64,000 nt of DNA from positions 558,001-622,000 of the forward strand of contig NZ_FRCS01000005.1 in the NCBI RefSeq assembly GCF_900143005.1, in the 5' to 3' direction. Origin of the DNA: Cryptosporangium aurantiacum (GTDB taxonomy: Bacteria; Actinomycetota; Actinomycetes; Mycobacteriales; Cryptosporangiaceae). Positions 1 through 64,000 of the stretch are shown in pieces. The position numbers and the translations under genes are program-made. Each line of letters opens with the position of its first letter. The stretch's first letter is position 1. Below the pieces are notes generated by a model that saw only the letters and a program-made list of their open reading frames with translations, ran no database searches and had not been told where the DNA came from.

Positions 1-195
1 AAGGAGCTGCGCGGCGTTCAGATCTCCTCGTCCTCGCAGCTCGCGTCGGTGATCCTCGACGAGGTCGAGGTCGCGGTCGTTCCGGGCGAGGCGTTCGGCA
101 CGCCGGGTTACCTCCGGCTCTCGTACGCGCTCGGCGACGACGACATCGTCGAGGGCGTCTCCCGTCTCCAGAAGCTGCTCGCCGAAGCCCACTGA
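1..195 (+). CDS. aspC: Class I aminotransferase (aspartate aminotransferase), C-terminal fragment
   Basis: This is the last 64 codons of a pyridoxal-phosphate aminotransferase; the rest lies left of the window. The reading frame is open from base 1 to a TGA at 193-195. The tail contains PGEAFG followed by GYLRLSYA, the segment that in class I aspartate aminotransferases carries the Arg binding the substrate alpha-carboxylate. In streptomycetes, as I recall, aspC lies in the same neighbourhood as rpmG, the MaoC-type dehydratases and tRNA-Met/Thr, which are all present within 4 kb here, so context agrees. It transcribes towards the MFS gene and ends in a strong hairpin. The exact substrate cannot be settled from a fragment. 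Confidence 0.8.
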
Positions 196-227
196 CGCCT
201 TCACACGCCTTCACACGCCTTCACAGC

Positions 228-277
228 GAAGCGGGCCCGTTCGGGCGAGCCATGGCTCGCCCGAACGGGCCCGCTTC
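228..277. terminator. Perfect 50-bp palindrome between convergent genes
   Basis: Bases 228-251 are the exact reverse complement of 254-277, and the central AT is self-complementary, so the whole 50 bases is one palindrome. It sits between the convergent aspC and MFS stops and probably terminates both transcripts. It has no T-run, as is usual for actinobacterial hairpin terminators. Just upstream (197-225) the decamer GCCTTCACAC is repeated nearly three times in tandem. Confidence 0.8.
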
Positions 278-284
278 GAGTTGG

Positions 285-1712
285 TCAGGCGGGCACCGGC
301 TCGGGTTCGCGGGCCAGCGGCGGCACAACCGGCTCGGGCGTCGAGCGCCGGAGACCGGGGACGAAGACCGCGGCGGCCGCGCCAGCCAGGACCACACCGA
401 CGCCGACCCAGGTCGCGACGCTGGTGCCGTCCGAGTACGACTGCGCCGAGGCGTAGCCGCCCTGGTGCGAGAAGACCGCCGCGAGCACGGCCACCCCGAA
501 CACGCCCCCGATCTCCCGGATCGCGTTGTTCGCACCGGACGCCACGCCGGTGTCAGCGACCGACACCGACCCGAGCACCACGTTCGCGATCGGGACGAAG
601 AACAGCGCCATGCCGATCCCGGAGATCACGAACGCCGGCCACTGCGTGGAGTAGGGAGTGTCCGGCGCCATCGTCCCGGCCAGCCAGGCGAGCCCGGCCG
701 CCTGCAGCAGCAGACCGACGACCAGGAGCGGGCGCCCGCCGATCCGGTCGGAGAGCGGACCGGCCAGCGGCGCGACCAGCATCGGCATCGCGGTCCAGGG
801 CAGCATCTTCAGGCCCGCCTCGAACGGACCGGCCCCCTGCACGGTCTGCAGGAACTGGGCGAGCAGGAAGATCGATCCGAACATCCCGAAGCTGAACAGC
901 ATCGCGGTGGCGTTGCTCGCGGCGAAGCCCCGGTTGCGGAACAGCCGTAGCGGCAGCATCGGGTGGGCGGTGCGGGCCTCCCAGGCCACGAACAGCGCGG
1001 TCAGGGCGCCGCCGACGACCAGCGAACCCACGACCTCGGCGCTGCCCCAGCCGGCCGCGTTGCCGCGCACCAGGCCCCACACGATGCCGAGCAGACCGGC
1101 GGTGATCAGGCCGAGGCCGGGCAGGTCGAGACGCTGCGCCGTGCCCCGTGCCGGCGAGAGACGGGTCAGCGCGATCGGCGCCAGCAGGATGCCCACCGGG
1201 ACGTTGATCCAGAAGATCCACTGCCAGGCCCATCCGTCGACGACCGCCCCGCCGATCAGCGGGCCGAACGCGACGCCGAGCCCGGAGACCGCTCCCCAGA
1301 CCCCCAGCGCGGCACCGCGTCGCTCTGGCGCTACCGCTGCGGACAGCATCGTCAGCGTGAGCGGCAGGATCATCGCGCCGCCGACGCCCTGAACGGCCCG
1401 TGCGGCGATCAGCGTGCCGACGTTCGGGGCCAGCGCCGCGAGCGCCGACGCGACCGTGAACAGCGCGATACCGAGGCCGAGAATGCGGCGGCGTCCAAAG
1501 CGTTCACCCAGCGTCGCACCGGTGAGGAGGAGGACGCCGAACGTCAGCGTGTAGGCGTTGACGGTCCACTCGAGGTCGGCGAGGTCGGCGCCGAGCGAGG
1601 TGCGGATCTCCGGGAGTGCGGTGGTGACGACCAGGTTGTCCAGCGACACCATGAAGGCCGCCAGCGTGGTCACGGGGAACGTCCATCGGGTCGTGGAGGG
1701 TGGCGCGGACAT
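285..1712 (-). CDS. MFS drug exporter, DHA2 (14-helix) family
   Basis: This 475-residue integral membrane protein is a proton-driven drug exporter of the EmrB/QacA type. The N-terminus has LDNLVVTTALPEI, the DHA2 version of the first-helix motif, followed by GERFGRRR, the conserved loop after helix 2. About fourteen hydrophobic segments follow. The ATG at 1712 is chosen because GGGGAG lies seven bases upstream; a TTG at 1742 would start inside the operator. The gene follows tetR on the same strand, but a terminator and a second operator copy separate them, so it probably has its own repressed promoter. The substrate is unknown. Confidence 0.9.
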   Translation of the reverse strand: MSAPPSTTRWTFPVTTLAAFMVSLDNLVVTTALPEIRTSLGADLADLEWTVNAYTLTFGVLLLTGATLGERFGRRRILGLGIALFTVASALAALAPNVGTLIAARAVQGVGGAMILPLTLTMLSAAVAPERRGAALGVWGAVSGLGVAFGPLIGGAVVDGWAWQWIFWINVPVGILLAPIALTRLSPARGTAQRLDLPGLGLITAGLLGIVWGLVRGNAAGWGSAEVVGSLVVGGALTALFVAWEARTAHPMLPLRLFRNRGFAASNATAMLFSFGMFGSIFLLAQFLQTVQGAGPFEAGLKMLPWTAMPMLVAPLAGPLSDRIGGRPLLVVGLLLQAAGLAWLAGTMAPDTPYSTQWPAFVISGIGMALFFVPIANVVLGSVSVADTGVASGANNAIREIGGVFGVAVLAAVFSHQGGYASAQSYSDGTSVATWVGVGVVLAGAAAAVFVPGLRRSTPEPVVPPLAREPEPVPA

Positions 1713-1729
1713 GGCGAGGCTCCCCAGGT

Positions 1730-1747
1730 AGTGATTGGTCAATAACT
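1730..1747. promoter_or_regulatory. Probable TetR operator in front of the MFS exporter
   Basis: The 18-base sequence AGTGATTGGTCAATAACT is an imperfect palindrome (14 of 18 positions symmetric). It ends 17 bases before the exporter start. An exact copy, embedded in a 21-base identity, lies in front of tetR at 2378-2395. Two identical sites at the two starts imply one repressor controlling both genes. Confidence 0.75.
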
Positions 1748-1756
1748 TCGTTGGGT

Positions 1757-1786
1757 CGAAAAAAGTCCCGGCCGCGGCGCCGGGAC
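1757..1786 (-). terminator. Rho-independent terminator after tetR
   Basis: On the minus strand, just past the tetR stop, GTCCCGGC and GCCGGGAC form an 8-bp stem followed at once by six T residues. This is a textbook intrinsic terminator. It separates tetR transcription from the exporter downstream. Confidence 0.8.
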
Positions 1787-1794
1787 TCGGGTCG

Positions 1795-2370
1795 TTACTG
1801 CTGCGGGGCGTCGAGGAACTCCAGCCCCTCGCGCATGGCCTCGGGAACGCACAGGCGCGCCCACGGGGCGTCGTACGAGTCGAGGCTCATCGCCGTGACG
1901 ACGTTCCAGAGCATGCCGTAGGCGAAGAACTGCCGAACCGAATCGTCGGTCGCGCCACCGATGCGCTGCACGGTCGCCCAGAGCCGGCCGTAGCCGTTGC
2001 GGGCGGCCTGGCGGATCTCCGGATCGTCGCACTGCGCGTAGGTCTGGAGCTGGTGCATCAAGAGGTCACGATCGCCGATCAGCTTGGTGTACGCATCACC
2101 CATCGCGACCATCGCGTCCGCGCCGGCCAGGCCTTCGGCAGCGCCCTCGAACGCTTCGACGACTCGGCGGAAGCAGAGGTCGACAGTGGCGACGAACAGC
2201 GCCTTCTTGTTCGGGAACAGGCGGAAGAGGTAGGGCTGGCTGATGCCGACCCGGCGGGCGATCGTCTCGGTGCTGGTGCCGTCGAACCCGCCCCGGGCGA
2301 ACTCGACCAGGGCGGCCCGAACGACCATCTCGCGTCGCTCGTCAGCACTAAGGCGCGTCCCTGGGCTCAT
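1795..2370 (-). CDS. TetR-family repressor of the adjacent exporter
   Basis: This 191-residue protein has a TetR N-terminal helix-turn-helix over roughly residues 10-58, including FDGTSTETIARRVGISQPYL and FPNKKALF. The C-terminal region is a divergent all-helical ligand-binding domain. It is probably autoregulated, because an operator palindrome lies eight bases upstream of its ATG and the same sequence precedes the MFS gene. A terminator follows its stop. The inferred role is ligand-responsive control of the exporter; the ligand is unknown. Confidence 0.88.
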   Translation of the reverse strand: MSPGTRLSADERREMVVRAALVEFARGGFDGTSTETIARRVGISQPYLFRLFPNKKALFVATVDLCFRRVVEAFEGAAEGLAGADAMVAMGDAYTKLIGDRDLLMHQLQTYAQCDDPEIRQAARNGYGRLWATVQRIGGATDDSVRQFFAYGMLWNVVTAMSLDSYDAPWARLCVPEAMREGLEFLDAPQQ

Positions 2371-2377
2371 GGACCCA

Positions 2378-2395
2378 AGTTATTGACCAATCACT
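2378..2395. promoter_or_regulatory. Probable TetR operator in front of tetR
   Basis: This is the inverted copy of the site at 1730-1747; bases 2377-2397 match 1728-1748 exactly on opposite strands. It lies eight bases upstream of the tetR ATG, a position where bound repressor would block transcription start. Confidence 0.75.
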
Positions 2396-2425
2396 ACTTA
2401 GTCAATAGGTCGCGGAATCCCGATA

Positions 2426-2470
2426 ACGCGAAACCGGCCTCTAAGGCGCGCTTAGAGGCCGGTTTCGCGT
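2426..2470. terminator. Terminator hairpin after hadB
   Basis: Bases 2426-2445 and 2451-2470 are perfect 20-base inverted repeats around a five-base loop. The hairpin lies just past the hadB stop (minus strand) and before the tetR promoter, so it should insulate the two units. Confidence 0.85.
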
Positions 2471-2481
2471 CAAGTCGCGGG

Positions 2482-2910
2482 TCAGGCGAGCTGGAGTACG
2501 GCCTTGGCCTTGCCGAGGACCCTGTCGGTGCCGGCGTGAGCGGTGAGCTCCACGGCCACGCGCCGGTCGTCCAGCTTCTCGGTCACGACGCCGGAGACCA
2601 GCAGGTCGGCACCCTTGTCGTCGTCCGGGACCACGACCGGCTTGGTGAACCGAACCCCGTACTCGACGACCGCTCCCGGGTCACCGACCCACTCGGTGAG
2701 CACCCGGCTGGCCTCGGCCATCGTGAACATGCCGTGCGCGATGACGTTCGGCAGCCCGACGGACGTCGCGATCCGCTCGTTCCAGTGGATGACGTTGAAG
2801 TCGCCGGAGGCGCCCGCGTACATCACCAGGTTCTGCCGCTGGATCGGGAACGTCTTCGCGGGCAGCGCGGTGCCGACCTCGACGTCGTCGTAGGAGACGG
2901 TGGCGGCCAT
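2482..2910 (-). CDS. hadB: MaoC/HadB-type (3R)-hydroxyacyl dehydratase subunit
   Basis: The 142-residue protein is a single hot-dog fold with the hydratase-2 motif GDFNVIHWNE near residues 36-45, containing the Asp and His expected at the active site. Length and motif match mycobacterial HadB, the catalytic subunit that dehydrates 3-hydroxyacyl-ACP (or -CoA) together with HadA. It follows hadA with a one-base TGATG overlap, so the two are co-translated as a heterodimer. No hadC partner is present. Whether it serves a FAS-II-like system or another acyl pathway cannot be told from the sequence. Confidence 0.85.
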   Translation of the reverse strand: MAATVSYDDVEVGTALPAKTFPIQRQNLVMYAGASGDFNVIHWNERIATSVGLPNVIAHGMFTMAEASRVLTEWVGDPGAVVEYGVRFTKPVVVPDDDKGADLLVSGVVTEKLDDRRVAVELTAHAGTDRVLGKAKAVLQLA

Positions 2911-3362
2911 CAGCTCTCCTTCTCGGCGGCACGGGAGACGATCAGCGCGTACGCGGCGAGCACCGGCTCGCCGTCCTCGGTGGTGACGTCCGTACGCATG
3001 GACAGGAAGATGCTGCCCGCGCGGTTCTTCACGTCCTCGATCGTCGTCTCGCAGACGAGGCGGTCACCGGGGCGCACCGGCCGGGTGTAGACGAACCGCT
3101 GTTCGCCGTGGACCACCCGGCTGTAGTCCATCCCCACCTCCGGATCGAAGGTCGCGGCGGCGGTCGAGCGCATCGTGAAGATGATCGGGAACGTCGGCGG
3201 CGCGATCACGTCGGGGTGGCCGAGCTTCTGGGCGGCTGCCGGGTCGAGGTACGCGGGGTTGAGGTCGCCGATCGCCTCGGCGAACTCCCGGATCTTCTCC
3301 CGCCCGACTTCGTAGGGCGCGGTCTTCGGGTACGTGCGCCCGATCGCGTCCGCGGCGCTCAT
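2910..3362 (-). CDS. hadA: HadA-type dehydratase subunit (FAS1-like dehydratase domain)
   Basis: This 150-residue hot-dog protein carries the HadA N-terminal signature (YEVGREKIREFAEAIGD) and a PPTFP segment, and lacks the catalytic hydratase motif, as expected for the substrate-binding HadA partner. Its start has no close ribosome-binding site. Instead a 13-codon reading frame with a strong AAGGAGG ends at the hadA ATG, so translation is probably coupled. In related actinomycetes rpmG, hadA and hadB occur in this same order. Confidence 0.85.
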   Translation of the reverse strand: MSAADAIGRTYPKTAPYEVGREKIREFAEAIGDLNPAYLDPAAAQKLGHPDVIAPPTFPIIFTMRSTAAATFDPEVGMDYSRVVHGEQRFVYTRPVRPGDRLVCETTIEDVKNRAGSIFLSMRTDVTTEDGEPVLAAYALIVSRAAEKES

Positions 3363-3400
3363 CGTGCGCTCACCAGCGCTACGTCTGTCCGGTCGGCCAC
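3359..3400 (-). CDS. Putative 13-codon leader peptide coupled to hadA
   Basis: A GTG at 3400 is preceded by AAGGAGG four bases upstream and opens a frame of 13 codons (VADRTDVALVSAR). Its TGA overlaps the hadA ATG as ATGA. hadA itself lacks a nearby Shine-Dalgarno sequence, so ribosomes ending this leader may start hadA. The alternative is a chance frame and an unconventional hadA start. Confidence 0.4.
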   Translation of the reverse strand: MADRTDVALVSAR

Positions 3401-3477
3401 GGCGCCTCCTTCGGGTCGAGTTTCACCGCAACCTACCGGTAACGTCCCGCCGCCGACCGTGGCCCGTCTCACACACA

Positions 3478-3508
3478 AACGGCGCCACCCCACAGGGGCG
3501 GCGCCGTT
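3478..3508 (-). terminator. Terminator after rpmG
   Basis: AACGGCGCC (3478-3486) pairs with GGCGCCGTT (3500-3508), and the loop contains a further CCCC/GGGG pair. On the minus strand the hairpin follows rpmG and its duplicated tail and is followed by TTTGTGTGTG. Confidence 0.7.
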
Positions 3509-3521
3509 GAGCGCGAAAGTC

Positions 3522-3631
3522 AGCGGGTCTCGCGGTGGGGCTGGTGCTTGCCACAACCCAACGCGGCGCAGAACTTCTTAGCGGGTCTCGCGGTGGGGCT
3601 GGTGCTTGCCACAATTCGGGCAGAACTTCTT
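3522..3631. repeat. Tandem duplication of the rpmG 3' end
   Basis: Bases 3522-3556 are identical to 3580-3614, the last codons of rpmG. A second shared block of 12 bases (3568-3579 and 3620-3631) follows each at a slightly different spacing. The downstream copy lies past the rpmG stop, so about 58 bases of the gene's 3' end were duplicated and left untranslated. Confidence 0.85.
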
Positions 3632-3742
3632 CACCTCGAGCCGGTCGGGGTCGTTCCGCCGGTTCTTCTTAGTGATGTAGTTCCGGTTCTTGCACTCCAC
3701 GCAAGCCATCGTGATCTTCGGTCGGACGTCGGTGGCGGCCAC
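3578..3742 (-). CDS. rpmG: 50S ribosomal protein L33 (bL33)
   Basis: The 54-residue protein has the zinc-ribbon pairs CVEC and CPNC and the core [16 protein letters not shown] typical of C+ bL33, so it is the zinc-binding form. The start is a GTG at 3742 with AGAGG seven bases upstream; a longer frame adds an unrelated N-terminus. tRNA-Met lies directly upstream on the same strand. Its 3' end is partly duplicated downstream of the stop. Confidence 0.95.
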
Positions 3743-3832
3743 GGGAGTGCCTCTTTCTACAAGATCGGGTCGGGACTCGACCAACTAGCTTACCTGGCAC
3801 CGGCCGACCGTGTGGCCGACCGGGAGTGGCGG

Positions 3833-3905
3833 TAGCGGTGGCCGGACTTGAACCGGCGACACAGCGATTATGAGCCGCTTGCTCTGCCATCTGAGCTACA
3901 CCGCC
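3833..3905 (-). tRNA. tRNA-Met (CAT), elongator
   Basis: The 73-base minus-strand sequence folds as a tRNA: acceptor GGCGGTG with CACCGCT, D-arm TAGCTCAGATGGCAGAGC, anticodon loop CTCATAA with CAT, and T-arm GGTTCAAGTCC. The first acceptor pair is a G-T wobble. The CCA tail is not fully encoded. It lies beside tRNA-Thr, as in many actinobacteria. Confidence 0.95.
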
Positions 3906-3954
3906 ATGGCAGCAAGCCTGCACTGCCGGGCACACCGGCCGAGGCCGGAATCGG

Positions 3955-4027
3955 AGCCCCCTTACGGAATCGAACCGTAGACCTTCTCCTTACCATGGAG
4001 ACGCTCTGCCGACTGAGCTAAGGGGGC
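3955..4027 (-). tRNA. tRNA-Thr (GGT)
   Basis: The minus-strand 73-mer has acceptor GCCCCCT paired with AGGGGGC, D-arm TAGCTCAGTCGGCAGAGC, anticodon stem TCTCC/GGAGA around loop ATGGTAA (anticodon GGT), and T-arm GGTTCGATTCC. The CCA end is not encoded in full. Confidence 0.95.
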
Positions 4028-4116
4028 CTTGCGAGCCGCTGCAAAGGTTACACGGCCCGCCCCGCGGATGCGAAATCGGTATCGCCCATCCGCACAAAAA
4101 GCCTTCTGACCAGCGG

Positions 4117-6741
4117 TTATCCGTGCTGGCCGACGACGCGCAACCGGCGCGTCGCCTCGTCGGCCGCTGCGGCGTCGCCGGACGATTCCCCGGACGGATC
4201 CCCCGACGACTCCGTGGTCGATTCGGTCCGCGCAGCGACCCACGACTCCAGCCGGTCCTGCGGCAGCGGCCGGGCGAACAGGAAGCCCTGGGCGATGTCG
4301 CAGCCCATCTCCTCCAGGTGCGCCAGCGCCCGCTCGCTCTCGACGCCCTCGGCCACCACCGAGAGCCCCAGATGGCGGCCCAGCCCGACGATCGACCGGA
4401 CGATGCCGAGGTCCGCCGCGTCGGTGTTCATGCCCAGGACGAACGAGCGGTCGATCTTGATCTCGTGGACCGGGATCGTGCGGAGGTAACTGAACGCCGA
4501 CGTCCCGACCCCGAAGTCGTCGAGGGACAGCCGGACGCCCCGCTCGGCGAGCCGCCGCAGCGTCGCCAATGGGCGCTCCGCATCGGTCAGTGCGCCGCCC
4601 TCGATGATCTCCAGCGTGAGTAGCTCGGGCGGCACCCCGGCGTCGGCGAGCAACTGGTCGAGCTCGTCGGGGAAGTCCGGGTCCTGCAGCGTGCGGGCGG
4701 ACAGGTTGACCGAGACCCCGAGCGGACGCCCCTGGTCCTGCCAGCGGCGGCACTCGGCCAGCGCGTTCCGCAGCACCCACCGGGTGAGCGGCCCGATCAG
4801 GCCGGTGTGCTCGGCGACCGGCACGAACTCGCCGGGCATCAGCAGGCCCTGCTCCGGGTGGTTCCACCGGACCAGGCATTCGACGCCGATCAGCTCGCGC
4901 GTCGCCAGGGCCACCTTGGGCTGGTAGTGGACGGTCAGCTCGTCCTGCTCGATCGCCCGCCGAAGCTCGGGCACCAACCCCAGCCGGTGGACGCTGCGCG
5001 ACTCCATCGCGCCGCTGTAGACCGCCACGCCACGTGGCAACGCCTTCGCGGCGTCGGTGGCCGCATCGACCCGGCGGAGCAGCGTCTCGCTGTCGTCGGC
5101 GTGGTCGGGGAACAGGACGACGCCGACCGCGGCACCGACCTCGATCGTGAAGTTCTCCAGCGGGAACGGCTCGATCGCGACCCGCCGCAGGTCGGTGGCG
5201 AGCGCCACCACGCAGTCGACGCCCGACGCGCGCAGCAGCACCGCGAACTCGTCGCCACCGAGGCGCGCGACCAGGGCACCGTCCGGCGCGTGTTCGCGCA
5301 GACGGCGTCCGACCTCAGCGAGCAGCCGGTCACCCGCCTTGTGGCCCAGCGTCTCGTTGACGCCGCGCAGGGCGTCGATATCGAACTCGAGCAGCGCCAC
5401 GACCTCGTCGGGCACCGGATCGACGGCGATCGCGGCCTCGACGGCCTCGACCAGCCGGCGACGGTTCGGCAGCCCGGTCGTCGTGTCGTGATACGCGTCA
5501 TAACGCAGCCGCTCGACCAGGCGGGAGTTCTCCACGGCAACCGCGGCGTGCGCGGCGAGCGTCTCCAGCAGCCGGACGTCCGCGGCCCCGAACGTCGCCA
5601 GGTCGTGCAGCCGGTCGGCGACCTCCAGGCAGCCGACGACCGCGGTGCCCGAGCGGAGCGGGACCACGATCAGGTCTTTGACGTCGCGTCCGCGCAGTGC
5701 CCGGCGCAGCCGCAGGTCGGCGTTGGCGCCGCGGGGGCCCAGATGCACGGTGACGCCGGTGTCGAGCACCCGACGCCGGATCGGGTCCTCACCCAGCTGT
5801 TCGTCGATCAGGCCCGCCTGGTCGACCCGGGCGACCAGCGCGGTCTCCGGGTGGCGTCCGAGGGCCGGCATCCAGAGCGTGGCGGACTCCGCGGAGAGCA
5901 GTTCCCGAACCCTGGTCAGCATCGTGTCGGCGAGGCTGTTCTCCTGCCTGGCCGTGCTCACCGCCCTGGTGAACGCGTACAACTCCCCCAGGCTCTTGTG
6001 CTGGGCGAGGAACTGAGCGTAGGCGCGGTAGCCCATGACGAGCACCACCGCCAGCACGACCAGCAACACCAGCGCCAGCATGTTGACCTTGAGCACGATC
6101 AGCACGACGAGGCCGACCGTGGTGTTCAGCACACCGACCGAGATCGAGGCGATCACCAGCCGGGTCACCGCGACCGGCGCCGGGCGCCCCTCGTAGAGCG
6201 TGATCGCGGCCAGGATGCCCGCGAAGCTCACCAAGTCGGCGAGCCCCACCGCGAGCAGCATCGAGATCCAGAGCAGCGGCTGAGTGGTGTCGAGCGGGCT
6301 CATGTACGCGAACACCGCGACGGCGACGCCGGTCTCGGCGGCGGCCACCGTGGTGTTCGTGACGAATTTGTGGGGCGTGGTGCGGCGAACCGCGTTGACC
6401 ACGATCACCGCGGTCAGCCGGCTGAGCACCAGCGCCAGCGGCGAGAGCCAGTACAGGCCGAGGACCAGCGGAATCTCGGAGATCGAGAACGAGTGCGTCT
6501 CGCGGCGCAGCTGGACGTGCAGCTGCGTGGCCTCGCCGACCAGGAACAACCCGATGAAGATCGGGATCAGCCAGGCGGGCGCGAGGCCCCCGCCGGCGAC
6601 CGTGATCGCCGCTTGGGTGCCCGCGGCGCCGACCGCGGCGGTGACGAGAACGAGTGGCCAGAGACGGGTCGGCACCCCGGCGATGCGCCGCCTCGTCACG
6701 TCGGCCACGCGCACCTCCCCGGCAGTTTCCAGCCCGTCCAT
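4117..6741 (-). CDS. Membrane-bound GAF-GGDEF-EAL cyclic-di-GMP enzyme
   Basis: This 874-residue protein has about eight N-terminal membrane helices (residues 25-240), a GAF-like sensor (about 255-410), a diguanylate cyclase domain with an intact RLGGDEF near residue 494, and a phosphodiesterase domain whose EAL motif is ECL near residue 620. DDFGVG and KIDRSF are intact, so both activities are possible. The stretch EIIEGG replaces the usual E-x-T-E, which may weaken metal binding. A GTG twelve codons in has a better ribosome-binding site (GGGGAGG), so the true start may be 6708. It is the first of four GGDEF proteins in the window. Confidence 0.9.
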   Translation of the reverse strand: MDGLETAGEVRVADVTRRRIAGVPTRLWPLVLVTAAVGAAGTQAAITVAGGGLAPAWLIPIFIGLFLVGEATQLHVQLRRETHSFSISEIPLVLGLYWLSPLALVLSRLTAVIVVNAVRRTTPHKFVTNTTVAAAETGVAVAVFAYMSPLDTTQPLLWISMLLAVGLADLVSFAGILAAITLYEGRPAPVAVTRLVIASISVGVLNTTVGLVVLIVLKVNMLALVLLVVLAVVLVMGYRAYAQFLAQHKSLGELYAFTRAVSTARQENSLADTMLTRVRELLSAESATLWMPALGRHPETALVARVDQAGLIDEQLGEDPIRRRVLDTGVTVHLGPRGANADLRLRRALRGRDVKDLIVVPLRSGTAVVGCLEVADRLHDLATFGAADVRLLETLAAHAAVAVENSRLVERLRYDAYHDTTTGLPNRRRLVEAVEAAIAVDPVPDEVVALLEFDIDALRGVNETLGHKAGDRLLAEVGRRLREHAPDGALVARLGGDEFAVLLRASGVDCVVALATDLRRVAIEPFPLENFTIEVGAAVGVVLFPDHADDSETLLRRVDAATDAAKALPRGVAVYSGAMESRSVHRLGLVPELRRAIEQDELTVHYQPKVALATRELIGVECLVRWNHPEQGLLMPGEFVPVAEHTGLIGPLTRWVLRNALAECRRWQDQGRPLGVSVNLSARTLQDPDFPDELDQLLADAGVPPELLTLEIIEGGALTDAERPLATLRRLAERGVRLSLDDFGVGTSAFSYLRTIPVHEIKIDRSFVLGMNTDAADLGIVRSIVGLGRHLGLSVVAEGVESERALAHLEEMGCDIAQGFLFARPLPQDRLESWVAARTESTTESSGDPSGESSGDAAAADEATRRLRVVGQHG

Positions 6742-6840
6742 CCGGATGAAAGGAGCACGGACGGCCCAGCTTCGGCGATCACATCATGCAGGACCTGCTG
6801 ATCGGTCTTCCCGGAAAGGTGCACGAATTCGGCGCAACGG

Positions 6841-7248
6841 TCAGGTCCAGCTGGACCCAATGGGCAGGCCGGTATCAACCGACCCGGATACGGTCCCGGC
6901 GACCGCCCCGGTCACGGCCCCACCGACCGACTCGGTGACCGACTCCGTGACGCCCGCGGGAATCGCGCCCGTGACCGTCACCGTCACCCCGTCGGTGACC
7001 GACCGGCGTACCGTCCAGCTGCTCCCGGCGCCCGGCGTGCCCTCGGTGGGCTCGCCCTGCCCCTCGACCGTGCCGGACGTCGTCCCGGCTTTTGTGCCGG
7101 TATCCCCGATGGCCCGGTGGCCGGTCGCTTCGGTGGTCCCGGTGGCCGCGTGCGCCGGGGTCCCGAACAGGCCGCCGGCAACGGCGGTGACCAGACCGAC
7201 GGCGACGACCAGGCCGCCGGCCGTCCTACCCGCGGAATCTCCCCGCAT
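6841..7248 (-). CDS. Small secreted Val/Thr/Ser-rich protein of unknown function
   Basis: The predicted 135-residue product begins with a clear signal peptide (RTAGGLVVAVGLVTAVAGG, cleavage after AHA near residue 34). The mature part is low-complexity and rich in Gly, Thr, Val and Ser, with repeated VTxSV and GxV steps near the C-terminus. I chose the ATG at 7248, behind GGGGGAG, over one at 7272. It shares no domain I recognise. Its upstream gap faces the divergent peptidase gene, so the two may share a control region. Confidence 0.55.
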   Translation of the reverse strand: MRGDSAGRTAGGLVVAVGLVTAVAGGLFGTPAHAATGTTEATGHRAIGDTGTKAGTTSGTVEGQGEPTEGTPGAGSSWTVRRSVTDGVTVTVTGAIPAGVTESVTESVGGAVTGAVAGTVSGSVDTGLPIGSSWT

Positions 7249-7449
7249 CGCTCCCCCTCGCAAGTGCCACAACTGCCGAATCGGACACTGAGTCCGATAG
7301 GTTTCAATGACCCCAATAATGGATTATCTCACGCTCTGATCACAGGGGCACCACCCTCCGTAAACGCCCACCCCCGCCTGCTCGACCGACGCTGGTGGGG
7401 ATGTGCGACCCTGCCCGCGACAGTTGCAGGCGGATCGCGAAGGAGCCAG

Positions 7450-8160
7450 GTGGACGGGCGGAGCCTGAGCGAGGTCTGGACCAACGTTCTGGGGACGCAG
7501 CCCGACCCGCCACGGTGGCTCGTGCTGACGGCCGCGGTCGTAGCGCTGGTAGCGGTCGTCCCGCACCCGCTCTGGCGGATCTCCCGGAACGTCGTGACGA
7601 TCGCACACGAGGGCGGCCACGCGGCCGCGGCGGTGCTGAGCGGCCGGCGGCTGACCGGCATCCGCCTGCACTCCGACACCTCCGGCGTGACGGTCTCTCG
7701 CGGCAAGCCGTACGGGCCGGGCATGGTGGCCACCGGCGCCGCCGGCTACATCACGCCGTCGCTGCTGGGTCTGCTCGGCGCGGTCCTGCTCACCGCGGGG
7801 CACATCACCGCGCTGCTCTGGCTCGCCGTGGTCGGGCTCGCCGCGCTGCTGGTGATGATCCGCAACGTCTACGGTGTCGCGTCGGTGCTGGTGACCGGCG
7901 GCCTCGTGTTCGTCGTGTCGTGGTTCGGCACGCCCACCGCGCAGGCCGGGTTCGCCTACGCGTTCACCTGGTTCCTGCTCGTCGGCGGCGCCCGCCCGGT
8001 GGTCGAACTGCAGCGGCTCCGCCGCCGCGGACAAGCCCCACAGTCGGACGCCGACCAGCTCGCGCGGTTGACCGGGCTCCATCCGTTGCTCTGGGTCGCG
8101 CTGTTCGCGTTCGTCGCGCTCACGTGCCTTCTGCTGGGCGCTCGCTGGCTCCTGGGCTGA
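7450..8160 (+). CDS. M50-like integral membrane metallopeptidase
   Basis: The 236-residue protein has five to six membrane helices and the zinc motif HEGGH near residue 53 at the start of a helix, as in M50B-type intramembrane peptidases. A GTG at 7450 with AAGGAG four bases upstream sets the start; longer frames run into the promoter region. No PDZ domain is present. The family cleaves membrane or membrane-near substrates such as anti-sigma factors, but no such partner is adjacent, so the substrate is unknown. Confidence 0.75.
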   Translation: MDGRSLSEVWTNVLGTQPDPPRWLVLTAAVVALVAVVPHPLWRISRNVVTIAHEGGHAAAAVLSGRRLTGIRLHSDTSGVTVSRGKPYGPGMVATGAAGYITPSLLGLLGAVLLTAGHITALLWLAVVGLAALLVMIRNVYGVASVLVTGGLVFVVSWFGTPTAQAGFAYAFTWFLLVGGARPVVELQRLRRRGQAPQSDADQLARLTGLHPLLWVALFAFVALTCLLLGARWLLG

Positions 8161-8296
8161 CGTCCGGTCACGTTCGGGTCACCGACCGGGGACGGGGTTG
8201 CAGCACCACTCGCGGACGATCGGCATAATGGCAGCCGCACATCTTCGGGAACACGGTTGAGCAGCCAGCCGCCCTAATGGGAGGGGTGGCTGGCTA

Positions 8297-8980
8297 GTGG
8301 TTGCTGCGGGTGACTCCGCGACCCCGAGCGACGTCGCGACGCTGCGCGACGAGCTTCTGACGGCACGGGCCGAAATCGACGGCCTGCGCGAGGCGATGAG
8401 CCGTCGCGCCGTCATCGAACAGGCCAAGGGCGTGTTCATGGAGCGCTACGGAGTGGACGATGAGGCCGCGTTCACGCGACTGGTCACGCTCTCGCAGAGC
8501 ACGAACGTGAAGCTCGTCCAGATCGCCGCCGACGTCGTGGCGCGGTCCGGTGCGGTCGGCGCGGACGGCGGACGGGGAAACTGGATCGACCGGGCGCTGA
8601 ACGCGTTCGGCGAGCCGGCGATGGTGGTGAGCCCGGTACCGACCGAGCGTGGCGCGGTGGCCGACTTCCAGATCGACCACGCCAACCGGCCCGCGGTGGG
8701 CTGGACCGGCCGGTCCCGGGAGCGGCTGCTGCGCGCGACCGCGAGCTCGCTCTTCCCGGGCCCGCCGGCGACGCTGCTGCTCAACGCCTGCCGCCGGGCG
8801 TTGGCGACCGGTGCGCTGGTGACCGCCCCCTGGCCCGCGGACGGCGAGAACACTGTGGACGACGTGGCGCGGCGATCGGTGCGGCTGCACGCGGTCCGGA
8901 TCAGCACGGTCGTCCTGGTGACCTGGCAGACCCTCGCGTCGGCCGACCTCGCCACCGAGGGGGGTCAGGCCCGGAACTAG
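8297..8980 (+). CDS. ANTAR-domain RNA-binding regulator
   Basis: The first ~85 residues form an ANTAR domain: a coiled lead (ATLRDELLTARAEIDGLREA) then RAVIEQAKGVFMERYGVDDEAAF, the three-helix RNA-binding motif. The remaining ~130 residues look like a PAS- or GAF-type fold but match nothing with certainty. ANTAR proteins act as antiterminators by binding paired hexaloop hairpins in nascent mRNA. Unusually the ANTAR domain is N-terminal here. The gene overlaps the convergent GGDEF/EAL gene by four bases. Confidence 0.8.
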   Translation: MVAAGDSATPSDVATLRDELLTARAEIDGLREAMSRRAVIEQAKGVFMERYGVDDEAAFTRLVTLSQSTNVKLVQIAADVVARSGAVGADGGRGNWIDRALNAFGEPAMVVSPVPTERGAVADFQIDHANRPAVGWTGRSRERLLRATASSLFPGPPATLLLNACRRALATGALVTAPWPADGENTVDDVARRSVRLHAVRISTVVLVTWQTLASADLATEGGQARN

Positions 8981-11289
8981 GCCTGCGCCAGGGACGCGGC
9001 GAACTCGTCGGGCGGCATCGGGCTGGCGAAGTACCAGCCCTGCCCGGCGTCACAGCCCATCTCCCGCAGGCGCTCGGCCTGTCCGGCGGTCTCGACGCCC
9101 TCGGCGGTGACGCTGAGCCCGAGCGCGTGCGCCAGCCCGACCAGCGCACCGACGACGTCGTGGTCGGCACCGGCCTCCCGATCCGCCGGACGCCGCTCGA
9201 GCGCCCGTCCGGCCTGCGCGATCGCCGCCGGAGCTGCCGCGGCCTCCCCCGGCCCCACCGCTGGTGGTTCGTTCGCGATGTCCTGGAGGAACGGCCCGGC
9301 CAGCTTCAGCTCCCGCACCGGGAGGTGCCGCAGCGTCGAGAGGTTGGAGAAGCCGGAGCCGAAGTCGTCGATCGCAATCCGGACGCCCTCGCCGGCCAGC
9401 GCCTGCAACACCTCGCTCGGCGCCTCGACGCTGCCGACGATCGCGCTCTCGGTGATCTCCAGCTGCAGCCGTTCCGGTGGCAGCCCGGTCCGGTCCAGCA
9501 CCACGGCGACGTCGTTGAGCAGCGAGGGGTCGGTCACCTGCCGCGCGGCGATGTTGACGCTCACCACCGGCGCCTGCCCGCCGGACGTCCGCCAGCCGGA
9601 CGCTTGCCTGCACGCCTCGGCCAGCACCCACCGTCCCAACGGGACGATGAACCCGGTCTCCTCCGCCAGCGGGATGAACTGCGCGGGGCCGAGTACCCCG
9701 AACCGCGGATGCTTCCATCGCACCAGCGCCTCGGCGGCCCGCACCGTGCCGTCCGCGAACCCGACGATCGGCTGGAAGTCCAGTTGGAACGCGCCGCTCT
9801 CCAGCGCCGCCGGCATCGCGGCCGCGAGCCGGCGCCGGGCCGTCTCCCGCTCGCCGCGGCCGGACTCGAACGCCGCCCAGGAGCGGGTCGGGTCGGCCTT
9901 GGCCCACTCCAGCGCGGTCTGCGCCGCCCGCAGCATCCCGGACGCGTCGACGCCTGCCGCGTCCACTTCGGCCACACCGATCGTCGCGGTCACCGGGATC
10001 GCGTGCGCGCCCACGGCGAACGGACGGGCCAGCACCGCGAGCACCCGGCGAGCCAGCGCCTCGGCGGCCCCGCGGTAGCCACCCGGCCCGACCAGGACCG
10101 CGAAGTCGTCCCCGTCGATGCGCGCGACCAGATGGCCGGCCCTGGCGATCTCCTCGGTGAGCCGGTCGGCCACCGACGCGAGGATCTGGTCACCGGCCTC
10201 GTGCCCCAGGCTGTCGTTGACCGCAGCCAGCCCGTCGATGTCGATGATCAGGATGCCGACCGGGTCGCGCGGCCCGGTGCGAACCAGCACCTCGCGGAGC
10301 CGGTCGAAGAACAGCGCGCGGTTGGGCAGGCTGGTCAGCGGATCGTGCAGCGCCTGGTGGACGAGCCGGGCGCGCATCCGGCGGCGCTCGGTGACGTCCT
10401 CGACCACCGTGAGCTGGTATCGGACGCCGCTCGTCTCACCGACCGGCGAGAGCTCCCGGCCGGGGCCGCCGGGCGGTGGCGGCTCGAACGAGTCCTCGCC
10501 CGGCGTGATGACCGACGTCGTCAGCTGTGCCCAGATGACGCCGCCACCGTTGACGACGAGCGGGCGCTCGCCGGAGACCGGCATCCCGTTCTCGCCGCGT
10601 ACCCCCACGTCGGTCGGGCCGGCGAACGCACCGTCCCGGTGGACCAGATCGTCCAGCCGCCGCTGGCGCAGTTGCCGGAGCGTGTAGCCGAGCATCGCCC
10701 GGAGCGCCGGGTTGGCCTCCAGGATCGTGCCGTCCCACTCGCTGATCGCGATGCCGACGGCCGCGTTCTCGAACACCGCGCGGAAGCGGGCGGCGTGCGC
10801 ACGGGACGCCGCCTCCAGCTCGCTCCGGGCGTGCAGGTCGGCCCGGCGCAACTCCTCCTGCTGGGCGAGCGTCTGCGCCCGCAGCGCCTCGGTGTAACCG
10901 GCCACGAGCGCGGACCGGAGCGCGGAGAGCCGCGTGGAGCGATCGGCGTTGCCGTTCGGTCCCCGGACGACCCGGGACGCGGTCGGGACGCCGAGCGGCG
11001 CCAGCACCGTGTCGTCGAACAGCTCGACGGTCCGGCCGATGAAGTCCGGATCAGCGAAGTGCCGGGCCACCAGCGCCGTGCCGACCTCACGGGCCGGGGT
11101 GGTGCGGAACGGAACCGTGGAGAGCGACCGGAGGAGCCGGGCGGTGTGGCCCCGCAACTCGGCTTCGATCTCGGCCGAACTCATCGGGACGAAGCAGGTC
11201 TCGTTGGCGATCTGCCACCAGCGGTGGGCAACGGCGTCGACGACCGCCGAGGCCACCACGACCCCGGTGCTTCCGGCGTGGACCGCCAC
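8977..11289 (-). CDS. PAS-GGDEF-EAL protein with degenerate GGDEF and altered EAL
   Basis: This 770-residue soluble protein has a helical N-terminal region, a PAS domain (about residues 175-300), a GGDEF-like domain and an EAL domain. The cyclase signature reads RIDGDDF (near 390), so the two Gly of GGDEF are changed. The EAL motif is intact (EALVRW near 518) and DDFGSG is present, but the usual KID is KLA and an Ala/Pro-rich insert of about 45 residues interrupts the domain afterwards. Cyclase activity is therefore doubtful and phosphodiesterase activity uncertain. The GTG at 11289 has GGAGG seven bases upstream. Confidence 0.88.
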   Translation of the reverse strand: MAVHAGSTGVVVASAVVDAVAHRWWQIANETCFVPMSSAEIEAELRGHTARLLRSLSTVPFRTTPAREVGTALVARHFADPDFIGRTVELFDDTVLAPLGVPTASRVVRGPNGNADRSTRLSALRSALVAGYTEALRAQTLAQQEELRRADLHARSELEAASRAHAARFRAVFENAAVGIAISEWDGTILEANPALRAMLGYTLRQLRQRRLDDLVHRDGAFAGPTDVGVRGENGMPVSGERPLVVNGGGVIWAQLTTSVITPGEDSFEPPPPGGPGRELSPVGETSGVRYQLTVVEDVTERRRMRARLVHQALHDPLTSLPNRALFFDRLREVLVRTGPRDPVGILIIDIDGLAAVNDSLGHEAGDQILASVADRLTEEIARAGHLVARIDGDDFAVLVGPGGYRGAAEALARRVLAVLARPFAVGAHAIPVTATIGVAEVDAAGVDASGMLRAAQTALEWAKADPTRSWAAFESGRGERETARRRLAAAMPAALESGAFQLDFQPIVGFADGTVRAAEALVRWKHPRFGVLGPAQFIPLAEETGFIVPLGRWVLAEACRQASGWRTSGGQAPVVSVNIAARQVTDPSLLNDVAVVLDRTGLPPERLQLEITESAIVGSVEAPSEVLQALAGEGVRIAIDDFGSGFSNLSTLRHLPVRELKLAGPFLQDIANEPPAVGPGEAAAAPAAIAQAGRALERRPADREAGADHDVVGALVGLAHALGLSVTAEGVETAGQAERLREMGCDAGQGWYFASPMPPDEFAASLAQA

Positions 11290-11602
11290 GCGCACGCCTC
11301 CGCTGAGCGTCGATATCCCGCAAACTCTGACGAGCGCCGAGCATACGGGCGGTATCGACCAACCGGAACCGGGCGGCCGCCCGACGTCCCCTCGAAGGCC
11401 CTGACCTGCGACGGCAGGCCGCCCGGGCAAATCGATACGTGGACGTATAAACCCGAACCTAACAGAATACGCACAGCGCTCACATCAGCGCTGGCTGTAG
11501 TCGTAAGATCCCCCCGGGGCGCACGACCGGCTGGCCCCGCTCGGCACTGGCTGCTCACCAGTAACCGCGCGGGCCGGCCTCACCGGCACGGAGAGGTGAC
11601 GT
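11290..11602. other. Divergent intergenic region with inverted repeat
   Basis: This 313-base gap separates the GGDEF/EAL gene from the roadblock operon. It contains an inverted repeat CAGCGCT-CACATC-AGCGCTG at 11474-11493 and a possible -10 element TAAGAT at 11504-11509, both suited to the roadblock operon. I see no gene in it. Confidence 0.4.
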
Positions 11603-11980
11603 GTGCCCGGGATCGACGAGAGCCTCCGCCACGCCATGTCCATCCCCGGCGTCCTCGGCGCCGGATTGGTCGACTATGCCTCCGGGCTCGCCGTAGGCAG
11701 CGCGGGCGACTGGCCGTGCGGTGAGGAGCCCGCTGCCGCCGGCGCCACCGAGGTCGCGCGCGCCGCGTTGGAGAACGCAACGTTCGCGGTCTCTGCCGTC
11801 GGCGACGTCGTCGAGGACATCGTCGTGGCGTCCGCCGCCCGGTACCACGTCCTGCGGTTCCTCAACGCGAAGCTGGACAGCCGACTCTTCCTCTACCTGT
11901 GGTTGGACCGGGAACACGCCAACCTCGCGATCGCCCGGCACCGGCTCGCCGGGCTCGCCGCCGACCTGGTGCTCGGCTGA
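11603..11980 (+). CDS. Roadblock/LC7-domain protein
   Basis: The 125-residue protein is a single roadblock fold with the pattern SIPGVLGAGLVDYASGLAVG near the N-terminus and a helical end. It is a clear paralogue of the last gene of this operon (13711-14082): both share ALVDY/GLVDY, the D-x-VEDI block and L-D-R-x-x-A-N-L-A. Such proteins, like MglB, act as GTPase regulators or scaffolds. A GTG at 11603 follows GGAGAGG. The stop overlaps the next start (TGATG). Confidence 0.85.
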   Translation: MPGIDESLRHAMSIPGVLGAGLVDYASGLAVGSAGDWPCGEEPAAAGATEVARAALENATFAVSAVGDVVEDIVVASAARYHVLRFLNAKLDSRLFLYLWLDREHANLAIARHRLAGLAADLVLG

Positions 11981-13104
11981 TGTCGGCGCCGAGAGCCACC
12001 GCGTCGGTGGAGGCTGTGGCCACGGTGGACGGTCCCCGCCGCTGGGCGGCTGTTCCGGAGGCACTGGACGAATTGACCGCGGCACGCGCCACCGGGGCGC
12101 TGCACGTCGAGGGCACCGTCGGCGGGTCGATCTACCTGGTCGACGGCGAGGTCTACTACGTCCACACGTCCGCGGCGCCGGGCGTCGACTGCCTGTTACA
12201 GGCGTCCGGCACTGTGTCGCCCGCGGTGTTCCAGACCGCCTGGACCGCCGGTGCCGCGGCCGGGCAGGTCGGCGAGGTCCTGATCAAGTCCGGCGCGCTC
12301 AGCCGGGGCGAGGCCGAGCTGTGCACCAGCGCGGCGATCATCGACGGGGCGTACGTGTTGCTCACCGCGTCGCCCGCGGAGGCCGGGCCGGTCCGGTTCG
12401 CGCCGGGCGAAGGCCACTGGTGGGGCGCGCTGCGGCGGGTCGGCACCGCCGGGCTCGACGCGCAGGTGCGGAAGCGGCGCCGATTACTCGAACGGACGCC
12501 ACCGGGCGACATCGACGACCAGCCGGTGGTCGCCGCGGGACGGTTGGGACGGCACCACGTCGTCCTCACCGACGTGCAGTGGGAGTTGATCGTCCACGCC
12601 GACGGGCGCCGTTCTCCGCGGGAGCTGGCTCGGCTCCTCGGGCGGTCGGCGTTCAACTCGGTGCTGGAGGCCAGGCGGCTGGTCACCGCCGGTCTGATCC
12701 GGGTGGCGGCTCGCGGTACGACCGAGGCGCCGACATGGAGTACGGCCGACGACGCCCCGAAGAACGGCGTCCAGCGCGAATCGGCCGCTCGGACGGCGTC
12801 CACACCGGCAGTTGAGGACAGCACCCCCGCGGAGCCGCAGCCGGAGACCGAGGGCTGGCGGTCGGGTCTGCTCAACGCCGCCGGCCGCGGGAGCGGCAGC
12901 AGGCGCAAGCCGGACCTCCCCCGTCGGGACAACCCGGGACAGCCCACGCCACTGCCGCGCCGTCAGCCGGGTGCGGCGCTCCGCGGTGTCGTGCCGGTCG
13001 GACCGCGAGCCGACGGGCGGTCTGACAACTCGATCCTCGACGTGCCGGAACCGGACCAGGGCCTGCTGTCCCGGGTCCGTACCGCGCTCGAGGGTCTGCG
13101 GTGA
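11980..13104 (+). CDS. DUF4388 (PATAN-like) protein with winged-helix segment
   Basis: This 374-residue protein starts with a DUF4388 domain (about residues 15-150; GALHVEG, GSIYLVDGEVYYVHT). A second part around residues 195-255 (TDVQWELIVHADGRRSPREL) looks like a winged-helix or MarR-like fold often found after DUF4388. The last ~120 residues are disordered, basic and Pro-rich, ending in a helix (LLSRVRTALEGLR). PATAN-type domains occur in signalling and gliding systems with roadblock proteins and small GTPases. It is translationally coupled at both ends (TGATG and GTGA overlaps). Exact function is unknown. Confidence 0.75.
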   Translation: MSAPRATASVEAVATVDGPRRWAAVPEALDELTAARATGALHVEGTVGGSIYLVDGEVYYVHTSAAPGVDCLLQASGTVSPAVFQTAWTAGAAAGQVGEVLIKSGALSRGEAELCTSAAIIDGAYVLLTASPAEAGPVRFAPGEGHWWGALRRVGTAGLDAQVRKRRRLLERTPPGDIDDQPVVAAGRLGRHHVVLTDVQWELIVHADGRRSPRELARLLGRSAFNSVLEARRLVTAGLIRVAARGTTEAPTWSTADDAPKNGVQRESAARTASTPAVEDSTPAEPQPETEGWRSGLLNAAGRGSGSRRKPDLPRRDNPGQPTPLPRRQPGAALRGVVPVGPRADGRSDNSILDVPEPDQGLLSRVRTALEGLR

Positions 13105-13628
13105 CCGCGCGCTGGCCGCTCGGACCCCGCCGTACGTCCGAGCTGCCCGGCCCGCGGCTCGGTACGGCACTGCCGAAGCGGCCGACCCGGCTGATCGGAA
13201 AGAAGGCGTTCGGAACCGATGGAGGCAGTGGGGTGGAGCGCGAGATCGAGGCGGACGTGCTGGCCGAGATCCGAGGTTTGCGCGACCGGGTCCGCCACGT
13301 GGCAGGCAGCTTGGTCGCGAGCGTGGACGGGCGGCTGGTCGCGCACGACACCCACGGCATCGAGCCGGACGGGCTGGCCGCGCTGTCGGCGGCCGTCCTC
13401 GGGCTGAGCCAGCGTCTGATCCAGACGGTGGGACCGGGCAACTTCGCCGAGACCGTCACGCGCGGCACGCACGGATACGTCGCGACGTACGCGGCCGGTC
13501 CGCGCGCGGTGCTGACGGTCGTGACCGGCGAGGAGACCAACATCGGGCGGCTCCACCTGGAGGCCAGACAGGTCGCGAACCGGCTGGCCCTCCTGCTGGA
13601 CGCCGTGAGCGCGGCGGAACGCCGATGA
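13101..13628 (+). CDS. Roadblock/LC7-domain protein with basic N-terminal extension
   Basis: The 175-residue protein carries a ~45-residue basic, Pro-rich N-terminus and then a roadblock domain (VAGSLVASVDGRLVAHD, LGLSQRL, TYAAGPRAVLTVVTG). It is only distantly related to the two other roadblock proteins of the operon. The GTG overlaps the previous stop as GTGA, so the proteins are probably made in fixed ratio and interact. Confidence 0.8.
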   Translation: MTARWPLGPRRTSELPGPRLGTALPKRPTRLIGKKAFGTDGGSGVEREIEADVLAEIRGLRDRVRHVAGSLVASVDGRLVAHDTHGIEPDGLAALSAAVLGLSQRLIQTVGPGNFAETVTRGTHGYVATYAAGPRAVLTVVTGEETNIGRLHLEARQVANRLALLLDAVSAAERR

Positions 13629-13710
13629 GAGGAGGTGGTCGGCGACTCCCCAGCAACCGGTAACACCCGCGCCCGCCGGGCGCGACCTCAATCTCGTAGA
13701 AGGAGAAGAC

Positions 13711-14082
13711 ATGGCATCCGTTGACACCGCGTTGAAAGAGGCCATGACGATCGAGGGATCGATCGGCGTGGCGCTCGTGGACTACAACAGCGGCATGGCG
13801 CTCGGCACGCTGGGCGGAACGAAGGACTTCGATCTCAACGTCGCCGCGGCAGGCAACACCGACGTCGTCCGCGCGAAGATGCGCACGATGGAGATGCTGA
13901 ACCTGGGCGACAGCATCGAGGACATCCTGATCACGCTGCGGCACCAGTACCACATGATCCGCCCCGTGCAGTCTCGCTCGGGTAAGGGGTTGTTCCTCTA
14001 CATCTCGCTGGACCGCCAGCGCGCCAACCTGGCGATGGCGCGGCACCATCTCAGCCGGATCGAGAGCGACCTCGAGGTCTGA
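13711..14082 (+). CDS. Roadblock/LC7-domain protein
   Basis: A compact 123-residue roadblock protein with a strong AAGGAG before its ATG, which suggests higher expression than the upstream genes. It closely resembles the product of 11603-11980 but retains more family-like polar residues (SIGVALVDYNSGMALG, DSIEDILITL). An 82-base gap with a small hairpin (around 13668-13682) separates it from the preceding operon genes. No small GTPase gene is adjacent, so any GTPase partner must be encoded elsewhere. Confidence 0.85.
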   Translation: MASVDTALKEAMTIEGSIGVALVDYNSGMALGTLGGTKDFDLNVAAAGNTDVVRAKMRTMEMLNLGDSIEDILITLRHQYHMIRPVQSRSGKGLFLYISLDRQRANLAMARHHLSRIESDLEV

Positions 14083-14091
14083 GGCCTGCGG

Positions 14092-14115
14092 GGCCGGGGC
14101 GGCGGCGCCCCGGCC
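14092..14115. terminator. Bidirectional terminator hairpin
   Basis: GGCCGGGGC (14092-14100) pairs exactly with GCCCCGGCC (14107-14115). It lies between the convergent ends of the roadblock operon and the tetR-like gene. Confidence 0.75.
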
Positions 14116-14124
14116 TCCTACCTC

Positions 14125-14760
14125 TCAGTCTTGTGGGGAAACCAGCACCGCACGAACGAAGTCGGTGGCGACGGGGCCCAGGTCGGTGAGCCGGTCGGCC
14201 CGGCCGTCCTCGACCGCCTCCAGGACGAGCTCGTTGAGCCCGCCGATCACCGCGGTTGCCATCGCCGGTGAGATCGGCCGGGCCCCCGGGTGTTCCCGGA
14301 CGCCCTGGGCGACCCGGTCGAGCAGCAGCGTGGCGAAGTCCTGCTGCCCTCTCCTGCGCAGCCGCAGCGCCTCCGGCCCGGCGGACTGCAACTCGAGCAG
14401 CATCGTGCGGGTGAGCGCGGGCTCGTTCTGCAACGCCGAGAGATACGCGTGCACGGCCGCCCGTACCTGCTCGACCCAGTCCAGCTCCGGACGCGCGGCC
14501 TCGCCGACCAGCTGCAGCAGCCGGTCGCTCGCGGCCGCGTACACGGCGAGGAAGCACTCCTGCTTGTCGGCGAAGTGCTCGTAGAACGTCCGCTTGGAGA
14601 CGCGGGCGTGTCGGGCGATGTCGGCGATCGTGACCGCCCCATACCCCTTTTCGACCAGAGCAGCGGCCATGCCTGCGAGCAGACGGCCCCGATGCCCGCT
14701 CATGCTCTCGATCGGGGTGGCCAGCTCCGGATCGGCACCACGCGTCGCGGCAGAAGTCAC
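14125..14760 (-). CDS. TetR-family regulator of the SDR/esterase operon
   Basis: The 211-residue protein has a TetR helix-turn-helix (residues about 25-72: VTIADIARHARVSKRTFYEHF, ADKQECFLAVY) and a helical ligand domain. I chose the GTG at 14760 because GGAGGGG lies six bases upstream; an ATG at 14835 would put the start inside the operator. It is divergent from the SDR/esterase genes, with three TGGTACC sites between them, so it probably represses both directions. Confidence 0.85.
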   Translation of the reverse strand: MTSAATRGADPELATPIESMSGHRGRLLAGMAAALVEKGYGAVTIADIARHARVSKRTFYEHFADKQECFLAVYAAASDRLLQLVGEAARPELDWVEQVRAAVHAYLSALQNEPALTRTMLLELQSAGPEALRLRRRGQQDFATLLLDRVAQGVREHPGARPISPAMATAVIGGLNELVLEAVEDGRADRLTDLGPVATDFVRAVLVSPQD

Positions 14761-14784
14761 CTCTGTACCCCTCCTCGCCCGGAA

Positions 14785-14822
14785 TGGTACCGTCACCCGC
14801 AGTCTGGTACCGACTGGTACCA
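14785..14822. promoter_or_regulatory. Triple TGGTACC operator between divergent genes
   Basis: TGGTACC occurs at 14785, 14805 and 14815. The last two form the perfect dyad TGGTACC-GACT-GGTACCA. Start-to-start spacings are 20 and 10 bases, about two and one helical turns, so all sites face the same side of the helix. This is the likely binding array of the TetR protein encoded alongside. Confidence 0.7.
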
Positions 14823-14847
14823 CGGCCGCTGACAATGGAGCGAAACC

Positions 14848-15726
14848 ATGTCACAACGGATGTCCCTGGCCGGTAAGACCGTACTGATCACCGGCGCCGC
14901 CCGCGGCATCGGCGCGGAGCTGGCCAGACAGGCCGCCGCCGCCGGAGCGCGAGTCGCGCTGCTCGGCCTCGAACCCGACCGCCTGGCCGCGCTCGCCGAG
15001 ACGCTGGGGCCCGGCCACAGCTGGGCGGAGTGCGACGTCACCGATCAGGAGGCGATGACCGCCGCGGTCGAGAGCACGCTCGCGGCGCACGGCGCGATCG
15101 ACGTCGTCGTCGCCAACGCGGGGATCGCGAACCACGGCACGGTGGCGGTGACGCCGCCGGAGGCGGTCGCCAAGGTCATCGAGGTGAACCTGATCGGTGT
15201 GGTCCGCACCGTGACCTCGACGCTGTCGGCGGTCACCGCGAGCCGCGGGCACTACCAGCTGATCTCGTCGGCCGCCGCGTTCACGATCCTGCCCGGCATG
15301 ACGCCGTACGCCGCGTCGAAGGCCGGCGTCGAGCAGTTCGCGAACGGCCTGCGGCTGGAGCTGGCACACAAGGGCGTGACCGTCGGGTCGGCACATCCGA
15401 TCTGGATCGACACCGACATGACCCGCGACCTCAAGCACGACCTGGGCACGTTCCGGCAGAACCAGCGCCGCCTGCCCGGCCCGCTGGGCACCGAGGTCTC
15501 GGTGGAGGACTGCGCGTCCGCGCTGCTCGACGGCATCGCGCGGCGCGCGCGCAAGGTGTACGTCCCGAAGTCCATCGCCGTCGTCTCGGCACTGCGGACG
15601 CTGGTCCTCGGACCGCTGTTCGAACGGGTGCTGCTCAGCCAGGCCCGGACGATGGTTCCGCAGTTCGAGGCCGAGGTCACCGCGAGCGGCCGGTTCTTCG
15701 GCGAGCACAGCACCGCGAAAATCTAG
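14848..15726 (+). CDS. SDR-family oxidoreductase
   Basis: The 292-residue protein is a classical short-chain dehydrogenase: TGAARGIG near residue 15 binds NAD(P), NAG is at about 90, and Ser (ISSAAA) with YAASK near 154-158 make the active site. The C-terminal ~60 residues extend past the Rossmann core and may bind membrane or a long-chain substrate. GGAG precedes the ATG. It is followed nine bases later by an esterase gene, so the pair probably processes an ester or alcohol substrate sensed by the divergent TetR. Confidence 0.85.
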   Translation: MSQRMSLAGKTVLITGAARGIGAELARQAAAAGARVALLGLEPDRLAALAETLGPGHSWAECDVTDQEAMTAAVESTLAAHGAIDVVVANAGIANHGTVAVTPPEAVAKVIEVNLIGVVRTVTSTLSAVTASRGHYQLISSAAAFTILPGMTPYAASKAGVEQFANGLRLELAHKGVTVGSAHPIWIDTDMTRDLKHDLGTFRQNQRRLPGPLGTEVSVEDCASALLDGIARRARKVYVPKSIAVVSALRTLVLGPLFERVLLSQARTMVPQFEAEVTASGRFFGEHSTAKI

Positions 15727-15735
15727 GAGAGCACC

Positions 15736-16659
15736 TTGCCCGTCGACGAGTCCCTCCAGCCCTTACTCGCCCTGCTGAACGCGCCCGGCGTCCCGAAGCT
15801 GAGCGACGGCACCCCGGAAGCGGCGCGGCTGAACTTCCGCCGCTTCACGGTCGACGCGCGCCAGCCGGAATCGCTGGTGCCGGTCGCGTCCGTGGAGGAC
15901 GTGACGATCGACAGCGAGGGTGTCGCGTTACCCGGGCGGGTGTATCGGCCGGAGGCTGACGGCCCGGTGCCGACGATCGTGTTCTTCCACGGCGGCGGGT
16001 TCGTGATCGGCGACATCGACACGCACGACGACCAGGTGCGGTGGATCTGCCGCGAGGTCGGCGCGGTCGTGCTCAGCGTCGGGTACCGGCTCGCGCCGGA
16101 GTCGCAATGGCCCGGCCCGGTGGACGACGCGCTGACCGCGGTGGAGTGGGCGCTGTCGCACGTCGCCTCGCTGGGCGGGGACGCCGCCCGGGTGGCCGTG
16201 GCCGGGGACAGCGCCGGTGGCAACCTCGCCGCGGTCGTCGCCCAGGAGCGGCGGGACGTGATCGCCGCCCAGCTGCTGATCTACCCGGCGACGGACTTCG
16301 CCGACGTGTACCCGTCGATGTCCGAGAACTCCGACGGGTACTTCCTGACCGGCGCCGACATGGTGTGGTTCAGCGCGAACTACGTGCCGCCGTCCGCCGA
16401 GCTCGCCGACCCGCGGCTGTCGCCGCTGCGCGGACGCCTGGACGGGCTGCCGCCGGCCGTCGTCGTCACCGCCGAGTTCGACCCGCTGCGCGACGCGGGT
16501 GACGCGTACGCGGCGGCGCTCGAGGCGGCCGGTGTCCGGACGATCGCGCACCGGTTCGACGGGTTGATCCACGGCTTCTTCGGACTGCCGGGGATCTCCC
16601 CGGCGTCCGAGAAGGCCGTGCGCATTACGTGCGCGTCGTTCCGGGAGCTACTGGCCTGA
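15736..16659 (+). CDS. Alpha/beta hydrolase, hormone-sensitive-lipase (HSL) family esterase
   Basis: The 307-residue enzyme has the HSL oxyanion motif HGGG near residue 85, the nucleophile GDSAGG near 157, the acid in EFDPLRD near 249 and the His in LIHGFF near 278, so the triad is complete. The start is TTG at 15736 behind GGAG. It is co-transcribed with the SDR gene and overlaps the convergent flavoprotein gene by 12 bases. Substrates are likely short acyl esters. Confidence 0.88.
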   Translation: MPVDESLQPLLALLNAPGVPKLSDGTPEAARLNFRRFTVDARQPESLVPVASVEDVTIDSEGVALPGRVYRPEADGPVPTIVFFHGGGFVIGDIDTHDDQVRWICREVGAVVLSVGYRLAPESQWPGPVDDALTAVEWALSHVASLGGDAARVAVAGDSAGGNLAAVVAQERRDVIAAQLLIYPATDFADVYPSMSENSDGYFLTGADMVWFSANYVPPSAELADPRLSPLRGRLDGLPPAVVVTAEFDPLRDAGDAYAAALEAAGVRTIAHRFDGLIHGFFGLPGISPASEKAVRITCASFRELLA

Positions 16660-18243
16660 GGCCGCTACGGCGAGGTGGCGCTGTTCGGAGAGCAGCGCCA
16701 CCAGCTCGTCGTGGCTCGGGACGTCGTCCGGTTCGGGCTGCCACCCGGACGCCAGCACCCCGCGGGCCCGCGCGACGATGTCCGGGTCGGCGAGCACCGC
16801 GGACGGCAGCACCAGCAGGTTCTGCAGCCGGGTGAGCGCCGTCCAGACCCGCGGATCCCGCTGAGCGGCCAGCGTCAGCTCGGGATACGTCAGCGGGGCC
16901 TCCGGGCTCGGCGCGGTGACCGTGACACCACGGTCGCGCACCGCGGCGTCGTGGAACCACGGTGCGATCTCGGCTGCTATCGCCGCGTCCATCGCGAGCG
17001 TCCGGGCCTCGGCGTCCGCTCGGCCGACGCCGGGGTTCGTGTCCACGGCCTGCACCAGCCGGACCGCGGAGAGCATGGCCAGCGCCACGCCGTGCCCGAG
17101 CCCCGGCGACGTCGCGCAGACGGCGTCGCCCACCGGGAGCACACCGGCGACCAGCGGGCGTCCGTCCCGGGTCAGCCGCCGCAATCGGTTGTCCGCGCTG
17201 GTCAGCCTGGCCACCCTGGTCAGCCGGCGGGACCGGCTCGGGTCGAGCCACTCGGCGATCCCCGGCACGGCCGAGGCGGCCCGGTCGAACGCGCGGCCGT
17301 CGACGAGGCCGTCGAACGCCCGCTCGTCCTCGGGCACCTCGAACGTCACCGCGAACGCACCGGCGTCGGCCGGGACCAACCGGCACGCGTACCCGTCGTA
17401 GACGCCGCCCACGACCCGGGTCGGCGGCTTCGCTCCGCCGCGGACCCCGTAGAACCGGGTGTGCGAGGTGACGCCGCCCGGGAGTTCCTCGATCACCGGC
17501 GCGGGCGCGCCCGCCGCGGTCAGCCAGTCCGGAACCGGCGACCGCCGACCGGCGGCGTCCACCACCAGGTCCGCGGTCAGCAGGTGGCCGCCGCTCAGCC
17601 GGACGGCGGTGACCTTCGGGACGTCCGCCCCGTCGAGCACCAGCCCGAACGCAGGCAGGCCGGAGAGCATCGTGACGCCCCGCTCGGCGAGCACCGCACG
17701 CCGCAGGACCCATTCGAACACCGACCGCCGGGCGGCCAGCGCGACCAGCCGCGGATCGTCGTCGACCGGGCCGGTCAGCGTGCCCGGCGCCTGCCGGGTC
17801 AGGCGTACCTCGGTGACGTCGGCGCGGCGCAGAGCGGCCAGCACGTCGGGCGCCTCGGCGGCGAGCAACTCCCGGCAGCGCGCCGGGAACACGTGCGCGT
17901 GGGCGGCCTGCGGCGCGCTCGACCGCCACCACCAGCGGGCGTCCTCCAGCGAGGCCGGTGCCGCGACCGGTTCCTGTTCGACGACGACCACGCGGTGGCC
18001 ACGACGCCCGAGCAGCAGCGCGGCGGCCAGGCCGCCGATGCCGCCGCCGACGACCACGACCTGTAACGGCGTGGCCGGGCCGGGCGTCGGCCGACGCCGA
18101 GGCGGGCGCGCGGACGCGCGACCGGAACTACCGCCGCGTTGCCGTGACCGGAAGCGAAGCCAGAACCTCAACTGAACTCTTTTCAACCTCAGAGATTTCG
18201 CAGGCTGAGCGCCGTCCGCAGGGGTCGGTCGAAAAGAATTCAC
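16648..18243 (-). CDS. FAD-dependent oxidoreductase
   Basis: The protein has an FAD-binding Rossmann start (VVVVGGGIGGLAAALLLGRRG) and the second FAD motif PVGDAVCATSPGLGHGVALA, the pattern of the geranylgeranyl-reductase/monooxygenase flavoproteins. The start is uncertain. GTG at 18243 overlaps the upstream stop as GTGA and is reported, but it adds about 60 Arg-rich residues before the Rossmann fold, so a later GTG near 18058 is possible. It follows the nitrilase-like gene on the same strand and probably forms an operon with it. The substrate is unknown. Confidence 0.75.
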   Translation of the reverse strand: MNSFRPTPADGAQPAKSLRLKRVQLRFWLRFRSRQRGGSSGRASARPPRRRPTPGPATPLQVVVVGGGIGGLAAALLLGRRGHRVVVVEQEPVAAPASLEDARWWWRSSAPQAAHAHVFPARCRELLAAEAPDVLAALRRADVTEVRLTRQAPGTLTGPVDDDPRLVALAARRSVFEWVLRRAVLAERGVTMLSGLPAFGLVLDGADVPKVTAVRLSGGHLLTADLVVDAAGRRSPVPDWLTAAGAPAPVIEELPGGVTSHTRFYGVRGGAKPPTRVVGGVYDGYACRLVPADAGAFAVTFEVPEDERAFDGLVDGRAFDRAASAVPGIAEWLDPSRSRRLTRVARLTSADNRLRRLTRDGRPLVAGVLPVGDAVCATSPGLGHGVALAMLSAVRLVQAVDTNPGVGRADAEARTLAMDAAIAAEIAPWFHDAAVRDRGVTVTAPSPEAPLTYPELTLAAQRDPRVWTALTRLQNLLVLPSAVLADPDIVARARGVLASGWQPEPDDVPSHDELVALLSEQRHLAVAASGQ

Positions 18244-19103
18244 TGCCACGCTGCGACCGGAACGCTTTCTCGGGCCGTGCCGCGGACACTCACCCGATCG
18301 GCCATCGCGCGGCGCGCCAACCCGACCGCCTCGTCCACGTCCACGTCCGCCACCGCGGCGCCGGCCGCGAACCCTGTCGTGGCGAGCACGTCACCGCCCG
18401 GGTCGACGACCTTCGCGCTCGCGACAAAACGCAGGTCGCCGAACCGGCCGGACTGGTTTGCCGACAGCCAGAGCAGCTGGTTCTCGACCGCACGTGCCTG
18501 GTCGAAGAGGTCGAACCGGCGGGTCCACCGGTCGCGGCCGAGGTCGGGAGACGGGTTCGTGCGGCTGGCGGGCCAGGCCGAGAGGCAGACGCCGATCGCC
18601 GCGCCATCGGCGGCGAGCGCGCGGGCGGCCTCGGGAGCGGCCTTGTCGTAGCTGATCATCATCCCGATTCTGCCCACTGGAGTAGCGAAGGCGCCAAACT
18701 GGTCACCATTTCGATGGCGTCCGAGTACTCCGTCCCCCGTGACGCACACGGCACTGTTGTATCGGACGATCCGATCAGGACCGTTGTTGGTCCGGTCAAC
18801 CCCACGCTCGTAGTAGCCCGCGCAGACCACCATGTCGCCGGCGAGCGCGGCCAGCCGCCGGATCTCCGGCCCGTCCGGGTCGAGCGCGGGCGGGGCTTCC
18901 CCCGTCTGCCCGTCCCCGTTCCCGGGCTGGGCGTCGCCGGCGTTCGGGGTCGGCAGGTAGCCGCCGAGGCAGGCCCCTGGCAGCGCCACGAGTTGCACGC
19001 CACGTGCCCTCGCGAGCGCGAGCACCCGCTCGATCCGGCCGAAACACTCGTCGAGATCGCGTCCGAACGGCGCGGCGACCGCCGCAACCCTGGTCGTCCT
19101 CAT
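18240..19103 (-). CDS. Nitrilase-superfamily protein, predicted catalytically inactive
   Basis: The 287-residue protein is recognisably a carbon-nitrogen hydrolase but its Glu-Lys-Cys triad is gone. LPGACLGGY has Gly where the Glu stands in active members (LPEACLGGY-type). The segment after GVLGRHR, where the catalytic Lys and surrounding loop should be, is shortened to NGDQF. The nucleophile motif reads MMISYDKAAPEAAR with Ser for Cys. The rest of the fold looks intact and the frame is open, so it may be a regulator or scaffold rather than decay. The ATG at 19103 follows GGGGGAA. The flavoprotein gene follows with a four-base overlap. Confidence 0.75.
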   Translation of the reverse strand: MRTTRVAAVAAPFGRDLDECFGRIERVLALARARGVQLVALPGACLGGYLPTPNAGDAQPGNGDGQTGEAPPALDPDGPEIRRLAALAGDMVVCAGYYERGVDRTNNGPDRIVRYNSAVCVTGDGVLGRHRNGDQFGAFATPVGRIGMMISYDKAAPEAARALAADGAAIGVCLSAWPASRTNPSPDLGRDRWTRRFDLFDQARAVENQLLWLSANQSGRFGDLRFVASAKVVDPGGDVLATTGFAAGAAVADVDVDEAVGLARRAMADRVSVRGTARESVPVAAWQ

Positions 19104-19362
19104 CGTTTCCCCCTGCTCGGTCAGAACCGATTCAGCTCGCGGTCGGGTCGTCACCCGGTTCGGGCGTTCTCCAGTCCAATCGGCGCCGATTAACTCTCGA
19201 TGACGTACGGAATAAACTCGTGTCGCGGCCCCCCGTTCGGCGGGCAGAAAGGCCCGACCGGGCCAGTACGACCCGGCACCTCCGCGGGCAGGGCGGAGGT
19301 AGGCTCGATTGCTTCTCACGCCCGGCCCACGACCCACGACCCAAAGCTGTGGGGGACAGCCT

Positions 19363-19998
19363 GTGACCACGACCTCGCCCACTCGTACGCCCGCACCGCG
19401 GGGCCGACCGCGCGATCCCGCGCTCGAGGACCGCGTATTTCGTGCCGCGATCGAGTTGTTCGGCCAGAAAGGGTGGGCCGGCTTCACGATCGACGGTGTC
19501 GCCCGTGCCGCCGGCGTCGGTAAGGCCTCGCTCTACCTGCGGTGGGACAGCAAACAGCAACTGCTGTTCGACGCTCTGGCGGCGCGCGCGTCGGTGGACG
19601 TCTCGATCGACACCGGCGACATCCGGTCGGACCTGCGGCACCTCGGCGCGCAGTTGCTCAGCATGTTCTGGGCCGACGGCGGCATCACGTACATGCGGCT
19701 GGTCGTCGAGAGCGCGGTCCACGACGAGTTCGCCGAGCATCGTGACCGGCTGACGCACCCCACGGTGCTGGCCGCGCGCCAGATCGTGCGGCGCGCGACG
19801 GCTCGGGGCGAGCTGCCGCCCGGCACGTCACCGGCGCTCGTGCTCGACGCGATCCTCGGGACGACGATCATGCACGTGGCGGTGACACCGGTGGAGCTGC
19901 GCGACGTCGCCCGCGAGCGCAGCGACGAGTACCTCGATCAGCTCGTCGACCTGATCCTCGCGGGCGTCCGCGGCGTGGCCAGAGGGAAAGAGGAGTAG
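19363..19998 (+). CDS. TetR-family regulator
   Basis: The 211-residue protein opens with a basic GRPRDPALEDRVF and a TetR helix-turn-helix (FTIDGVARAAGVGKASLYLRW), then a TetR C-terminal domain. The GTG at 19363 follows GGGGGA. It is divergent from the nitrilase-like/flavoprotein pair with a 259-base gap, so it is the probable regulator of that unit. Confidence 0.85.
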   Translation: MTTTSPTRTPAPRGRPRDPALEDRVFRAAIELFGQKGWAGFTIDGVARAAGVGKASLYLRWDSKQQLLFDALAARASVDVSIDTGDIRSDLRHLGAQLLSMFWADGGITYMRLVVESAVHDEFAEHRDRLTHPTVLAARQIVRRATARGELPPGTSPALVLDAILGTTIMHVAVTPVELRDVARERSDEYLDQLVDLILAGVRGVARGKEE

Positions 19999-20008
19999 CC
20001 GCCAACGG

Positions 20009-20542
20009 TCAGCCGCGGGCATCTCGTGGCGGGCCGCCGTCGGCCTCCGGCGGGCCGTAGCGTCCGGCGCGGCCGCCGGCCGGTAGCAGCACCTGGGTGC
20101 ACCGGCTGGTGGCCAGCAGGACGCCGTCCGCGTCGTGCAACTCGGCGGCGCAGAAGACCACCCGCCGGGTTCGCCGGATCACCTCGCCGGTCGCGCGCAG
20201 CAGCACCGGGTGGGCGCTGCGGAGGAACTCCACCCGCAGGTCCGCGGTGAGGAACGCCTGGTCCCGGTCGAGCACCGTCCAGCACGCTCCGCCCATCGCT
20301 GCGTCCAGCAGCGCGGTCACGAGCCCGCCCTGGACGATCGGCCCGCCCGCAGCCGGGAAGCAGTAGTCGACGGTGGCCTCCCACTCGACCACGCTGCGGC
20401 CCGGCGCCCAGCCGGCCCTCCGGTACCCGAGCGTCTTCCAGAGGTTCGGCCCGGCAGTGCGGCGGTTCTCCCACTCGTCGCCGTCGGCGTACCGCTCCCC
20501 GGCGGTGATCCCGCGTTCGGACACGAGGTGTTCGTCGCTCAT
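20009..20542 (-). CDS. PaaI-type hot-dog thioesterase
   Basis: This 177-residue protein contains GGPIVQGGLVTALLDAAMG, the PaaI/YbgC-like active-site segment with Asp on the long helix, then a strand-rich hot-dog body. Members hydrolyse acyl-CoA thioesters. It is the second gene after the PucR-type regulator with a 23-base gap, which suggests the regulator controls it. The natural acyl-CoA is unknown. Confidence 0.8.
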   Translation of the reverse strand: MSDEHLVSERGITAGERYADGDEWENRRTAGPNLWKTLGYRRAGWAPGRSVVEWEATVDYCFPAAGGPIVQGGLVTALLDAAMGGACWTVLDRDQAFLTADLRVEFLRSAHPVLLRATGEVIRRTRRVVFCAAELHDADGVLLATSRCTQVLLPAGGRAGRYGPPEADGGPPRDARG

Positions 20543-20565
20543 CTAGCTCCTTCGTCGAGCGGTCA

Positions 20566-21849
20566 TCAGTCTCCCGGCACCCCGGACGGCGCGGCGCCGA
20601 GCGGCGAGGCGGCGATCCGGGACCCGAGATCGAGCACGAACCGGTCCCAGCTGCGGCGCGGGTCGCGGCCGGTGAGTTCACGGACCCGCCGGAGCCGGTA
20701 TCGCAGGCTCTGCGGGTGCAGCCCGACCATCGCGGCCGCGGTCGTGGCCGATCCGGCGGCCAGGAACGCGTCCAGGCCCTGGCGGACGTGCTCCTGGCCG
20801 GGGTCCAGCAGCGCGCCGAGCAACACCCGCGCCACCGTCTCCGGCTCCGCGGGTGGACGCCCGGCGAGCAGCGCCAGCGCGTACCCGTCCGACTCCCCCA
20901 GCAACGGACCACCCTCGTACGCGTCCGCGGGCGCGAGGTCGAGCGCCAGGGAGGCCAGCCGGTAGGCGTCCACGAGCGTGTCCGGGCGCGGCGGCCGGAT
21001 CGCGCAGCCACGGCAGCCGTGGTCGAGGAGAGCGGCGCGGATCGTCTCCTCGTCGCGCAGTGGTAGTAGCAGGACGGCGCGCTGGCCGCGTACGGTGCTC
21101 AGCGCACCACCGTCCGGGCAGAGCTGGGCCGCGAGCTCCTGGGCGAGGCGCAGTACCGGGCCGGGCGCCGCCTGGGCGCCACCCCGCACGTTCCGCCGCC
21201 GCCCGTCGGCGTGCGAACCGGCATCAGGCGCACCGGCGGTCGGCGCGGCGGGCGCGTCCGCCGGCTCGCGTTCGGCGACCAGGAGCCGGGGCGGGCTGGG
21301 GAGCGTGATGCCCAGCGCGCGCGACCGGTCAGCCGCCGCAGCCGGATGCGCCTGGCGTCCGACTAGCAGGTCGTCGAGGAAATCGCGCAGGGCGCGGTCG
21401 CGGTCGGCGGTCAACCTCTCCGCGGAGGCGCTGTATCCCTCGTAGATCGCCTCGGTCAGCTGATCGAAGCTGGTCAGCCACAGCCGCGCGAACGCGATCG
21501 TGTCAGCGACGGTCAGCATCGGTTCGACCAGCTCGACGATCTGGTCGATCGCCGTGGTCGCCGCCACCCGGTACGCCCGCAGGACGCTCGGCAGCGGCCG
21601 CCCGTCGGCGGCTCGCGCGGCGCCGATGCCGCGCACCCGGGCCAGGTCGTCGTCGCCCAGTTCGGCACCTTCGACCCAGATATCCAGGATCCGCCGTAAC
21701 ACCCAGAGCGCGATCGCCCGCACCTCGGCGAGCTGCCGGACGTCGAGCGCTCGGTAGGCCGGGATCTCAGCCACGATCTCCGCGACGACCAGGTCGCCGA
21801 TCGTGTCCTCGGCGGCGAGCACTGCCCGCCGGACGCTGTTCCGCGGCAT
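20566..21849 (-). CDS. PucR/CdaR-type transcriptional regulator
   Basis: The 427-residue protein ends in the PucR-type helix-turn-helix (TTAAAMVGLHPQSLRYRLRR, then VRELTGRDP). The middle carries a GGDEF-like CdaR domain in weakened form. An N-terminal helical region (AVLAAEDTIGDLVVAEIVAE) resembles RsbRD-like sensor domains often joined to this family. The ATG at 21849 was chosen because it follows GGGGTGGG and lies just outside a pair of inverted repeats likely to be its operator. Confidence 0.82.
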   Translation of the reverse strand: MPRNSVRRAVLAAEDTIGDLVVAEIVAEIPAYRALDVRQLAEVRAIALWVLRRILDIWVEGAELGDDDLARVRGIGAARAADGRPLPSVLRAYRVAATTAIDQIVELVEPMLTVADTIAFARLWLTSFDQLTEAIYEGYSASAERLTADRDRALRDFLDDLLVGRQAHPAAAADRSRALGITLPSPPRLLVAEREPADAPAAPTAGAPDAGSHADGRRRNVRGGAQAAPGPVLRLAQELAAQLCPDGGALSTVRGQRAVLLLPLRDEETIRAALLDHGCRGCAIRPPRPDTLVDAYRLASLALDLAPADAYEGGPLLGESDGYALALLAGRPPAEPETVARVLLGALLDPGQEHVRQGLDAFLAAGSATTAAAMVGLHPQSLRYRLRRVRELTGRDPRRSWDRFVLDLGSRIAASPLGAAPSGVPGD

Positions 21850-21868
21850 GTTGCCCACCCCAGCAGCT

Positions 21869-21919
21869 TTGTCAGCGTGTGACAAGGCTCTTGCGGTGGG
21901 GCTGAACAAGACCCTTGTC
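21869..21919. promoter_or_regulatory. Inverted repeats upstream of the PucR gene
   Basis: Two dyads overlap here. TTGTCA-N5-TGACAA spans 21869-21885. GACAAGGCTCTTG (21881-21893) pairs with CAAGACCCTTGTC (21907-21919) with one mismatch. They lie about 20 bases upstream of the PucR-type start and are candidate autoregulatory sites. The rest of the gap to 22128 shows nothing I recognise. Confidence 0.5.
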
Positions 21920-22128
21920 CGATCCTCCACGGTGCTCGAAGGTCGGGGCCCACGGGGTGGTGCCCGTGCCACCGCTCGGTTTCCGGGTCGGTGCCCGGGG
22001 CGCGATCTTCGTGGCAGCGTCCGCGCTACGTGGTCGGCGTGGGCGTGATCGCGACCGGATGGCCGGCACCACCCCGTCGTTCCCGCTGCTGCCGCCGTCC
22101 CCTTGGGGCGCGGCCGTCCGAGCCCCGC

Positions 22129-22635
22129 CTACGCGGCGGCGGCGGGGGCCAGGTCCGTGAGGTCTTCGACCAGCGCCTTGCACTCCGCGAACAGCGTCCG
22201 CGGCACCCGGATCGTCTCCGGCCGACCCGCGCGGGCGACCTGGGTGCCCAGGTGCACGTTCAACCAGTCGAGGACGACGACCAGGTGCGTGCGAAGGTCC
22301 ACCAGCAGGACGTCGAGCTCGGCCAGCTCCGCGGTGAGCACCGCACGGTTCGTCCACCGGCCGGGGTTGGTGGAGGCTGCGGCGAGCCAGGCGCCCGCGC
22401 GCTGACCGGCGTCCGCGGCGCCGACGACCGTACGGTGGTCCGGCGGGACGGCGGCACTGATTCGCAGCAGGCTGTAGGCCGCGCGGGCGGCGAGGGCCTG
22501 GCGGGACTCGTGCACTCGCAGCAAGTCGTCCAGGGCGCATTCGGGAGCATTCAGCACGAATGCCCTGTCGGCGGGAGTTCGGGCGGCTGAAGTCGGACGG
22601 TAGGAGACGCACCACAGCCGCAACTGGGTGCACAC
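22129..22635 (-). CDS. Hypothetical helical protein
   Basis: A 168-residue, mostly alpha-helical Ala/Leu-rich sequence without membrane segments or a known motif. Two long helices are visible (LAARAAYSLLRISAAV and LTAELAELDVLLVDLRTHL), followed by VPRTLFAECKALVEDLTDLAP. It is divergent from the acyl-CoA synthetase gene only 52 bases away. The start, GTG at 22635, has no clear ribosome-binding site and could be later. I do not recognise the family. Confidence 0.5.
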   Translation of the reverse strand: MCTQLRLWCVSYRPTSAARTPADRAFVLNAPECALDDLLRVHESRQALAARAAYSLLRISAAVPPDHRTVVGAADAGQRAGAWLAAASTNPGRWTNRAVLTAELAELDVLLVDLRTHLVVVLDWLNVHLGTQVARAGRPETIRVPRTLFAECKALVEDLTDLAPAAAA

Positions 22636-22687
22636 CTGTCACGGCAGACTGGGGTTCCAGGTACCGAACTGCGAGGAGGCAGCCGGC

Positions 22688-24019
22688 GTGGAGGTCGTGA
22701 CCGCCGTCGAGCACGAGGCACTGCAACGCGCGGCGGCAGGCGGGCTGTCCAAGGCCGGCGTCGTCGCCGGAGACCGGATCGCGGTCTTCGCGCAGCCCAC
22801 CGCCGGTGTGCTCGCGGTGGCGCTGGGCGCGCTCCGGAGCGGGATCATCCCGGTGATGCTCGACCCGGCGCTGCCGCAGGCCGAACGCGCGGACCTGCTG
22901 GCCGACTGCCGGCCGGCGCTGACCGTAGACGGTTCGGACGCCGTCGACGCGCTGCTCAGCGGCGCTCCGCTGACGCTCGGCCCGGCGCCGCTCGGACGCC
23001 CCATGCACTACACCTCGGGGACGAGCGGTCGCCGGAAAGGCGTCTGGTCGGGTGTCCTCGACCCCGGCGACGCGGCTGCGCTCCTCGCCGAGGAGGTGGA
23101 GCTCTGGAAGTTCGACGCCGCCGACCGGCACCTGGTGCTCTCGCCGCTCTACCACTCGGCGCCGCTCCGATTCGCCGCCGGGACGCTGCTCTCCGGCGGA
23201 ACCGTCGTGCTGCCCGGCAAGTTCGACCCGGCGGTGGCGATCGCGGCGATCGCCGAACACCACCCGACGACGACGTTCTGCGTCCCCACCCAGTTGCGAC
23301 GGCTGCTCGGCGCCGGACCGCTGCCGTCGCTCGACTCATTCCGGCTGCTCGCGCACGCGGGCGAGCCGTGTCCGGCGCCGCTCAAGGAGCGGGTCGTCGA
23401 GGCGTTCGGCGAGGACGTCGTCGCGGAGTTCTACGGTTCGACCGAAGGGCAGTTCACGGTCTGCCCGGCGACCGAGTGGCGATCACGCCCGGGGACGGTC
23501 GGTCGCGCCCGGCCGCATCGGCGCCTGTCGGTGGACGCGGACGGCGCGGTGTGGTGTGCGGTGCCGCGGTATGCCCGGTTCGCCTACTGGGACGCGCCCG
23601 AGAAGACCGCGGACGCCTGGCGCGGTGACGCGTTCAGCGTGGGGGACGTCGGACGGCTGGACGCCGACGGCTACCTGTACCTGGAGGGGCGCCGCGACGA
23701 CCTGGTGATCACCGGGGGCGTCAACGTCTATCCGCGCGAGGTCGAACGGGTGCTCGACCGGTGCCCCGGCGTCGAGGAGGTCGCCGTCTTCGGCGTGGCG
23801 GACGACCACTGGGGGCAGCGGCTCTGCGCGGCGGTGGTGGGCACCGCGAGCACGGCGGCGCTCCAAGAGTTCGCCGCGGCCGAGTTGCCACCGGCCCGGC
23901 GCCCGAAGGAGTACCACGTCGTGCCCGAGATGCCCCGCACCACCACCGGCAAGATCCGCCGCCTCGATCTGGCGGCCCACCTAGCTCTCGGTGACGCGCC
24001 GCAGGCGCGTCAGTCCTGA
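22688..24019 (+). CDS. Compact AMP-forming acyl-CoA synthetase/ligase
   Basis: The 443-residue enzyme carries the ANL signature motifs: YTSGTSGRRKG (P-loop), EFYGSTEGQ, GDVGRLDADGYLYLEGR and the C-terminal TTTGKIRR with the catalytic Lys. It is short for the class (usually over 500 residues), with most of the N-terminal subdomain reduced. The GTG at 22688 follows GGAGG. It activates a carboxylate as acyl-AMP and then thioester; the acid is unknown. It ends just before a conserved long hairpin element. Confidence 0.85.
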   Translation: MEVVTAVEHEALQRAAAGGLSKAGVVAGDRIAVFAQPTAGVLAVALGALRSGIIPVMLDPALPQAERADLLADCRPALTVDGSDAVDALLSGAPLTLGPAPLGRPMHYTSGTSGRRKGVWSGVLDPGDAAALLAEEVELWKFDAADRHLVLSPLYHSAPLRFAAGTLLSGGTVVLPGKFDPAVAIAAIAEHHPTTTFCVPTQLRRLLGAGPLPSLDSFRLLAHAGEPCPAPLKERVVEAFGEDVVAEFYGSTEGQFTVCPATEWRSRPGTVGRARPHRRLSVDADGAVWCAVPRYARFAYWDAPEKTADAWRGDAFSVGDVGRLDADGYLYLEGRRDDLVITGGVNVYPREVERVLDRCPGVEEVAVFGVADDHWGQRLCAAVVGTASTAALQEFAAAELPPARRPKEYHVVPEMPRTTTGKIRRLDLAAHLALGDAPQARQS

Positions 24020-24020
24020 C

Positions 24021-24130
24021 GTGGAGCCCGCCTAGGGCGGGGCTGGCGTCCGCGCGCGAGGCCGCCTCGACCTTTGTTGGTCTCAAGGCCTCGCGCGCGG
24101 CCGTCAGCGTCGTCCTAGGCGGGCCGTGCA
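24021..24130. repeat. Long covarying hairpin element, copy 1
   Basis: A ~110-base imperfect palindrome with nested arms: GCCCGCCTAGG/CCTAGGCGGGC outside and CGCGCGCGAGGCC/GGCCTCGCGCGCG inside. A second copy lies at 37098-37208; where the copies differ in an arm, the opposite arm differs to match. It sits in a convergent gap, and its right arm runs into the last codons of mhuD. It may be a bidirectional terminator or a dispersed palindromic repeat. Confidence 0.85.
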
Positions 24131-24432
24131 GTAGGGTCGGCGCTCTGGATGACTTCGAACTCCAGGAGGCTGGAACCGGACGCCACGGGGCGAGCGCGTT
24201 CGCCGGAGTGCGCCTCCATCGCCGGGCCCTTCACCCAGGCCTGGAAGTGCTCCTCGGTCTCCCAGCGGGTGTAGACGAAGTAGCGGGTCTCCCCCGCCAC
24301 CGGACGCAGCAGCTCGAACCCGAGGAAGCCGGGCGAGCCCTCGACCGCACCGTGCCGGGCGGCGAACCGCTTCTCCAGCTCGGGGCCTGCGCCCTCGGGA
24401 ACCTCGATCGCGTTGATCTTCACGACAGCCAT
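24115..24432 (-). CDS. mhuD: MhuD-type haem-degrading monooxygenase
   Basis: The 105-residue ferredoxin-like protein matches mycobacterial MhuD in length and in MAVVKINAIEVP, SPGFLGFELLRP and LLEFEV. Asn7, Trp66 and the haem ligand His75 of MhuD fall at the same residue numbers here. MhuD degrades haem to mycobilins and free iron in the cytosol as a dimer. The start is probably leaderless, with TAGGCT seven bases upstream and no Shine-Dalgarno. Its last codons are formed by the arm of a palindromic repeat. Confidence 0.85.
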   Translation of the reverse strand: MAVVKINAIEVPEGAGPELEKRFAARHGAVEGSPGFLGFELLRPVAGETRYFVYTRWETEEHFQAWVKGPAMEAHSGERARPVASGSSLLEFEVIQSADPTARPA

Positions 24433-24439
24433 GAAGGGC

Positions 24440-24445
24440 AGCCTA
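24440..24445 (-). promoter_or_regulatory. -10 element of a leaderless mhuD promoter
   Basis: On the minus strand TAGGCT fits the actinobacterial TANNNT consensus and ends seven bases before the mhuD ATG. Transcription would then begin at or next to the start codon, consistent with the missing ribosome-binding site. Confidence 0.5.
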
Positions 24446-25090
24446 ACCGGGTCCGCGAGACCTCACTTCGCAGCGGGAGCCGACTTGCCGACGTCGCGGC
24501 CGGCTCGGAACTGACCCGCCGAACGGCGGAGGCGCGCCCCGCCGGAAAGGTAGAACAGCGTCCCCACCCGGCCAGCCTTCGCTGCGGCGCCCAGGAGCGG
24601 GCACGAGTGTTCCCGAGCGAACATTCCGGACGTCATCGCCACGATCGCCGGTCCGCCGCGCCGCTAGCACGCTGAGGTCAACTCACCGACGACATCCGTG
24701 GAGGACCGGGACCATGAGCATCACTCTGGACGTACTGGACGTGAACACCGGCCGGCGCTGCCCCTGCGACCGGCTCGAGCAGTCGACGGTCCCCGGTCCG
24801 GGTGGGTGTGTCGGTCGTCCGGAGCCTGGTCAGGACGGGCCACTGTCGCAGGCCGCGCGCACCGCGGTCTGAGTTTCGGGTGGGCGACCGTCGCGATGCG
24901 ACGGTGCAGCTCAGCCGGTCGACGGTGAACAGTGTCGGGGTTCTGACTCCCCACCGAGACCGGCCTCTTGTCCGGTTACGCCGCCCTGGACTGCGTGATA
25001 ACTTTCTCCGGATTCATGGTCCAGTCACAGGCGCCGGCTACCGCCGATGATCGACGCTCCTCTAAGCCCCTCCGAGTGGAGGAACTCCCT
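24446..25090. other. Largely non-coding region between mhuD and the signalling cluster
   Basis: This 645-base gap holds only one possible small gene (24714-24872). Before it I see no conserved signal. After it, 24873-25090 is the promoter and leader region of the five-gene signalling block and contains GTGGAGGAAC just before the first ATG. I find no RNA gene. Confidence 0.4.
24714..24872 (+). CDS. Possible 52-residue small protein
   Basis: An ATG preceded by GGAGG nine bases upstream opens a 52-codon frame (MSITLDVLDVNTGRRCPCDR at its N-terminus). It has a CPC pair and a later single Cys and no hydrophobic segment. Codon use is actinobacterial in the first half and weaker in the second. It could be a genuine small protein or chance; no family is recognised. 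Confidence 0.35.
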   Translation: MSITLDVLDVNTGRRCPCDRLEQSTVPGPGGCVGRPEPGQDGPLSQAARTAV

Positions 25091-26914
25091 ATGCGTCTGC
25101 CTCGTCTCCGGCTGACCGCAGCGGTTCTTGCTGTTTGCGTCTCGGCCCTCACGCTTGGTATCGCCACCCCGGCCGAGGCCCACAAGCATCCCACGCCGGC
25201 CGAGCTGATCGCCCCAGCCGTGGTCCGGATCATGACCTACGGCAAGGTCAGCATCTCGTTGATCGAGCACAACTTCCGTGGCTCGACCGGTAACGACATC
25301 TCGCTCGTGCAGCGCTCCTACCAGCCGATGCTGGGCACCGGCAGCGGCTTCGTGGTCAACCCGAGCGGCACGATCATCACGTCGCCGACGGTCACCGGCG
25401 TCGACCTGAACCGGGCGGCGATCTTCGCGGTCAACAAGATCTTCAACGAGCGCTACGGCGACGGCGCCCCGATGCCCGCCGACCCGTATACGAAGGCCAA
25501 GCCGTCGGCCAACACCGACGACGTGGTCAGCAAGCGGCTGCAACGCTGCTATCAGGGCAACACCACCGACGAGACCGGCGGCTGCGTCATCTTCACGCAG
25601 GCCGTGGTCACCGTTCAGCCGTTCGTCTCCGACCAGAAACAGTTCGGCGACCTGCCGGCCCAGGTCGTGTACCCCACCGGCGGTAAGAAGTCGGACGTGG
25701 CGGTGCTGAAGGTCGGCGCGAGCAGCATGCCTTCGGTCGTCTACGGCAACTCGGCCGACAACGCCGAGGCGGTCAGCACGCTGGGCTTCACGAACACGCC
25801 GACCGACGAGAAGTCGCTCAAGGCGACCCAGGCGCACTTCACGAAGAAGGGCAGCGGCGTCGTCCGCCCCAACGACGACTACCTGGCCGAGCTCAACCGC
25901 GGCTTCACCGACGGTATGTCCGGCGGGCCGGTCGTGTCGGAGAAGGGTCAGGTCATCGGGTTCCTGGCCAAGTCCGGCAACGAGATCAAGCTGGTCGGTC
26001 CGGATCAGATCGCCGAGGCACTGGCCGCGGTGGACGTGAAGGCCGAACGTGGCCCCACCGACCTCGTCTACGAGAACGCGCTGCACAACTTCAACAACCA
26101 GCTCTACACCGCCGCCGCGCCGAACCTGTCGCAAGTCCTCAAGCTCTACCCGGGCCACGCGCTGGCTTCGCAGAAGCTGACGGTCGCCAACCAGCGCAAG
26201 GGCACGTCGGCCGACAAGGGCACCGACGGCGCCACCGACACGTCCGGGTTCGGCACCACCGACGAGCAGAGCTCCGGTGGCTCCGACGGATCCAGCAACA
26301 TCCTGCTCTGGGGTGGTCTGGGCGCGATCGTCGTGCTGGCGGTCCTGCTCGGTGCCGTGCTGCTGCGGGGACGCGGCGGCAAGGGACAGCCGGAGACGGC
26401 CGCACCGCCGCCGGACCCGAACCTGATGCCCGGTTACGGGCAACCCGGTCCGCCGATGCCGCTGGGCGCGCCGTACCCGGGCGCGGTCGGATCGCCGGCG
26501 AGCGCTCCGCCCGCCACGTGGCCGACGTCGGCCCCGCCCGGCTGGGTCGACCCGCGCCAGCCCGGTACCCCCTACCCGGTCCAGAACCCGTACCCGGGTG
26601 TGCCGAACTACAGCGAGACGCCGTACGGCGCACCCGCGTCCGGCGTCCCCTATGCGGATCCGAACGGAGAGCAGCAGACCGTGCTCCGGCTCTCGCCGTC
26701 GACGCCGCCACCCATTCCCGGACAGAGCAACCCGTCCGGCGCCACGGTCGTCGCGGGAGAGGGAACACCGGGCGCCGAGGGCGCGCCGGCAGGCGTGATG
26801 GCCCGTCAGGGCGAGAACGGTGCCGGCGACGTCGCGGCTAGCTGCGACCAATGTGGGCAGACGCTCGTCCCGGGGCAGCAGTTCTGCGGTTACTGCGGAA
26901 ACCGGGTGCACTGA
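25091..26914 (+). CDS. Membrane-anchored trypsin-like protein, catalytic His missing, with zinc-ribbon tail
   Basis: The 607-residue protein has a signal peptide (cleavage after PAEA, residue 30), an extracellular trypsin/HtrA-like domain, one membrane helix (residues about 402-427), a Pro-rich cytoplasmic linker and a C-terminal zinc ribbon (CDQCG, then CGYCGN). GTGSGFVV and DGMSGGPVV (Ser near 277) and the Asp in SDVAVLKV (near 203) are present, but where HV is expected the sequence reads SPTVTGVD, so the charge-relay His is absent. It may sense rather than cleave. GGAGG precedes the ATG. It is the first gene of the signalling block, 28 bases before the kinase. Confidence 0.8.
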   Translation: MRLPRLRLTAAVLAVCVSALTLGIATPAEAHKHPTPAELIAPAVVRIMTYGKVSISLIEHNFRGSTGNDISLVQRSYQPMLGTGSGFVVNPSGTIITSPTVTGVDLNRAAIFAVNKIFNERYGDGAPMPADPYTKAKPSANTDDVVSKRLQRCYQGNTTDETGGCVIFTQAVVTVQPFVSDQKQFGDLPAQVVYPTGGKKSDVAVLKVGASSMPSVVYGNSADNAEAVSTLGFTNTPTDEKSLKATQAHFTKKGSGVVRPNDDYLAELNRGFTDGMSGGPVVSEKGQVIGFLAKSGNEIKLVGPDQIAEALAAVDVKAERGPTDLVYENALHNFNNQLYTAAAPNLSQVLKLYPGHALASQKLTVANQRKGTSADKGTDGATDTSGFGTTDEQSSGGSDGSSNILLWGGLGAIVVLAVLLGAVLLRGRGGKGQPETAAPPPDPNLMPGYGQPGPPMPLGAPYPGAVGSPASAPPATWPTSAPPGWVDPRQPGTPYPVQNPYPGVPNYSETPYGAPASGVPYADPNGEQQTVLRLSPSTPPPIPGQSNPSGATVVAGEGTPGAEGAPAGVMARQGENGAGDVAASCDQCGQTLVPGQQFCGYCGNRVH

Positions 26915-26942
26915 AACGTGTCGAACGAACCGGTGGTCAACG

Positions 26943-29003
26943 ATGAGTGATCCAGTCGAGTCCGCGCGCCTGGACGGGCTACGCGCTGCGGGCTACGAGC
27001 TGCAGTCGCTGATCGGACGCGGTGGGATGGCGTACGTCTACCGCGCCGAGGACACCCGGCTGGGCCGCGTCGTCGCGGTGAAGGTGCTGGCGCCGGAACT
27101 CGCCCAGAACGACGAGTTCCGGCAGCGGTTCCTCCGTGAGTCGCGCCTGGCGGCGTCCCTCGACCACCCGAACATCATCCCGATCTACGAGGCCGGCGAG
27201 GCCGACGGCCACCTGTACCTGGCCATGCGGTACGTGGAGGGCGCCGACCTCAAGGTCGTCCTCAAGCGTCGCGGGACGCTGACCGTCGACGAGACGATGG
27301 CGCTATTCGGGCAGGTCGGTGCCGCGCTCGACGCCGCCCACCAGGCCGGTCTCGTGCACCGTGACGTCAAGCCGGCCAACATCCTGGTCTCGGCGGCGAC
27401 CACTCCGGCCGGGCGCGACCACGTGTACCTGAGCGACTTCGGCCTGACCAAGCGGGCATCGTCGCTGACTGGCGTCACCGCCACCGGCATCGTCGTCGGG
27501 ACGATGGACTACGTCGCGCCGGAGCAGATCGGCGGCAAGGCGGTCGACGCCCGGACCGACGTGTACGCGCTGGGATGCGTGCTGTACCAGGCGCTGACCG
27601 GCAAGGTGCCGTTCATCCGGGACGACGACGCCGCGCTGCTGTGGGCGCACCTGATGGAGATGCCGACGCCGGTCAGCTCCGTGCGTCCGGAGATCCCGGT
27701 GGCCGTCGACCAGGTGATCGCGACCGCGATGGCGAAGGGCCCGGAGGGCCGGTTCGCCTCCTGCGGTGACTTCATCGCGGCGCTGGGAGCGGCGTTCGGC
27801 GGGCAGCAGGTCAACCTGCCTGCCAGCGCGTCGGGCGGGCCCGGGGTGAGCCCGAACAGCGCACCGCCGGCCACCCACCCGGAACCGCCGCAGCCTCCGA
27901 CGGCGCAGACCCCGACGCCTCAGACCCAGACCCCGACGCCGCAGCCTCCGACGCCGCACTCCCCGACGTCGGTGCCGCCGAGCGGGCCGATCACGCAGCC
28001 GCCGGTGCCCGGGTGGTCGGCGCCGCCGTCAACCGGTGCCGCCGAACAGCCGCACGGGACGCCGCTGCCGACGGCCCAGTACCCCGGTAACCAGTACCCC
28101 GGTAACCAGTACTCGCCGTCCAGCGCACCGCCGCACGGCACGTACCCGAACCAGTACTCGCCGACGCAGTTCCCGCCCAGCGGGTACCCGCACTCGGCGC
28201 CGCCGCATCCGCAGTCGGCTCCGCCGAACCAGGCGATGCCGCACCCGTACTCCGCGCCGCCCCACCAGGGGTCCGCACCGCCGTACCCGTACTCGGCACC
28301 GCCCCACCCCGGCTCGGCACCGCCGTACCCCTATTCGGCACCACCGCACGGGGTGGGGTCGACGCCGCCGCCCACGCCCGATTCGGGGCGCGGGCGGAAA
28401 CTGCTGATCGGAGGCCTCGCCGGCGCGCTGGTGCTCGCGGTAGTCCTCGTCCTCGTCCTCGTGATCAAGCCGTTCGAGGAGGGGACGAAGCACTTCGACC
28501 CCACCACGACGCTGCCGATCTCGTTCGACTACCCGGAGAGCTGGAACCGGTCGGGCCAGGGGACGAACCTGGTCTTCTCGCCGAAGGCGTCCGACGCCGC
28601 GGCGTTGTTCACCGCGCCCGGCACCGGAACCGGCTGGCCCAAGCTCGCCGACGCGCTGAAGAGCGACGCCGACTCGGTGGTCGGCGTCTACACGCTGCTG
28701 AGCCTCAACCCGTTCCCGGACGAGGCCGACGGCCGGAAAGAGTCGCTGCAGGGCCAGTTGCCCACCACCGCGAACCTCGGCGCCGAGGAGCCGACCGTCG
28801 TCGACGGCCACGACTCGGCCCGCTACGACGGCGAGCTTCAGCAGGACGGCGGCGACGCCGAACTCCGGATCCGGTGCTTCGTCACCACCGACCAGACGAC
28901 GAACCAGACCGTGGTGCTGGTGTTCTTCGCGTCGGAGAAGGCCTGGAGCGAGAACGAGGACAAGTTCAAGACACTGCTGGGTTCGGTCAAGTTCAGCGCG
29001 TAG
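26943..29003 (+). CDS. Receptor-type Ser/Thr protein kinase (PknB-like)
   Basis: The 686-residue protein has a Hanks kinase domain (residues about 17-280) with GRGGMAYVY, VAVKVL, HRDVKPANIL near 138 and DFG near 165, so it should be active. A ~200-residue linker of SAPPHP-like repeats leads to one membrane helix (about 485-508) and a ~175-residue extracellular domain that is not PASTA. The topology suggests an external signal switching the internal kinase. The genes on either side supply a possible sensor (trypsin-like protein) and, further on, an FHA domain that could bind its phospho-Thr product. Confidence 0.92.
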   Translation: MSDPVESARLDGLRAAGYELQSLIGRGGMAYVYRAEDTRLGRVVAVKVLAPELAQNDEFRQRFLRESRLAASLDHPNIIPIYEAGEADGHLYLAMRYVEGADLKVVLKRRGTLTVDETMALFGQVGAALDAAHQAGLVHRDVKPANILVSAATTPAGRDHVYLSDFGLTKRASSLTGVTATGIVVGTMDYVAPEQIGGKAVDARTDVYALGCVLYQALTGKVPFIRDDDAALLWAHLMEMPTPVSSVRPEIPVAVDQVIATAMAKGPEGRFASCGDFIAALGAAFGGQQVNLPASASGGPGVSPNSAPPATHPEPPQPPTAQTPTPQTQTPTPQPPTPHSPTSVPPSGPITQPPVPGWSAPPSTGAAEQPHGTPLPTAQYPGNQYPGNQYSPSSAPPHGTYPNQYSPTQFPPSGYPHSAPPHPQSAPPNQAMPHPYSAPPHQGSAPPYPYSAPPHPGSAPPYPYSAPPHGVGSTPPPTPDSGRGRKLLIGGLAGALVLAVVLVLVLVIKPFEEGTKHFDPTTTLPISFDYPESWNRSGQGTNLVFSPKASDAAALFTAPGTGTGWPKLADALKSDADSVVGVYTLLSLNPFPDEADGRKESLQGQLPTTANLGAEEPTVVDGHDSARYDGELQQDGGDAELRIRCFVTTDQTTNQTVVLVFFASEKAWSENEDKFKTLLGSVKFSA

Positions 29004-29018
29004 GGAGAGCCGCGGTCG

Positions 29019-29684
29019 ATGGAGTGGTCAACGCTGTCCATGATCAGCGACAAAGAGCGGCGTGAGCTGCTCGCGGTCGCACGGCGACGCAAGTTCCGCC
29101 GCAACGAGGTGCTCTTCCACGAGGGTGACCCGGCCAACTCGCTGCACCTGATCGAGTCCGGCCACGTCAGCGTCCGGGTGACGACCGGCGCGGGCGACAG
29201 CGTCACGCTGGCCGTCCTCGGTCCCGGCGAGACCGTCGGCGAGCTGGCTCTCCTCGAGGCCGATCCGAGCAAGGCGGTGCGCTCGGCGACCGTCACCGCG
29301 CTGGAGGGCTGCGAGACGCTGTCGCTGCAGCGCGACCGGTTCGACGCGTTACGTCAGCAATATCCCCGGGTCGACCGGGTGCTGGCCGAACTGCTGGCGA
29401 ACGAGGTGCGCCGGCTCAACGGCCGGCTGCTGGAGTTCCTGTACCTGCCCGCGGACAAGCGTGTGCTGCGACGCCTCGCCACGCTCGCCCGTGCCTACGA
29501 CGACGGACGCACCCGGCCGGTGGCGGTACCCCTGACCCAGGAGGTCATCGCCAGCCTCGCCGGCACCTCGCGTCCCACGACCAACCAGGCGCTCCGCGCC
29601 GTGGAGGAGGCCGGCATCATCGCGATCGGACGTTCGAAGATCGAGATCCTCAACCCGGCGGCGCTCGTGCGTAAGGCACGGTGA
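29019..29684 (+). CDS. Crp/Fnr-family transcription factor
   Basis: The 221-residue regulator has an N-terminal cyclic-nucleotide fold with VGELALLEADPS followed by VRSATV, which keeps the Glu and Arg used for cAMP contact, although two extra residues separate them. A long helix follows, then a C-terminal helix-turn-helix (LTQEVIASLAGTSRPTTNQA). It lacks the Cys cluster of Fnr. It begins 15 bases after the kinase gene and lies before an adenylate cyclase gene, so cAMP is the likely ligand. Confidence 0.9.
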   Translation: MEWSTLSMISDKERRELLAVARRRKFRRNEVLFHEGDPANSLHLIESGHVSVRVTTGAGDSVTLAVLGPGETVGELALLEADPSKAVRSATVTALEGCETLSLQRDRFDALRQQYPRVDRVLAELLANEVRRLNGRLLEFLYLPADKRVLRRLATLARAYDDGRTRPVAVPLTQEVIASLAGTSRPTTNQALRAVEEAGIIAIGRSKIEILNPAALVRKAR

Positions 29685-29992
29685 CCGGGGCCCGAGGCCC
29701 GCTGGCCGCCACTCCGCCCGCTGACGACCGCCCCACCGTCCCTTTCGGCACGCCGATCTCCTTGCTCGCGACCGATGCGCGGCACGGGGCGAGCACCGCG
29801 CGCCGGTTACGGCCCGAAGTGCGGCCCCGTGACGTCGGGGTCGACGGACAAGCGACCGTGCTGGCGCACCAGGAGCCACGGCCGACGCCTCCGTCGACCG
29901 TCGCCACGGACACGACGCGTGAGCTGTCCCACGTAGTCAGGTCCCCGTCAGTCCGGGTGGGCCAGGGAGCGGCGGACGCCTACGCTACCTCC
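29685..29992 (+). promoter_or_regulatory. Gap with a leaderless-type promoter for the cyclase gene
   Basis: This 308-base stretch is open in the cyclase frame but reads as Pro/Arg-rich sequence without any domain, so I treat it as non-coding. TACGCT at 29981-29986 fits the -10 consensus and ends six bases before the GTG at 29993, which has no ribosome-binding site. The alternative is a 104-residue N-terminal extension starting at 29681, where a GTG overlaps the crp stop. Confidence 0.45.
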
Positions 29993-32900
29993 GTGCCGAC
30001 CGTGCTCAGGTGCTCGAACTGCGGCGAGGAGAACAACCCGCCGCAGGCTCGGTTCTGCTTTTCCTGCGGAAACGCGTTGACCTCCGACGACACCCGCGAA
30101 CTGCGCAAGACGATCACGGTGGTGTTCACCGACGTCGTCGGGTCGAGTTCGCTGGGTGAGCGCCTCGATCCCGAGGTGCTCCGTCGGATGATGACTCGTT
30201 ACTACGAGCACGCGACCGCTATCCACGTGAAGCACGGCGGCCGGGTCCAGAAGTTCATCGGTGACGCGGTCATGGCGGTGTTCGGGCTCCCGAACTCCCG
30301 TGAGGACGACGCCCTGCGTGCCGTCCGGGCCGCCGCGGAGCTGCACGCGTCGCTGGAGGACCTCAACCGGACGCTGGAGCGCGACTGGCAGGTCACGCTG
30401 AACCTGCGCACCGGCGTCAACACCGGTGAGGTCGTGATCGGCGCCGCGTTCCTGGGCCAGGACATCACGCTGGGCGACGTCGTGAACGTCGCGGCGCGAC
30501 TGGAGACCGCGGCCGAGCCGGGCAGCGTGCTGATCGGTGATGCGACCTACCGCCTGTCGCGGGACGCCGTGACCGCCGAGATGCTGCCGCCGATGACCGT
30601 GCGCGGCCGGGGCGTCCCGGTGGACGCCTGGCGGCTGCTCGCGGTGAAGCCGGGCGCCTCCGGCCACGCCCGCCGGCTGGACGCCCCGATCGTCGGCCGG
30701 GTACAGGAACTCGCGCTGCTGCAGCAGCTGTTCGACCGCGCCGTGGCCGAGCGGACCGTCCAATCCATCACCGTGCTCGGCTCCGGCGGATCCGGCAAGT
30801 CGCGCCTGCTCTACGAGCTGCTCAACCGCGTCGGCGACCGGGCGACCGTGTTGCGCGGCCAATGCCTGAGCTACGGCGACGGACTCACGTACTGGCCGCT
30901 GGCCGAGATCGTCCGCCAGGCGGCGGGTGTCGGCCCGGAGGAGGACACCGCCGCGGTCCGGCGCAAGCTCTCGGCGCTGCTCCCCGGCGACGACCGGACG
31001 GTGACCGCGCTGGCCGGGCTGCTCGGCGAGCCCACCGGCCCGACGATCCTGGAGCCACCGGCGACAGCCGCCAGCGTCGAGGACCTGCCGGAGGCGATGT
31101 TCCGGTTCGCGTCCACGCTGGCGGCGCGGCGTCCGCTCGTGCTGGTGCTGGACGACCTGCACTGGGCCGAGCCCGCGCTGCTCGACCTGATCCTCAAACT
31201 GGCCGAGTGGCTGCGCGACAGCCCGGTGCTGATCTGCTGTCTGTCCCGGCCCGAGCTGCTGGAAGCACATCCGCAGCTGAGCAGCGGCGGCACCAACACG
31301 CTGATGCTCGAACCGCTGACCGGCGACGACTCGGCAGCGCTGCTCGACAACCTGCTGGACGGCGCGGAGGGCGCCGAAGAGGTGCGCGCCCGGATCGTCG
31401 AGGCCGCCGAGGGCAACCCGCTCTACATCGAAGAGCTGGTCGGCATGCTGCTCGACGACGGTTTACTCGATCGAATCGACGGCCGGTGGACGCTCACCGC
31501 CGAGATCAACCGGCTCGCGGTGCCGCCGAGCGTCGGCGCGCTGCTGGCCGCCCGGTTGGACGGCCTGCCGAAGGGCGAGCGGGGCGTGCTGGAGCGCGCC
31601 AGCGTCATCGGCGACGTGTTCTACCGCAACGGCGTCATCGCGCTCACCTCGCCCGACCAGCGACGTGACGTCACCGGCGCGCTGCTGTCGCTGGTCCGCA
31701 AGGAACTGCTCCGGCCGGAGGGTTCGGTGCTGCACGGCGAGAGCGCGCTGCGCTTCCGCCACCAACTGGTCCGGGACGCCGCTTACAACTCGCTGTCGAA
31801 GCGGGAACGCGCGCACCTGCATGAGGCCGCGGGCCGCTGGATGGAGGAGACGCTCGCCGGCCGGCTGCCCGAGCTGGAGGAGATCGTCGGTTACCACCTG
31901 GAGCAGGCCGCCCGGTACCGCAGCGGCATCGGCCCCGCCGACCCGGACACGCTGGAACTGTCCCGCCGCGCCGCCGAGCACCTCGGCCGCGCCGGACGCC
32001 GGGCGTTCGCTCGGCGGGACATGCCGGCCGCGATCACGCTGCTGGGCCGGGCAACCGCGCTGCTGCCCGCCGAGCACCCCGGCCGGGTGGGGCTGCTGCC
32101 CCAGTTCGCCGCCGCGCTCGTCGAGCGGGGTGAGTTCGCCAGAGCGTCCGAATTGCTGACCGAGGCCGCAATGGCGGCCGACCGGACCGGCGACAACGAG
32201 TTGCGCCGCGAGACCGAAAAAGTGCGGTCGGTGCTGCGGCTGCTGTCCGGTCCCTCGACCGACGACCTGGCCGACGGCGGGGTCTCCCCGGCCCGCGCCG
32301 GGGAGCGCCAGCCGCTCCCCGACCTGACCACGACTGTGGAGCTCGGCGGCGGTGGCGGCGCCTCGGTCGCGGCCAGCTGGACGCTGCTCCGCGACGTTCG
32401 GTGGTTGCCCCGTGCGGTGAACAGCGTCGACCGGCCGCCGACCGACGCGGACTCCAGCGGTGCCGGCCCCGGCGCGGACGGGCGGCGGCAGGCGATCGCC
32501 AAGGCGTTCGCGCTCGCCGCCGTGCTCGGTGACGCTCCGGTCGAGCAAACGATCAGCCAGTACCGCGCCGAGCTGGCGAGCGTCTCGACCAACCGCACCG
32601 CCGAGGTCCGGCTGCGTGGTGCGCTGGCCGGGCTGACCGCGATGGCAGGCCGGTTCGACGACGCCCGTGAGCACCTGGTCGCCGCGCAGGCGATCACCGA
32701 CCGGCTGGGCCTGCGGGTCCGCGCGGTCTCGCTGGCCTACCTCGGCGGTTACGTCGAGATGCTGGCGGGTGACCCGGCGGCAGCGGCTGCGAAACTGCAC
32801 GCGGGAGCCGAGGAGTGCGCCCAGATGGGCGAGCGGTACGTGCTATCGAACCTGCTGGCGCTGCTCGCTCAGGCCCGGTACGCGCAGGGTGTGCTCGCCG

Positions 32901-33241
32901 AGTCGGCGCAGCTGGCCAGCGACGCCGAGCGGGCCGCACCGAACGACGAGATCGTCGCGCAGGCCACCGCACGGGCCGCCCGCGGGAAGGCCCTGGCCCG
33001 GCTCGGCCGGGTGGAACAGGCGGTGACCGCGGCCCGATCCGCGGTCGACACGGTCCGGGGTACCGGGCTGTCCACGGTGGAGGCGGACGTTCTGCTGGAC
33101 CTCGCGGAGGTGCTGGAGCTCTTGGGAGACCCGATCGGCGCGCGAATGTCGGCGTCCGAATCGCTGGATCGGTACGAGCGCAAGGGCAACGTGATCTCCG
33201 GCGCCCGCGCCCGCGCGGTCGTGCTGCGGCTGGGTGGGTGA
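29993..33241 (+). CDS. Class III adenylate cyclase fused to a STAND-type ATPase
   Basis: The 1,082-residue protein has an N-terminal zinc ribbon (CSNCGEEN, CFSCGNAL), a class III cyclase domain (about residues 38-215), an AAA/STAND ATPase with Walker A GSGGSGKS near 263 and LVLDDLHWAEP as Walker B, and a long C-terminal helical TPR-like region. Metal-binding Asp residues (VVFTDVVGSS, GDAVMAVF) are intact. The substrate-selecting Lys (KFIGDA) and Asp (LGDVVNVAARLE) point to ATP rather than GTP. It should therefore make cAMP, perhaps gated by the ATPase and TPR parts. The adjacent Crp protein is the obvious target. Confidence 0.88.
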   Translation: MPTVLRCSNCGEENNPPQARFCFSCGNALTSDDTRELRKTITVVFTDVVGSSSLGERLDPEVLRRMMTRYYEHATAIHVKHGGRVQKFIGDAVMAVFGLPNSREDDALRAVRAAAELHASLEDLNRTLERDWQVTLNLRTGVNTGEVVIGAAFLGQDITLGDVVNVAARLETAAEPGSVLIGDATYRLSRDAVTAEMLPPMTVRGRGVPVDAWRLLAVKPGASGHARRLDAPIVGRVQELALLQQLFDRAVAERTVQSITVLGSGGSGKSRLLYELLNRVGDRATVLRGQCLSYGDGLTYWPLAEIVRQAAGVGPEEDTAAVRRKLSALLPGDDRTVTALAGLLGEPTGPTILEPPATAASVEDLPEAMFRFASTLAARRPLVLVLDDLHWAEPALLDLILKLAEWLRDSPVLICCLSRPELLEAHPQLSSGGTNTLMLEPLTGDDSAALLDNLLDGAEGAEEVRARIVEAAEGNPLYIEELVGMLLDDGLLDRIDGRWTLTAEINRLAVPPSVGALLAARLDGLPKGERGVLERASVIGDVFYRNGVIALTSPDQRRDVTGALLSLVRKELLRPEGSVLHGESALRFRHQLVRDAAYNSLSKRERAHLHEAAGRWMEETLAGRLPELEEIVGYHLEQAARYRSGIGPADPDTLELSRRAAEHLGRAGRRAFARRDMPAAITLLGRATALLPAEHPGRVGLLPQFAAALVERGEFARASELLTEAAMAADRTGDNELRRETEKVRSVLRLLSGPSTDDLADGGVSPARAGERQPLPDLTTTVELGGGGGASVAASWTLLRDVRWLPRAVNSVDRPPTDADSSGAGPGADGRRQAIAKAFALAAVLGDAPVEQTISQYRAELASVSTNRTAEVRLRGALAGLTAMAGRFDDAREHLVAAQAITDRLGLRVRAVSLAYLGGYVEMLAGDPAAAAAKLHAGAEECAQMGERYVLSNLLALLAQARYAQGVLAESAQLASDAERAAPNDEIVAQATARAARGKALARLGRVEQAVTAARSAVDTVRGTGLSTVEADVLLDLAEVLELLGDPIGARMSASESLDRYERKGNVISGARARAVVLRLGG

Positions 33242-33245
33242 GCGG

Positions 33246-36200
33246 ATGGCCCAGCTCGTCGAGGTCCGCGAACCCGGGCTTCCGGCACGGACGGCGGTCA
33301 TCGACGGCGTCGTCGAGGTGGGCCGGGACGCGTCCGGAATCCTGCTGTCCGACCCCGAGACGTCCCGTCGGCACGCCGCGCTCACCAGCGTCGAGGACTT
33401 TCTGACCGTCCGTGACCTGGGCAGTACCAACGGGACCACGGTCAACGGCAACCCGATCCAGGCCGAGACGCTGCTGGAGCCCGGTGACATCGTCGGGGTC
33501 GGCGACGTCCGGATCGTCGTCATCGGACTGCTGACCGACGATCCGACGGACAGCGCGCCGACCGATACGAATCTGCCGGTCGGGCAGGTGGATACCGAGG
33601 AACTCCCGTCCGGCGGAGCCGCCCCCGCCGGCCCGGGCGCCGGCGGCCCTGGCGGAGCCGGCCCCGGTCCGGGTGGCCCTGGCGCAGCCGGCCCCGGCGC
33701 GGGGAGTCGCGGCTTGGGCGAGCCCGCCGCAGGCGGCCCTGGCGCAGGTGGCCCTGGCACAGGTGGCCCGGGCACAGGTGGCCCGGGCACAGCCGGGCCC
33801 GGCGCGGGCGGGCGCGGGCAGGCGCTGGGGAGCGCCCGGGTGGGAGATCCGCAGCCGGGCTCTGCAGGCGCCGGAGCCGGCGGAGCGGGCAGTGCCTCGG
33901 CGCCGATCCCGCGCGTGGGCGAACCCGCACCCAACGTCCCGGCGGCCGGTCGGGCGCAGGTACCGACGCCGCCCCAGCCCGCGGTGGGTTCCGCCGCGGT
34001 CGGGTCCGCATCCGTGAGCCCCGCACCCGCCTCTGACGGACCCCCGCGTCCCGCACTCGGATCGGCGCAGGTGCCGGTGCCGGTGGCCGGGCGCGCGGCG
34101 GTCACCCCGGGCCCGACCCCCCAGCCACCGCAGTACGACGGCGCCGCCGCCGAGGGCTCCGCGTTCCAGACCGGGCAGCCGCTGCTGCCGCTCCGGCCCG
34201 CGCTGGAGGAGATGGTCGCGAAGGAGACCGACGCGGCCGTCCTCCGGTATCGCCGGGGCAGCGCCGGTGAGGCCGCCGTCTCGGCCTACGCCACCGCGGT
34301 CAAGCGCGCCCGCAAGCGGCTGGCCGGCCTCGGCTCCGAACCGTGGGGCGTCAAGCCGCAGATCTGTCTCGTCGACCCGTTCCCGGACCCGGACGACCCC
34401 GGCTCGATCCTGACGTCCGGCACGGTCGTGGACGCCGCACGCGGCGAGATCTTCGTCGTCGTCACCGCGGAGTCGCCGCCGGAGCCGCCGGAGCGTCCGC
34501 TGGCGCTGTTCTTCGGTGCCGCGCTGCCCGCCGGTCGAGACGTCGAGCTGCTGATCGAGGGCTACGGCCTGCACCTCTGCGGCGTCCCGTCGGCCGACCC
34601 ATACCTCGCCGAGATCGACGAAGAGCGGGGTCTGCCGCCGCTGGTCCGCGCCGAAGGCGAGCTACGGACGCTGATGGCGCTGTCGTTCGTCCGATTCTTG
34701 CTGGAACGGGGCACCGAGGCCGACCTCTGGAAGGTCTTCACCACGTCCCGCCCGGGTCAGGTCGACCTGACCGTGCAGGAGATCTACGGCACCGGACTCT
34801 CCGGCCTCGAGGAGCAGTGGCTCCGCTCGCTGGAGGTCGAGGAGGACAAGGTCCGGATCACCGCGTTCCTGCGGCTGGCCGGGCGCTACCTGCGGCCGTA
34901 CATCCGGCGCGAGGTCGAGATCGGCTTTTACCTGCTGATCGAGCTCGCGTTCGTCGCGGTGTTCCCGTTCGCGTTCTCGCGGATGATCAACGAGGTCACC
35001 CAGCCCAACCCCAACTTCGACTACATCCTCCAGCTCATCGGTCTGCTCGCCGGGACGTTCGCGATCAGCCTGCTCGCCGAGCTGAGACGGAACTACGTGT
35101 CGGCGTTCGTCAGCTCGTCGATCGTCCGCGCGCTGCGCATGCAGATGTTCGCTGGGCTGCAGTCGCTCACCGCGCGCTGGTACAACGCCCGGAAGCAGGG
35201 CGACATCCTGTCCCGGCTGCTCTCCGACGTCGGCATGCTCGAGCAGGGCCTGTCGAACGCGGTCCGGGAGGGCCTGTTCCAGTCGCTCACGCTGATCGTC
35301 TCCGGCATCGTGCTGCTCCAGCTGAACTGGATCCTCGGGCTGATCGTCCTGACCGGCGCGCCGATCGTCGCGTTCATCTACCGACGGCTGGACGGGCCCG
35401 CGCTCAAACGCAGCAAGGCGGTCCAGGAGAACGTCGGTGCGCTGGTCTCGGTCGCGGCCGAGAGCTACCAGGCGCATGCGGTGGTCCAGGCCTTCGGCCT
35501 GGAGAACGAGGAACGCAGCCGGTTCGGCCGGGCGTCCGACCGGTTGTTCAAGCGTCAGCTGTCGCTGCAGCTGTTCAGCGGCTTGTTCGACCTTTCGGTG
35601 GACGCCGTCGTGACGACGCTGCGGCTGATCACGCTGGTCGTCGGCAGCTACCTGGTGATCAAGGGCAGCCTGTCGGTGGGCGACTTCGCGGCGGCGATCA
35701 CGCAGATCGCCACCGTCGTCGGCCCGGTGACCGCGCTGACCGGGATCGGGCAGCAGATCCAGACCTCGACGGGTGCGCTGTTCCGGGTCAACGAGATCCT
35801 CGGCGCGAAGCCGGAGATCGACGACCACCCGCAGGCCACCCCGCTTCCGCCGGTTCGCCGGGAGATCCGGCTGGCGGACATCTCGTTCTCGTACGACGGT
35901 GACCGGCCGACGCTGCGCGGCGTCGACGTCACGATCAAGGCCGGCACGAAGGTCGCGTTCGTCGGCCCCACCGGCGCCGGAAAATCGTCGACGCTGCAGC
36001 TCATCATGCGGTTCTACGATCCGGACCGGGGCGCGGTGCTGTTCGACGGCCGCGACATCCGCGGCGCGACGCTCGCGTCGCTGCGCGGCCAGCTCGGCGT
36101 CGTGTTCCAGGAGACGTTCCTGTTCGACGGGACGCTCCGCGACAACATCGGGCTCGGGCGGCTCGGCGCCTCACCGGAGGAAATCGAGAAGGCCGCCCGC

Positions 36201-37076
36201 GCCGCTCAGCTGCACGAATACATCACGACGCTGCCCCGGGGCTACGACACCCCGGTCGGTGAACGTGGGGTGCGGCTCTCCGGTGGGCAGCGGCAGCGGC
36301 TCGCGCTGGCGCGTGCGCTGCTCCGCGACCCCGCGGTACTGCTGCTGGACGAGGCGACCTCCGCACTCGACCCGCGCACCGAACGGCTGGTCGCCGAGAC
36401 GCTGGAATCGGTCAGCAGCGGCCGGACGCTGATCGCAGTCACGCACCGGCTCACGTCGATCGTCGACTACGACCAGATCTACGTGCTGGAGAGCGGTCAG
36501 ATCGTCGAACAGGGCACGCACGACGAGCTGGTTGCGCTCGGCGGTGTGTACGCCGACCTGTGGGCTGAGCAGAACGGTCTGCCGCGACCGTCGGAGACTG
36601 CGGGCGACGACGTCGTGGATCCGGCGGGCGCGCTGGCCCAGGTCCCGTTCTTCGCGGGTTTGGACGACGCCGAGCTGCGCATCGTGGCTGCTTCGCTACG
36701 GGAGATCCGGCTGGAGCGCGGCGACACGTTACCCGCGCGCACCGGGCAGCTCGCGGTCGTCGTGCGGGGACAGGGCCGGGTGTTCGCACCGGACCCGACC
36801 GGCCGCGCGGTGCAGGTCGCGGAGCTCGGTCCGGGGCAGGTGTTCGGGCTCGGGGCGCTGCTCGGCGACGACACCGCCGCTGAGCTGCGCGCCGACCGGC
36901 GGATGGAGCTGGGGATCCTCACCGAGCAGGCGCTCTACGCGCTGGCGACGCGGTTGCCGGCGGTGGCGGCTGCCCTCAACGCGCGCCGCTCCCCGTCCGC
37001 GCCGCTCGGCGGCGAGCGCCTCTCTCAGGTGCGGATGCTGCCGCCGGAACTCCGCCGCTTACCGCCCGCGTCCTAA
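33246..37076 (+). CDS. FHA-ABC exporter-cyclic-nucleotide-binding-like fusion
   Basis: This 1,276-residue polypeptide starts with a canonical FHA domain (GRDASG, SRRHAAL, GSTNGTTVNG). A ~190-residue Gly/Pro/Ala linker follows, then a ~230-residue domain whose end (EIYGTGLSGLEEQWLRSLE) resembles peptidase-MA-like proteins but lacks HEXXH. An exporter-type six-helix membrane domain (about 557-845) leads into an ABC ATPase with Walker A GPTGAGKS near 906, LSGGQ near 1011 and LLLDEATSALD. The C-terminus (about 1128-1250) has a cyclic-nucleotide-binding-like fold reading VFGLGALLGDD, without the usual ligand Glu and Arg. The likely kinase partner is encoded upstream. The cargo is unknown. Confidence 0.85.
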   Translation: MAQLVEVREPGLPARTAVIDGVVEVGRDASGILLSDPETSRRHAALTSVEDFLTVRDLGSTNGTTVNGNPIQAETLLEPGDIVGVGDVRIVVIGLLTDDPTDSAPTDTNLPVGQVDTEELPSGGAAPAGPGAGGPGGAGPGPGGPGAAGPGAGSRGLGEPAAGGPGAGGPGTGGPGTGGPGTAGPGAGGRGQALGSARVGDPQPGSAGAGAGGAGSASAPIPRVGEPAPNVPAAGRAQVPTPPQPAVGSAAVGSASVSPAPASDGPPRPALGSAQVPVPVAGRAAVTPGPTPQPPQYDGAAAEGSAFQTGQPLLPLRPALEEMVAKETDAAVLRYRRGSAGEAAVSAYATAVKRARKRLAGLGSEPWGVKPQICLVDPFPDPDDPGSILTSGTVVDAARGEIFVVVTAESPPEPPERPLALFFGAALPAGRDVELLIEGYGLHLCGVPSADPYLAEIDEERGLPPLVRAEGELRTLMALSFVRFLLERGTEADLWKVFTTSRPGQVDLTVQEIYGTGLSGLEEQWLRSLEVEEDKVRITAFLRLAGRYLRPYIRREVEIGFYLLIELAFVAVFPFAFSRMINEVTQPNPNFDYILQLIGLLAGTFAISLLAELRRNYVSAFVSSSIVRALRMQMFAGLQSLTARWYNARKQGDILSRLLSDVGMLEQGLSNAVREGLFQSLTLIVSGIVLLQLNWILGLIVLTGAPIVAFIYRRLDGPALKRSKAVQENVGALVSVAAESYQAHAVVQAFGLENEERSRFGRASDRLFKRQLSLQLFSGLFDLSVDAVVTTLRLITLVVGSYLVIKGSLSVGDFAAAITQIATVVGPVTALTGIGQQIQTSTGALFRVNEILGAKPEIDDHPQATPLPPVRREIRLADISFSYDGDRPTLRGVDVTIKAGTKVAFVGPTGAGKSSTLQLIMRFYDPDRGAVLFDGRDIRGATLASLRGQLGVVFQETFLFDGTLRDNIGLGRLGASPEEIEKAARAAQLHEYITTLPRGYDTPVGERGVRLSGGQRQRLALARALLRDPAVLLLDEATSALDPRTERLVAETLESVSSGRTLIAVTHRLTSIVDYDQIYVLESGQIVEQGTHDELVALGGVYADLWAEQNGLPRPSETAGDDVVDPAGALAQVPFFAGLDDAELRIVAASLREIRLERGDTLPARTGQLAVVVRGQGRVFAPDPTGRAVQVAELGPGQVFGLGALLGDDTAAELRADRRMELGILTEQALYALATRLPAVAAALNARRSPSAPLGGERLSQVRMLPPELRRLPPAS

Positions 37077-37097
37077 CCGGCTTGCCTTACAACGGCG

Positions 37098-37208
37098 GTG
37101 GAGCCCGGTCAGGGCGGCGCTGGCAGTCGAGCGCGAGGCCGCCGCGACCTGTGCTGTGTCTCAAGGCCTCGCGCTCGCCTGCCAGCGCCGTTCTGACCGG
37201 GCCGTGCA
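37098..37208. repeat. Long covarying hairpin element, copy 2
   Basis: The second copy of the element at 24021-24130. Outer arms are GCCCGGTCAG/CTGACCGGGC and inner arms CGAGCGCGAGGCC/GGCCTCGCGCTCG. Both ends (GTGGAGCCCG and GGGCCGTGCA) and the loop side GTCTCAAGGCCTCGCGC match copy 1. It fills the convergent gap between the ABC fusion and a small minus-strand gene and ends at that gene's stop. Confidence 0.85.
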
Positions 37209-37499
37209 CTACCCGGGGACGTTGGCGAGGTAGTAGACGGCGGCGGCCCGGATCCAGTGGCGGCCGGGGCTGCCGTACGGGTCGAGGGTGTGGCGGGAGG
37301 GGTCGGGCAGCGCCCGGTGGCCGATGATCCACGCGTCGTGGCCGGTGGAGAGCCGAGCCCGGAGCGTGTTCATCATGTAGTCGCCGGCGTCCTGCCGACT
37401 CAGCGGGCCGACCTCCGCGAGGTTCGCTTCCAGGGTCTTCTCGCACATCTTCTCGTCGAGCACGAAGAAGAGGTCGTTGATCGCCAAACGCACCCGCAT
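37209..37499 (-). CDS. Hypothetical 96-residue protein
   Basis: The protein starts MRVRLAINDLFFVLDEKMCE and ends in an amphipathic stretch (HWIRAAAVYYLANVPG). It has no membrane segment or motif I recognise. The ATG at 37499 has no Shine-Dalgarno, but TATCGT ends seven bases upstream, so a leaderless start is likely; a longer frame to 37637 is improbable because it would overlap the divergent gene's leader. It lies between the signalling block and the Pro-rich membrane protein. Confidence 0.6.
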   Translation of the reverse strand: MRVRLAINDLFFVLDEKMCEKTLEANLAEVGPLSRQDAGDYMMNTLRARLSTGHDAWIIGHRALPDPSRHTLDPYGSPGRHWIRAAAVYYLANVPG

Positions 37500-37506
37500 A
37501 AAGGTA

Positions 37507-37512
37507 ACGATA
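37507..37512 (-). promoter_or_regulatory. -10 element of a leaderless promoter
   Basis: TATCGT on the minus strand fits TANNNT and ends seven bases before the ATG at 37499. This is the same layout as seen before mhuD. Confidence 0.45.
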
Positions 37513-37622
37513 CGGCATATAACGCCCTTTAGCTCTGCCTCGCCCCCATCGACCTCACGCATGCCCCCGGCTACCGGGAGTTGACCGGCACTGGAATGAT
37601 GCTGCGGGACCCGAGGAGAACG

Positions 37623-38909
37623 ATGGCGCCGGAACATCCCCCAGCCACCGGCCCCACGCCGGACGACCTGCCCGCCGAACCGACCGTTGCCGCTGCGTTG
37701 GCTCGCGCCGCCGCGGCTGCGAAGCGTGCCGACGGTGGTCAGGCACCGAGCCGTCAGCGCCCGAAGAACCGCCGCGGACGTTCGCAGGCGAATCCGTCCG
37801 TGCCGCTCGTAGGGGGCTCCCCGGTGCCACCGCCGTTCTCGCAGAATCCGGTGTCGGGCGACTTACCCGCACCCGATCCGGGCGCGCCGCCGGTGGTGCC
37901 GGCGCCGTTCCCCAAGACTCCGCTCCCGCCGCCGCCCGCAGTGTGGCCACCGACCGCGGTGGCCTATCCGACGACGCCGGGCCTGCAGTCCGCCGCGCCG
38001 CCCCGCCGAGCCGGCATCCCCGATCCCCCCGCCGCCCCCGACGCCCCGACCACCCCGACGACCGCAGCGGCACCCCCGCAACCCGCCCCACCCGCCGACG
38101 CCGCCCCCACGGGCGCGCCCTCGAGCCCGGCCCCCACAGCGGCTGCGGCTGCGAGCCCCGCAACGGCTCCGAGCCGGGCCGGAGCTTCGAGCGCGGCGGC
38201 GGGGACGGGTGGGGCGGCGGACGGGCCGACCGCGGTGCTGGCGCGCCCCGATGTTCCGCGACCCGACGGGAGCGCACCCGGCACGGCCGCGCCGAGCGCG
38301 AGCACGCCGAACGAACCCGCACCGACTCCGTCCGCGCCGAGCGGAACCCCGACCAGCGGTGGCGCGGGGCACTTTGGGGTGCCCGTGGCGTCCGAATCTG
38401 ACGCAGTACCGCGGGCCGAGACCATGGACTTCCCGGTCTTCGAGGCCTCAACCACCGCGGGCCCCCAGGGAAAGTGGGCGCTGGCCGCGGGCCGCTCCAG
38501 CGGCCGCCACGCCGCCGCCCTCGACACCGACGCCGGCACCGGCGCTCCCCCGAAGCGCGGCGCCCGCTCGAAGCTCGTGCTGCTCGGCGGCGCGCTGCTG
38601 GCGGTGCTGATCCTGGGCTTCGTCCTGGTGCTGCCCGCGTTGGCCGGCGGCTCCACCGAGGAGGGCAGCGAGCAGCCGTCACCGGCCGCTGCCACGCCGA
38701 GCGTCGCCCCGACGTCCGCCAGCCCGTCGCCGGTTCGGCCCAGCGCGTCGGCCGCCGCGGGTGAGTACCAGGAGCCGTACTACCCGCCGCCGGCGAAGCC
38801 CACCACCGAGGCTCCGGAGGAAGACTGGTACGACGACGGTGACTGGCCGGAGGACACCGAGGGCTGGGACGACGACGACTGGCGGGAGTGGTGGGAGGAG
38901 AACTACTGA
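37623..38909 (+). CDS. Pro/Ala-rich single-pass membrane protein with acidic Trp-rich tail
   Basis: The 428-residue protein has a ~310-residue cytoplasmic part that is almost entirely Pro, Ala, Ser and Thr, one membrane helix (LVLLGGALLAVLILGFVLVL, near residue 320-340) and a short external tail. The final 35 residues are very acidic and rich in Trp and Tyr (EEDWYDDGDWPEDTEGWDDD). GAGGAGA precedes the ATG. It resembles structural or scaffold membrane proteins of actinomycetes only in style; no family is recognised. It overlaps the convergent GGDEF/EAL gene by seven bases. Confidence 0.7.
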   Translation: MAPEHPPATGPTPDDLPAEPTVAAALARAAAAAKRADGGQAPSRQRPKNRRGRSQANPSVPLVGGSPVPPPFSQNPVSGDLPAPDPGAPPVVPAPFPKTPLPPPPAVWPPTAVAYPTTPGLQSAAPPRRAGIPDPPAAPDAPTTPTTAAAPPQPAPPADAAPTGAPSSPAPTAAAAASPATAPSRAGASSAAAGTGGAADGPTAVLARPDVPRPDGSAPGTAAPSASTPNEPAPTPSAPSGTPTSGGAGHFGVPVASESDAVPRAETMDFPVFEASTTAGPQGKWALAAGRSSGRHAAALDTDAGTGAPPKRGARSKLVLLGGALLAVLILGFVLVLPALAGGSTEEGSEQPSPAAATPSVAPTSASPSPVRPSASAAAGEYQEPYYPPPAKPTTEAPEEDWYDDGDWPEDTEGWDDDDWREWWEENY

Positions 38910-41185
38910 GCCAGTGACGTGTCGCGCGCCGTGTGCAGCGGCCCGGCAGGCGCTATCAGCAGCTCAGTGATCTCCGTGGGCGGCATCGGTTTGGCGAACA
39001 GGAAGCCCTGCGCGTGCCCGCACCGCAGGTCACGCAACCGATCGGCCTGCGAGACCCCCTCCACCCCCTCGGCCACCGGACGCAGCCCGAGCGTCTCGGC
39101 CAGCCCGAGGATGGCACGGGTTACCGCCTCGTCGGTCGGGTTGCCGTCCAGGTCGTGCACGAACGACCGGTCGATCTTGATCGCGTGGATCGGCAGCGTC
39201 CGCAGGTAGGTCAGCGACGAGTAGCCGGTCCCGAAGTCGTCGAGCGCGATCCGCACACCCAGGTCGGACAGTTCCCGGAGGGTCCGCGCCGCCAGCGCGA
39301 GGTCGGCGACGAGCGCGGTCTCGGTGACCTCCAGCATCAGCGCCTCGGCCGGAACGTCGGCGTCGGCGAGCGCTGCCGCCACCTCGTCGACGAGGCCGGT
39401 GTCCACCAGGTGCGCGGCGCAGACGTTGACGCTGACGACGAACTTGGGCGCCACGTGCCGCCGCCACTCCGCGACCTGATGACACGCCGTCCGCAGCACG
39501 TACCCGTCGATCGCGGAGAGCAGCCCGGCGGTCTCGGCGGACTCCAGGAACGCACCGGGCCCGAGCAGGCCACGGGTGGGGTGCCGCCAGCGCAGCAACG
39601 CCTCGACGGCGGTGATCCGCTCGGATGCCAGCTCGACGATCGGCTGGTAGTGGACCTCGAATTCGCCGGCGTCCAGCGCACCGCGGAGTTCCTCCTCGAG
39701 CCGCAGCCGGCCCAGCGTCGAGCTCGACAGCTCCTGGTCGGCGACGCGATACCGGTTCTTACCGCTCTCCTTCGCCTCGTACAGCGCCAGGTCGGCGTCG
39801 CGGAGCAGCAGGTCGGCGGTCGATCGGTCGTCGGCCAGCGCGATCCCGACGCTCGCCCGTACCGTGACCGGGCCACCCTCGCCGACCGAGGCGGGCTCGC
39901 CGACCCGCTCCAGGATCACGGTGGCCACCGCGACGGCGTCCGCCTCGCTCGACATGCCGGGCAGCAGCACCGCGAACTCGTCGCCGCCGAGGCGGGCAAC
40001 CGTATCCGTCGCCCGCACCGCACTCCGCAGCCGCCCGGCGACGGCGACCAGCAGCTGGTCGCCCGTGGCGTGGCCACGGGTGTCGTTGACCGCCTTGAAG
40101 CCGTCCAGGTCCACCAGCAGCAGCGCCGGTCGGGCGAGATCGGTGAGCAGCGCGGTCTCCAGCCGCTCGCTGAATAGCGTGCGGTTCGCCAGGCCGGTCA
40201 GCGGGTCGTGGTACGCCTGGTGGGCGAGCCGGGCGCGCTGGGCGCCCAGTTCGTTGCTGAGCGACGTCGTCATCCGGAGCGTCAGGAACTGCCGTCCGAG
40301 GATCGCGACCACCACCGCGGTCCCGAGGCCGACGACGACCGTGTCGAGCCGGCCGTGCTGGATCTGGGCCCGCAACGCGAACACGCCGAGCACTAGCAGC
40401 GGGAAGTACGGCAGGCCCTGGGCGGCGAACGTGGTCAGCCCGCGGTCCCGCGCCGGGCCGGTCGGGATCGGCAGGCCGGCGGACATCGCGACGGTGACGG
40501 CGCCGAGCTGGGCGAGCACATGGCCCCACTCCCACTCGTCGCCGCGGAGCGTCGTCGCCATCTCCAGGACCATCGACGTCGCGACCAGCGCGCCGCCCAC
40601 GGTCAGCCCGGTGAGCGCCGAGCGCCACACCATCTGGCCGTTGACCAGTAGCAGGACCGCGATCGAGACGACCATCACGAGGATCAGGCAGAGCACGATC
40701 AGGCTCACCGCGCCGCGGCCGACGTGCCGCTCGGCGTACCACTCGTGGCCCATCGCCATCCAGATGAGACCGGAGAGCGAGAGCGCGATGATCGCCCCGT
40801 CGCAGAGCAGCCGGATCTTGCCGATCCGCGTCGGTGGCGCCACCGGAAGCGCCAGCAGGGCCCCGACCGCACAGACCGACGGTGGGATCGAGAACAGCGC
40901 GAGGCTCGCGGTCCGGATCTGCTCGGACCATCCCAGCGGACCGCCGAGCGTGTGCAGCAGCAGGCCGGTCACCCAGAGCCCCATCGCGAGCGCGCCGAGC
41001 CGTCGACCGGTGCGGAGGCGCCCTTCGGCCTGCCGCCCGACGTGGACGTACCGGACCAGTGCCCACGCGATCAGGGTGACCAGGACCAGGTCGTCCACCA
41101 GTTCGAACACCGACGGCGTGAGGGTGCGGACCACGAGCGCGTAGACGACGACGGCGATCGCCGCCGCTATCCACCCACGCCGCAT
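38903..41185 (-). CDS. Membrane GGDEF-EAL protein, both domains intact
   Basis: The 760-residue protein has about nine N-terminal membrane helices (to residue ~310), then GGDEF (RLGGDEF near 398) and EAL (EALLRW near 527) domains. VTETALV, DDFGTGYSSL, KIDRSFV and AEGVE are all kept, so it can in principle make and degrade cyclic di-GMP. It is a tandem paralogue of the next gene: both begin MRRGW and share membrane topology and domain order. The upstream gene's stop lies only 46 bases away, so they form an operon with this gene second. Confidence 0.9.
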   Translation of the reverse strand: MRRGWIAAAIAVVVYALVVRTLTPSVFELVDDLVLVTLIAWALVRYVHVGRQAEGRLRTGRRLGALAMGLWVTGLLLHTLGGPLGWSEQIRTASLALFSIPPSVCAVGALLALPVAPPTRIGKIRLLCDGAIIALSLSGLIWMAMGHEWYAERHVGRGAVSLIVLCLILVMVVSIAVLLLVNGQMVWRSALTGLTVGGALVATSMVLEMATTLRGDEWEWGHVLAQLGAVTVAMSAGLPIPTGPARDRGLTTFAAQGLPYFPLLVLGVFALRAQIQHGRLDTVVVGLGTAVVVAILGRQFLTLRMTTSLSNELGAQRARLAHQAYHDPLTGLANRTLFSERLETALLTDLARPALLLVDLDGFKAVNDTRGHATGDQLLVAVAGRLRSAVRATDTVARLGGDEFAVLLPGMSSEADAVAVATVILERVGEPASVGEGGPVTVRASVGIALADDRSTADLLLRDADLALYEAKESGKNRYRVADQELSSSTLGRLRLEEELRGALDAGEFEVHYQPIVELASERITAVEALLRWRHPTRGLLGPGAFLESAETAGLLSAIDGYVLRTACHQVAEWRRHVAPKFVVSVNVCAAHLVDTGLVDEVAAALADADVPAEALMLEVTETALVADLALAARTLRELSDLGVRIALDDFGTGYSSLTYLRTLPIHAIKIDRSFVHDLDGNPTDEAVTRAILGLAETLGLRPVAEGVEGVSQADRLRDLRCGHAQGFLFAKPMPPTEITELLIAPAGPLHTARDTSLAQ

Positions 41186-41231
41186 ACGCCTTTCATCGGC
41201 GGCCGGAGCCGCAGGCTAAGCAGAAGGCGCG

Positions 41232-43445
41232 TCAGGCAACGGAGTCGGCTCGGCGGTCCGGGAGCAGGAGCGCGAACTCGTCCGCGGGTACCGGGGCGCC
41301 GAGCGTCGCCAGGTTCGCACCGCACTCCCGGAGCCGCGTCCGCGACTCCACCCCAGTGACCACCGCACGGAGGCCCAGGCCGTGGGCCAGGCCGACGACC
41401 GCCCTGGTCAGGCCCGGGTCACAGCCCAGCGAACGGTCGAGCACGAGCGTGCGGAGCGGCAGCGTCCAGAGCGACCGTAATTCGGTGGGCCCTGCGCCGA
41501 CGTCGGCGATCGCGAGGCGGACGCCCAGCCCGGACAGCGCCTGCAACGGTGGTTCGACGGCGCCGACGTCGGCCACCAGCGCCGCCGCGGGCACGGCCAG
41601 CTCGAGCACCTCCGGCCGGATGCCACCAGCCACCAGGCACCGGGTGACCGCGCCGAGGAGTGCGGCGTCCGCGACGCTGGCGGCGCAGATCGGCACCGTG
41701 ACCGTGAGCCCCGGCGCGCTGTCGACCCAGGCGGCGGCGTCCGCGCAGGCGGTCTCCAGCACCCGCCGGTCCAGCGCGGTGAGCAGTCCCACCGCAACCG
41801 CGGCACCCTCGAACTCCGCCCGATCGAGTAACCCCCGCTCGCGGTGGCGCCACCGCAGGACGGCTTCCGCCCCCACGACCCGCTCCGACGACGGCTCGAC
41901 GATCGGCCGGTAGAGCACCTCGAACTCGTCTCGGTCGACGCCGGCCCGCAGGTCCTCCTCCAGCCGGTGCCGCGCCAGCGACCGCTCCGCGAGTTCCTGG
42001 TCGGCGACCCGGTACTGGTTCTTGCCCTCCTGTTTCGCCCGGTAGAGCGCCAGGTCGGCGTCCCGGAGCACGGCGTCGGCGGACGAGGACGGCTGCGCGG
42101 TCGCGATCCCGATGCTCACCCGCAACCCGACCGTCGACTCGCCGAGCGTCACCGGCCGGGCGACCCGGTCGAGGATCGCCTCCGCCACGGTCCTCGCGCC
42201 GGCCTCACCGCCCGGCAGCAGCACCGCGAACTCGTCACCACCCATCCGGGCGACGGTGTCCGCGCTCCCGATCGCGGCCCGCAGCCGCCGCGCGACCGTG
42301 ACCAGCAACTGGTCACCGGCGGCGTGCCCGCGCGAGTCGTTCACCGCCTTGAACCCGTCCAGGTCGACCAGCAGCACCGAGGGCGACCGATCGGTTGCCA
42401 GCGCGGCCTCGAGCCGCTCGGCGAACAGCGTCCGGTTGGCCAGCCCGGTCAGCGGGTCGTGAAATGCCTGGTAGGCGAGCTGCGCCCGCTGCCGGGTCAG
42501 CTCACCGGCCAGCCGGGCGTTCCGCTGCAGCGAGAGGAACTGCCGGGTCAGCACCGCCACCGCGAGCAAGAACAGCATCCCGGTGAGCACGAGGTTGATG
42601 TCCCGCGCGAGCGCTTGGTGCACCGCGGCGATCACCGCCAGCGCGAGCAGCACCAGATACGGCAGCGCCTGGGCGAGCGTCGTCGGGTACTCCCAGTTCG
42701 CGCGGCGGGCGAACATCGGCATCGGCAGCAGCGCGGCCCGGCCGATCAGCGCGGTCCCGAGGAACATCGCACCGCCGGCGACGGTCTCCGGCGCGGGGTC
42801 ACCGGCCAGCGCGACGAACCCCGCGGCCAGCGCCCCGAACGCCATCACCGCGATGCCACCGGCGAACGAGCCGAGCGACGTCGGACCGTTCTGGGTGCGC
42901 CCGAGCATGATCGGCAACGCCGCGGACAGCAGCACCAGCAGCGACCCGGACAGCGTGATCAGCGCCAGCGCGCCCGGGGCGTCCAGGTCGACGGCGGGGT
43001 CGACCCCGAACAGCGCGGCCCAGGCGAGCGTGGCCAGCGACAGTCCGACCGCCGCGCCGTCGATCAGCATCCGCACCGCCGAAGCCCGGTTCAGCCGCAG
43101 CCCCGGAACCATCAGGAGCGTCACCACCGCACACGCCAGCGCGAGCTGAGCGACCAGCGCCAGCGCACCCATCCGCACGCCGAGCGACGCCCCGGCCAGC
43201 AGCCCGATCTCGTTGCAGGCGAGCGCCAGCCCCCACAGCCCCAGCGCGACGACGCTGAGCACCCGCCAGCGCCGCTGCGCGCCGGTGAGTTCACGGGCCC
43301 GCCGGACGAAGTGCCGAGTGGCCCAGGTCGTCACCAGCAGTAACCCGAGGTTCTCGACGTGCAGCGCACCGGCGGGCAGCATCACGAGCGAGACCTGGAA
43401 GGCCACGCTGAGCGCCAAAACCCCGGTGAGCCAGCCACGTCGCAT
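41232..43445 (-). CDS. Membrane GGDEF protein with degenerate EAL domain
   Basis: The 737-residue paralogue of the following gene has similar membrane helices and an intact GGDEF (RMGGDEF near 401). Its EAL domain has lost nearly every catalytic feature: VTVPICAAS where N is needed, LELAVPAA for E-x-T-E, IADVGAG for DDFGTG, LVLDRS for KID and VVTGVE for AEGVE, although EAVLRW near 526 survives. It is therefore predicted to be a diguanylate cyclase only, with the EAL part perhaps a binding or regulatory module. It is the first gene of the pair. Confidence 0.9.
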   Translation of the reverse strand: MRRGWLTGVLALSVAFQVSLVMLPAGALHVENLGLLLVTTWATRHFVRRARELTGAQRRWRVLSVVALGLWGLALACNEIGLLAGASLGVRMGALALVAQLALACAVVTLLMVPGLRLNRASAVRMLIDGAAVGLSLATLAWAALFGVDPAVDLDAPGALALITLSGSLLVLLSAALPIMLGRTQNGPTSLGSFAGGIAVMAFGALAAGFVALAGDPAPETVAGGAMFLGTALIGRAALLPMPMFARRANWEYPTTLAQALPYLVLLALAVIAAVHQALARDINLVLTGMLFLLAVAVLTRQFLSLQRNARLAGELTRQRAQLAYQAFHDPLTGLANRTLFAERLEAALATDRSPSVLLVDLDGFKAVNDSRGHAAGDQLLVTVARRLRAAIGSADTVARMGGDEFAVLLPGGEAGARTVAEAILDRVARPVTLGESTVGLRVSIGIATAQPSSSADAVLRDADLALYRAKQEGKNQYRVADQELAERSLARHRLEEDLRAGVDRDEFEVLYRPIVEPSSERVVGAEAVLRWRHRERGLLDRAEFEGAAVAVGLLTALDRRVLETACADAAAWVDSAPGLTVTVPICAASVADAALLGAVTRCLVAGGIRPEVLELAVPAAALVADVGAVEPPLQALSGLGVRLAIADVGAGPTELRSLWTLPLRTLVLDRSLGCDPGLTRAVVGLAHGLGLRAVVTGVESRTRLRECGANLATLGAPVPADEFALLLPDRRADSVA

Positions 43446-43803
43446 CGCTCGACCCCGCCCTCCGCGCCGACCGGGTGGCAGTCCGGTCAGGCTTCCGATG
43501 GACAGTTGAATCGCGACTCTATGACCGACCGGCCCCGGGAAACACCCCGTTCACGCGGGTATGCGTGGGCCACCCTCGCACGGCCTCGCGTTTAATCGAT
43601 CACTGTGACGTATCTCGCAGCTACGCTCCGACGTTGGAGACGGCCGAGCCCGCGCGAGCGTACGCCGGGGAACGCAGTGATTCCACACCGGACCGCTGTC
43701 CACCCCGGCTCTTCCAGCGGCGGAGCACCGACCGGCGGTCGGCGCTCCCCGGCGCACAGGTCCGAGCCGCACCACCGCACTACGCGGCAGAGGTCGACCT
43801 CCG
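43446..43803. other. Intergenic region without a recognised gene
   Basis: This 358-base stretch should contain the promoter of the tandem GGDEF operon on its left. Short frames on both strands look like chance. I see no convincing riboswitch, RNA gene or repeat. Confidence 0.4.
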
Positions 43804-44196
43804 TCACGACGTCGGCGGCTCGTCCTTTCCTGCCTCCTCCAACGCGTCGGCTTCCTCCTTGGTCTTGTGTACGGCGCCCTCGGAGTGCTCGGGCGGCCCG
43901 TAGACCGTGTAGAGCACCAGCGGGTTCGGACCGGTGTTCACGAAGTTGTGCTTCCTATTGGCCGGGACGACGACCAGGTCACCGGCGGCGACCTTGCGGG
44001 TCTGGCCGGAGACCCTGGCCTCGCCGACCCCGCTGACGAACGTGAGGATCTGGTCGGTGTCCGGGTGGACCTCCTCGCCGATCTCTCCGCCCGGCGGAAT
44101 GGTCATGATGACGAGCTGGCTGTGTTCGCCGGTCCAGAGCACGCGGCGAAAGTCGGGGCTCTTTTCGGCAACAGTGGCGATCGTGAAGTGCTCCAT
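43804..44196 (-). CDS. Cupin-domain protein
   Basis: The 130-residue protein is a single cupin: PGGEIGEEVHPDTDQILTFV holds the first metal-binding cluster (Glu, His, Asp) and GDLVVVPANRKHNFVN the second with its His. The C-terminal ~25 residues are charged (HKTKEEADALEEAGKDE) and probably disordered. Such small cupins are often isomerases, dioxygenases or stress proteins, and nothing here singles one out. It is divergent from the aldehyde dehydrogenase gene. Confidence 0.8.
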   Translation of the reverse strand: MEHFTIATVAEKSPDFRRVLWTGEHSQLVIMTIPPGGEIGEEVHPDTDQILTFVSGVGEARVSGQTRKVAAGDLVVVPANRKHNFVNTGPNPLVLYTVYGPPEHSEGAVHKTKEEADALEEAGKDEPPTS

Positions 44197-44356
44197 GCGC
44201 CGGTCTCTTCCCCCGATGCCCCGCGGTTACACCGAGTGGAACGGATCGCGTGACAGCCGTTCCGATTACCGGAATCGTGGCTGGACACCCTGGCATTGAC
44301 CGGGTGCCATACGCCCTACCGAATCACCGCTCGACTCCGCGAAGGAGATGGACACG

Positions 44357-45817
44357 ATGGGTCTGCTGGACAGCGCGGTCTGGGAGGGCAAGATCTACCT
44401 CGACGGGTGGACCGCGGGCGGCGCCGAACCCGCCCCGTCGGTAGCGCCCGCCACCGGCAAGGAGTTGGGGCTGGTCGGCCGGGCCTCGGTGTCCGACGTC
44501 CGGCGCGCAGCCGCCTCGGCGGAGGAGGCCCAGAAAGCGTGGGCGGCGCTGCCGTACCCCGAGCGAGCCGCCGTCCTGCGGCGGGCCGGTGACCTGTTCC
44601 GCGAGCACGCCGAGGAGATCTCCGGCTGGCTGATTCGAGAGGGTGGCGCGATCCCCGGGCGGGCCGGGTTCGAGATCGACACCGCTGCTCAGGAGTGTTA
44701 CGAGGCGTCCGCGCTGGCGTCGGCGCCGTACGGCGAGATGCTCCGCTCGGCGCTGCCGCGCTACAGCCTGGCCCGGCAGCTGCCGGTCGGCGTCGTCGGC
44801 GTCATCGCGCCGTTCAACGTCCCGATCATCCTGGCGATCCGGGCGATCGCCCCGGCGCTGGCGCTCGGCAACGCGGTCCTGTTCAAGCCGGATCCGCGCA
44901 CCGCGGTGTGCGGCGGCGTGACGATCGTCCGGGTCCTGGAGGAGGCCGGGCTGCCGTCCGGAGTGCTGTCGTTCCTGCCCGGCGGTGTGGACGTCGGCGA
45001 GGCCGTGATCACGGACCCGGCGACACGGGTGATCGCGTTCACCGGGTCGACGAGGGCCGGGCGCCGGATCGGCGAGCTGGCCGGTAAGCACCTCAAGCGC
45101 ACGCACCTCGAACTGGGTGGCAACTCCGCGCTGATCGTGCTGGACGACGTCGATCCGGCGGAGGTCGTCTCGGCCGCGGCGTGGGGATCGTTCTTCAACC
45201 AGGGTCAGGTGTGCATGACGACCGGTCGGCACCTGGTCGCGGCCGGGGTCGCCGACGACTACATCGCCGCGCTCGCGGAGCGGGCCAACCACTTGCCGGT
45301 CGGCGACCCGGCGACCGAGCAGGTCGCGCTCGGCCCGGTGATCGACGCCCAGCAGCGCGACAACATCCACGCGCGGGTCACCGCGAGCGTCGAGCAGGGT
45401 GCGCGGCTGGCCGCGGGCGGCACGTACGAGGGTCTGTTCTACCGGCCGACCGTGCTCGCGGACATCCCGACGACCGCGCCGGGCTGGGCGGAGGAGATCT
45501 TCGGTCCGGTCGCACCGGTTCGCCGGTTCTCGACCGTCGAGGAGGCGATCGCGCTGGCGGCGGACTCGGAATACGGGTTGTCGCTGGGCATCATGACCCG
45601 TGACGTCGCGAAGGCGCTGGACATCGCGGCACAGATCCCGTCCGGCGCCGTGCACATCAACGACCAGACCGTGAACGACGAGGCCGTGATCCCGTTCGGC
45701 GGCGTCGGCGCTTCCGGCACCGGTTCGCGCCACGGCGGGGGCCGCGCCAACCTCGAGGCGTTCACCGAGACGCAGTGGGTGACACTCCGCTCGACCCCCG
45801 CGCAGTATCCGTTCTAG
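44357..45817 (+). CDS. Aldehyde dehydrogenase, benzaldehyde-dehydrogenase-like
   Basis: The 486-residue enzyme oxidises an aldehyde with NAD(P). LELGGNS near residue 251 carries the general-base Glu and GQVCMTTGRH near 286 the nucleophilic Cys; GVVGVIAPFNVP binds cofactor. The sequence style (YSLARQLPVGVVGVIAPFNV) resembles aromatic-aldehyde dehydrogenases. An ATG at 44348 is too close to the AAGGAG, so the ATG at 44357 is preferred. It lies 44 bases before dprE1 and may be co-transcribed, but no functional link is obvious. Confidence 0.88.
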   Translation: MGLLDSAVWEGKIYLDGWTAGGAEPAPSVAPATGKELGLVGRASVSDVRRAAASAEEAQKAWAALPYPERAAVLRRAGDLFREHAEEISGWLIREGGAIPGRAGFEIDTAAQECYEASALASAPYGEMLRSALPRYSLARQLPVGVVGVIAPFNVPIILAIRAIAPALALGNAVLFKPDPRTAVCGGVTIVRVLEEAGLPSGVLSFLPGGVDVGEAVITDPATRVIAFTGSTRAGRRIGELAGKHLKRTHLELGGNSALIVLDDVDPAEVVSAAAWGSFFNQGQVCMTTGRHLVAAGVADDYIAALAERANHLPVGDPATEQVALGPVIDAQQRDNIHARVTASVEQGARLAAGGTYEGLFYRPTVLADIPTTAPGWAEEIFGPVAPVRRFSTVEEAIALAADSEYGLSLGIMTRDVAKALDIAAQIPSGAVHINDQTVNDEAVIPFGGVGASGTGSRHGGGRANLEAFTETQWVTLRSTPAQYPF

Positions 45818-45861
45818 CCATCGACCCCTACTGGACAGTAGGGATGTGGCAGGGTGGCCGG

Positions 45862-47214
45862 GTGACTTCTCAGCGGCGACTACTCGCAGGTTGGGGCGCG
45901 ACCGCTCCGACCGCTGCGGACGTGACGTCTCCGGCCACCCTGGACGAAGTGGTCAAGGCCGTCGGCGATGCCCCGGCGAGGGGTGTTCTCCCCCGAGGGC
46001 TGGGCCGCAGCTACGGCGACGCCGCTCAGAACGCCGGCGGCCTGGTCGTCGACCTCACGCAGTGCACCCGCGTGCGCCGCTTCGACGTCGAGGCAGGAGT
46101 CATCGACGTCGAAGCGGGGCTGAGCCTGCACACGCTGATGCGGCAGGTCCTCCCGTTCGGCTGGTTCGTTCCGGTCACCCCTGGGACGCGGTACGTCACG
46201 GTCGGCGGTGCGATCGGCGCCGACATCCACGGGAAGAACCACCACGTCGAGGGCACGTTCGCCCAGCACGTCCGGAGCATCGACCTGCTCCTCGCCTCCG
46301 GTGAGGTACGAACGCTCACGCCGGAGGACGACGCGTTCTGGGCCACCGCGGGCGGCATGGGCCTGACCGGCATCGTGCTCGCCGCCACGATCCAGCTGCT
46401 CCCGGTCGAGACCAGCCTGATGTCCGTCGACACCGAGCGCGCGCCGAACCTGGACGCGCTGCTCTCCCGGCTGGAAGCCACCGACGACCGGTACCGCTAC
46501 TCGGTCGCCTGGATCGACCTGCTGGCCCGCGGCGCCCGGATGGGCCGCTCGGTGATCACCCGCGGCGACCACGCCCGGCTGGACCAGTTGCCCCGCCGGA
46601 AACGGGCCGAGCCGTTCGCGTTCAGCCCGCATCCGCTGGCGTCGATGCCGGCCGGCATCGTGCCGCCGGGCCTGCTGAACAAGGCGACGGTCGCGGCGTT
46701 CAACGAGCTCTGGTACCGCAAAGCACCGGCCGACAAGCGCGGCCAGCTGCAGAGCATCGCCGCGTTCTTCCACCCGCTGGACCTCGTCGAGCGCTGGAAC
46801 CGCATCTACGGCCGCCCCGGTCTGGTGCAGTACCAGTTCGCGGTGCCCTACGGCGCCGAGGACGTCGTCCGGACCGCGGTCGACCGGCTGAGCGCCGCCG
46901 GGTCCCCCGCGTTCCTCGCCGTGCTCAAGCGGTTCGGCGCGGGCAACCAGGGGCCGCTCTCGTTCCCCACGCCCGGCTGGACCCTCGCGCTGGACCTCCC
47001 GACGAACATGACCGGTTTGGCGCGGCTGCTGGACGGCCTGGACGAGCTGGTCGTCGCCGCGGGCGGCCGGATCTACCTGGCGAAGGACTCGCGGCTGCGG
47101 CCGGAACTGCTCCCGGCGATGTATCCCCGGCTGGACGAGTGGCGGGCCGTCCGGTCCACGCTCGATCCGGCCGGTCTTTTCGCGTCCGATCTGTCGAGGA
47201 GGCTGGACCTGTGA
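45862..47214 (+). CDS. dprE1: Decaprenylphosphoryl-ribose 2-oxidase (DprE1 homologue)
   Basis: The 450-residue flavoprotein oxidises decaprenyl-phospho-ribose at C2, the first step of epimerisation to decaprenyl-phospho-arabinose. It has RGLGRSYGDAAQN, the FAD-binding TVGGAIGADIHGKNHH with its conserved His near residue 123, YQFAVP and KDSRLRPE, and aligns with mycobacterial DprE1 almost end to end. At the position of the benzothiazinone-target Cys387 it has Ala (GWTLALD, residue 376). The GTG at 45862 matches the homologue's N-terminus; an ATG six codons upstream is possible. The dprE2 start overlaps its stop as GTGA. Confidence 0.88.
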   Translation: MTSQRRLLAGWGATAPTAADVTSPATLDEVVKAVGDAPARGVLPRGLGRSYGDAAQNAGGLVVDLTQCTRVRRFDVEAGVIDVEAGLSLHTLMRQVLPFGWFVPVTPGTRYVTVGGAIGADIHGKNHHVEGTFAQHVRSIDLLLASGEVRTLTPEDDAFWATAGGMGLTGIVLAATIQLLPVETSLMSVDTERAPNLDALLSRLEATDDRYRYSVAWIDLLARGARMGRSVITRGDHARLDQLPRRKRAEPFAFSPHPLASMPAGIVPPGLLNKATVAAFNELWYRKAPADKRGQLQSIAAFFHPLDLVERWNRIYGRPGLVQYQFAVPYGAEDVVRTAVDRLSAAGSPAFLAVLKRFGAGNQGPLSFPTPGWTLALDLPTNMTGLARLLDGLDELVVAAGGRIYLAKDSRLRPELLPAMYPRLDEWRAVRSTLDPAGLFASDLSRRLDL

Positions 47215-47963
47215 TCAACGCCCTGGGCTCGCCGCAGTCGCTGCTGCTGCTCGGTGGCACCTCGGAGATCGGGTTGGCGCTCGCGCACAAGCTGATCGCC
47301 GACCGCTGCCGCCGGGTGGTGCTGGCCGGTCGGCCGTCGGCCGCCCTCGACTCGGCCGCCGACGATCTCCGGGCCGCCGGTGCGCAGGTCGAGGTTCTCC
47401 CGTTCGACGCTTCCGACCCCGAGGCCCATCCCGCCCTGGTCGAAAAAGCCTTTGTGGACGACGTCGATCTCGCCGTTCTTGCGTTCGGTGTCCTGGGTGA
47501 CCAGTCGGAAGCCGAGCGCGACGCCGCCCACGCCGTTCACATCGCCGCGACGAACTACGTCGGCGCGCTGTCGGTCACGGTGCCGGTCTCGCAGGCGATG
47601 CAGCGGCAGGGTCACGGCGCGATCGTCGTGCTCTCCAGCGTCGCGGGCGAGCGCCCCCGGAAGGCGAACTTCGTCTACGGGTCCTCGAAGGCGGGCCTGG
47701 ACGCCTTCGCGACCGGCTTGGGGGACGCACTGCAGGGCACCGGCGTCCACGTGATGGTCGTCCGGCCCGGCTTCGTCCGGACGAAGATGACCGCGCACCT
47801 GGAGCCGGCACCGCTCTCCACCACTCCGGAGCAGGTCGCGGACGCGATCGTCCACGGCTTGCGCCGTCGCAAAGAGACGATCTGGGTTCCCGGGGCAATG
47901 CGGTTCGTGATGAGCGCTCTGCGTCACGTACCGCGCCCGATCTTCCGAAAACTCCCGGTCTGA
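47211..47963 (+). CDS. dprE2: Decaprenylphosphoryl-2-keto-erythro-pentose reductase (DprE2 homologue)
   Basis: The 250-residue SDR has an atypical nucleotide motif LLLGGTSEIG, an active-site VLSSVAGERPRKANFVYGSSK with Ser, Tyr and Lys, and the DprE2-like tail RRKETIWVPG. It reduces the DprE1 product with NADH to give decaprenyl-phospho-arabinose. AGGAGG lies eight bases before its GTG and the start overlaps the dprE1 stop, so the two are co-translated as expected for partner enzymes. Confidence 0.88.
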   Translation: MINALGSPQSLLLLGGTSEIGLALAHKLIADRCRRVVLAGRPSAALDSAADDLRAAGAQVEVLPFDASDPEAHPALVEKAFVDDVDLAVLAFGVLGDQSEAERDAAHAVHIAATNYVGALSVTVPVSQAMQRQGHGAIVVLSSVAGERPRKANFVYGSSKAGLDAFATGLGDALQGTGVHVMVVRPGFVRTKMTAHLEPAPLSTTPEQVADAIVHGLRRRKETIWVPGAMRFVMSALRHVPRPIFRKLPV

Positions 47964-48124
47964 GCGCTCCGGAGACCCCCCGAGAAATCAGGCAGAACCA
48001 CCAAGGCGCAACACCCTATTCGCTTACCATCACGGAACGGCAACGTGGCCCACACGCTGCCCGTACTGCCGATGCATCCGCTGAGTTCCGGGTTCCGACC
48101 GCGGTCGGCGGCGAAGGAGTACGT

Positions 48125-49189
48125 GTGAGGGAGACGGCCACGGCCGCGGGTGCCGACACCGGCACGCAGGCCGATCCGGAAGTCACCAGATCGAGCGACG
48201 CTTCTGCTGCCCAGCGTCCACCCGGCGCCGTCGCGCTGGCGCCCGCCGATGCGGACGCCGCGGCCGACGCCGTCGAGGTGACGAGCCGCGTCGAAGGGCT
48301 GAGCCTGGGTCGCCGGAGCTGGGCGTTCGCGCAGTCGCTCCGTCCACGGCAGTGGATCAAAAACGTGCTGGTGTTCGCCGCTCCACTGGCGGCGGGGCGG
48401 CTCTGGGACGTGCCGATCCTGCTCGACACGCTGGTCGCGCTGGGGGCGTTCGTGGCCGCGTCGGCCGGTGGATACCTGATCAACGACGCCCGTGACGTCG
48501 AGCGCGACCGCGCTCACCCGAGCAAGCGTCGCCGGCCGATCGCCCGCGGAGACGTGCCGCTCTCGCTGGCGTACACGGCCGGGGTCGTGCTGCTGCTCGC
48601 TGCGGTCAGCGTCCCAGCGCTCACCGGCTACGGCGAGCTCGCGATCTGCGTCGGCGTGTACGTGGGCTGCACGACCCTCTACAGCAACTGGCTGAAGCAC
48701 GAGCCGGTCGTCGACCTGGCGCTGGTCGCCGCGGGGTTCCTGCTGCGGTCGATGGCCGGAGGCCTGGCCGCGGACATCCCGCTGTCGCGCTGGTTCCTGA
48801 TCGTTGCCGCGTTCGGCAGCCTGTTCATGGTGGCCGGCAAGCGGTACTCGGAGATCGTGACGCTCGGGGACGACCAGGGGACGCGGCCCTCGCTGCGGGA
48901 GTATTCGGCCAGCTATCTGCGGTTCGTCTGGAGCACGTCGGCGGGTGTGGTGATCGCCGCATACTGCCTCTGGGCGTTCGAGGTCGCAGACGAGCGGGCC
49001 GGTGAGACGACGGCCCCGTGGACGTCGTTGTCGATTGCACCCCTGGTGCTGGGGCTGCTGAAGTATGCCCGCGACATCGACCGCGGACAGACCGGTGAGC
49101 CGGAGGAAATAGTGTTACGCGACAAGGTACTGCTGGCGCTCGGTGGAGCGTGGTTGGTGCTTTTCGGGCTGGGTGTACTGCATGTCTGA
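48125..49189 (+). CDS. ubiA: Decaprenyl-phosphate phosphoribosyltransferase, UbiA family
   Basis: The 354-residue membrane enzyme has a disordered ~75-residue N-terminus, then [19 protein letters not shown] and NDARDVERD near residue 119, the Mg-binding Asp-rich motif, followed by [10 protein letters not shown]. About eight membrane helices follow. These are the marks of the enzyme that joins 5-phosphoribose diphosphate to decaprenyl phosphate, supplying the substrate for DprE1/DprE2. AAGGAG precedes the GTG. The next gene's start overlaps its stop by eight bases. Confidence 0.85.
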
Positions 49190-52100
49190 GCCGCGGTCCG
49201 ACAATTCCCTTCCGGACGGTCCTCCGGAGGTTCCCGGCCAGCGCAGGCCGAGCGACGATTGGTCCGGGCCACGCGAGGAGCCGAGCTGGGCAGCGGCCGA
49301 GCGCGCCCGCTACGCGCAGGGGCCGCCGATCAGCCAACCGGCGCCGGAGAACTGGTGGGAGACGCCACTCGCGCCCGGCGACGTGCCCGCGGGCCCGCCG
49401 CCGGACCCGTTCGTCACCCCGACACCCGACGCCGCCGCCCCGCCCCGCCCGACAGACCCCGAGCCCGCGCCCCCCGCCCGGCCCGGCCCGGACCGCGAGG
49501 CCGCGCCGCCAACCCCGTCGGTCGCCGACCGCGAGATCGCGCCACCCGCCCGGTCCGGACCGGACCGCGAGGCCGCGCCACCGGCGCGGCCCGCACCGGA
49601 TCAGGGGGGCGCGCCGTCGGCATGGCCGGGATCGTCGGCCGCGGATCGCGGGGTCGTGCCGCCAGCCCGGTCCGGACCCGACCGCGAGGCCACGCTGCCA
49701 GCGTCGTCGGCCGCGGATCGGGAGGTCGCGCCGCCCGCGCGGCCCGCACCGGATCAGGGGGGCGCGCCGCCTGCGGGGCCGGGACCGTCGGGGACGGATC
49801 GCGGCGTTGCGCCGCCGCGGGAGCCTTCTCGGCCGGCGAACGCCGGTGGGCCCGCGGCGCCGCGGGCCGCCGATCCGGCGGGATGGATCAAACCGCCGGA
49901 CCCGGGTCCGGCGGCTCCGCTGCGCGAGCCCCTCCCGCCGGTGCCGCCGCGCAACGCGGATCCGGCCGGATGGATCAAACCGCCGCGCGGAACCGAGCCC
50001 CTCCCGCCGGTGCCGCCGCGGAACGCGTCCCCGGCCGGAACGGGCACCCCGCCCGCGACGCCGCGAGGCGATCAGGCGCGTCCGCATGCGGGCGAGGTCA
50101 ACGGCCTGTCGCCGCTCTCGGTCCGGCCGACGCCGCCCGCTCCCGCCACGCCGCAGGACGCACCCGGCAGTCGAGCGGGCGCACCAGAGACCCGGCGACC
50201 GACCGAATCGGACACCTCGCTCCCCCCACCCCCATCCATCACTCCAGCCACACCCGCCGGGTTCGACACGCCAAGCGCGCCGAACGCGTCGGGCGCAGGA
50301 GGCCCGTCGGGCGCAGGGGGCGCGCGGGACGCGTCGGGCGCACGGGGCCCGTCTGGCGCAGGGGGCCCGTCTGGCGCAGGGGGCCCGTCTGGCGCAGGGG
50401 GCCCGTCTGGCGCAGGGGGCCCGTCTGGCGCAGGGGGCCCGTCTGGCGCAGGGGGCCCGTCTGGCGCATCGGGCCCGTCTGGCGCGCGGGACGCGTCGGG
50501 CGCACAGGGCGCGTCGGACACAGCGAACGCGTCGGGTGTGCCCGGCGCGGCGGGCTCGTCGGCTGGCGCGGCCGCGGCGGCACCGGGGGCTGCGCGGACC
50601 GGTCCGGGCGCGGCGGCCAGTTCCGCCGCATCTGCCGCTTCCGCTGCGGCGGCTGCGCGGACGGCATCGGCGCCTGCGTCGGCGAAGGAGGCCGCGAAGG
50701 CGGCGCGGGCGGCCACCACCGCAGCCACCACCGCAGCCGCCACCGCCACCGCGGCCGCTCCGGCCGGAACGGACGGCACCAGCGAGACCGCCACCGCGGC
50801 GCCCTCGCGGCGGTTCGTCGACGCGGCCGCGATCACGCTGATCGTCACCGAGCTGCTGATCCGCGCCTGGGCCGCCTGGGGCGGCTACTTCAGCCTCGAC
50901 GATTTCACGTTCGCACGGCTGGCCGCCGAGAAGGGCCTCGGCTCCGACCTCCTGCTGACGCCGTACAACTCGCACTTCATGCCCGGCGCCTATCTGATGG
51001 TCTGGGCCGAGACGACGATCGCGCCGCTGGACTATCGGCTCGTGGCCGGCGTCGACCTCGGGTTGATGGCGGTCAGCTACCTCCTGACCTGGCTCCTCAT
51101 CCGGCGCCTCGCCGGACCTCGCCTGGTCGCGCTGGTTCCGCTTGCGATCGCGCTGTTCAGCCCGATCACGCTCCCGGCCACGCTCTGGTGGGCGGTCTCG
51201 ATCAACCAGCTCGCGATGCTGATCGCGATCCCCGGCGCACTGCTCGCCCAGCTCGCGTACCTCCGCACGGGCAAGGCCCGCTACGGCGCGATTGCGGTGG
51301 TCACCGCTGCGCTGGCGCTGCCGTTCTACGAAAAGGCTGCGCTCGTCGTCCCCCTGGTTTTTGTTTTTACGGTCATTCTGCAGCCGCAGTCCGACCTGCC
51401 GGACCGCTTCAAGGCGGCGCTTTTCCGCTTCAAGCGGCAGTGGTTCGCGTTCGCCGTCGTCGGCGTCGTGTACGCCGGGGTGTACCTGACGCGGCCGCTC
51501 GACCGCCGTGGCGAGTCGGCAGTCGACCTCGGTGGGTTGCTCGGGAACGCCGCGACGAACTCGGTGCCTGCCGGCTTGCTCGGCGGTCCGTGGTCGTGGA
51601 AGGCGATCGGTGCGGTGGACGCGAGCGCGAACCCGCCGGTCGCCCTGCGGATCATCTCGGTCGTCATCATTCTCGCGGTCGTCGCGCTGACCGTGTACCG
51701 CCGACCGCTGGCGTGGCAGGCGTGGGTGTTGCTCGGCGGCACGCTGGTGTTCGACGTCCTGGTGCTGGCGGTCGGACGGCTGCAGCTCGGTTCCGGCGCC
51801 GCGATGGAGTACCGCTACTTCACCGACCTGGTTCCGATCGCGGCGGTCGCGCTGACGTTGGCGCTGGTCGGTCCACCGGCGTGGGCGGCGACCTGGGCGC
51901 AACGCACCGGCATCGAGTGGCCGCCGGTGCTGGGCGGCACCCGGCTGGCGCTGTCGAACGCCAACGCGCTGGTGCTGCCGCTGGTCGTCGCGCTGTTCGT
52001 CAGCAGCCTGGTCTCGACCGTGAAGTACAGCAACCGCTGGCACGACAACCCGGCCAAGGATTACGTGGCGACCGCGGAGAAGTCGATCCGGGCGATGGGG

Positions 52101-52613
52101 CGCCGGGTCGACCTCTACAACGGCGCGGTGCCGGAGAAGGTCGCGTGGGGTGTGCTCAACCCGACCAACTTCCCGACCCGGCTGATGGCACCGCTCGACC
52201 TTCCGATCAACGCGGATCCGGAAACCAGCAAGGACCTGTACGTCCTCGACCCGACCGGGCAGCTCTCGCACGCCAGGGTCACGTCGGCGCGCGCCCCCGC
52301 GGGCACCACGAAGAACTGCGGCTACCGGGTGAGCGGGAAACGGTTCCCGATCTTCCTGGACAAGGAGCTGTTCAACTGGTGGTGGTACGCGGAGCTGCGG
52401 TACACCGCGCAGGAGACCACACCGGCTGTGTTCAACTCCGCGAACACCCGCGGCAAGCAGATCACGTTCGAGAAGGGCACCCACACGCTCTGGGTCAAGG
52501 TGCAGGGACCGGCGGCGTGGGTCACGTTCGACAACGTGCCGAAGAGCGCCGGCGTCTGCCTCTCGTACCTCGCCGTGGGCGTGGCCGACCCGGGAGAACC
52601 AGCCACGCCGTAG
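49182..52613 (+). CDS. Large GT-C-like membrane protein, possible arabinosyltransferase
   Basis: The 1,143-residue protein has a ~550-residue disordered Pro/Ala/Gly-rich N-terminus with a hexapeptide repeat (GPSGAG), about eleven membrane helices (roughly 545-930) and a ~180-residue C-terminal extracellular domain rich in aromatic residues. LDDFTF near residue 572, in the first external loop, resembles the acidic motif of GT-C glycosyltransferases that use polyprenyl-phospho-sugars, and [10 protein letters not shown] follows. The eight-base overlap with ubiA suggests it uses the decaprenyl-phospho-arabinose made by the upstream genes. That role is inference; the family is not one I can name. 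Confidence 0.7.
50346..50486 (+). repeat. Eight tandem copies of an 18-bp coding repeat
   Basis: GGCCCGTCTGGCGCA recurs at 50346, 50364, 50382, 50400, 50418, 50436, 50454 and 50472, an exact 18-base period. Each unit encodes GPSGAG in the disordered N-terminus of the GT-C-like protein. Units are nearly identical, which points to recent slippage. Diverged units flank the array. Confidence 0.9.
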
Positions 52614-52622
52614 CCCCGGAGG

Positions 52623-53543
52623 TCAGAAGACGGTCGACCAGTCCTCACGGATACTGACGACCGTCCAGCCCTGGTGTTCCGCCTCCTTCAGCGCCTGCTC
52701 GGATCCCGAGACGTACTCGAACTCACGCTCGTTGTCGTCGTGTTTGACGAGCAGGCGCAGGAACGGCTTGTCCGGGTGCTGGGCGAAGTTGAGCATCGCG
52801 ATGTCGCCGTTGGAGTTGCCCGCGGCGAGCAGCGGCCGGCGGCCGGCGCGACTCCAGATCCGGACGGGTTTCTCCGGGCCGTCGTCCAGGTAGTCGGCCT
52901 CGGCTTTGTGGATGACCGTGCCGCCGCGCTCGTCGCTTCGGTACTCGAGTGCCACCGTGCTGCCGATCACGCGCTCGCGAGGGATGCCGTACACCTCCTG
53001 GCTGACCGGCCGCATGAAGTCCCGCCCGCCGCCGGAGGCGATGTAGTTGGTGAAGCCGTGGTCGGCGAGGTGCTCGAGCAGTTCGACCATCGGCGCGTAG
53101 GCACAGCGCAGATATTTGCGTCCGAGTGTGGGGTGCGTGGCCTCACGGAGGAACCGATCGGACTGCGCCTCGAAGTCTTCGACGCTGATCCCGTCGTACG
53201 CCGCGAGGATGCCGGCGGCCAGGACCTGGACGTTGCGCTCGTCGCCGGCGTAGTGCTCGGCGAGGACAGAGGCGAGCCAGCCGTAGTCCTTCTCGTACGC
53301 CGCCTTCCACGGCTGGCGGGTGCGCAGCGTCGGATCGACCTCCGCCATCTCGGCCAACCGCCGCAGGATGAAGTCCAGCTGGATCGGCATCGGCTTCTCG
53401 CACCACAGCGTTCCGTCGTTGTCGAAGACGGCCACCCGTTCCTCGACCGGTACCTCCGCCGATGCCCGCTGGACGAACTCGAGGATCGCCTGCTTCGCAT
53501 CCCCGTCCCGCCAGCTCGTCAGCGCCGCATTTCCTCTCGTCAT
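52623..53543 (-). CDS. HAD-superfamily phosphatase
   Basis: The ~306-residue soluble protein has the HAD motifs VFDNDGTLW (nucleophile Asp), IASGGG, a Lys region (KAEADYLDD) and LAAGNSNGDIAML with the metal-binding Asp. A large helical cap lies between the first two motifs, as in phosphoserine-phosphatase-like members. The start is uncertain between ATG 53543 and GTG 53561. It is divergent from the arylsulfatase gene, which suggests a link in sulfate- or phosphate-ester metabolism. Confidence 0.82.
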   Translation of the reverse strand: MTRGNAALTSWRDGDAKQAILEFVQRASAEVPVEERVAVFDNDGTLWCEKPMPIQLDFILRRLAEMAEVDPTLRTRQPWKAAYEKDYGWLASVLAEHYAGDERNVQVLAAGILAAYDGISVEDFEAQSDRFLREATHPTLGRKYLRCAYAPMVELLEHLADHGFTNYIASGGGRDFMRPVSQEVYGIPRERVIGSTVALEYRSDERGGTVIHKAEADYLDDGPEKPVRIWSRAGRRPLLAAGNSNGDIAMLNFAQHPDKPFLRLLVKHDDNEREFEYVSGSEQALKEAEHQGWTVVSIREDWSTVF

Positions 53544-53669
53544 CCGTCGACAATCGGCCACCTCCGCGGGCGCTGCCTCACCCCGGCGGGATGAGGCGCA
53601 CCGGCCGCCGCATCGGTTGACTCTGCGCCGAGCACTCCACCTCGAACCCGAACGACACGGAGGTCAGCG

Positions 53670-55172
53670 ATGCCGTCGGACCGGCCCAACATCCTCGTCA
53701 TCTGGGGTGATGACATCGGGATCTCCAACCTGAGCTGTTACAGCGACGGCTTGATGGGTTACCGGACGCCGAACATCGACCGGATCGCGGCCGAAGGCGC
53801 CCGATTCACCGACTACTACGGCGAGCAGAGCTGTACGGCCGGACGGGCCGCGTTCATCTGCGGGCAGAACCCGATCCGCACCGGGCTCACCAAGGTGGGC
53901 ATGCCGGGCGCGACCGTCGGACTACAGCCGGAGGACCCGACGATCGCCACCGCGCTCAAAGCGCACGGTTACGCCACCGGGCAGTTCGGCAAGAACCACC
54001 TCGGCGACCGCGACGAGCACCTGCCGACCGTGCACGGCTTCGACGAGTTCTTCGGCAACCTCTACCACCTCAACGCGGAGGAGGAGCCCGAGCTCGAGGA
54101 CTACCCGCGGCCCGAGGAGTTCCCGGAATTCCGGAAGCGGTTCGGCCCGCGCGGTGTCATCCACTCCTGGGCGGAGAAGGACGGCACTCAGCGGGTCGAG
54201 GACACCGGCCCGTTGACCAAGAAGCGGATGGAGACGGTCGACGAGGAGTTCCTCGACGCCGCGTCGGTGTTCATCCGGGACAAGGCCGCTGCCGAGCAGC
54301 CGTTCTTCCTGTGGTTCAACTCCACCCACATGCACTTCCGCACCCACGTCAAGCCCGAGAGCCGAGGTCAGGCCGGGCGGTGGCAGTCCGACTACCACGA
54401 CGCGATGGTCGACCACGACAAGCTCGTCGGTGACCTGCTGGGGCTGCTCGACGAGCTCGACATCGCCGACGACACGATCGTCCTCTACTCGACCGACAAC
54501 GGGCCGCACATGAACACCTGGCCGGACGGCGGCATGACACCGTTCCGCGGCGAGAAGAACTCGAACTGGGAGGGCGCTTACCGCGTGCCCTCACTCGTCC
54601 GATGGCCCGGCCGGATCGCCCCCGGAACCGTGCTCAACGACATCGTGAGCCACGCCGACTGGTTCCCGACGCTGCTCGCCGCCGCCGGCGTGCCGGACAT
54701 CGCCGACCAGTTGCGCGCAGGCGTCGATCTGAACGGCAGTCGCTACCACGTCCACCTCGACGGCTACGACCAGCTCGACTACCTCACCGGCCAATCCGGG
54801 TCCAGCGCCCGCCAGCACTTCTTCTACGTGTCCGACGACGGCGACCTGACCGCCGTGCGGTTCGGCAACTGGAAGCTGGTCTTCCTCGAGCAGCGAGCCA
54901 CCGGCACGTTGCGGGTGTGGGCCGAGCCGTTCACCGAGCTGCGCGTCCCCAAGATCTTCAACCTGCGCACCGATCCGTACGAACGGGCCGACGTCACCTC
55001 GAACACCTACTACGACTGGGTCCTCGACCACGCCTGGCTCGCCGTGCCGATGCAGTCGTACGTGGCCGGCATGCTCCAGACCTTCGCCGAGTTCCCTCGT
55101 CGGCAGGAGCCCGCCAGTTTCAGCCTCGAGCAGGTGCTGGCGAAGCTGCAGAGCGGAATCGGGAGCGCGTGA
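53670..55172 (+). CDS. Arylsulfatase, Cys-type, cytosolic
   Basis: The 500-residue enzyme has GDDIG for the metal Asp pair near residue 14, the formylglycine motif CTAGR at 55-59, GKNHLGD and STDNGPH with further active-site residues. No signal peptide is present, so it should act in the cytosol. The motif Cys must be oxidised to formylglycine, and the next gene encodes that enzyme with a four-base overlap. The sulfate ester substrate is unknown. Confidence 0.92.
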   Translation: MPSDRPNILVIWGDDIGISNLSCYSDGLMGYRTPNIDRIAAEGARFTDYYGEQSCTAGRAAFICGQNPIRTGLTKVGMPGATVGLQPEDPTIATALKAHGYATGQFGKNHLGDRDEHLPTVHGFDEFFGNLYHLNAEEEPELEDYPRPEEFPEFRKRFGPRGVIHSWAEKDGTQRVEDTGPLTKKRMETVDEEFLDAASVFIRDKAAAEQPFFLWFNSTHMHFRTHVKPESRGQAGRWQSDYHDAMVDHDKLVGDLLGLLDELDIADDTIVLYSTDNGPHMNTWPDGGMTPFRGEKNSNWEGAYRVPSLVRWPGRIAPGTVLNDIVSHADWFPTLLAAAGVPDIADQLRAGVDLNGSRYHVHLDGYDQLDYLTGQSGSSARQHFFYVSDDGDLTAVRFGNWKLVFLEQRATGTLRVWAEPFTELRVPKIFNLRTDPYERADVTSNTYYDWVLDHAWLAVPMQSYVAGMLQTFAEFPRRQEPASFSLEQVLAKLQSGIGSA

Positions 55173-56119
55173 CCGCGTCTCTCGCGGTCGGGGCTCCGCC
55201 GACCGGCGACATGGTCTGGGTTCCCGGGGGCGCGTTCCGGATGGGATCCGACGACCATTACCCCGAGGAGGCGCCGGCCCGGGTGGTGGAGGTCGACGGC
55301 CTCTGGGTGTGCCGGACCACGGTGACGAACGCGGCGTTCGCGGCGTTCGTCGCCGCGACCGGCTACCGGACCGTCGCCGAACGTCCGCTGGATCCGGCCG
55401 ACTTCCCCGGCGCCCCGGCCGAGAACCTGGTGCCCGGCTCGATGGTTTTTGTCGGGACGCCGGGCCCCGTCGACCTGCGTCATCTCAGCCAGTGGTGGGC
55501 CTGGGTGCCGGGCGCCTCCTGGCGCCACCCGGAGGGGCCGCGCAGCGACCTGCACGGTCGCGCCGACCATCCGGTGGTGCACGTCGCCTACGAGGACGCC
55601 GACGCGTACGCGACCTGGGCCGGGCTCGTGCTGCCCACCGAGGCCCAGTGGGAGCATGCGGCCCGGGGAGGCATCGACGGCGCGACCTACACCTGGGGAG
55701 CCGATCCGGAGACGCCGGACGAGCGCCGGGCCAACTACTGGCACGGCGACTTCCCCTGGCGGGCCGAGAAAGGGTACGGCCGCACCGCGCCGGTCGCCAC
55801 GTTCCCACCCAACGGCTACGGCCTGGCCGACATGGCGGGCAACGTCTGGGAGTGGACCCAGGATTGGTACGTCGAACGCCGCTGGGCCGACCTCTCGCCC
55901 TGCTGCCTTCCCCGCGACCCACGCGGCGGATCGGCCGAGCAGAGCTACGACCCCGCCCAGCCGCAGATCCGCATCCCGCGCAAGGTCCTGAAGGGTGGCT
56001 CGTTTCTCTGCGCGGACAGCTACTGCCTCCGATACCGGCCCGCCGCGCGACGGCCGCACATGGTTGACACCGGCATGAGTCACATCGGCTTCCGCTGCGT
56101 CGCCCCGCCTCAGCGATGA
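55169..56119 (+). CDS. Formylglycine-generating enzyme
   Basis: The 316-residue protein is a full FGE: WVPGGAFRMGSDDHYPEEAP at the start, PVVHVAYEDADAYATWAG, LPTEAQWEHAARGG and GNVWEWTQDWY in the body, and GGSFLCADSYCLRYRP near the end. The two Cys of that motif (near 281 and 286) are the copper-binding active-site pair that separates true FGE from other SUMF1-like proteins. It converts the CTAGR Cys of the upstream sulfatase. The GTG overlaps the sulfatase stop, and the YrhK-like start overlaps its own stop. Confidence 0.92.
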   Translation: MTASLAVGAPPTGDMVWVPGGAFRMGSDDHYPEEAPARVVEVDGLWVCRTTVTNAAFAAFVAATGYRTVAERPLDPADFPGAPAENLVPGSMVFVGTPGPVDLRHLSQWWAWVPGASWRHPEGPRSDLHGRADHPVVHVAYEDADAYATWAGLVLPTEAQWEHAARGGIDGATYTWGADPETPDERRANYWHGDFPWRAEKGYGRTAPVATFPPNGYGLADMAGNVWEWTQDWYVERRWADLSPCCLPRDPRGGSAEQSYDPAQPQIRIPRKVLKGGSFLCADSYCLRYRPAARRPHMVDTGMSHIGFRCVAPPQR

Positions 56120-56451
56120 ACTCCGCGACCGACGGGGCGGCGTTCCAACGCGCCATGGCCGCGTCGTTCGCGCTCGGAGCGGCGTGCTTCCTCGTCGGTC
56201 CGGCGCCCGGGTACGTCGACCTCGTCGGCGCCACCGCTGACGCCATCACGTTCTTCGTCGGCTCGGTGTTCTTCACGATCGGGGGTGCGCTGCAGACCTG
56301 GCAGGCCGCGGCGCGTCGACACCGAGCCGACGAGGTGGTGGCGGTGCTCCAGTCGGCCGGCACCCTGTTCTTCAACCTGTCCACGTTCCGTGCGATGCAG
56401 ACCGTGCTCGCGGACTCGAACTACGACCGGCTCGTGTGGCGGCCAACCTGA
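56116..56451 (+). CDS. YrhK-like membrane protein, C-terminus cut by a frameshift
   Basis: The 111-residue product has three hydrophobic segments and AGTLFFNLSTFRAMQTVL, typical of YrhK-domain proteins. It stops just after DRLVWRPT, where the family continues with a last helix. That helix is found one frame over at once (LTTCAGAACFLACALGSWP). A single missing A in the run around 56444-56446 would join the two parts. The start overlaps the FGE stop (ATGA). Confidence 0.65.
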   Translation: MNSATDGAAFQRAMAASFALGAACFLVGPAPGYVDLVGATADAITFFVGSVFFTIGGALQTWQAAARRHRADEVVAVLQSAGTLFFNLSTFRAMQTVLADSNYDRLVWRPT

Positions 56452-56552
56452 CCACCTGCGCCGGGGCCGCGTGCTTCCTGGCCTGCGCGCTCGGCAGCTG
56501 GCCCGCTCGCCGGGCGGACCGACGACAGCACTACGACAAGGAGGTGCGGTGA
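56436..56552 (+). pseudogene. Out-of-frame C-terminal part of the YrhK-like gene
   Basis: From 56436 a second frame reads 38 codons to the TGA overlapping the gad ATG (TGATG). It encodes AGAACFLACALGSWP, the expected last membrane helix of the YrhK-like protein, then a charged tail. It could also be translated alone from a GTG, but family structure favours a frameshift or a sequencing error. Confidence 0.55.
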
Positions 56553-57937
56553 TGCTGAAGCATCCCCGGGAAACGCAGGCGGTGACCGGCGACCTCTCCG
56601 TGGCGCCGATCTTCGGCCTGGAGGGCAAACGAATCAGCCGGCACGAGCTGCCGGAGGACGAGCTTCCCCGCGATGTCGCCTACGAGATCATCCACGACGA
56701 GTTGATGCTCGACGGCAACGCGCGGCTGAACCTGGCCACGTTCGTCACCACCTGGATGGAGCCGCAGGCCGACAGGTTGATGGCCGAGTGCTTCGACAAG
56801 AACATGATCGACAAGGACGAATATCCGCAGACGGCGGAGCTCGAGACTCGATGTGTGAACATGCTCAGCCGGCTCTGGCACGCCCCGGACGCCGCACTCG
56901 CCACCGGCTGCTCGACGACCGGGTCGAGCGAAGCGGCGATGCTCGGCGGCCTCGCGCTCAAGCGTCGCTGGCAGCACCGGCGAGCCGCCGCGGGACAGCC
57001 TGCCGACCGGCCGAACCTGGTGATGGGCATCAACGTCCAGGTCTGCTGGGAGAAGTTCGCCAACTACTGGGACGTCGAGATGCGTCTGGTTCCCATGGAC
57101 GGCGACCGATTCCACCTCTCCGCGGAAGAAGCCGTGAAGCTGTGTGACGAGAACACGATCGGCGTGGTGGCCATCCTCGGATCGACGTTTGACGGGTCTT
57201 ACGAGCCGGTGCAGGAGATCTGCGCCGCGCTCGACGCGTTCCAGGCGGACACCGGGATCGACGTCGCGGTCCATGTCGACGGCGCCTCCGGGGCTTTCGT
57301 CGCGCCGTTCGTCGACCCCGAGCTGGTCTGGGATTTCCGGCTGCCGCGGGTGACATCGATCAACGCGTCGGGACACAAGTACGGCCTGGTCTATCCGGGC
57401 GTCGGCTGGATCGTCTGGCGGGACGCCGAGGCCCTGCCCGAGGACCTGGTCTTCTGGGTCAACTATCTCGGCGACAACATGCCCACGTTCGCGCTGAACT
57501 TCTCCCGGCCCGGCGCGCAGGTCGTGGCGCAGTACTACAACTTCCTGCGCCTAGGATTCCGCGGATACCAGCGCGTGCACGGCTACGCCAGGGAGGTCGC
57601 GACCCGGCTATCCGGCGAGATCGCGAAGCTGGGCCCGTTCGAGCTGATCACCAGAGGCGACGAACTACCGGTGTTCGCCTTCACGCTGCGCGCCGACGTC
57701 ACCAACTACACAGTGTTCGATGTCTCCGCCGCGCTGCGGGAACGCGGTTGGCTGGTGCCCGCCTACACGTTCCCCAAGAACCGAGAGGACCTCGCTGCCC
57801 TGCGGGTCGTCGTCCGACGCGGCTTCACCCACGACCTGGCCGACATGCTGATCGCCGACATCAAGCGGCAACTGCCGAGCCTGCAGAAGCGAACAGCACC
57901 GATCAACGACGCCGACGCCGCCGGCTTCCACCACTGA
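56552..57937 (+). CDS. gad: Glutamate decarboxylase
   Basis: The 461-residue PLP enzyme has the GadB features: GCSTTGSSEAAMLGGLALKR for cofactor phosphate, HVDGASGAFVAPF with the Asp that pairs with PLP nitrogen, and SINASGHKYGL with the Schiff-base Lys near residue 277. It converts glutamate to GABA and consumes a proton, which can aid acid tolerance. AAGGAGG precedes the ATG. It ends the sulfatase operon; no glutamate/GABA antiporter gene is adjacent. Confidence 0.93.
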   Translation: MLKHPRETQAVTGDLSVAPIFGLEGKRISRHELPEDELPRDVAYEIIHDELMLDGNARLNLATFVTTWMEPQADRLMAECFDKNMIDKDEYPQTAELETRCVNMLSRLWHAPDAALATGCSTTGSSEAAMLGGLALKRRWQHRRAAAGQPADRPNLVMGINVQVCWEKFANYWDVEMRLVPMDGDRFHLSAEEAVKLCDENTIGVVAILGSTFDGSYEPVQEICAALDAFQADTGIDVAVHVDGASGAFVAPFVDPELVWDFRLPRVTSINASGHKYGLVYPGVGWIVWRDAEALPEDLVFWVNYLGDNMPTFALNFSRPGAQVVAQYYNFLRLGFRGYQRVHGYAREVATRLSGEIAKLGPFELITRGDELPVFAFTLRADVTNYTVFDVSAALRERGWLVPAYTFPKNREDLAALRVVVRRGFTHDLADMLIADIKRQLPSLQKRTAPINDADAAGFHH

Positions 57938-57954
57938 GCGCGGCCCGCTCGGCG

Positions 57955-60135
57955 TCAGCGGGTGGCGGTCAGCTGCGGACGCAACCAACCCCAGACGAGT
58001 TTGCCGCCTGCGGTGGTCAGGTGGAGGCCGTCGGTGCGGAGCGTGACGCCGTTCAGCTCGCTCGTGTAGCCGGACTTGCACAGGAACGGGTTCGGGTCGA
58101 TCACCGCGACCTTGTTCCCCAGCGTCGCCGCGGCCTTCTTCGCGGCTTCGTTCGTGGCCGCCACGCGCTTGGCGTCGTTCAGCACCGGGGGGTACCGGCC
58201 GGCGGCGAACATCGTCGCGGCCGGTAGCCCGGTGTCCGGTACCTGGTGGCAGTGGTTCAGCACGACCACGGCGCGCGGTGCGTACTTCAGGATCTCCCGC
58301 AGCACCTGGACGTAGTCCGCCGTGGTCGCTTCCAGCCACGCGTCGGACGTGTACGGCACCGTCCGCCCGCCGATCCACCGGTCGTACTGCTCCCACGAAC
58401 CCGCGAACAGCACCCCGACCGACGGCGCCGCCGCCTCGATCTCCATCTCCCGGACCGCGGCCCAGTCAGTGCACAGCGGTTGCTCGGGTGAGAGCGGCTT
58501 GCCTTCCACCGACGCGGTGTACGGCACGACACCACACCCGAACCGGGTGGCGATGCTCAGGTTCACGTCCGGCCCCGGATCGTCCCGCACCGCCGCGAAC
58601 AGGCTCAACGCGTTCGAGTCCCCCACCAGCAGGATCTTGTTCGCGCCGGTCCCGCCCTGCGTCCGGTCGGCCGCTACCGCGGCCAGCGAGTCGACCGAGT
58701 CAGCCGACTCCTCCTTGATGCCTGCGACGCCCGGCACGGCGACGCCGACCAGCGCCGCAACCAGCGCAGCCGCCGCGATCGGCCCGGCCACCTGCGGCGA
58801 TGCCAGCGAGTTCGGTGGCGCGCCAATCCGCAGTGGACGCTCGACGATGACGAACGACGCGATCGACACCAGCGCGGTGAACGCGATCCGCACGATCAGC
58901 AGCGGGACGCCGTCGATGCCGGTGCGCTCCGGGCTCAGTACCAAGTAGACCGGCCAGTGCCAGAGGTAGATCCCGTAGGAGAGCACGCCGACGACGACCA
59001 ACGGCTGCCAACTCAGCAGGACGTTCGGTGAGAGCTTGCTGGTGCCGACGACGGACGCCACGACGAGTACGGATGCCACCGAGAGCAGCAGGAACCCGCC
59101 CTGGTACATCCGTGGGTCGGCCTGCGCGGCCAGCACGAACGCGACGAGGAGCCCGGCCAAGCCGATCCAGCCGAGCACCGCGACGACCGCGTTGTCGAGC
59201 AGCTTTCGCCCCATCGGTGACACCGCGAAGCACGCGAACGCGGCACCCACCAGCAACCCCTGCAGGCGCGTGTCGGTGCCGTAGTAGGCCCGCGATCCGT
59301 CCGAGGTGGACTGGAGCGCCGCCATCAGACCCGCCGAGGCGAGCGCCGCGATCGCCAGCAGCCAGCCAAGCACCCGCCGCCCGCCCGGCGAACGGAACAG
59401 CACGAGAAGGGCGAGCGGCAGCAGCAGGTACCACTGCTCCTCGATCGCGAGCGACCAGGTGTGCTGGAACGGGGACGGGTCCTCGAACGCCTGCGCGTAG
59501 GACTCGCCGCGCAGCACGAACCACCAGTTCGAGACGTAGAACAGCACCGCGAGCGCGTCACCGCGAGTGCTTTGTGGCCACTCGACGTCGAGCATCGGGA
59601 AGAGCACGAGCACGCCGGCGACCATCAGGACCAGCGCCGGGAGCAGACGCCGTGCCCGGCGGATCCAGAAGTTCTTCAGGTGCAGCGTCTGCGTGCGGTC
59701 GTGTTCCAGCAGGAGCAGCGACGTGATCAGGTAGCCGGAGAGCACGAAGAAGATGTCGACGCCGAGGAAGCCGCCGGGGAGGAACGTGACTCCGCCGTGG
59801 TACAGCAGGATCGCGATCACCGAGATCGCGCGGATCCCGTCCAGGCCGGGGTTGTAGCGGTGTCCGGCGTGGACACCGCCCGCCTTGGGGCGGCTGAACA
59901 GCTGGCCTTCGGCGACGGAGCTTCGTGCGGTGTCCAGTGGCCCCTCTACCGCGGCCTCCACCTCGACCGCAGGTGGGGCCTCGACGGCGACTGCTCCTTC
60001 GTCGGCGGCCGAGGCGGCGTCAGCGGACACGGGATCATCGGGCTGCACATCGCTCGGGACGCGCTGGGCAGGCACCACAGGGGCGCCTTCTACGACCGGT
60101 AACTGCTCGTGCTGCTCTGCACTGTGCCGACCCAC
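57955..60135 (-). CDS. Membrane acyltransferase (acyltransferase-3) with SGNH domain
   Basis: The protein (about 726 residues) has an acidic disordered N-terminus, ten or so membrane helices with LDGIRAISVIAILLYHGG at the start (catalytic His) and FFVLSGYLITSLLL, then a C-terminal extracellular SGNH domain with LLVGDSNALSL and a late DGLHL. OafA/YrhL-type enzymes O-acetylate cell-surface sugars. The start is uncertain; GTG at 60135 is a compromise because a longer frame would cover the divergent promoter. Confidence 0.85.
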   Translation of the reverse strand: MGRHSAEQHEQLPVVEGAPVVPAQRVPSDVQPDDPVSADAASAADEGAVAVEAPPAVEVEAAVEGPLDTARSSVAEGQLFSRPKAGGVHAGHRYNPGLDGIRAISVIAILLYHGGVTFLPGGFLGVDIFFVLSGYLITSLLLLEHDRTQTLHLKNFWIRRARRLLPALVLMVAGVLVLFPMLDVEWPQSTRGDALAVLFYVSNWWFVLRGESYAQAFEDPSPFQHTWSLAIEEQWYLLLPLALLVLFRSPGGRRVLGWLLAIAALASAGLMAALQSTSDGSRAYYGTDTRLQGLLVGAAFACFAVSPMGRKLLDNAVVAVLGWIGLAGLLVAFVLAAQADPRMYQGGFLLLSVASVLVVASVVGTSKLSPNVLLSWQPLVVVGVLSYGIYLWHWPVYLVLSPERTGIDGVPLLIVRIAFTALVSIASFVIVERPLRIGAPPNSLASPQVAGPIAAAALVAALVGVAVPGVAGIKEESADSVDSLAAVAADRTQGGTGANKILLVGDSNALSLFAAVRDDPGPDVNLSIATRFGCGVVPYTASVEGKPLSPEQPLCTDWAAVREMEIEAAAPSVGVLFAGSWEQYDRWIGGRTVPYTSDAWLEATTADYVQVLREILKYAPRAVVVLNHCHQVPDTGLPAATMFAAGRYPPVLNDAKRVAATNEAAKKAAATLGNKVAVIDPNPFLCKSGYTSELNGVTLRTDGLHLTTAGGKLVWGWLRPQLTATR

Positions 60136-60219
60136 CCGGCCGATTGTGCCATTACACAGCGGTAACGATGCCCTAATACAACAATCGGCCCTCTTTCGCG
60201 CAGGGGGCAGACTGGCACC

Positions 60220-62244
60220 GTGGAATCCACTGACACAGCCCCAGCAGCCGAGGGCGAAAGAGACGGGTACCGGTGGCTGGAGGACGTCACCGGGGACGGT
60301 CCGCTCGAGTGGGCCCGCGAGCACAACACCCGCACGCTCGCCGCCTACACCGAGACCCCGCGGTTCACCGAGATCCAGGACGAGATCCGTGAGGTCCTCG
60401 ACGCCGAGACCCGAATTCCGTACGTCGTACGCCGCGGCGAATACCTCTACAACTTCTGGCAGGACGCCGCCAACCCGCGCGGGCTCTGGCGCCGGACGTC
60501 GCTCGAGCAGTACCGCAACGACAAACCCGACTGGGACGTCCTACTCGACGTCGACGCGCTCGCCACCGCCGAGGATCAGAACTGGGTGTGGCACGGGGCC
60601 ACGTTCCTCGCGCCGGACTACGACCGATGCTTGATCTCGCTGTCGGTCGGCGGCTCCGACGCGGACGTCACCCGCGAGTTCGACCCGGTGACCAGGGAAT
60701 TCGTGACCGACGGGTTCACGTTGCCGGAGGCCAAGAGCAGCACCGGCTGGGTCGACCGCGACACGCTCTACGTGGGTACCGACTTCGGCCCCGGCTCGAT
60801 GACCGACTCCGGCTACCCCCGGGTCGTGAAGCGCTGGCGCCGCGGCACCCCACTGGACGACGCGGTGACCGTGTTCGAGGGTGAGCAGACGGACGTCTCG
60901 GTGCACGCCTGGCGCGACCAGCTGTCAGGGCTGGACTTCCTCACCCGCAGCGTCGACTTCTACCACCGCAAGCGGTACCTGCTGGTCGACGACGTCCCGG
61001 AGCCGCTCGACGTACCGGACGACGCCGAGATCAGCGTCCACGCCGGGCATCTGACCGTCGAACTCCGCACGGACTGGGACGCGTACCCGGCCGGCGCGCT
61101 GCTGGCGATCGACTTCGAGCGGTTCCGGTCCGGCGACCGGACGTTCGACGTGTTGTTCGCCCCCGACGAGCGCTCGGCGCTGGTCTCCTACCACTGGACC
61201 GAGCACGCGCTGCTGGTCAGCTCGCTGGTCGACGTCCAGCCCACGCTGGAGGTGCTGCAGCCGGGCCCGTCCGGCTGGACGCGCAGCCCGTCCGCACCAG
61301 CGCCGGCGTGGTGCAGCGTCCGGGTCATCTCGACCGATCGGCACCACGGCGACGAGTACCTGCTCGCGGTCGACGGTTACCTCGTCGCGCCGGAGCTGCA
61401 CCGGCTGGTGGCCGGCACCGACGAGCCGGCCGAGGTGCTGAAGCGCTCGCCTGCCCGGTTCGACCCGAGCGGGATGTCGGTGAACCAGTACTTCGCCACG
61501 TCGGCGGACGGCACCCGGATCCCGTACTTCGTGGTCGGCCCGGACGAGGCCACGGGCCCCACGCTGCTCAACGGCTACGGCGGCTTCGAGATCCCGATGC
61601 TGCCCGGCTACGACGGTGGGCTCGGCCGGGCCTGGCTGGCGCGCGGCGGCACGTTCGCGGTCGCGAACATCCGCGGCGGCGGTGAATACGGGCCGCGCTG
61701 GCACCAGGCCGCGCTCAAGGAGAACCGGCACCGGGCGTACGAGGATTTCGCCGCCGTGGCGTCCGACCTCGCCGCGCGCGGGATCACGACGCCGGAGAGG
61801 CTCGGGGTCTCCGGCGGCAGCAACGGCGGCCTGCTGACCGGCAACATGTTCACGCAGTACCCGGAGCTGTTCGGCGCCGTGGTGATCCAGGTGCCGCTGC
61901 TCGACATGCGGCGCTACCACCAGCTGCTGGCCGGGGCGTCCTGGATGGCGGAGTACGGCGACCCCGACGACCCGACGCAGTGGGAGTTCATCCGCACGTT
62001 CTCCCCGTACCACCTGCTGCGCGCCGAGCGTCCTTACCCGCCGTTGCTGGTGACGACGTCGACCCGCGACGACCGCGTCCACCCGGGGCACGCCCGCAAG
62101 TTCGTCGCCCGGGTGGAGGAGCTGGGCTACCCGGTGGACTACTACGAGAACATCGAGGGCGGCCACGGCGGCGCGAGCAACAACGAGCAGCGCGCGTTCA
62201 TGCGTGCGCTCTCGTTCGCGTTCCTCTGGGAGAAGCTCGGCTGA
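60220..62244 (+). CDS. Prolyl oligopeptidase family (S9A) serine peptidase
   Basis: The 674-residue cytosolic enzyme has an N-terminal propeller domain (starting YRWLEDVTGDGPLEW) and a C-terminal alpha/beta-hydrolase domain with GVSGGSNGG (nucleophile Ser near 533), STRDDRVHPGHARK (Asp near 614) and EGGHGG (His near 648). The triad is complete. The start is a GTG behind GGGGGCAG. It cleaves short peptides, probably after Pro. Its end meets a strong terminator hairpin. Confidence 0.9.
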   Translation: MESTDTAPAAEGERDGYRWLEDVTGDGPLEWAREHNTRTLAAYTETPRFTEIQDEIREVLDAETRIPYVVRRGEYLYNFWQDAANPRGLWRRTSLEQYRNDKPDWDVLLDVDALATAEDQNWVWHGATFLAPDYDRCLISLSVGGSDADVTREFDPVTREFVTDGFTLPEAKSSTGWVDRDTLYVGTDFGPGSMTDSGYPRVVKRWRRGTPLDDAVTVFEGEQTDVSVHAWRDQLSGLDFLTRSVDFYHRKRYLLVDDVPEPLDVPDDAEISVHAGHLTVELRTDWDAYPAGALLAIDFERFRSGDRTFDVLFAPDERSALVSYHWTEHALLVSSLVDVQPTLEVLQPGPSGWTRSPSAPAPAWCSVRVISTDRHHGDEYLLAVDGYLVAPELHRLVAGTDEPAEVLKRSPARFDPSGMSVNQYFATSADGTRIPYFVVGPDEATGPTLLNGYGGFEIPMLPGYDGGLGRAWLARGGTFAVANIRGGGEYGPRWHQAALKENRHRAYEDFAAVASDLAARGITTPERLGVSGGSNGGLLTGNMFTQYPELFGAVVIQVPLLDMRRYHQLLAGASWMAEYGDPDDPTQWEFIRTFSPYHLLRAERPYPPLLVTTSTRDDRVHPGHARKFVARVEELGYPVDYYENIEGGHGGASNNEQRAFMRALSFAFLWEKLG

Positions 62245-62247
62245 ACC

Positions 62248-62275
62248 CGGTGGGCCCCGTCACCGGGGCCCACCG
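62248..62275. terminator. Bidirectional terminator hairpin
   Basis: CGGTGGGCCCC (62248-62258) and GGGGCCCACCG (62265-62275) form an 11-bp stem around a six-base loop. It lies in the 33-base gap between convergent stops. Confidence 0.85.
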
Positions 62276-62277
62276 CG

Positions 62278-63210
62278 TCAGACCAGCTGCGGCGCGACCT
62301 TCTCGGCGACCAGGGCCAGGTGGTCGAGGTCGGAGAGGTCGAGGAACTGCAGGTACGCCCGCTCGGCGCCACGGTCGGCGAACTGCCGCAGCTTGGCCGC
62401 GACCTCGTCCGGCGTACCGCACAGACCGTTCTGCCGGAGCTCGTCGACCTCCCGGCCGACCGCGGCGGCACGCCGGGCGATCTCCGCGTCGTCGCGGCCA
62501 CAGACCACGATCTGCGCGGCCGAGAACTTCAGCTCCCCGGGGTCCCGCCCGAGGTCACGGCAGGCCGCCCGGACGACGTCGAACTGCGCGCCGGTGGCCT
62601 CCGGCGACGAGAACGGGACGTTGAACTCGTCCGCGAAGCGGGCGGTCAGGTTCGGCGTCCGCTTCTTGCCCTGGCCGCCGATCACGATCGGCGGGCGCGG
62701 GCTCTGCACCGGCTTGGGCAGCGCCGGCGAGTCGACGATCTGGTAGTGCTTGCCGCTGTACGAGAACGTCTCGCCCACCGGCGTGCCCCAGAGCCCGGTG
62801 ATGATCTCGAGCTGCTCTTCGAACCGGTCGAACCGCTCGCCCAGCGGCGGGAACGGGATCGCGTACGCCGTGTGCTCCTGCTCGAACCAGCCGGAGCCCA
62901 GGCCGAAGTCGACTCGGCCGCCGCTCATCTGGTCGACCTGCGCCACCGCGACCGCCAGCGGCCCGGGGTACCGGAACGTCGCGGACGTCACCAGCGTCCC
63001 CAGCCGGATGCGAGACGTCTCGCGGGCGAGCGCGCCCAGCGTGATCCAGGTGTCGGTGGGGCCGGGCAGACCGTTGCTGTCGCCCATCGCGACGTAGTGG
63101 TCGGACCGGAAGAACGCCTCGTACCCGAGGTCTTCGGCGGCCTTCGCGACCGCGAGCAGCGTGTCGTAGTCGGCGCCTTGCTGGGGCTCAGTGAATACGC
63201 GCAACCTCAT
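62278..63210 (-). CDS. F420-dependent LLM-class oxidoreductase
   Basis: The 310-residue protein is a TIM-barrel luciferase-like monooxygenase of the F420-dependent type, with SDHYVAMG near the N-terminus, GSGWFEQEH, PIVIGGQGKKRTPNL and a C-terminal GTPDEVAAKLRQF. Such actinobacterial enzymes move hydride to or from F420. ATG at 63210 gives the usual MRLRVFTEPQ start; other ATGs lie at 63219 and upstream. The substrate is unknown. It follows the tetR-like gene on the same strand. Confidence 0.85.
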   Translation of the reverse strand: MRLRVFTEPQQGADYDTLLAVAKAAEDLGYEAFFRSDHYVAMGDSNGLPGPTDTWITLGALARETSRIRLGTLVTSATFRYPGPLAVAVAQVDQMSGGRVDFGLGSGWFEQEHTAYAIPFPPLGERFDRFEEQLEIITGLWGTPVGETFSYSGKHYQIVDSPALPKPVQSPRPPIVIGGQGKKRTPNLTARFADEFNVPFSSPEATGAQFDVVRAACRDLGRDPGELKFSAAQIVVCGRDDAEIARRAAAVGREVDELRQNGLCGTPDEVAAKLRQFADRGAERAYLQFLDLSDLDHLALVAEKVAPQLV

Positions 63211-63244
63211 GAACCCCATACTCACACGCCGGGTCCGGGCGGGC

Positions 63245-63805
63245 TCAGCGCAGCCGGGCGACGGCGGCTCGGTGGACGGCGTCCAGCGCCTCGGGTGCGG
63301 CGCCGGAGAGCAGCGCGAACTGCAGGCCGCGCCAGAGCGCGACCACTTCGGTCCCCAAGCGCTGGGCGACGTCGGGCGCGGCGCCGTCGGCCTCGAACGC
63401 GGCCGCGACCCGCGTCACCGCGTCGGTGCCCACCGTGTCCAGGAACGCGCGGTAACGGTCGGGATCGTGCGCCGCCAGGCCGAACACCTCGAAGAACAAC
63501 CGCAGGAACGGGACGTTTTCCGGCGCGGCGATGTCCCGCCAGGCCTCGTGGAGACGGTCCGGTAGCGGCGCGGTCCCGTGTAAGCCGTCCAGCGCGTGCC
63601 GCAGTCGCGGGAACCGGACGTGTACCTCCGCCAGCCCGGCCGCGATCAACTGCTCCTTGGACTCGAAGTAGTAGAGCAGCATCCGGTTGTTCGATCCGAC
63701 CGCGCGGCTCACGCCGCGCAACGTCAGGCCGCTGACGCCCGACGCGAGGATGTGGTCGGCGACCAGCGACAACAACCGCTGCCGCTCGGACGTCGGATCG
63801 CTCAC
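63245..63805 (-). CDS. TetR-family regulator
   Basis: The 186-residue protein has a TetR helix-turn-helix (LTLRGVSRAVGSNNRMLLYY, then FESKEQLIAAG) and a short C-terminal domain. It lies 34 bases upstream of the F420-type oxidoreductase on the same strand and is divergent from a luciferase-like gene, so it may control both. The start is a GTG at 63805. Confidence 0.85.
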   Translation of the reverse strand: MSDPTSERQRLLSLVADHILASGVSGLTLRGVSRAVGSNNRMLLYYFESKEQLIAAGLAEVHVRFPRLRHALDGLHGTAPLPDRLHEAWRDIAAPENVPFLRLFFEVFGLAAHDPDRYRAFLDTVGTDAVTRVAAAFEADGAAPDVAQRLGTEVVALWRGLQFALLSGAAPEALDAVHRAAVARLR

Positions 63806-63838
63806 AGTGACAGCGTAAGCACGAACCGATTTACCTAC

Positions 63839-63866
63839 TTGATGGGTCGGATAACTGGGTTAAGGT
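63839..63866 (+). promoter_or_regulatory. Candidate promoter of the luciferase-like gene
   Basis: TTGATG (63839-63844) and TAAGGT (63861-63866) make a -35/-10 pair with a 16-base spacer, 29 bases before the ATG at 63896. The gap is shared with the divergent tetR-like gene. Confidence 0.45.
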
Positions 63867-63895
63867 GGTCGAGACTTCGCGGGGAAGGACGGACG

Positions 63896-64000
63896 ATGCC
63901 CATTCCGCTCTCGGTGCTCGACCTGGTCCCGATCTCGGCAGGCGACGACAGCCGCGGCGCGTTACAGAAGACGCTCGACCTCGCTCAGCACGCCGAGGCC
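63896..64000 (+). CDS. Luciferase-like monooxygenase, N-terminal fragment
   Basis: Only the first 35 codons are in the window. The start MPIPLSVLDLVPISAGD followed by a helix (ALQKTLDLAQHAE) is typical of the MsnO8-type LLM flavin monooxygenases. GAAGGA precedes the ATG. The divergent TetR gene is the likely regulator. Confidence 0.7.
   Translation, partial: MPIPLSVLDLVPISAGDDSRGALQKTLDLAQHAEA

Follow-up and report, generated by a model that had tools for sequence, protein, structure and literature searches.

The ways in which receptor kinases of bacteria perceive the cell's surroundings and act on transporters are largely an open field. The locus considered in this study raises the question of whether five neighbouring genes, which bring together Ser/Thr phosphorylation, cAMP and an ABC exporter, act as one signalling unit. 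They lie in a 64-kb stretch of Cryptosporangium aurantiacum DNA (the window), 27 of whose open reading frames, covering part of it, were run through Pfam. I will refer to them as g1 (25091..26914), encoding a 607-aa pseudoprotease membrane protein recognized by Pfam and by alignment of its homologues; g2 (26943..29003), a 686-aa receptor Ser/Thr protein kinase (STPK); g3 (29019..29684), a 221-aa Crp/Fnr-type regulator (Pfam cNMP_binding and HTH_Crp_2); g4 (29993..33241), a 1082-aa protein joining a zinc ribbon, a class III adenylate cyclase, an AAA_16/STAND-type ATPase and TPRs; and g5 (33246..37076, with an alternative GTG start at 33234), a 1276-aa protein made up of an FHA domain, a low-complexity linker, an apparent pseudo-gluzincin domain, an ABCB-type exporter and a cNMP-like domain.

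The reading I prefer, to which I give about even odds (a probability of roughly 0.5), is that of an envelope-sensing unit, in which g1 and g2 would form a co-receptor pair whose phospho-Thr signal reaches the FHA domain of g5 and through it the exporter, with a cAMP arm made up of g4 and g3. Judged from sequence, the receptor pair probably senses an outside cue and switches the exporter via FHA.

Layout and Conservation of the Cluster

The original prediction of five co-directional genes is confirmed by the list of open reading frames and by Pfam: all five are on the + strand, and the STPK gene (g2) and the FHA-ABC gene (g5) belong to one block without being adjacent. The gaps measure 28, 15, 308 and 4 bases, in that order, in agreement with the claimed 4 to 28 bases and a single gap of 308 before the cyclase. 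All five domain assignments stand as well; what the first reading missed is an extra domain in g5 (at about 34185-34913).

A loss of gene order in related genomes had been named beforehand as evidence against the grouping. Within the genus, order and orientation are identical in all four genomes searched. Outside it, the full five-gene set was not found in the sampled genomes (397 of the order, 394 of the class) by searches that scored at most seven candidates per genome and that FHA exporters would escape if they had no counterpart of the g5 middle domain. The middle domain itself was found in four of the 397 order genomes, each belonging to this genus; in the class-wide sample of 394 it matches its own genome and, by short and weak hits (E 0.001–0.009), four others, which I take for chance. 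None of the papers listed by a literature search among open-licence publications gives an account of the full set. Three parts have come together in the cluster at the level of the genus: the pseudoprotease-kinase pair, the Crp-cyclase pairing and the exporter.

The gap between g3 and g4 is 308 bases here and 284, 122 and 104 in the other three genomes of the genus, and its last part, immediately ahead of g4, is a promoter-like block conserved among them (29936..29992 on the + strand, from the four-genome alignment), consisting of a stretch at 29936-29961 and the sequence TACGCT at 29981-29986. The latter sits 6 bases before the GTG start of g4, which is predicted to be leaderless. TANNNT is given as a −10 motif in the available text of PMC3898074, and g4 probably has its own promoter; a sigma-70 scan of the region before g4 gave no match. 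An in-frame upstream start for g4 at 29681, which would leave no gap, was rejected, because the extra stretch is unconserved and the gap is much shorter in two of the genomes (122 and 104 bases).

A Pseudoprotease and Its Receptor Kinase

The g1 protein runs from a signal peptide through a trypsin-like ectodomain, with a half-TPR-like stretch, and a membrane span (26300-26365, + strand) to a Pro-rich cytoplasmic tail and a C-terminal zinc ribbon (26843-26896, + strand; Pfam matches below cut-off). The ectodomain belongs to the trypsin-like (S1) fold (Trypsin_2, 38.1 bits against a cut-off of 27.6), and the His-Asp-Ser triad of S1 proteases is not found in it. As predicted from the first, the catalytic His is missing: the local sequence reads IITSPTVTG, and the residue is absent from all 28 aligned homologues, genus included, of which 3 retain the catalytic Ser and 25 do not. 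The HtrA/MarP trypsin-like membrane proteases have the fold in common with g1 (NCBIfam 32.4 and 21.1 bits, far under cut-off), whereas the g1 clade is set apart by these losses, by its cytoplasmic zinc-ribbon tail and by its STPK gene partner. The protein would be a type I membrane protein whose trypsin-like ectodomain serves as co-receptor for g2.

The kinase g2 (+ strand; Pfam Pkinase, 166 bits, supported by alignment) has the catalytic motifs VAVK, HRDVKP and DFG, followed by a Pro-rich linker, a membrane span (~28407-28463, + strand) and an ectodomain (28464..29000, + strand). The AlphaFold2 model of the ectodomain is confident (pLDDT 92.7) and has a PsbP/LpqN-like fold, the best Foldseek match in the PDB being PsbP (2xb3, E 2.5e-7, TM 0.63), with LpqN (6e5d) at E 6.4e-4. 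At the level of sequence, PsbP matches stay below cut-off and appear in 3 of the 25 members in which the ectodomain can be aligned (best E 0.056). No kinase ectodomain of the PsbP type turned up in six genomes of family f8, a set that included no positive control. Ligand or envelope stress would alter the g1-g2 pair, and g2 would then autophosphorylate and also modify a Thr-x-Val/Leu motif in the g1 tail, which is disordered and lies in the cytoplasm.

The Pair in Other Genomes

The combination of pseudoprotease and receptor kinase is widespread. In 23 of 24 best-match loci outside the genus a kinase lies downstream of the pseudoprotease: 6 of 6 in one set of loci and, within 3 kb, 17 of 18 in the other, the exception (L141) being one where the contig ends. 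Weaker trypsin-like matches have a kinase in only one (L216) of the 18 loci fetched from 20, and were rejected as members of the pair family; the difference argues that the pairing marks the g1 clade.

In L140, a locus from a distant family, the pair is followed directly by an FHA-FHA-ABC gene, with gaps of 3 and 9 bases, which supports the link from kinase to exporter independently. The original claim that the kinase controls the exporter through FHA finds backing in the pairing seen in L140 and in the precedent of PknF and Rv1747 (PMC3908365, in its available text), and less of it in most other genomes outside the genus, since no FHA gene was found near the pair in 20 of the 24 loci scanned. 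An FHA-LuxR gene adjoins the pair in L108. FHA genes of L104 and L107 lie farther from it, and were rejected as partners on account of that distance. In four pair loci an ABC gene whose tail is APH-like is present instead; orthology of the g5 exporter core to this gene was rejected, the two being no closer (33-37% identity) than the core is to paralogues in its own genome. An ABC ATPase gene is present in all 15 loci of the f31 set, and the two inspected by Pfam show a FecCD/BtuCD-type importer with CbiZ (L130) and an adjoining FecCD permease (L136).

The 20 loci with no FHA gene nearby suit a different account, according to which g1-g2-g3 and g4-g5 are separate modules in different transcription units, g2 has no effect on the exporter and the FHA domain reads some other kinase. 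The variable gap of 104–308 bases, ending in the conserved promoter-like block before g4, agrees with it, and such genomes usually hold many STPKs. I consider it doubtful nonetheless, in view of the order of g1 to g5 kept in four of four genomes and of the FHA-ABC gene that L140 independently has directly behind the same pair.

The Exporter and a Candidate Docking Site

The FHA domain of g5 (33315..33503, + strand; Pfam 51.4 bits) has the canonical residues GR, SRRH and NGT, to which I assign their presumed roles in FHA domains. Its neighbours in the PDB are GarA/Rv1827 (E 1.4e-8) and the FHA domain of Rv1747 (6cah, E 3.1e-7). GarA/OdhI proteins are the nearest PDB sequences; g5 differs from them in carrying its FHA domain as part of an exporter.

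The tail of g1 contains two Thr motifs (26675..26761, + strand), QTVLRLSP at 26675-26698 and SGATVVAGE at 26735-26761, which are candidate phospho-docking sites for FHA, with what I take to be a resemblance to the GarA/OdhI phospho-motif. QTVL and GAT-x-V are conserved in four of four genomes of the genus, while the rest of the tail diverges. Among 11 representatives of the clade, 8 have Thr-x-[VLI] in the g1-type tail where shuffled sequences would give 3.0, a post hoc comparison with a motif defined after looking. Sorted by context, the motif is present in all six loci with FHA adjacent or in the cluster, in none of the four with the ABC-APH gene and in 16 of 18 others; the tails in L104 and L107, where the FHA gene is some genes distant, are without it. 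Docking of the g5 FHA domain on phospho-Thr of g1 would recruit or switch the ABCB-type exporter.

By analogy with Rv1747, g5 itself might instead be the main substrate of g2, phospho-Thr in the linker being bound by FHA within or between exporters and so clustering them, and g1 only tuning the kinase. The published behaviour of Rv1747 with PknF (available text of PMC3908365 and PMC9312465) and the long, low-complexity linker after the FHA domain of g5 speak for such an arrangement. It is nevertheless quite unlikely: the linker is highly variable in length and no Thr motif stands out in it when the genus is compared, whereas the g1 tail keeps one.

The middle domain of g5 (34185..34913, + strand) appears, by profiles, to be of a degenerate Peptidase_MA_2/gluzincin-like type. 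The Pfam match to Peptidase_MA_2 is below cut-off (E 0.063), and PF13485 matches the orthologue from one genome of the genus (G001, 3.7e-4) and not those from the other three; hhalign with 13 fetched proteins gives a probability of 89.2 and E 2.2e-6, compared to 0.4 and 0.09 for controls. The AlphaFold model is of low confidence (pLDDT 34.7) and a PDB sequence search found no protease (best Nup192, E 0.2), and so the assignment rests on profiles. With the HExxH zinc motif absent in four of four genomes of the genus, they suggest a dead gluzincin-like domain. At the end of g5, beyond the membrane domain and the NBD (ABC_membrane before ABC_tran), lies a cNMP-binding-like domain (36747..36947, + strand; Pfam cNMP_binding 30.6 bits, cut-off 27.5; FGLGALLGDDTAAELRADRR in the window), which is without the phosphate-cassette Glu and Arg-Ser/Thr in all four genomes. 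Both domains would be binding or coupling modules, neither enzyme nor cAMP sensor. A whole-protein scan of genome contigs, in a collection possibly without near records, found no full-length relative of g5; it returned 63 loci, matching the ABC region (residues from ~537).

The Crp and Cyclase Genes

By far the most conserved gene of the cluster is g3 (+ strand), 95.9–99.5% identical to its three relatives in the genus. Aligned with a Crp-family structure, it keeps the Glu and Arg-Ser/Thr of the phosphate cassette (GELALL...VRSA), residues whose names and roles I assume to be the usual ones. In g4 (+ strand), Pfam recognizes Guanylate_cyc and AAA_16, the TPRs and the N-terminal zinc ribbon remaining below cut-off. 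Alignment with CyaB (3r5g) and 2w01 shows both metal Asp and the base-recognizing Lys (the roles are presumed from class III cyclases); Walker A and B are present as well, and the cyclase looks active. Both substrate residues had been said to point to ATP; the Lys is in place, and for the second, an Asp or a Thr, the alignment leaves an uncertainty of one position.

A Crp homologue and a class III cyclase are neighbours in 6 of 18 loci, compared with 0 of 18 controls; four of the six also seeded the profile used, but a search with only the cyclase of the window had already brought up five of them, and Pfam had brought up L086. In the preferred reading, g4 would make cAMP when its ATPase/TPR part detects a cue from the cytosol, and g3 would turn cAMP into transcription, most likely of g1 to g5. 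The idea that cAMP sets transcription gains from a seemingly active cyclase and from a Crp that keeps its cAMP residues; the tie to kinase and exporter, drawn from synteny, is a weak one, with a probable separate promoter for g4 and a cNMP-like domain in g5 that is short of the cAMP determinants. That cAMP instead comes first, with g4 as sensor, Crp as main output and the kinase and exporter merely Crp-regulated targets, would fit the exceptional conservation of Crp and its recurrence beside cyclases, and is very improbable, no Crp site having been identified and the cNMP-like domain of g5 having lost its cAMP residues.

Relation to Known Systems

The closest known system is PknF-Rv1747 of Mycobacterium tuberculosis. 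In the available texts, Rv1747 is an ABC exporter with N-terminal FHA, subject to phospho-control, with the gene of the STPK PknF in the same run (PMC3908365), and its domain order is FHA-FHA-NBD-TMD (PMC9312465). That system and the window share an STPK gene that stands in one run with a gene for an FHA-ABC protein; the pairing is known, and the cluster is a variant of it with added parts, namely the pseudoprotease, Crp and the cyclase. The L140 exporter, behind a g2-type kinase, has the published order of Rv1747. In contrast to the Rv1747 type, with two FHA domains and its NBD before an ABC2-type TMD, g5 has one FHA domain, its TMD before the NBD, the apparent pseudo-gluzincin domain and the cNMP-like end. 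According to the available text of the 2013 paper (PMC3908365), what Rv1747 transports had yet to be established.

More tentatively, the pair may stand for an undescribed class of actinobacterial receptors, in which a dead trypsin-like co-receptor joins a PsbP-fold kinase and a phospho-Thr-x-Val/Leu tail is the docking port for FHA; outputs would differ by lineage, FHA exporters having been acquired independently at least twice, and in this genus the cAMP circuit would have been added, as would another dead protease domain, the second one, within the exporter. A conserved kinase partner derived from a dead protease gives the co-receptor role a concrete candidate and supplies a definite candidate docking motif; the cluster also illustrates how modules for export, phosphorylation and cAMP signalling come together from parts that circulate separately.

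The TOMM kinase/cyclase fusions (TIGR03903) also bring a Ser/Thr kinase and a class III cyclase-ATPase into one system. No TOMM-type gene was found among the 27 window ORFs run through Pfam. The cyclase-ATPase part of TIGR03903 matches g4 with 248.8 bits, far under the cut-off of 705.75, and the fusion is a single chain, whereas kinase and cyclase are separate genes in the window.

Conservation of the Five-Gene Block

The block consists of five (+)-strand genes: a pseudoprotease membrane protein (g1, 25091–26914), a receptor Ser/Thr kinase (g2, 26943–29003), a Crp/Fnr regulator (g3, 29019–29684), a cyclase-ATPase (g4, 29993–33241), and an FHA-ABC exporter (g5, 33246–37076). Their order, direction, and gaps match the original prediction, and Pfam confirms the domain contents it named (trypsin-like, kinase, Crp, cyclase-ATPase, and FHA-ABC-cNMP). 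The block is genuine and conserved across the genus: g1–g5 occur in the same order in all four genomes assigned to it, i.e., the 9.58-Mb genome holding the window and those represented by loci L072, L073, and L074. Named in that sequence, the gaps in bases are 28, 29, 28, and 35 for g1–g2 (the last, for L074, is 32, its g2 start having been placed one codon too late), 15, 15, 18, and 16 for g2–g3, 308, 284, 122, and 104 for g3–g4, and 4, 4, 2, and 5 for g4–g5. Within the genus the Crp protein is 95.9–99.5% identical, as compared to 65–75% for the kinase. The full set had been noted as matching no described system, and among the papers listed in a literature search none describes such a set.

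The Pseudoprotease-Kinase Pair

The strongest novel element is the receptor pair formed by the pseudoprotease and the kinase, together with a motif in the tail of the former. The catalytic His, already reported as missing from g1, is absent from all 28 aligned homologues, and the catalytic Ser from 25 of the 28 (genus included in both cases). Within the genus, Ser is found in two of four proteins, Asp in three, and His in none, and such drift at the predicted catalytic positions is the behavior of a pseudoenzyme. The kinase retains VAVK, HRDVKP, and DFG. A membrane span and an ectodomain of 169–192 residues were sought in 27 kinases (4 from the genus and 23 others) and found in 26, although in L105 the contig stops within the ectodomain; the kinase of L139 is cut before the span. 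The ectodomain, with 25 kinases aligned, gives a confident structure model (pLDDT 92.7), whose best match among solved structures is PsbP, with mycobacterial LpqN and MTC28 also among the matches listed. ARAGORN places a tRNA-Cys opposite the ectodomain coding sequence (28548–28644, (−)), probably a false call.

Searches recovered the g1 ectodomain from 14 of 200 genomes of the order at 1e-8 (genus counted), from 26 of 394 genomes of the class at 1e-15 (5 candidates per genome scored), and from 2 of the 11 genomes of the family of genome G185. Matches of 4e-53 or better occur in 16 genomes of the class sample besides the one holding the window. Outside the genus, 42 loci were retrieved, 24 of them best hits and 18 from the 20 weaker matches. 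A kinase lies downstream of g1 in 6/6 and 17/18 best-hit loci, the contig ending in the one exception (L141), and downstream of the trypsin-like gene in one of the 18 weaker-match loci.

The neighbors of the pair differ among lineages. In four of six loci from two other families, the gene directly upstream encodes an ABC protein with an APH-like C-terminal part. Only L109 shows this gene whole, with an exporter-type membrane domain; in L104, L105, and L107 the contig end falls inside the NBD. The APH match in Pfam is significant in L105 (6.6e-10) and not in L109. Of the remaining two loci, L106 has a contig that stops short of the place, and L108 has an aminotransferase gene there. At L107:10421–19153, the pair is accompanied by genes for a RimK-like ATP-grasp protein and an APH-like protein and by the ABC gene with its APH-like fusion, a set that resembles a small cluster for biosynthesis and export.

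FHA genes were seen in 4 of 24 loci scanned (L140, L108, L107, and L104). In L140, the pair is directly followed by an FHA-FHA gene that also encodes an NBD and an ABC2 membrane domain, and in L108 an FHA-LuxR gene is its convergent neighbor. No FHA gene was seen in the 15 loci of family f31 (10–20 kb each), each of which has an ABC ATPase gene somewhere within those 10–20 kb. The surroundings are importer-type in the two f31 loci examined by Pfam, L130 and L136: both have FecCD-type importer genes near the pair, L130 also CbiZ and a response regulator, and L136 a histidine kinase.

The cytoplasmic tail of g1 is of low complexity and diverges fast, yet it retains a Thr-x-[VLI] motif: QTVLR or QTVLH and GATVV or GATAV in the genus, TVVVGRSFP in 6 of 7 members of one f31 group and TRVF in another, and ERTEL and ERTRL in L140 and L108. 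The motif is present in 6/6 cases where FHA adjoins or is in the cluster, in 0/4 ABC-APH loci (in L104 and L107, two of these, an FHA gene lies some genes away), and in 16/18 remaining loci. Among the tails of 11 clade representatives it was seen in 8, against 3.0 expected from shuffling, with a nominal p of 0.001 that is optimistic, because both the pattern and the representatives were picked after inspection.

The Exporter

The g5 protein retains the Walker A, signature, and Walker B motifs. Between its FHA and membrane regions lies a further domain of about 240 residues, overlooked in the original prediction, which matches Pfam Peptidase_MA_2 at E 0.063, short of the cut-off. Over 21 genomes the same model gave three sub-cut-off matches, one of them the middle domain of genus genome G001 (3.7e-4), and none to that of the other three genus genomes. 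With hhalign, a four-sequence genus profile of the domain aligned with 13 of the 16 proteins that the model had retrieved (the domain itself excluded; 9 of the 13 above the Peptidase_MA_2 cut-off) at a probability of 89.2 and E 2.2e-6, two unrelated control pairings giving 0.4 and 0.09. HExxH is absent in all four genus genomes, the structure model is of low confidence (pLDDT 34.7), and a PDB sequence search with the domain found no protease. Its most likely identity is a gluzincin-like domain that is catalytically dead.

The C-terminal cNMP-like domain is without a phosphate cassette in 4/4 genus genomes, which makes direct switching of the exporter by cAMP unlikely. The proposed link from kinase through FHA to exporter is plausible, with independent support from the FHA-FHA-ABC gene behind the pair in L140. 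PknF-Rv1747 is the precedent for a kinase plus an FHA exporter (PMC3908365, PMC9312465); g5 differs from Rv1747 in domain order and in having one FHA domain, and so is not an Rv1747.

The Crp Regulator and the Cyclase

Aligned with CyaB and 2w01, the g4 cyclase keeps both metal Asp residues and the Lys, and the position of the second base-recognizing residue is ambiguous by one alignment position. ATP, the substrate originally called from both substrate residues, is thus a reasonable assignment on the residues kept, though not a proven one, given the ambiguity at the second.

A Crp homologue at 1e-25 was found in two genomes outside the genus (41 searched), and close homologues (E at most 1e-38) in 40 of the 394 class-sample genomes, own included. 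I examined 18 Crp loci, the best 16 places outside the genus and the two earlier ones, some on short contigs. A class III cyclase is present in six (L086, L087, L183, L186, L188, and L189) as against none in 18 controls drawn from other genomes. Four of the six loci also seeded the cyclase profile; five of the six cyclases had been found earlier with the window cyclase alone, a query that found none in the 18 controls, and that of L086 was recovered by Pfam at cut-off. From these counts, the Crp-cyclase pairing seems to travel on its own, and its apparent tie to the kinase and exporter is one of genus-level synteny only. At L087:6854–9127, adjoining the Crp homologue and a cyclase-ATPase gene, is a gene whose 757-residue product carries two cNMP domains and narrowly misses the cut-off for an M50 peptidase.

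Transcription and Surroundings

The g3–g4 intergenic stretch is variable among the four aligned genus genomes, with its final ~60 bases well kept. Within this kept end, TACGCT sits 6 bases 5' of the GTG start of g4. A TANNNT motif centered 7–12 bases before transcription starts is described in M. tuberculosis (PMC3898074); TACGCT matches it, so that transcription of g4 may begin at the start codon itself. The start at 29993 is favored because the second in-frame GTG is absent in one genus genome. The expectation is that g1-g2-g3 and g4-g5 form separable transcription units. Upstream of g1, a block at 24995–25024 (GTGATAACTTTCTCCGGATTCATGGTCCAG in the window) is strongly kept in all four genomes.

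By predicted domains, the block lies in a c-di-GMP-rich neighborhood: two tandem GGDEF-EAL proteins come right after it (38903–41185 and 41232–43445, (−)), and a GAF-GGDEF-EAL protein is further up in the window (4117–6741, (−)). Also behind the block is a gene (37581–38909, (+)) for a Pro/Ala-rich protein that ends in a very acidic stretch and matches no Pfam family; L072 has it in the same place, with 64% identity.
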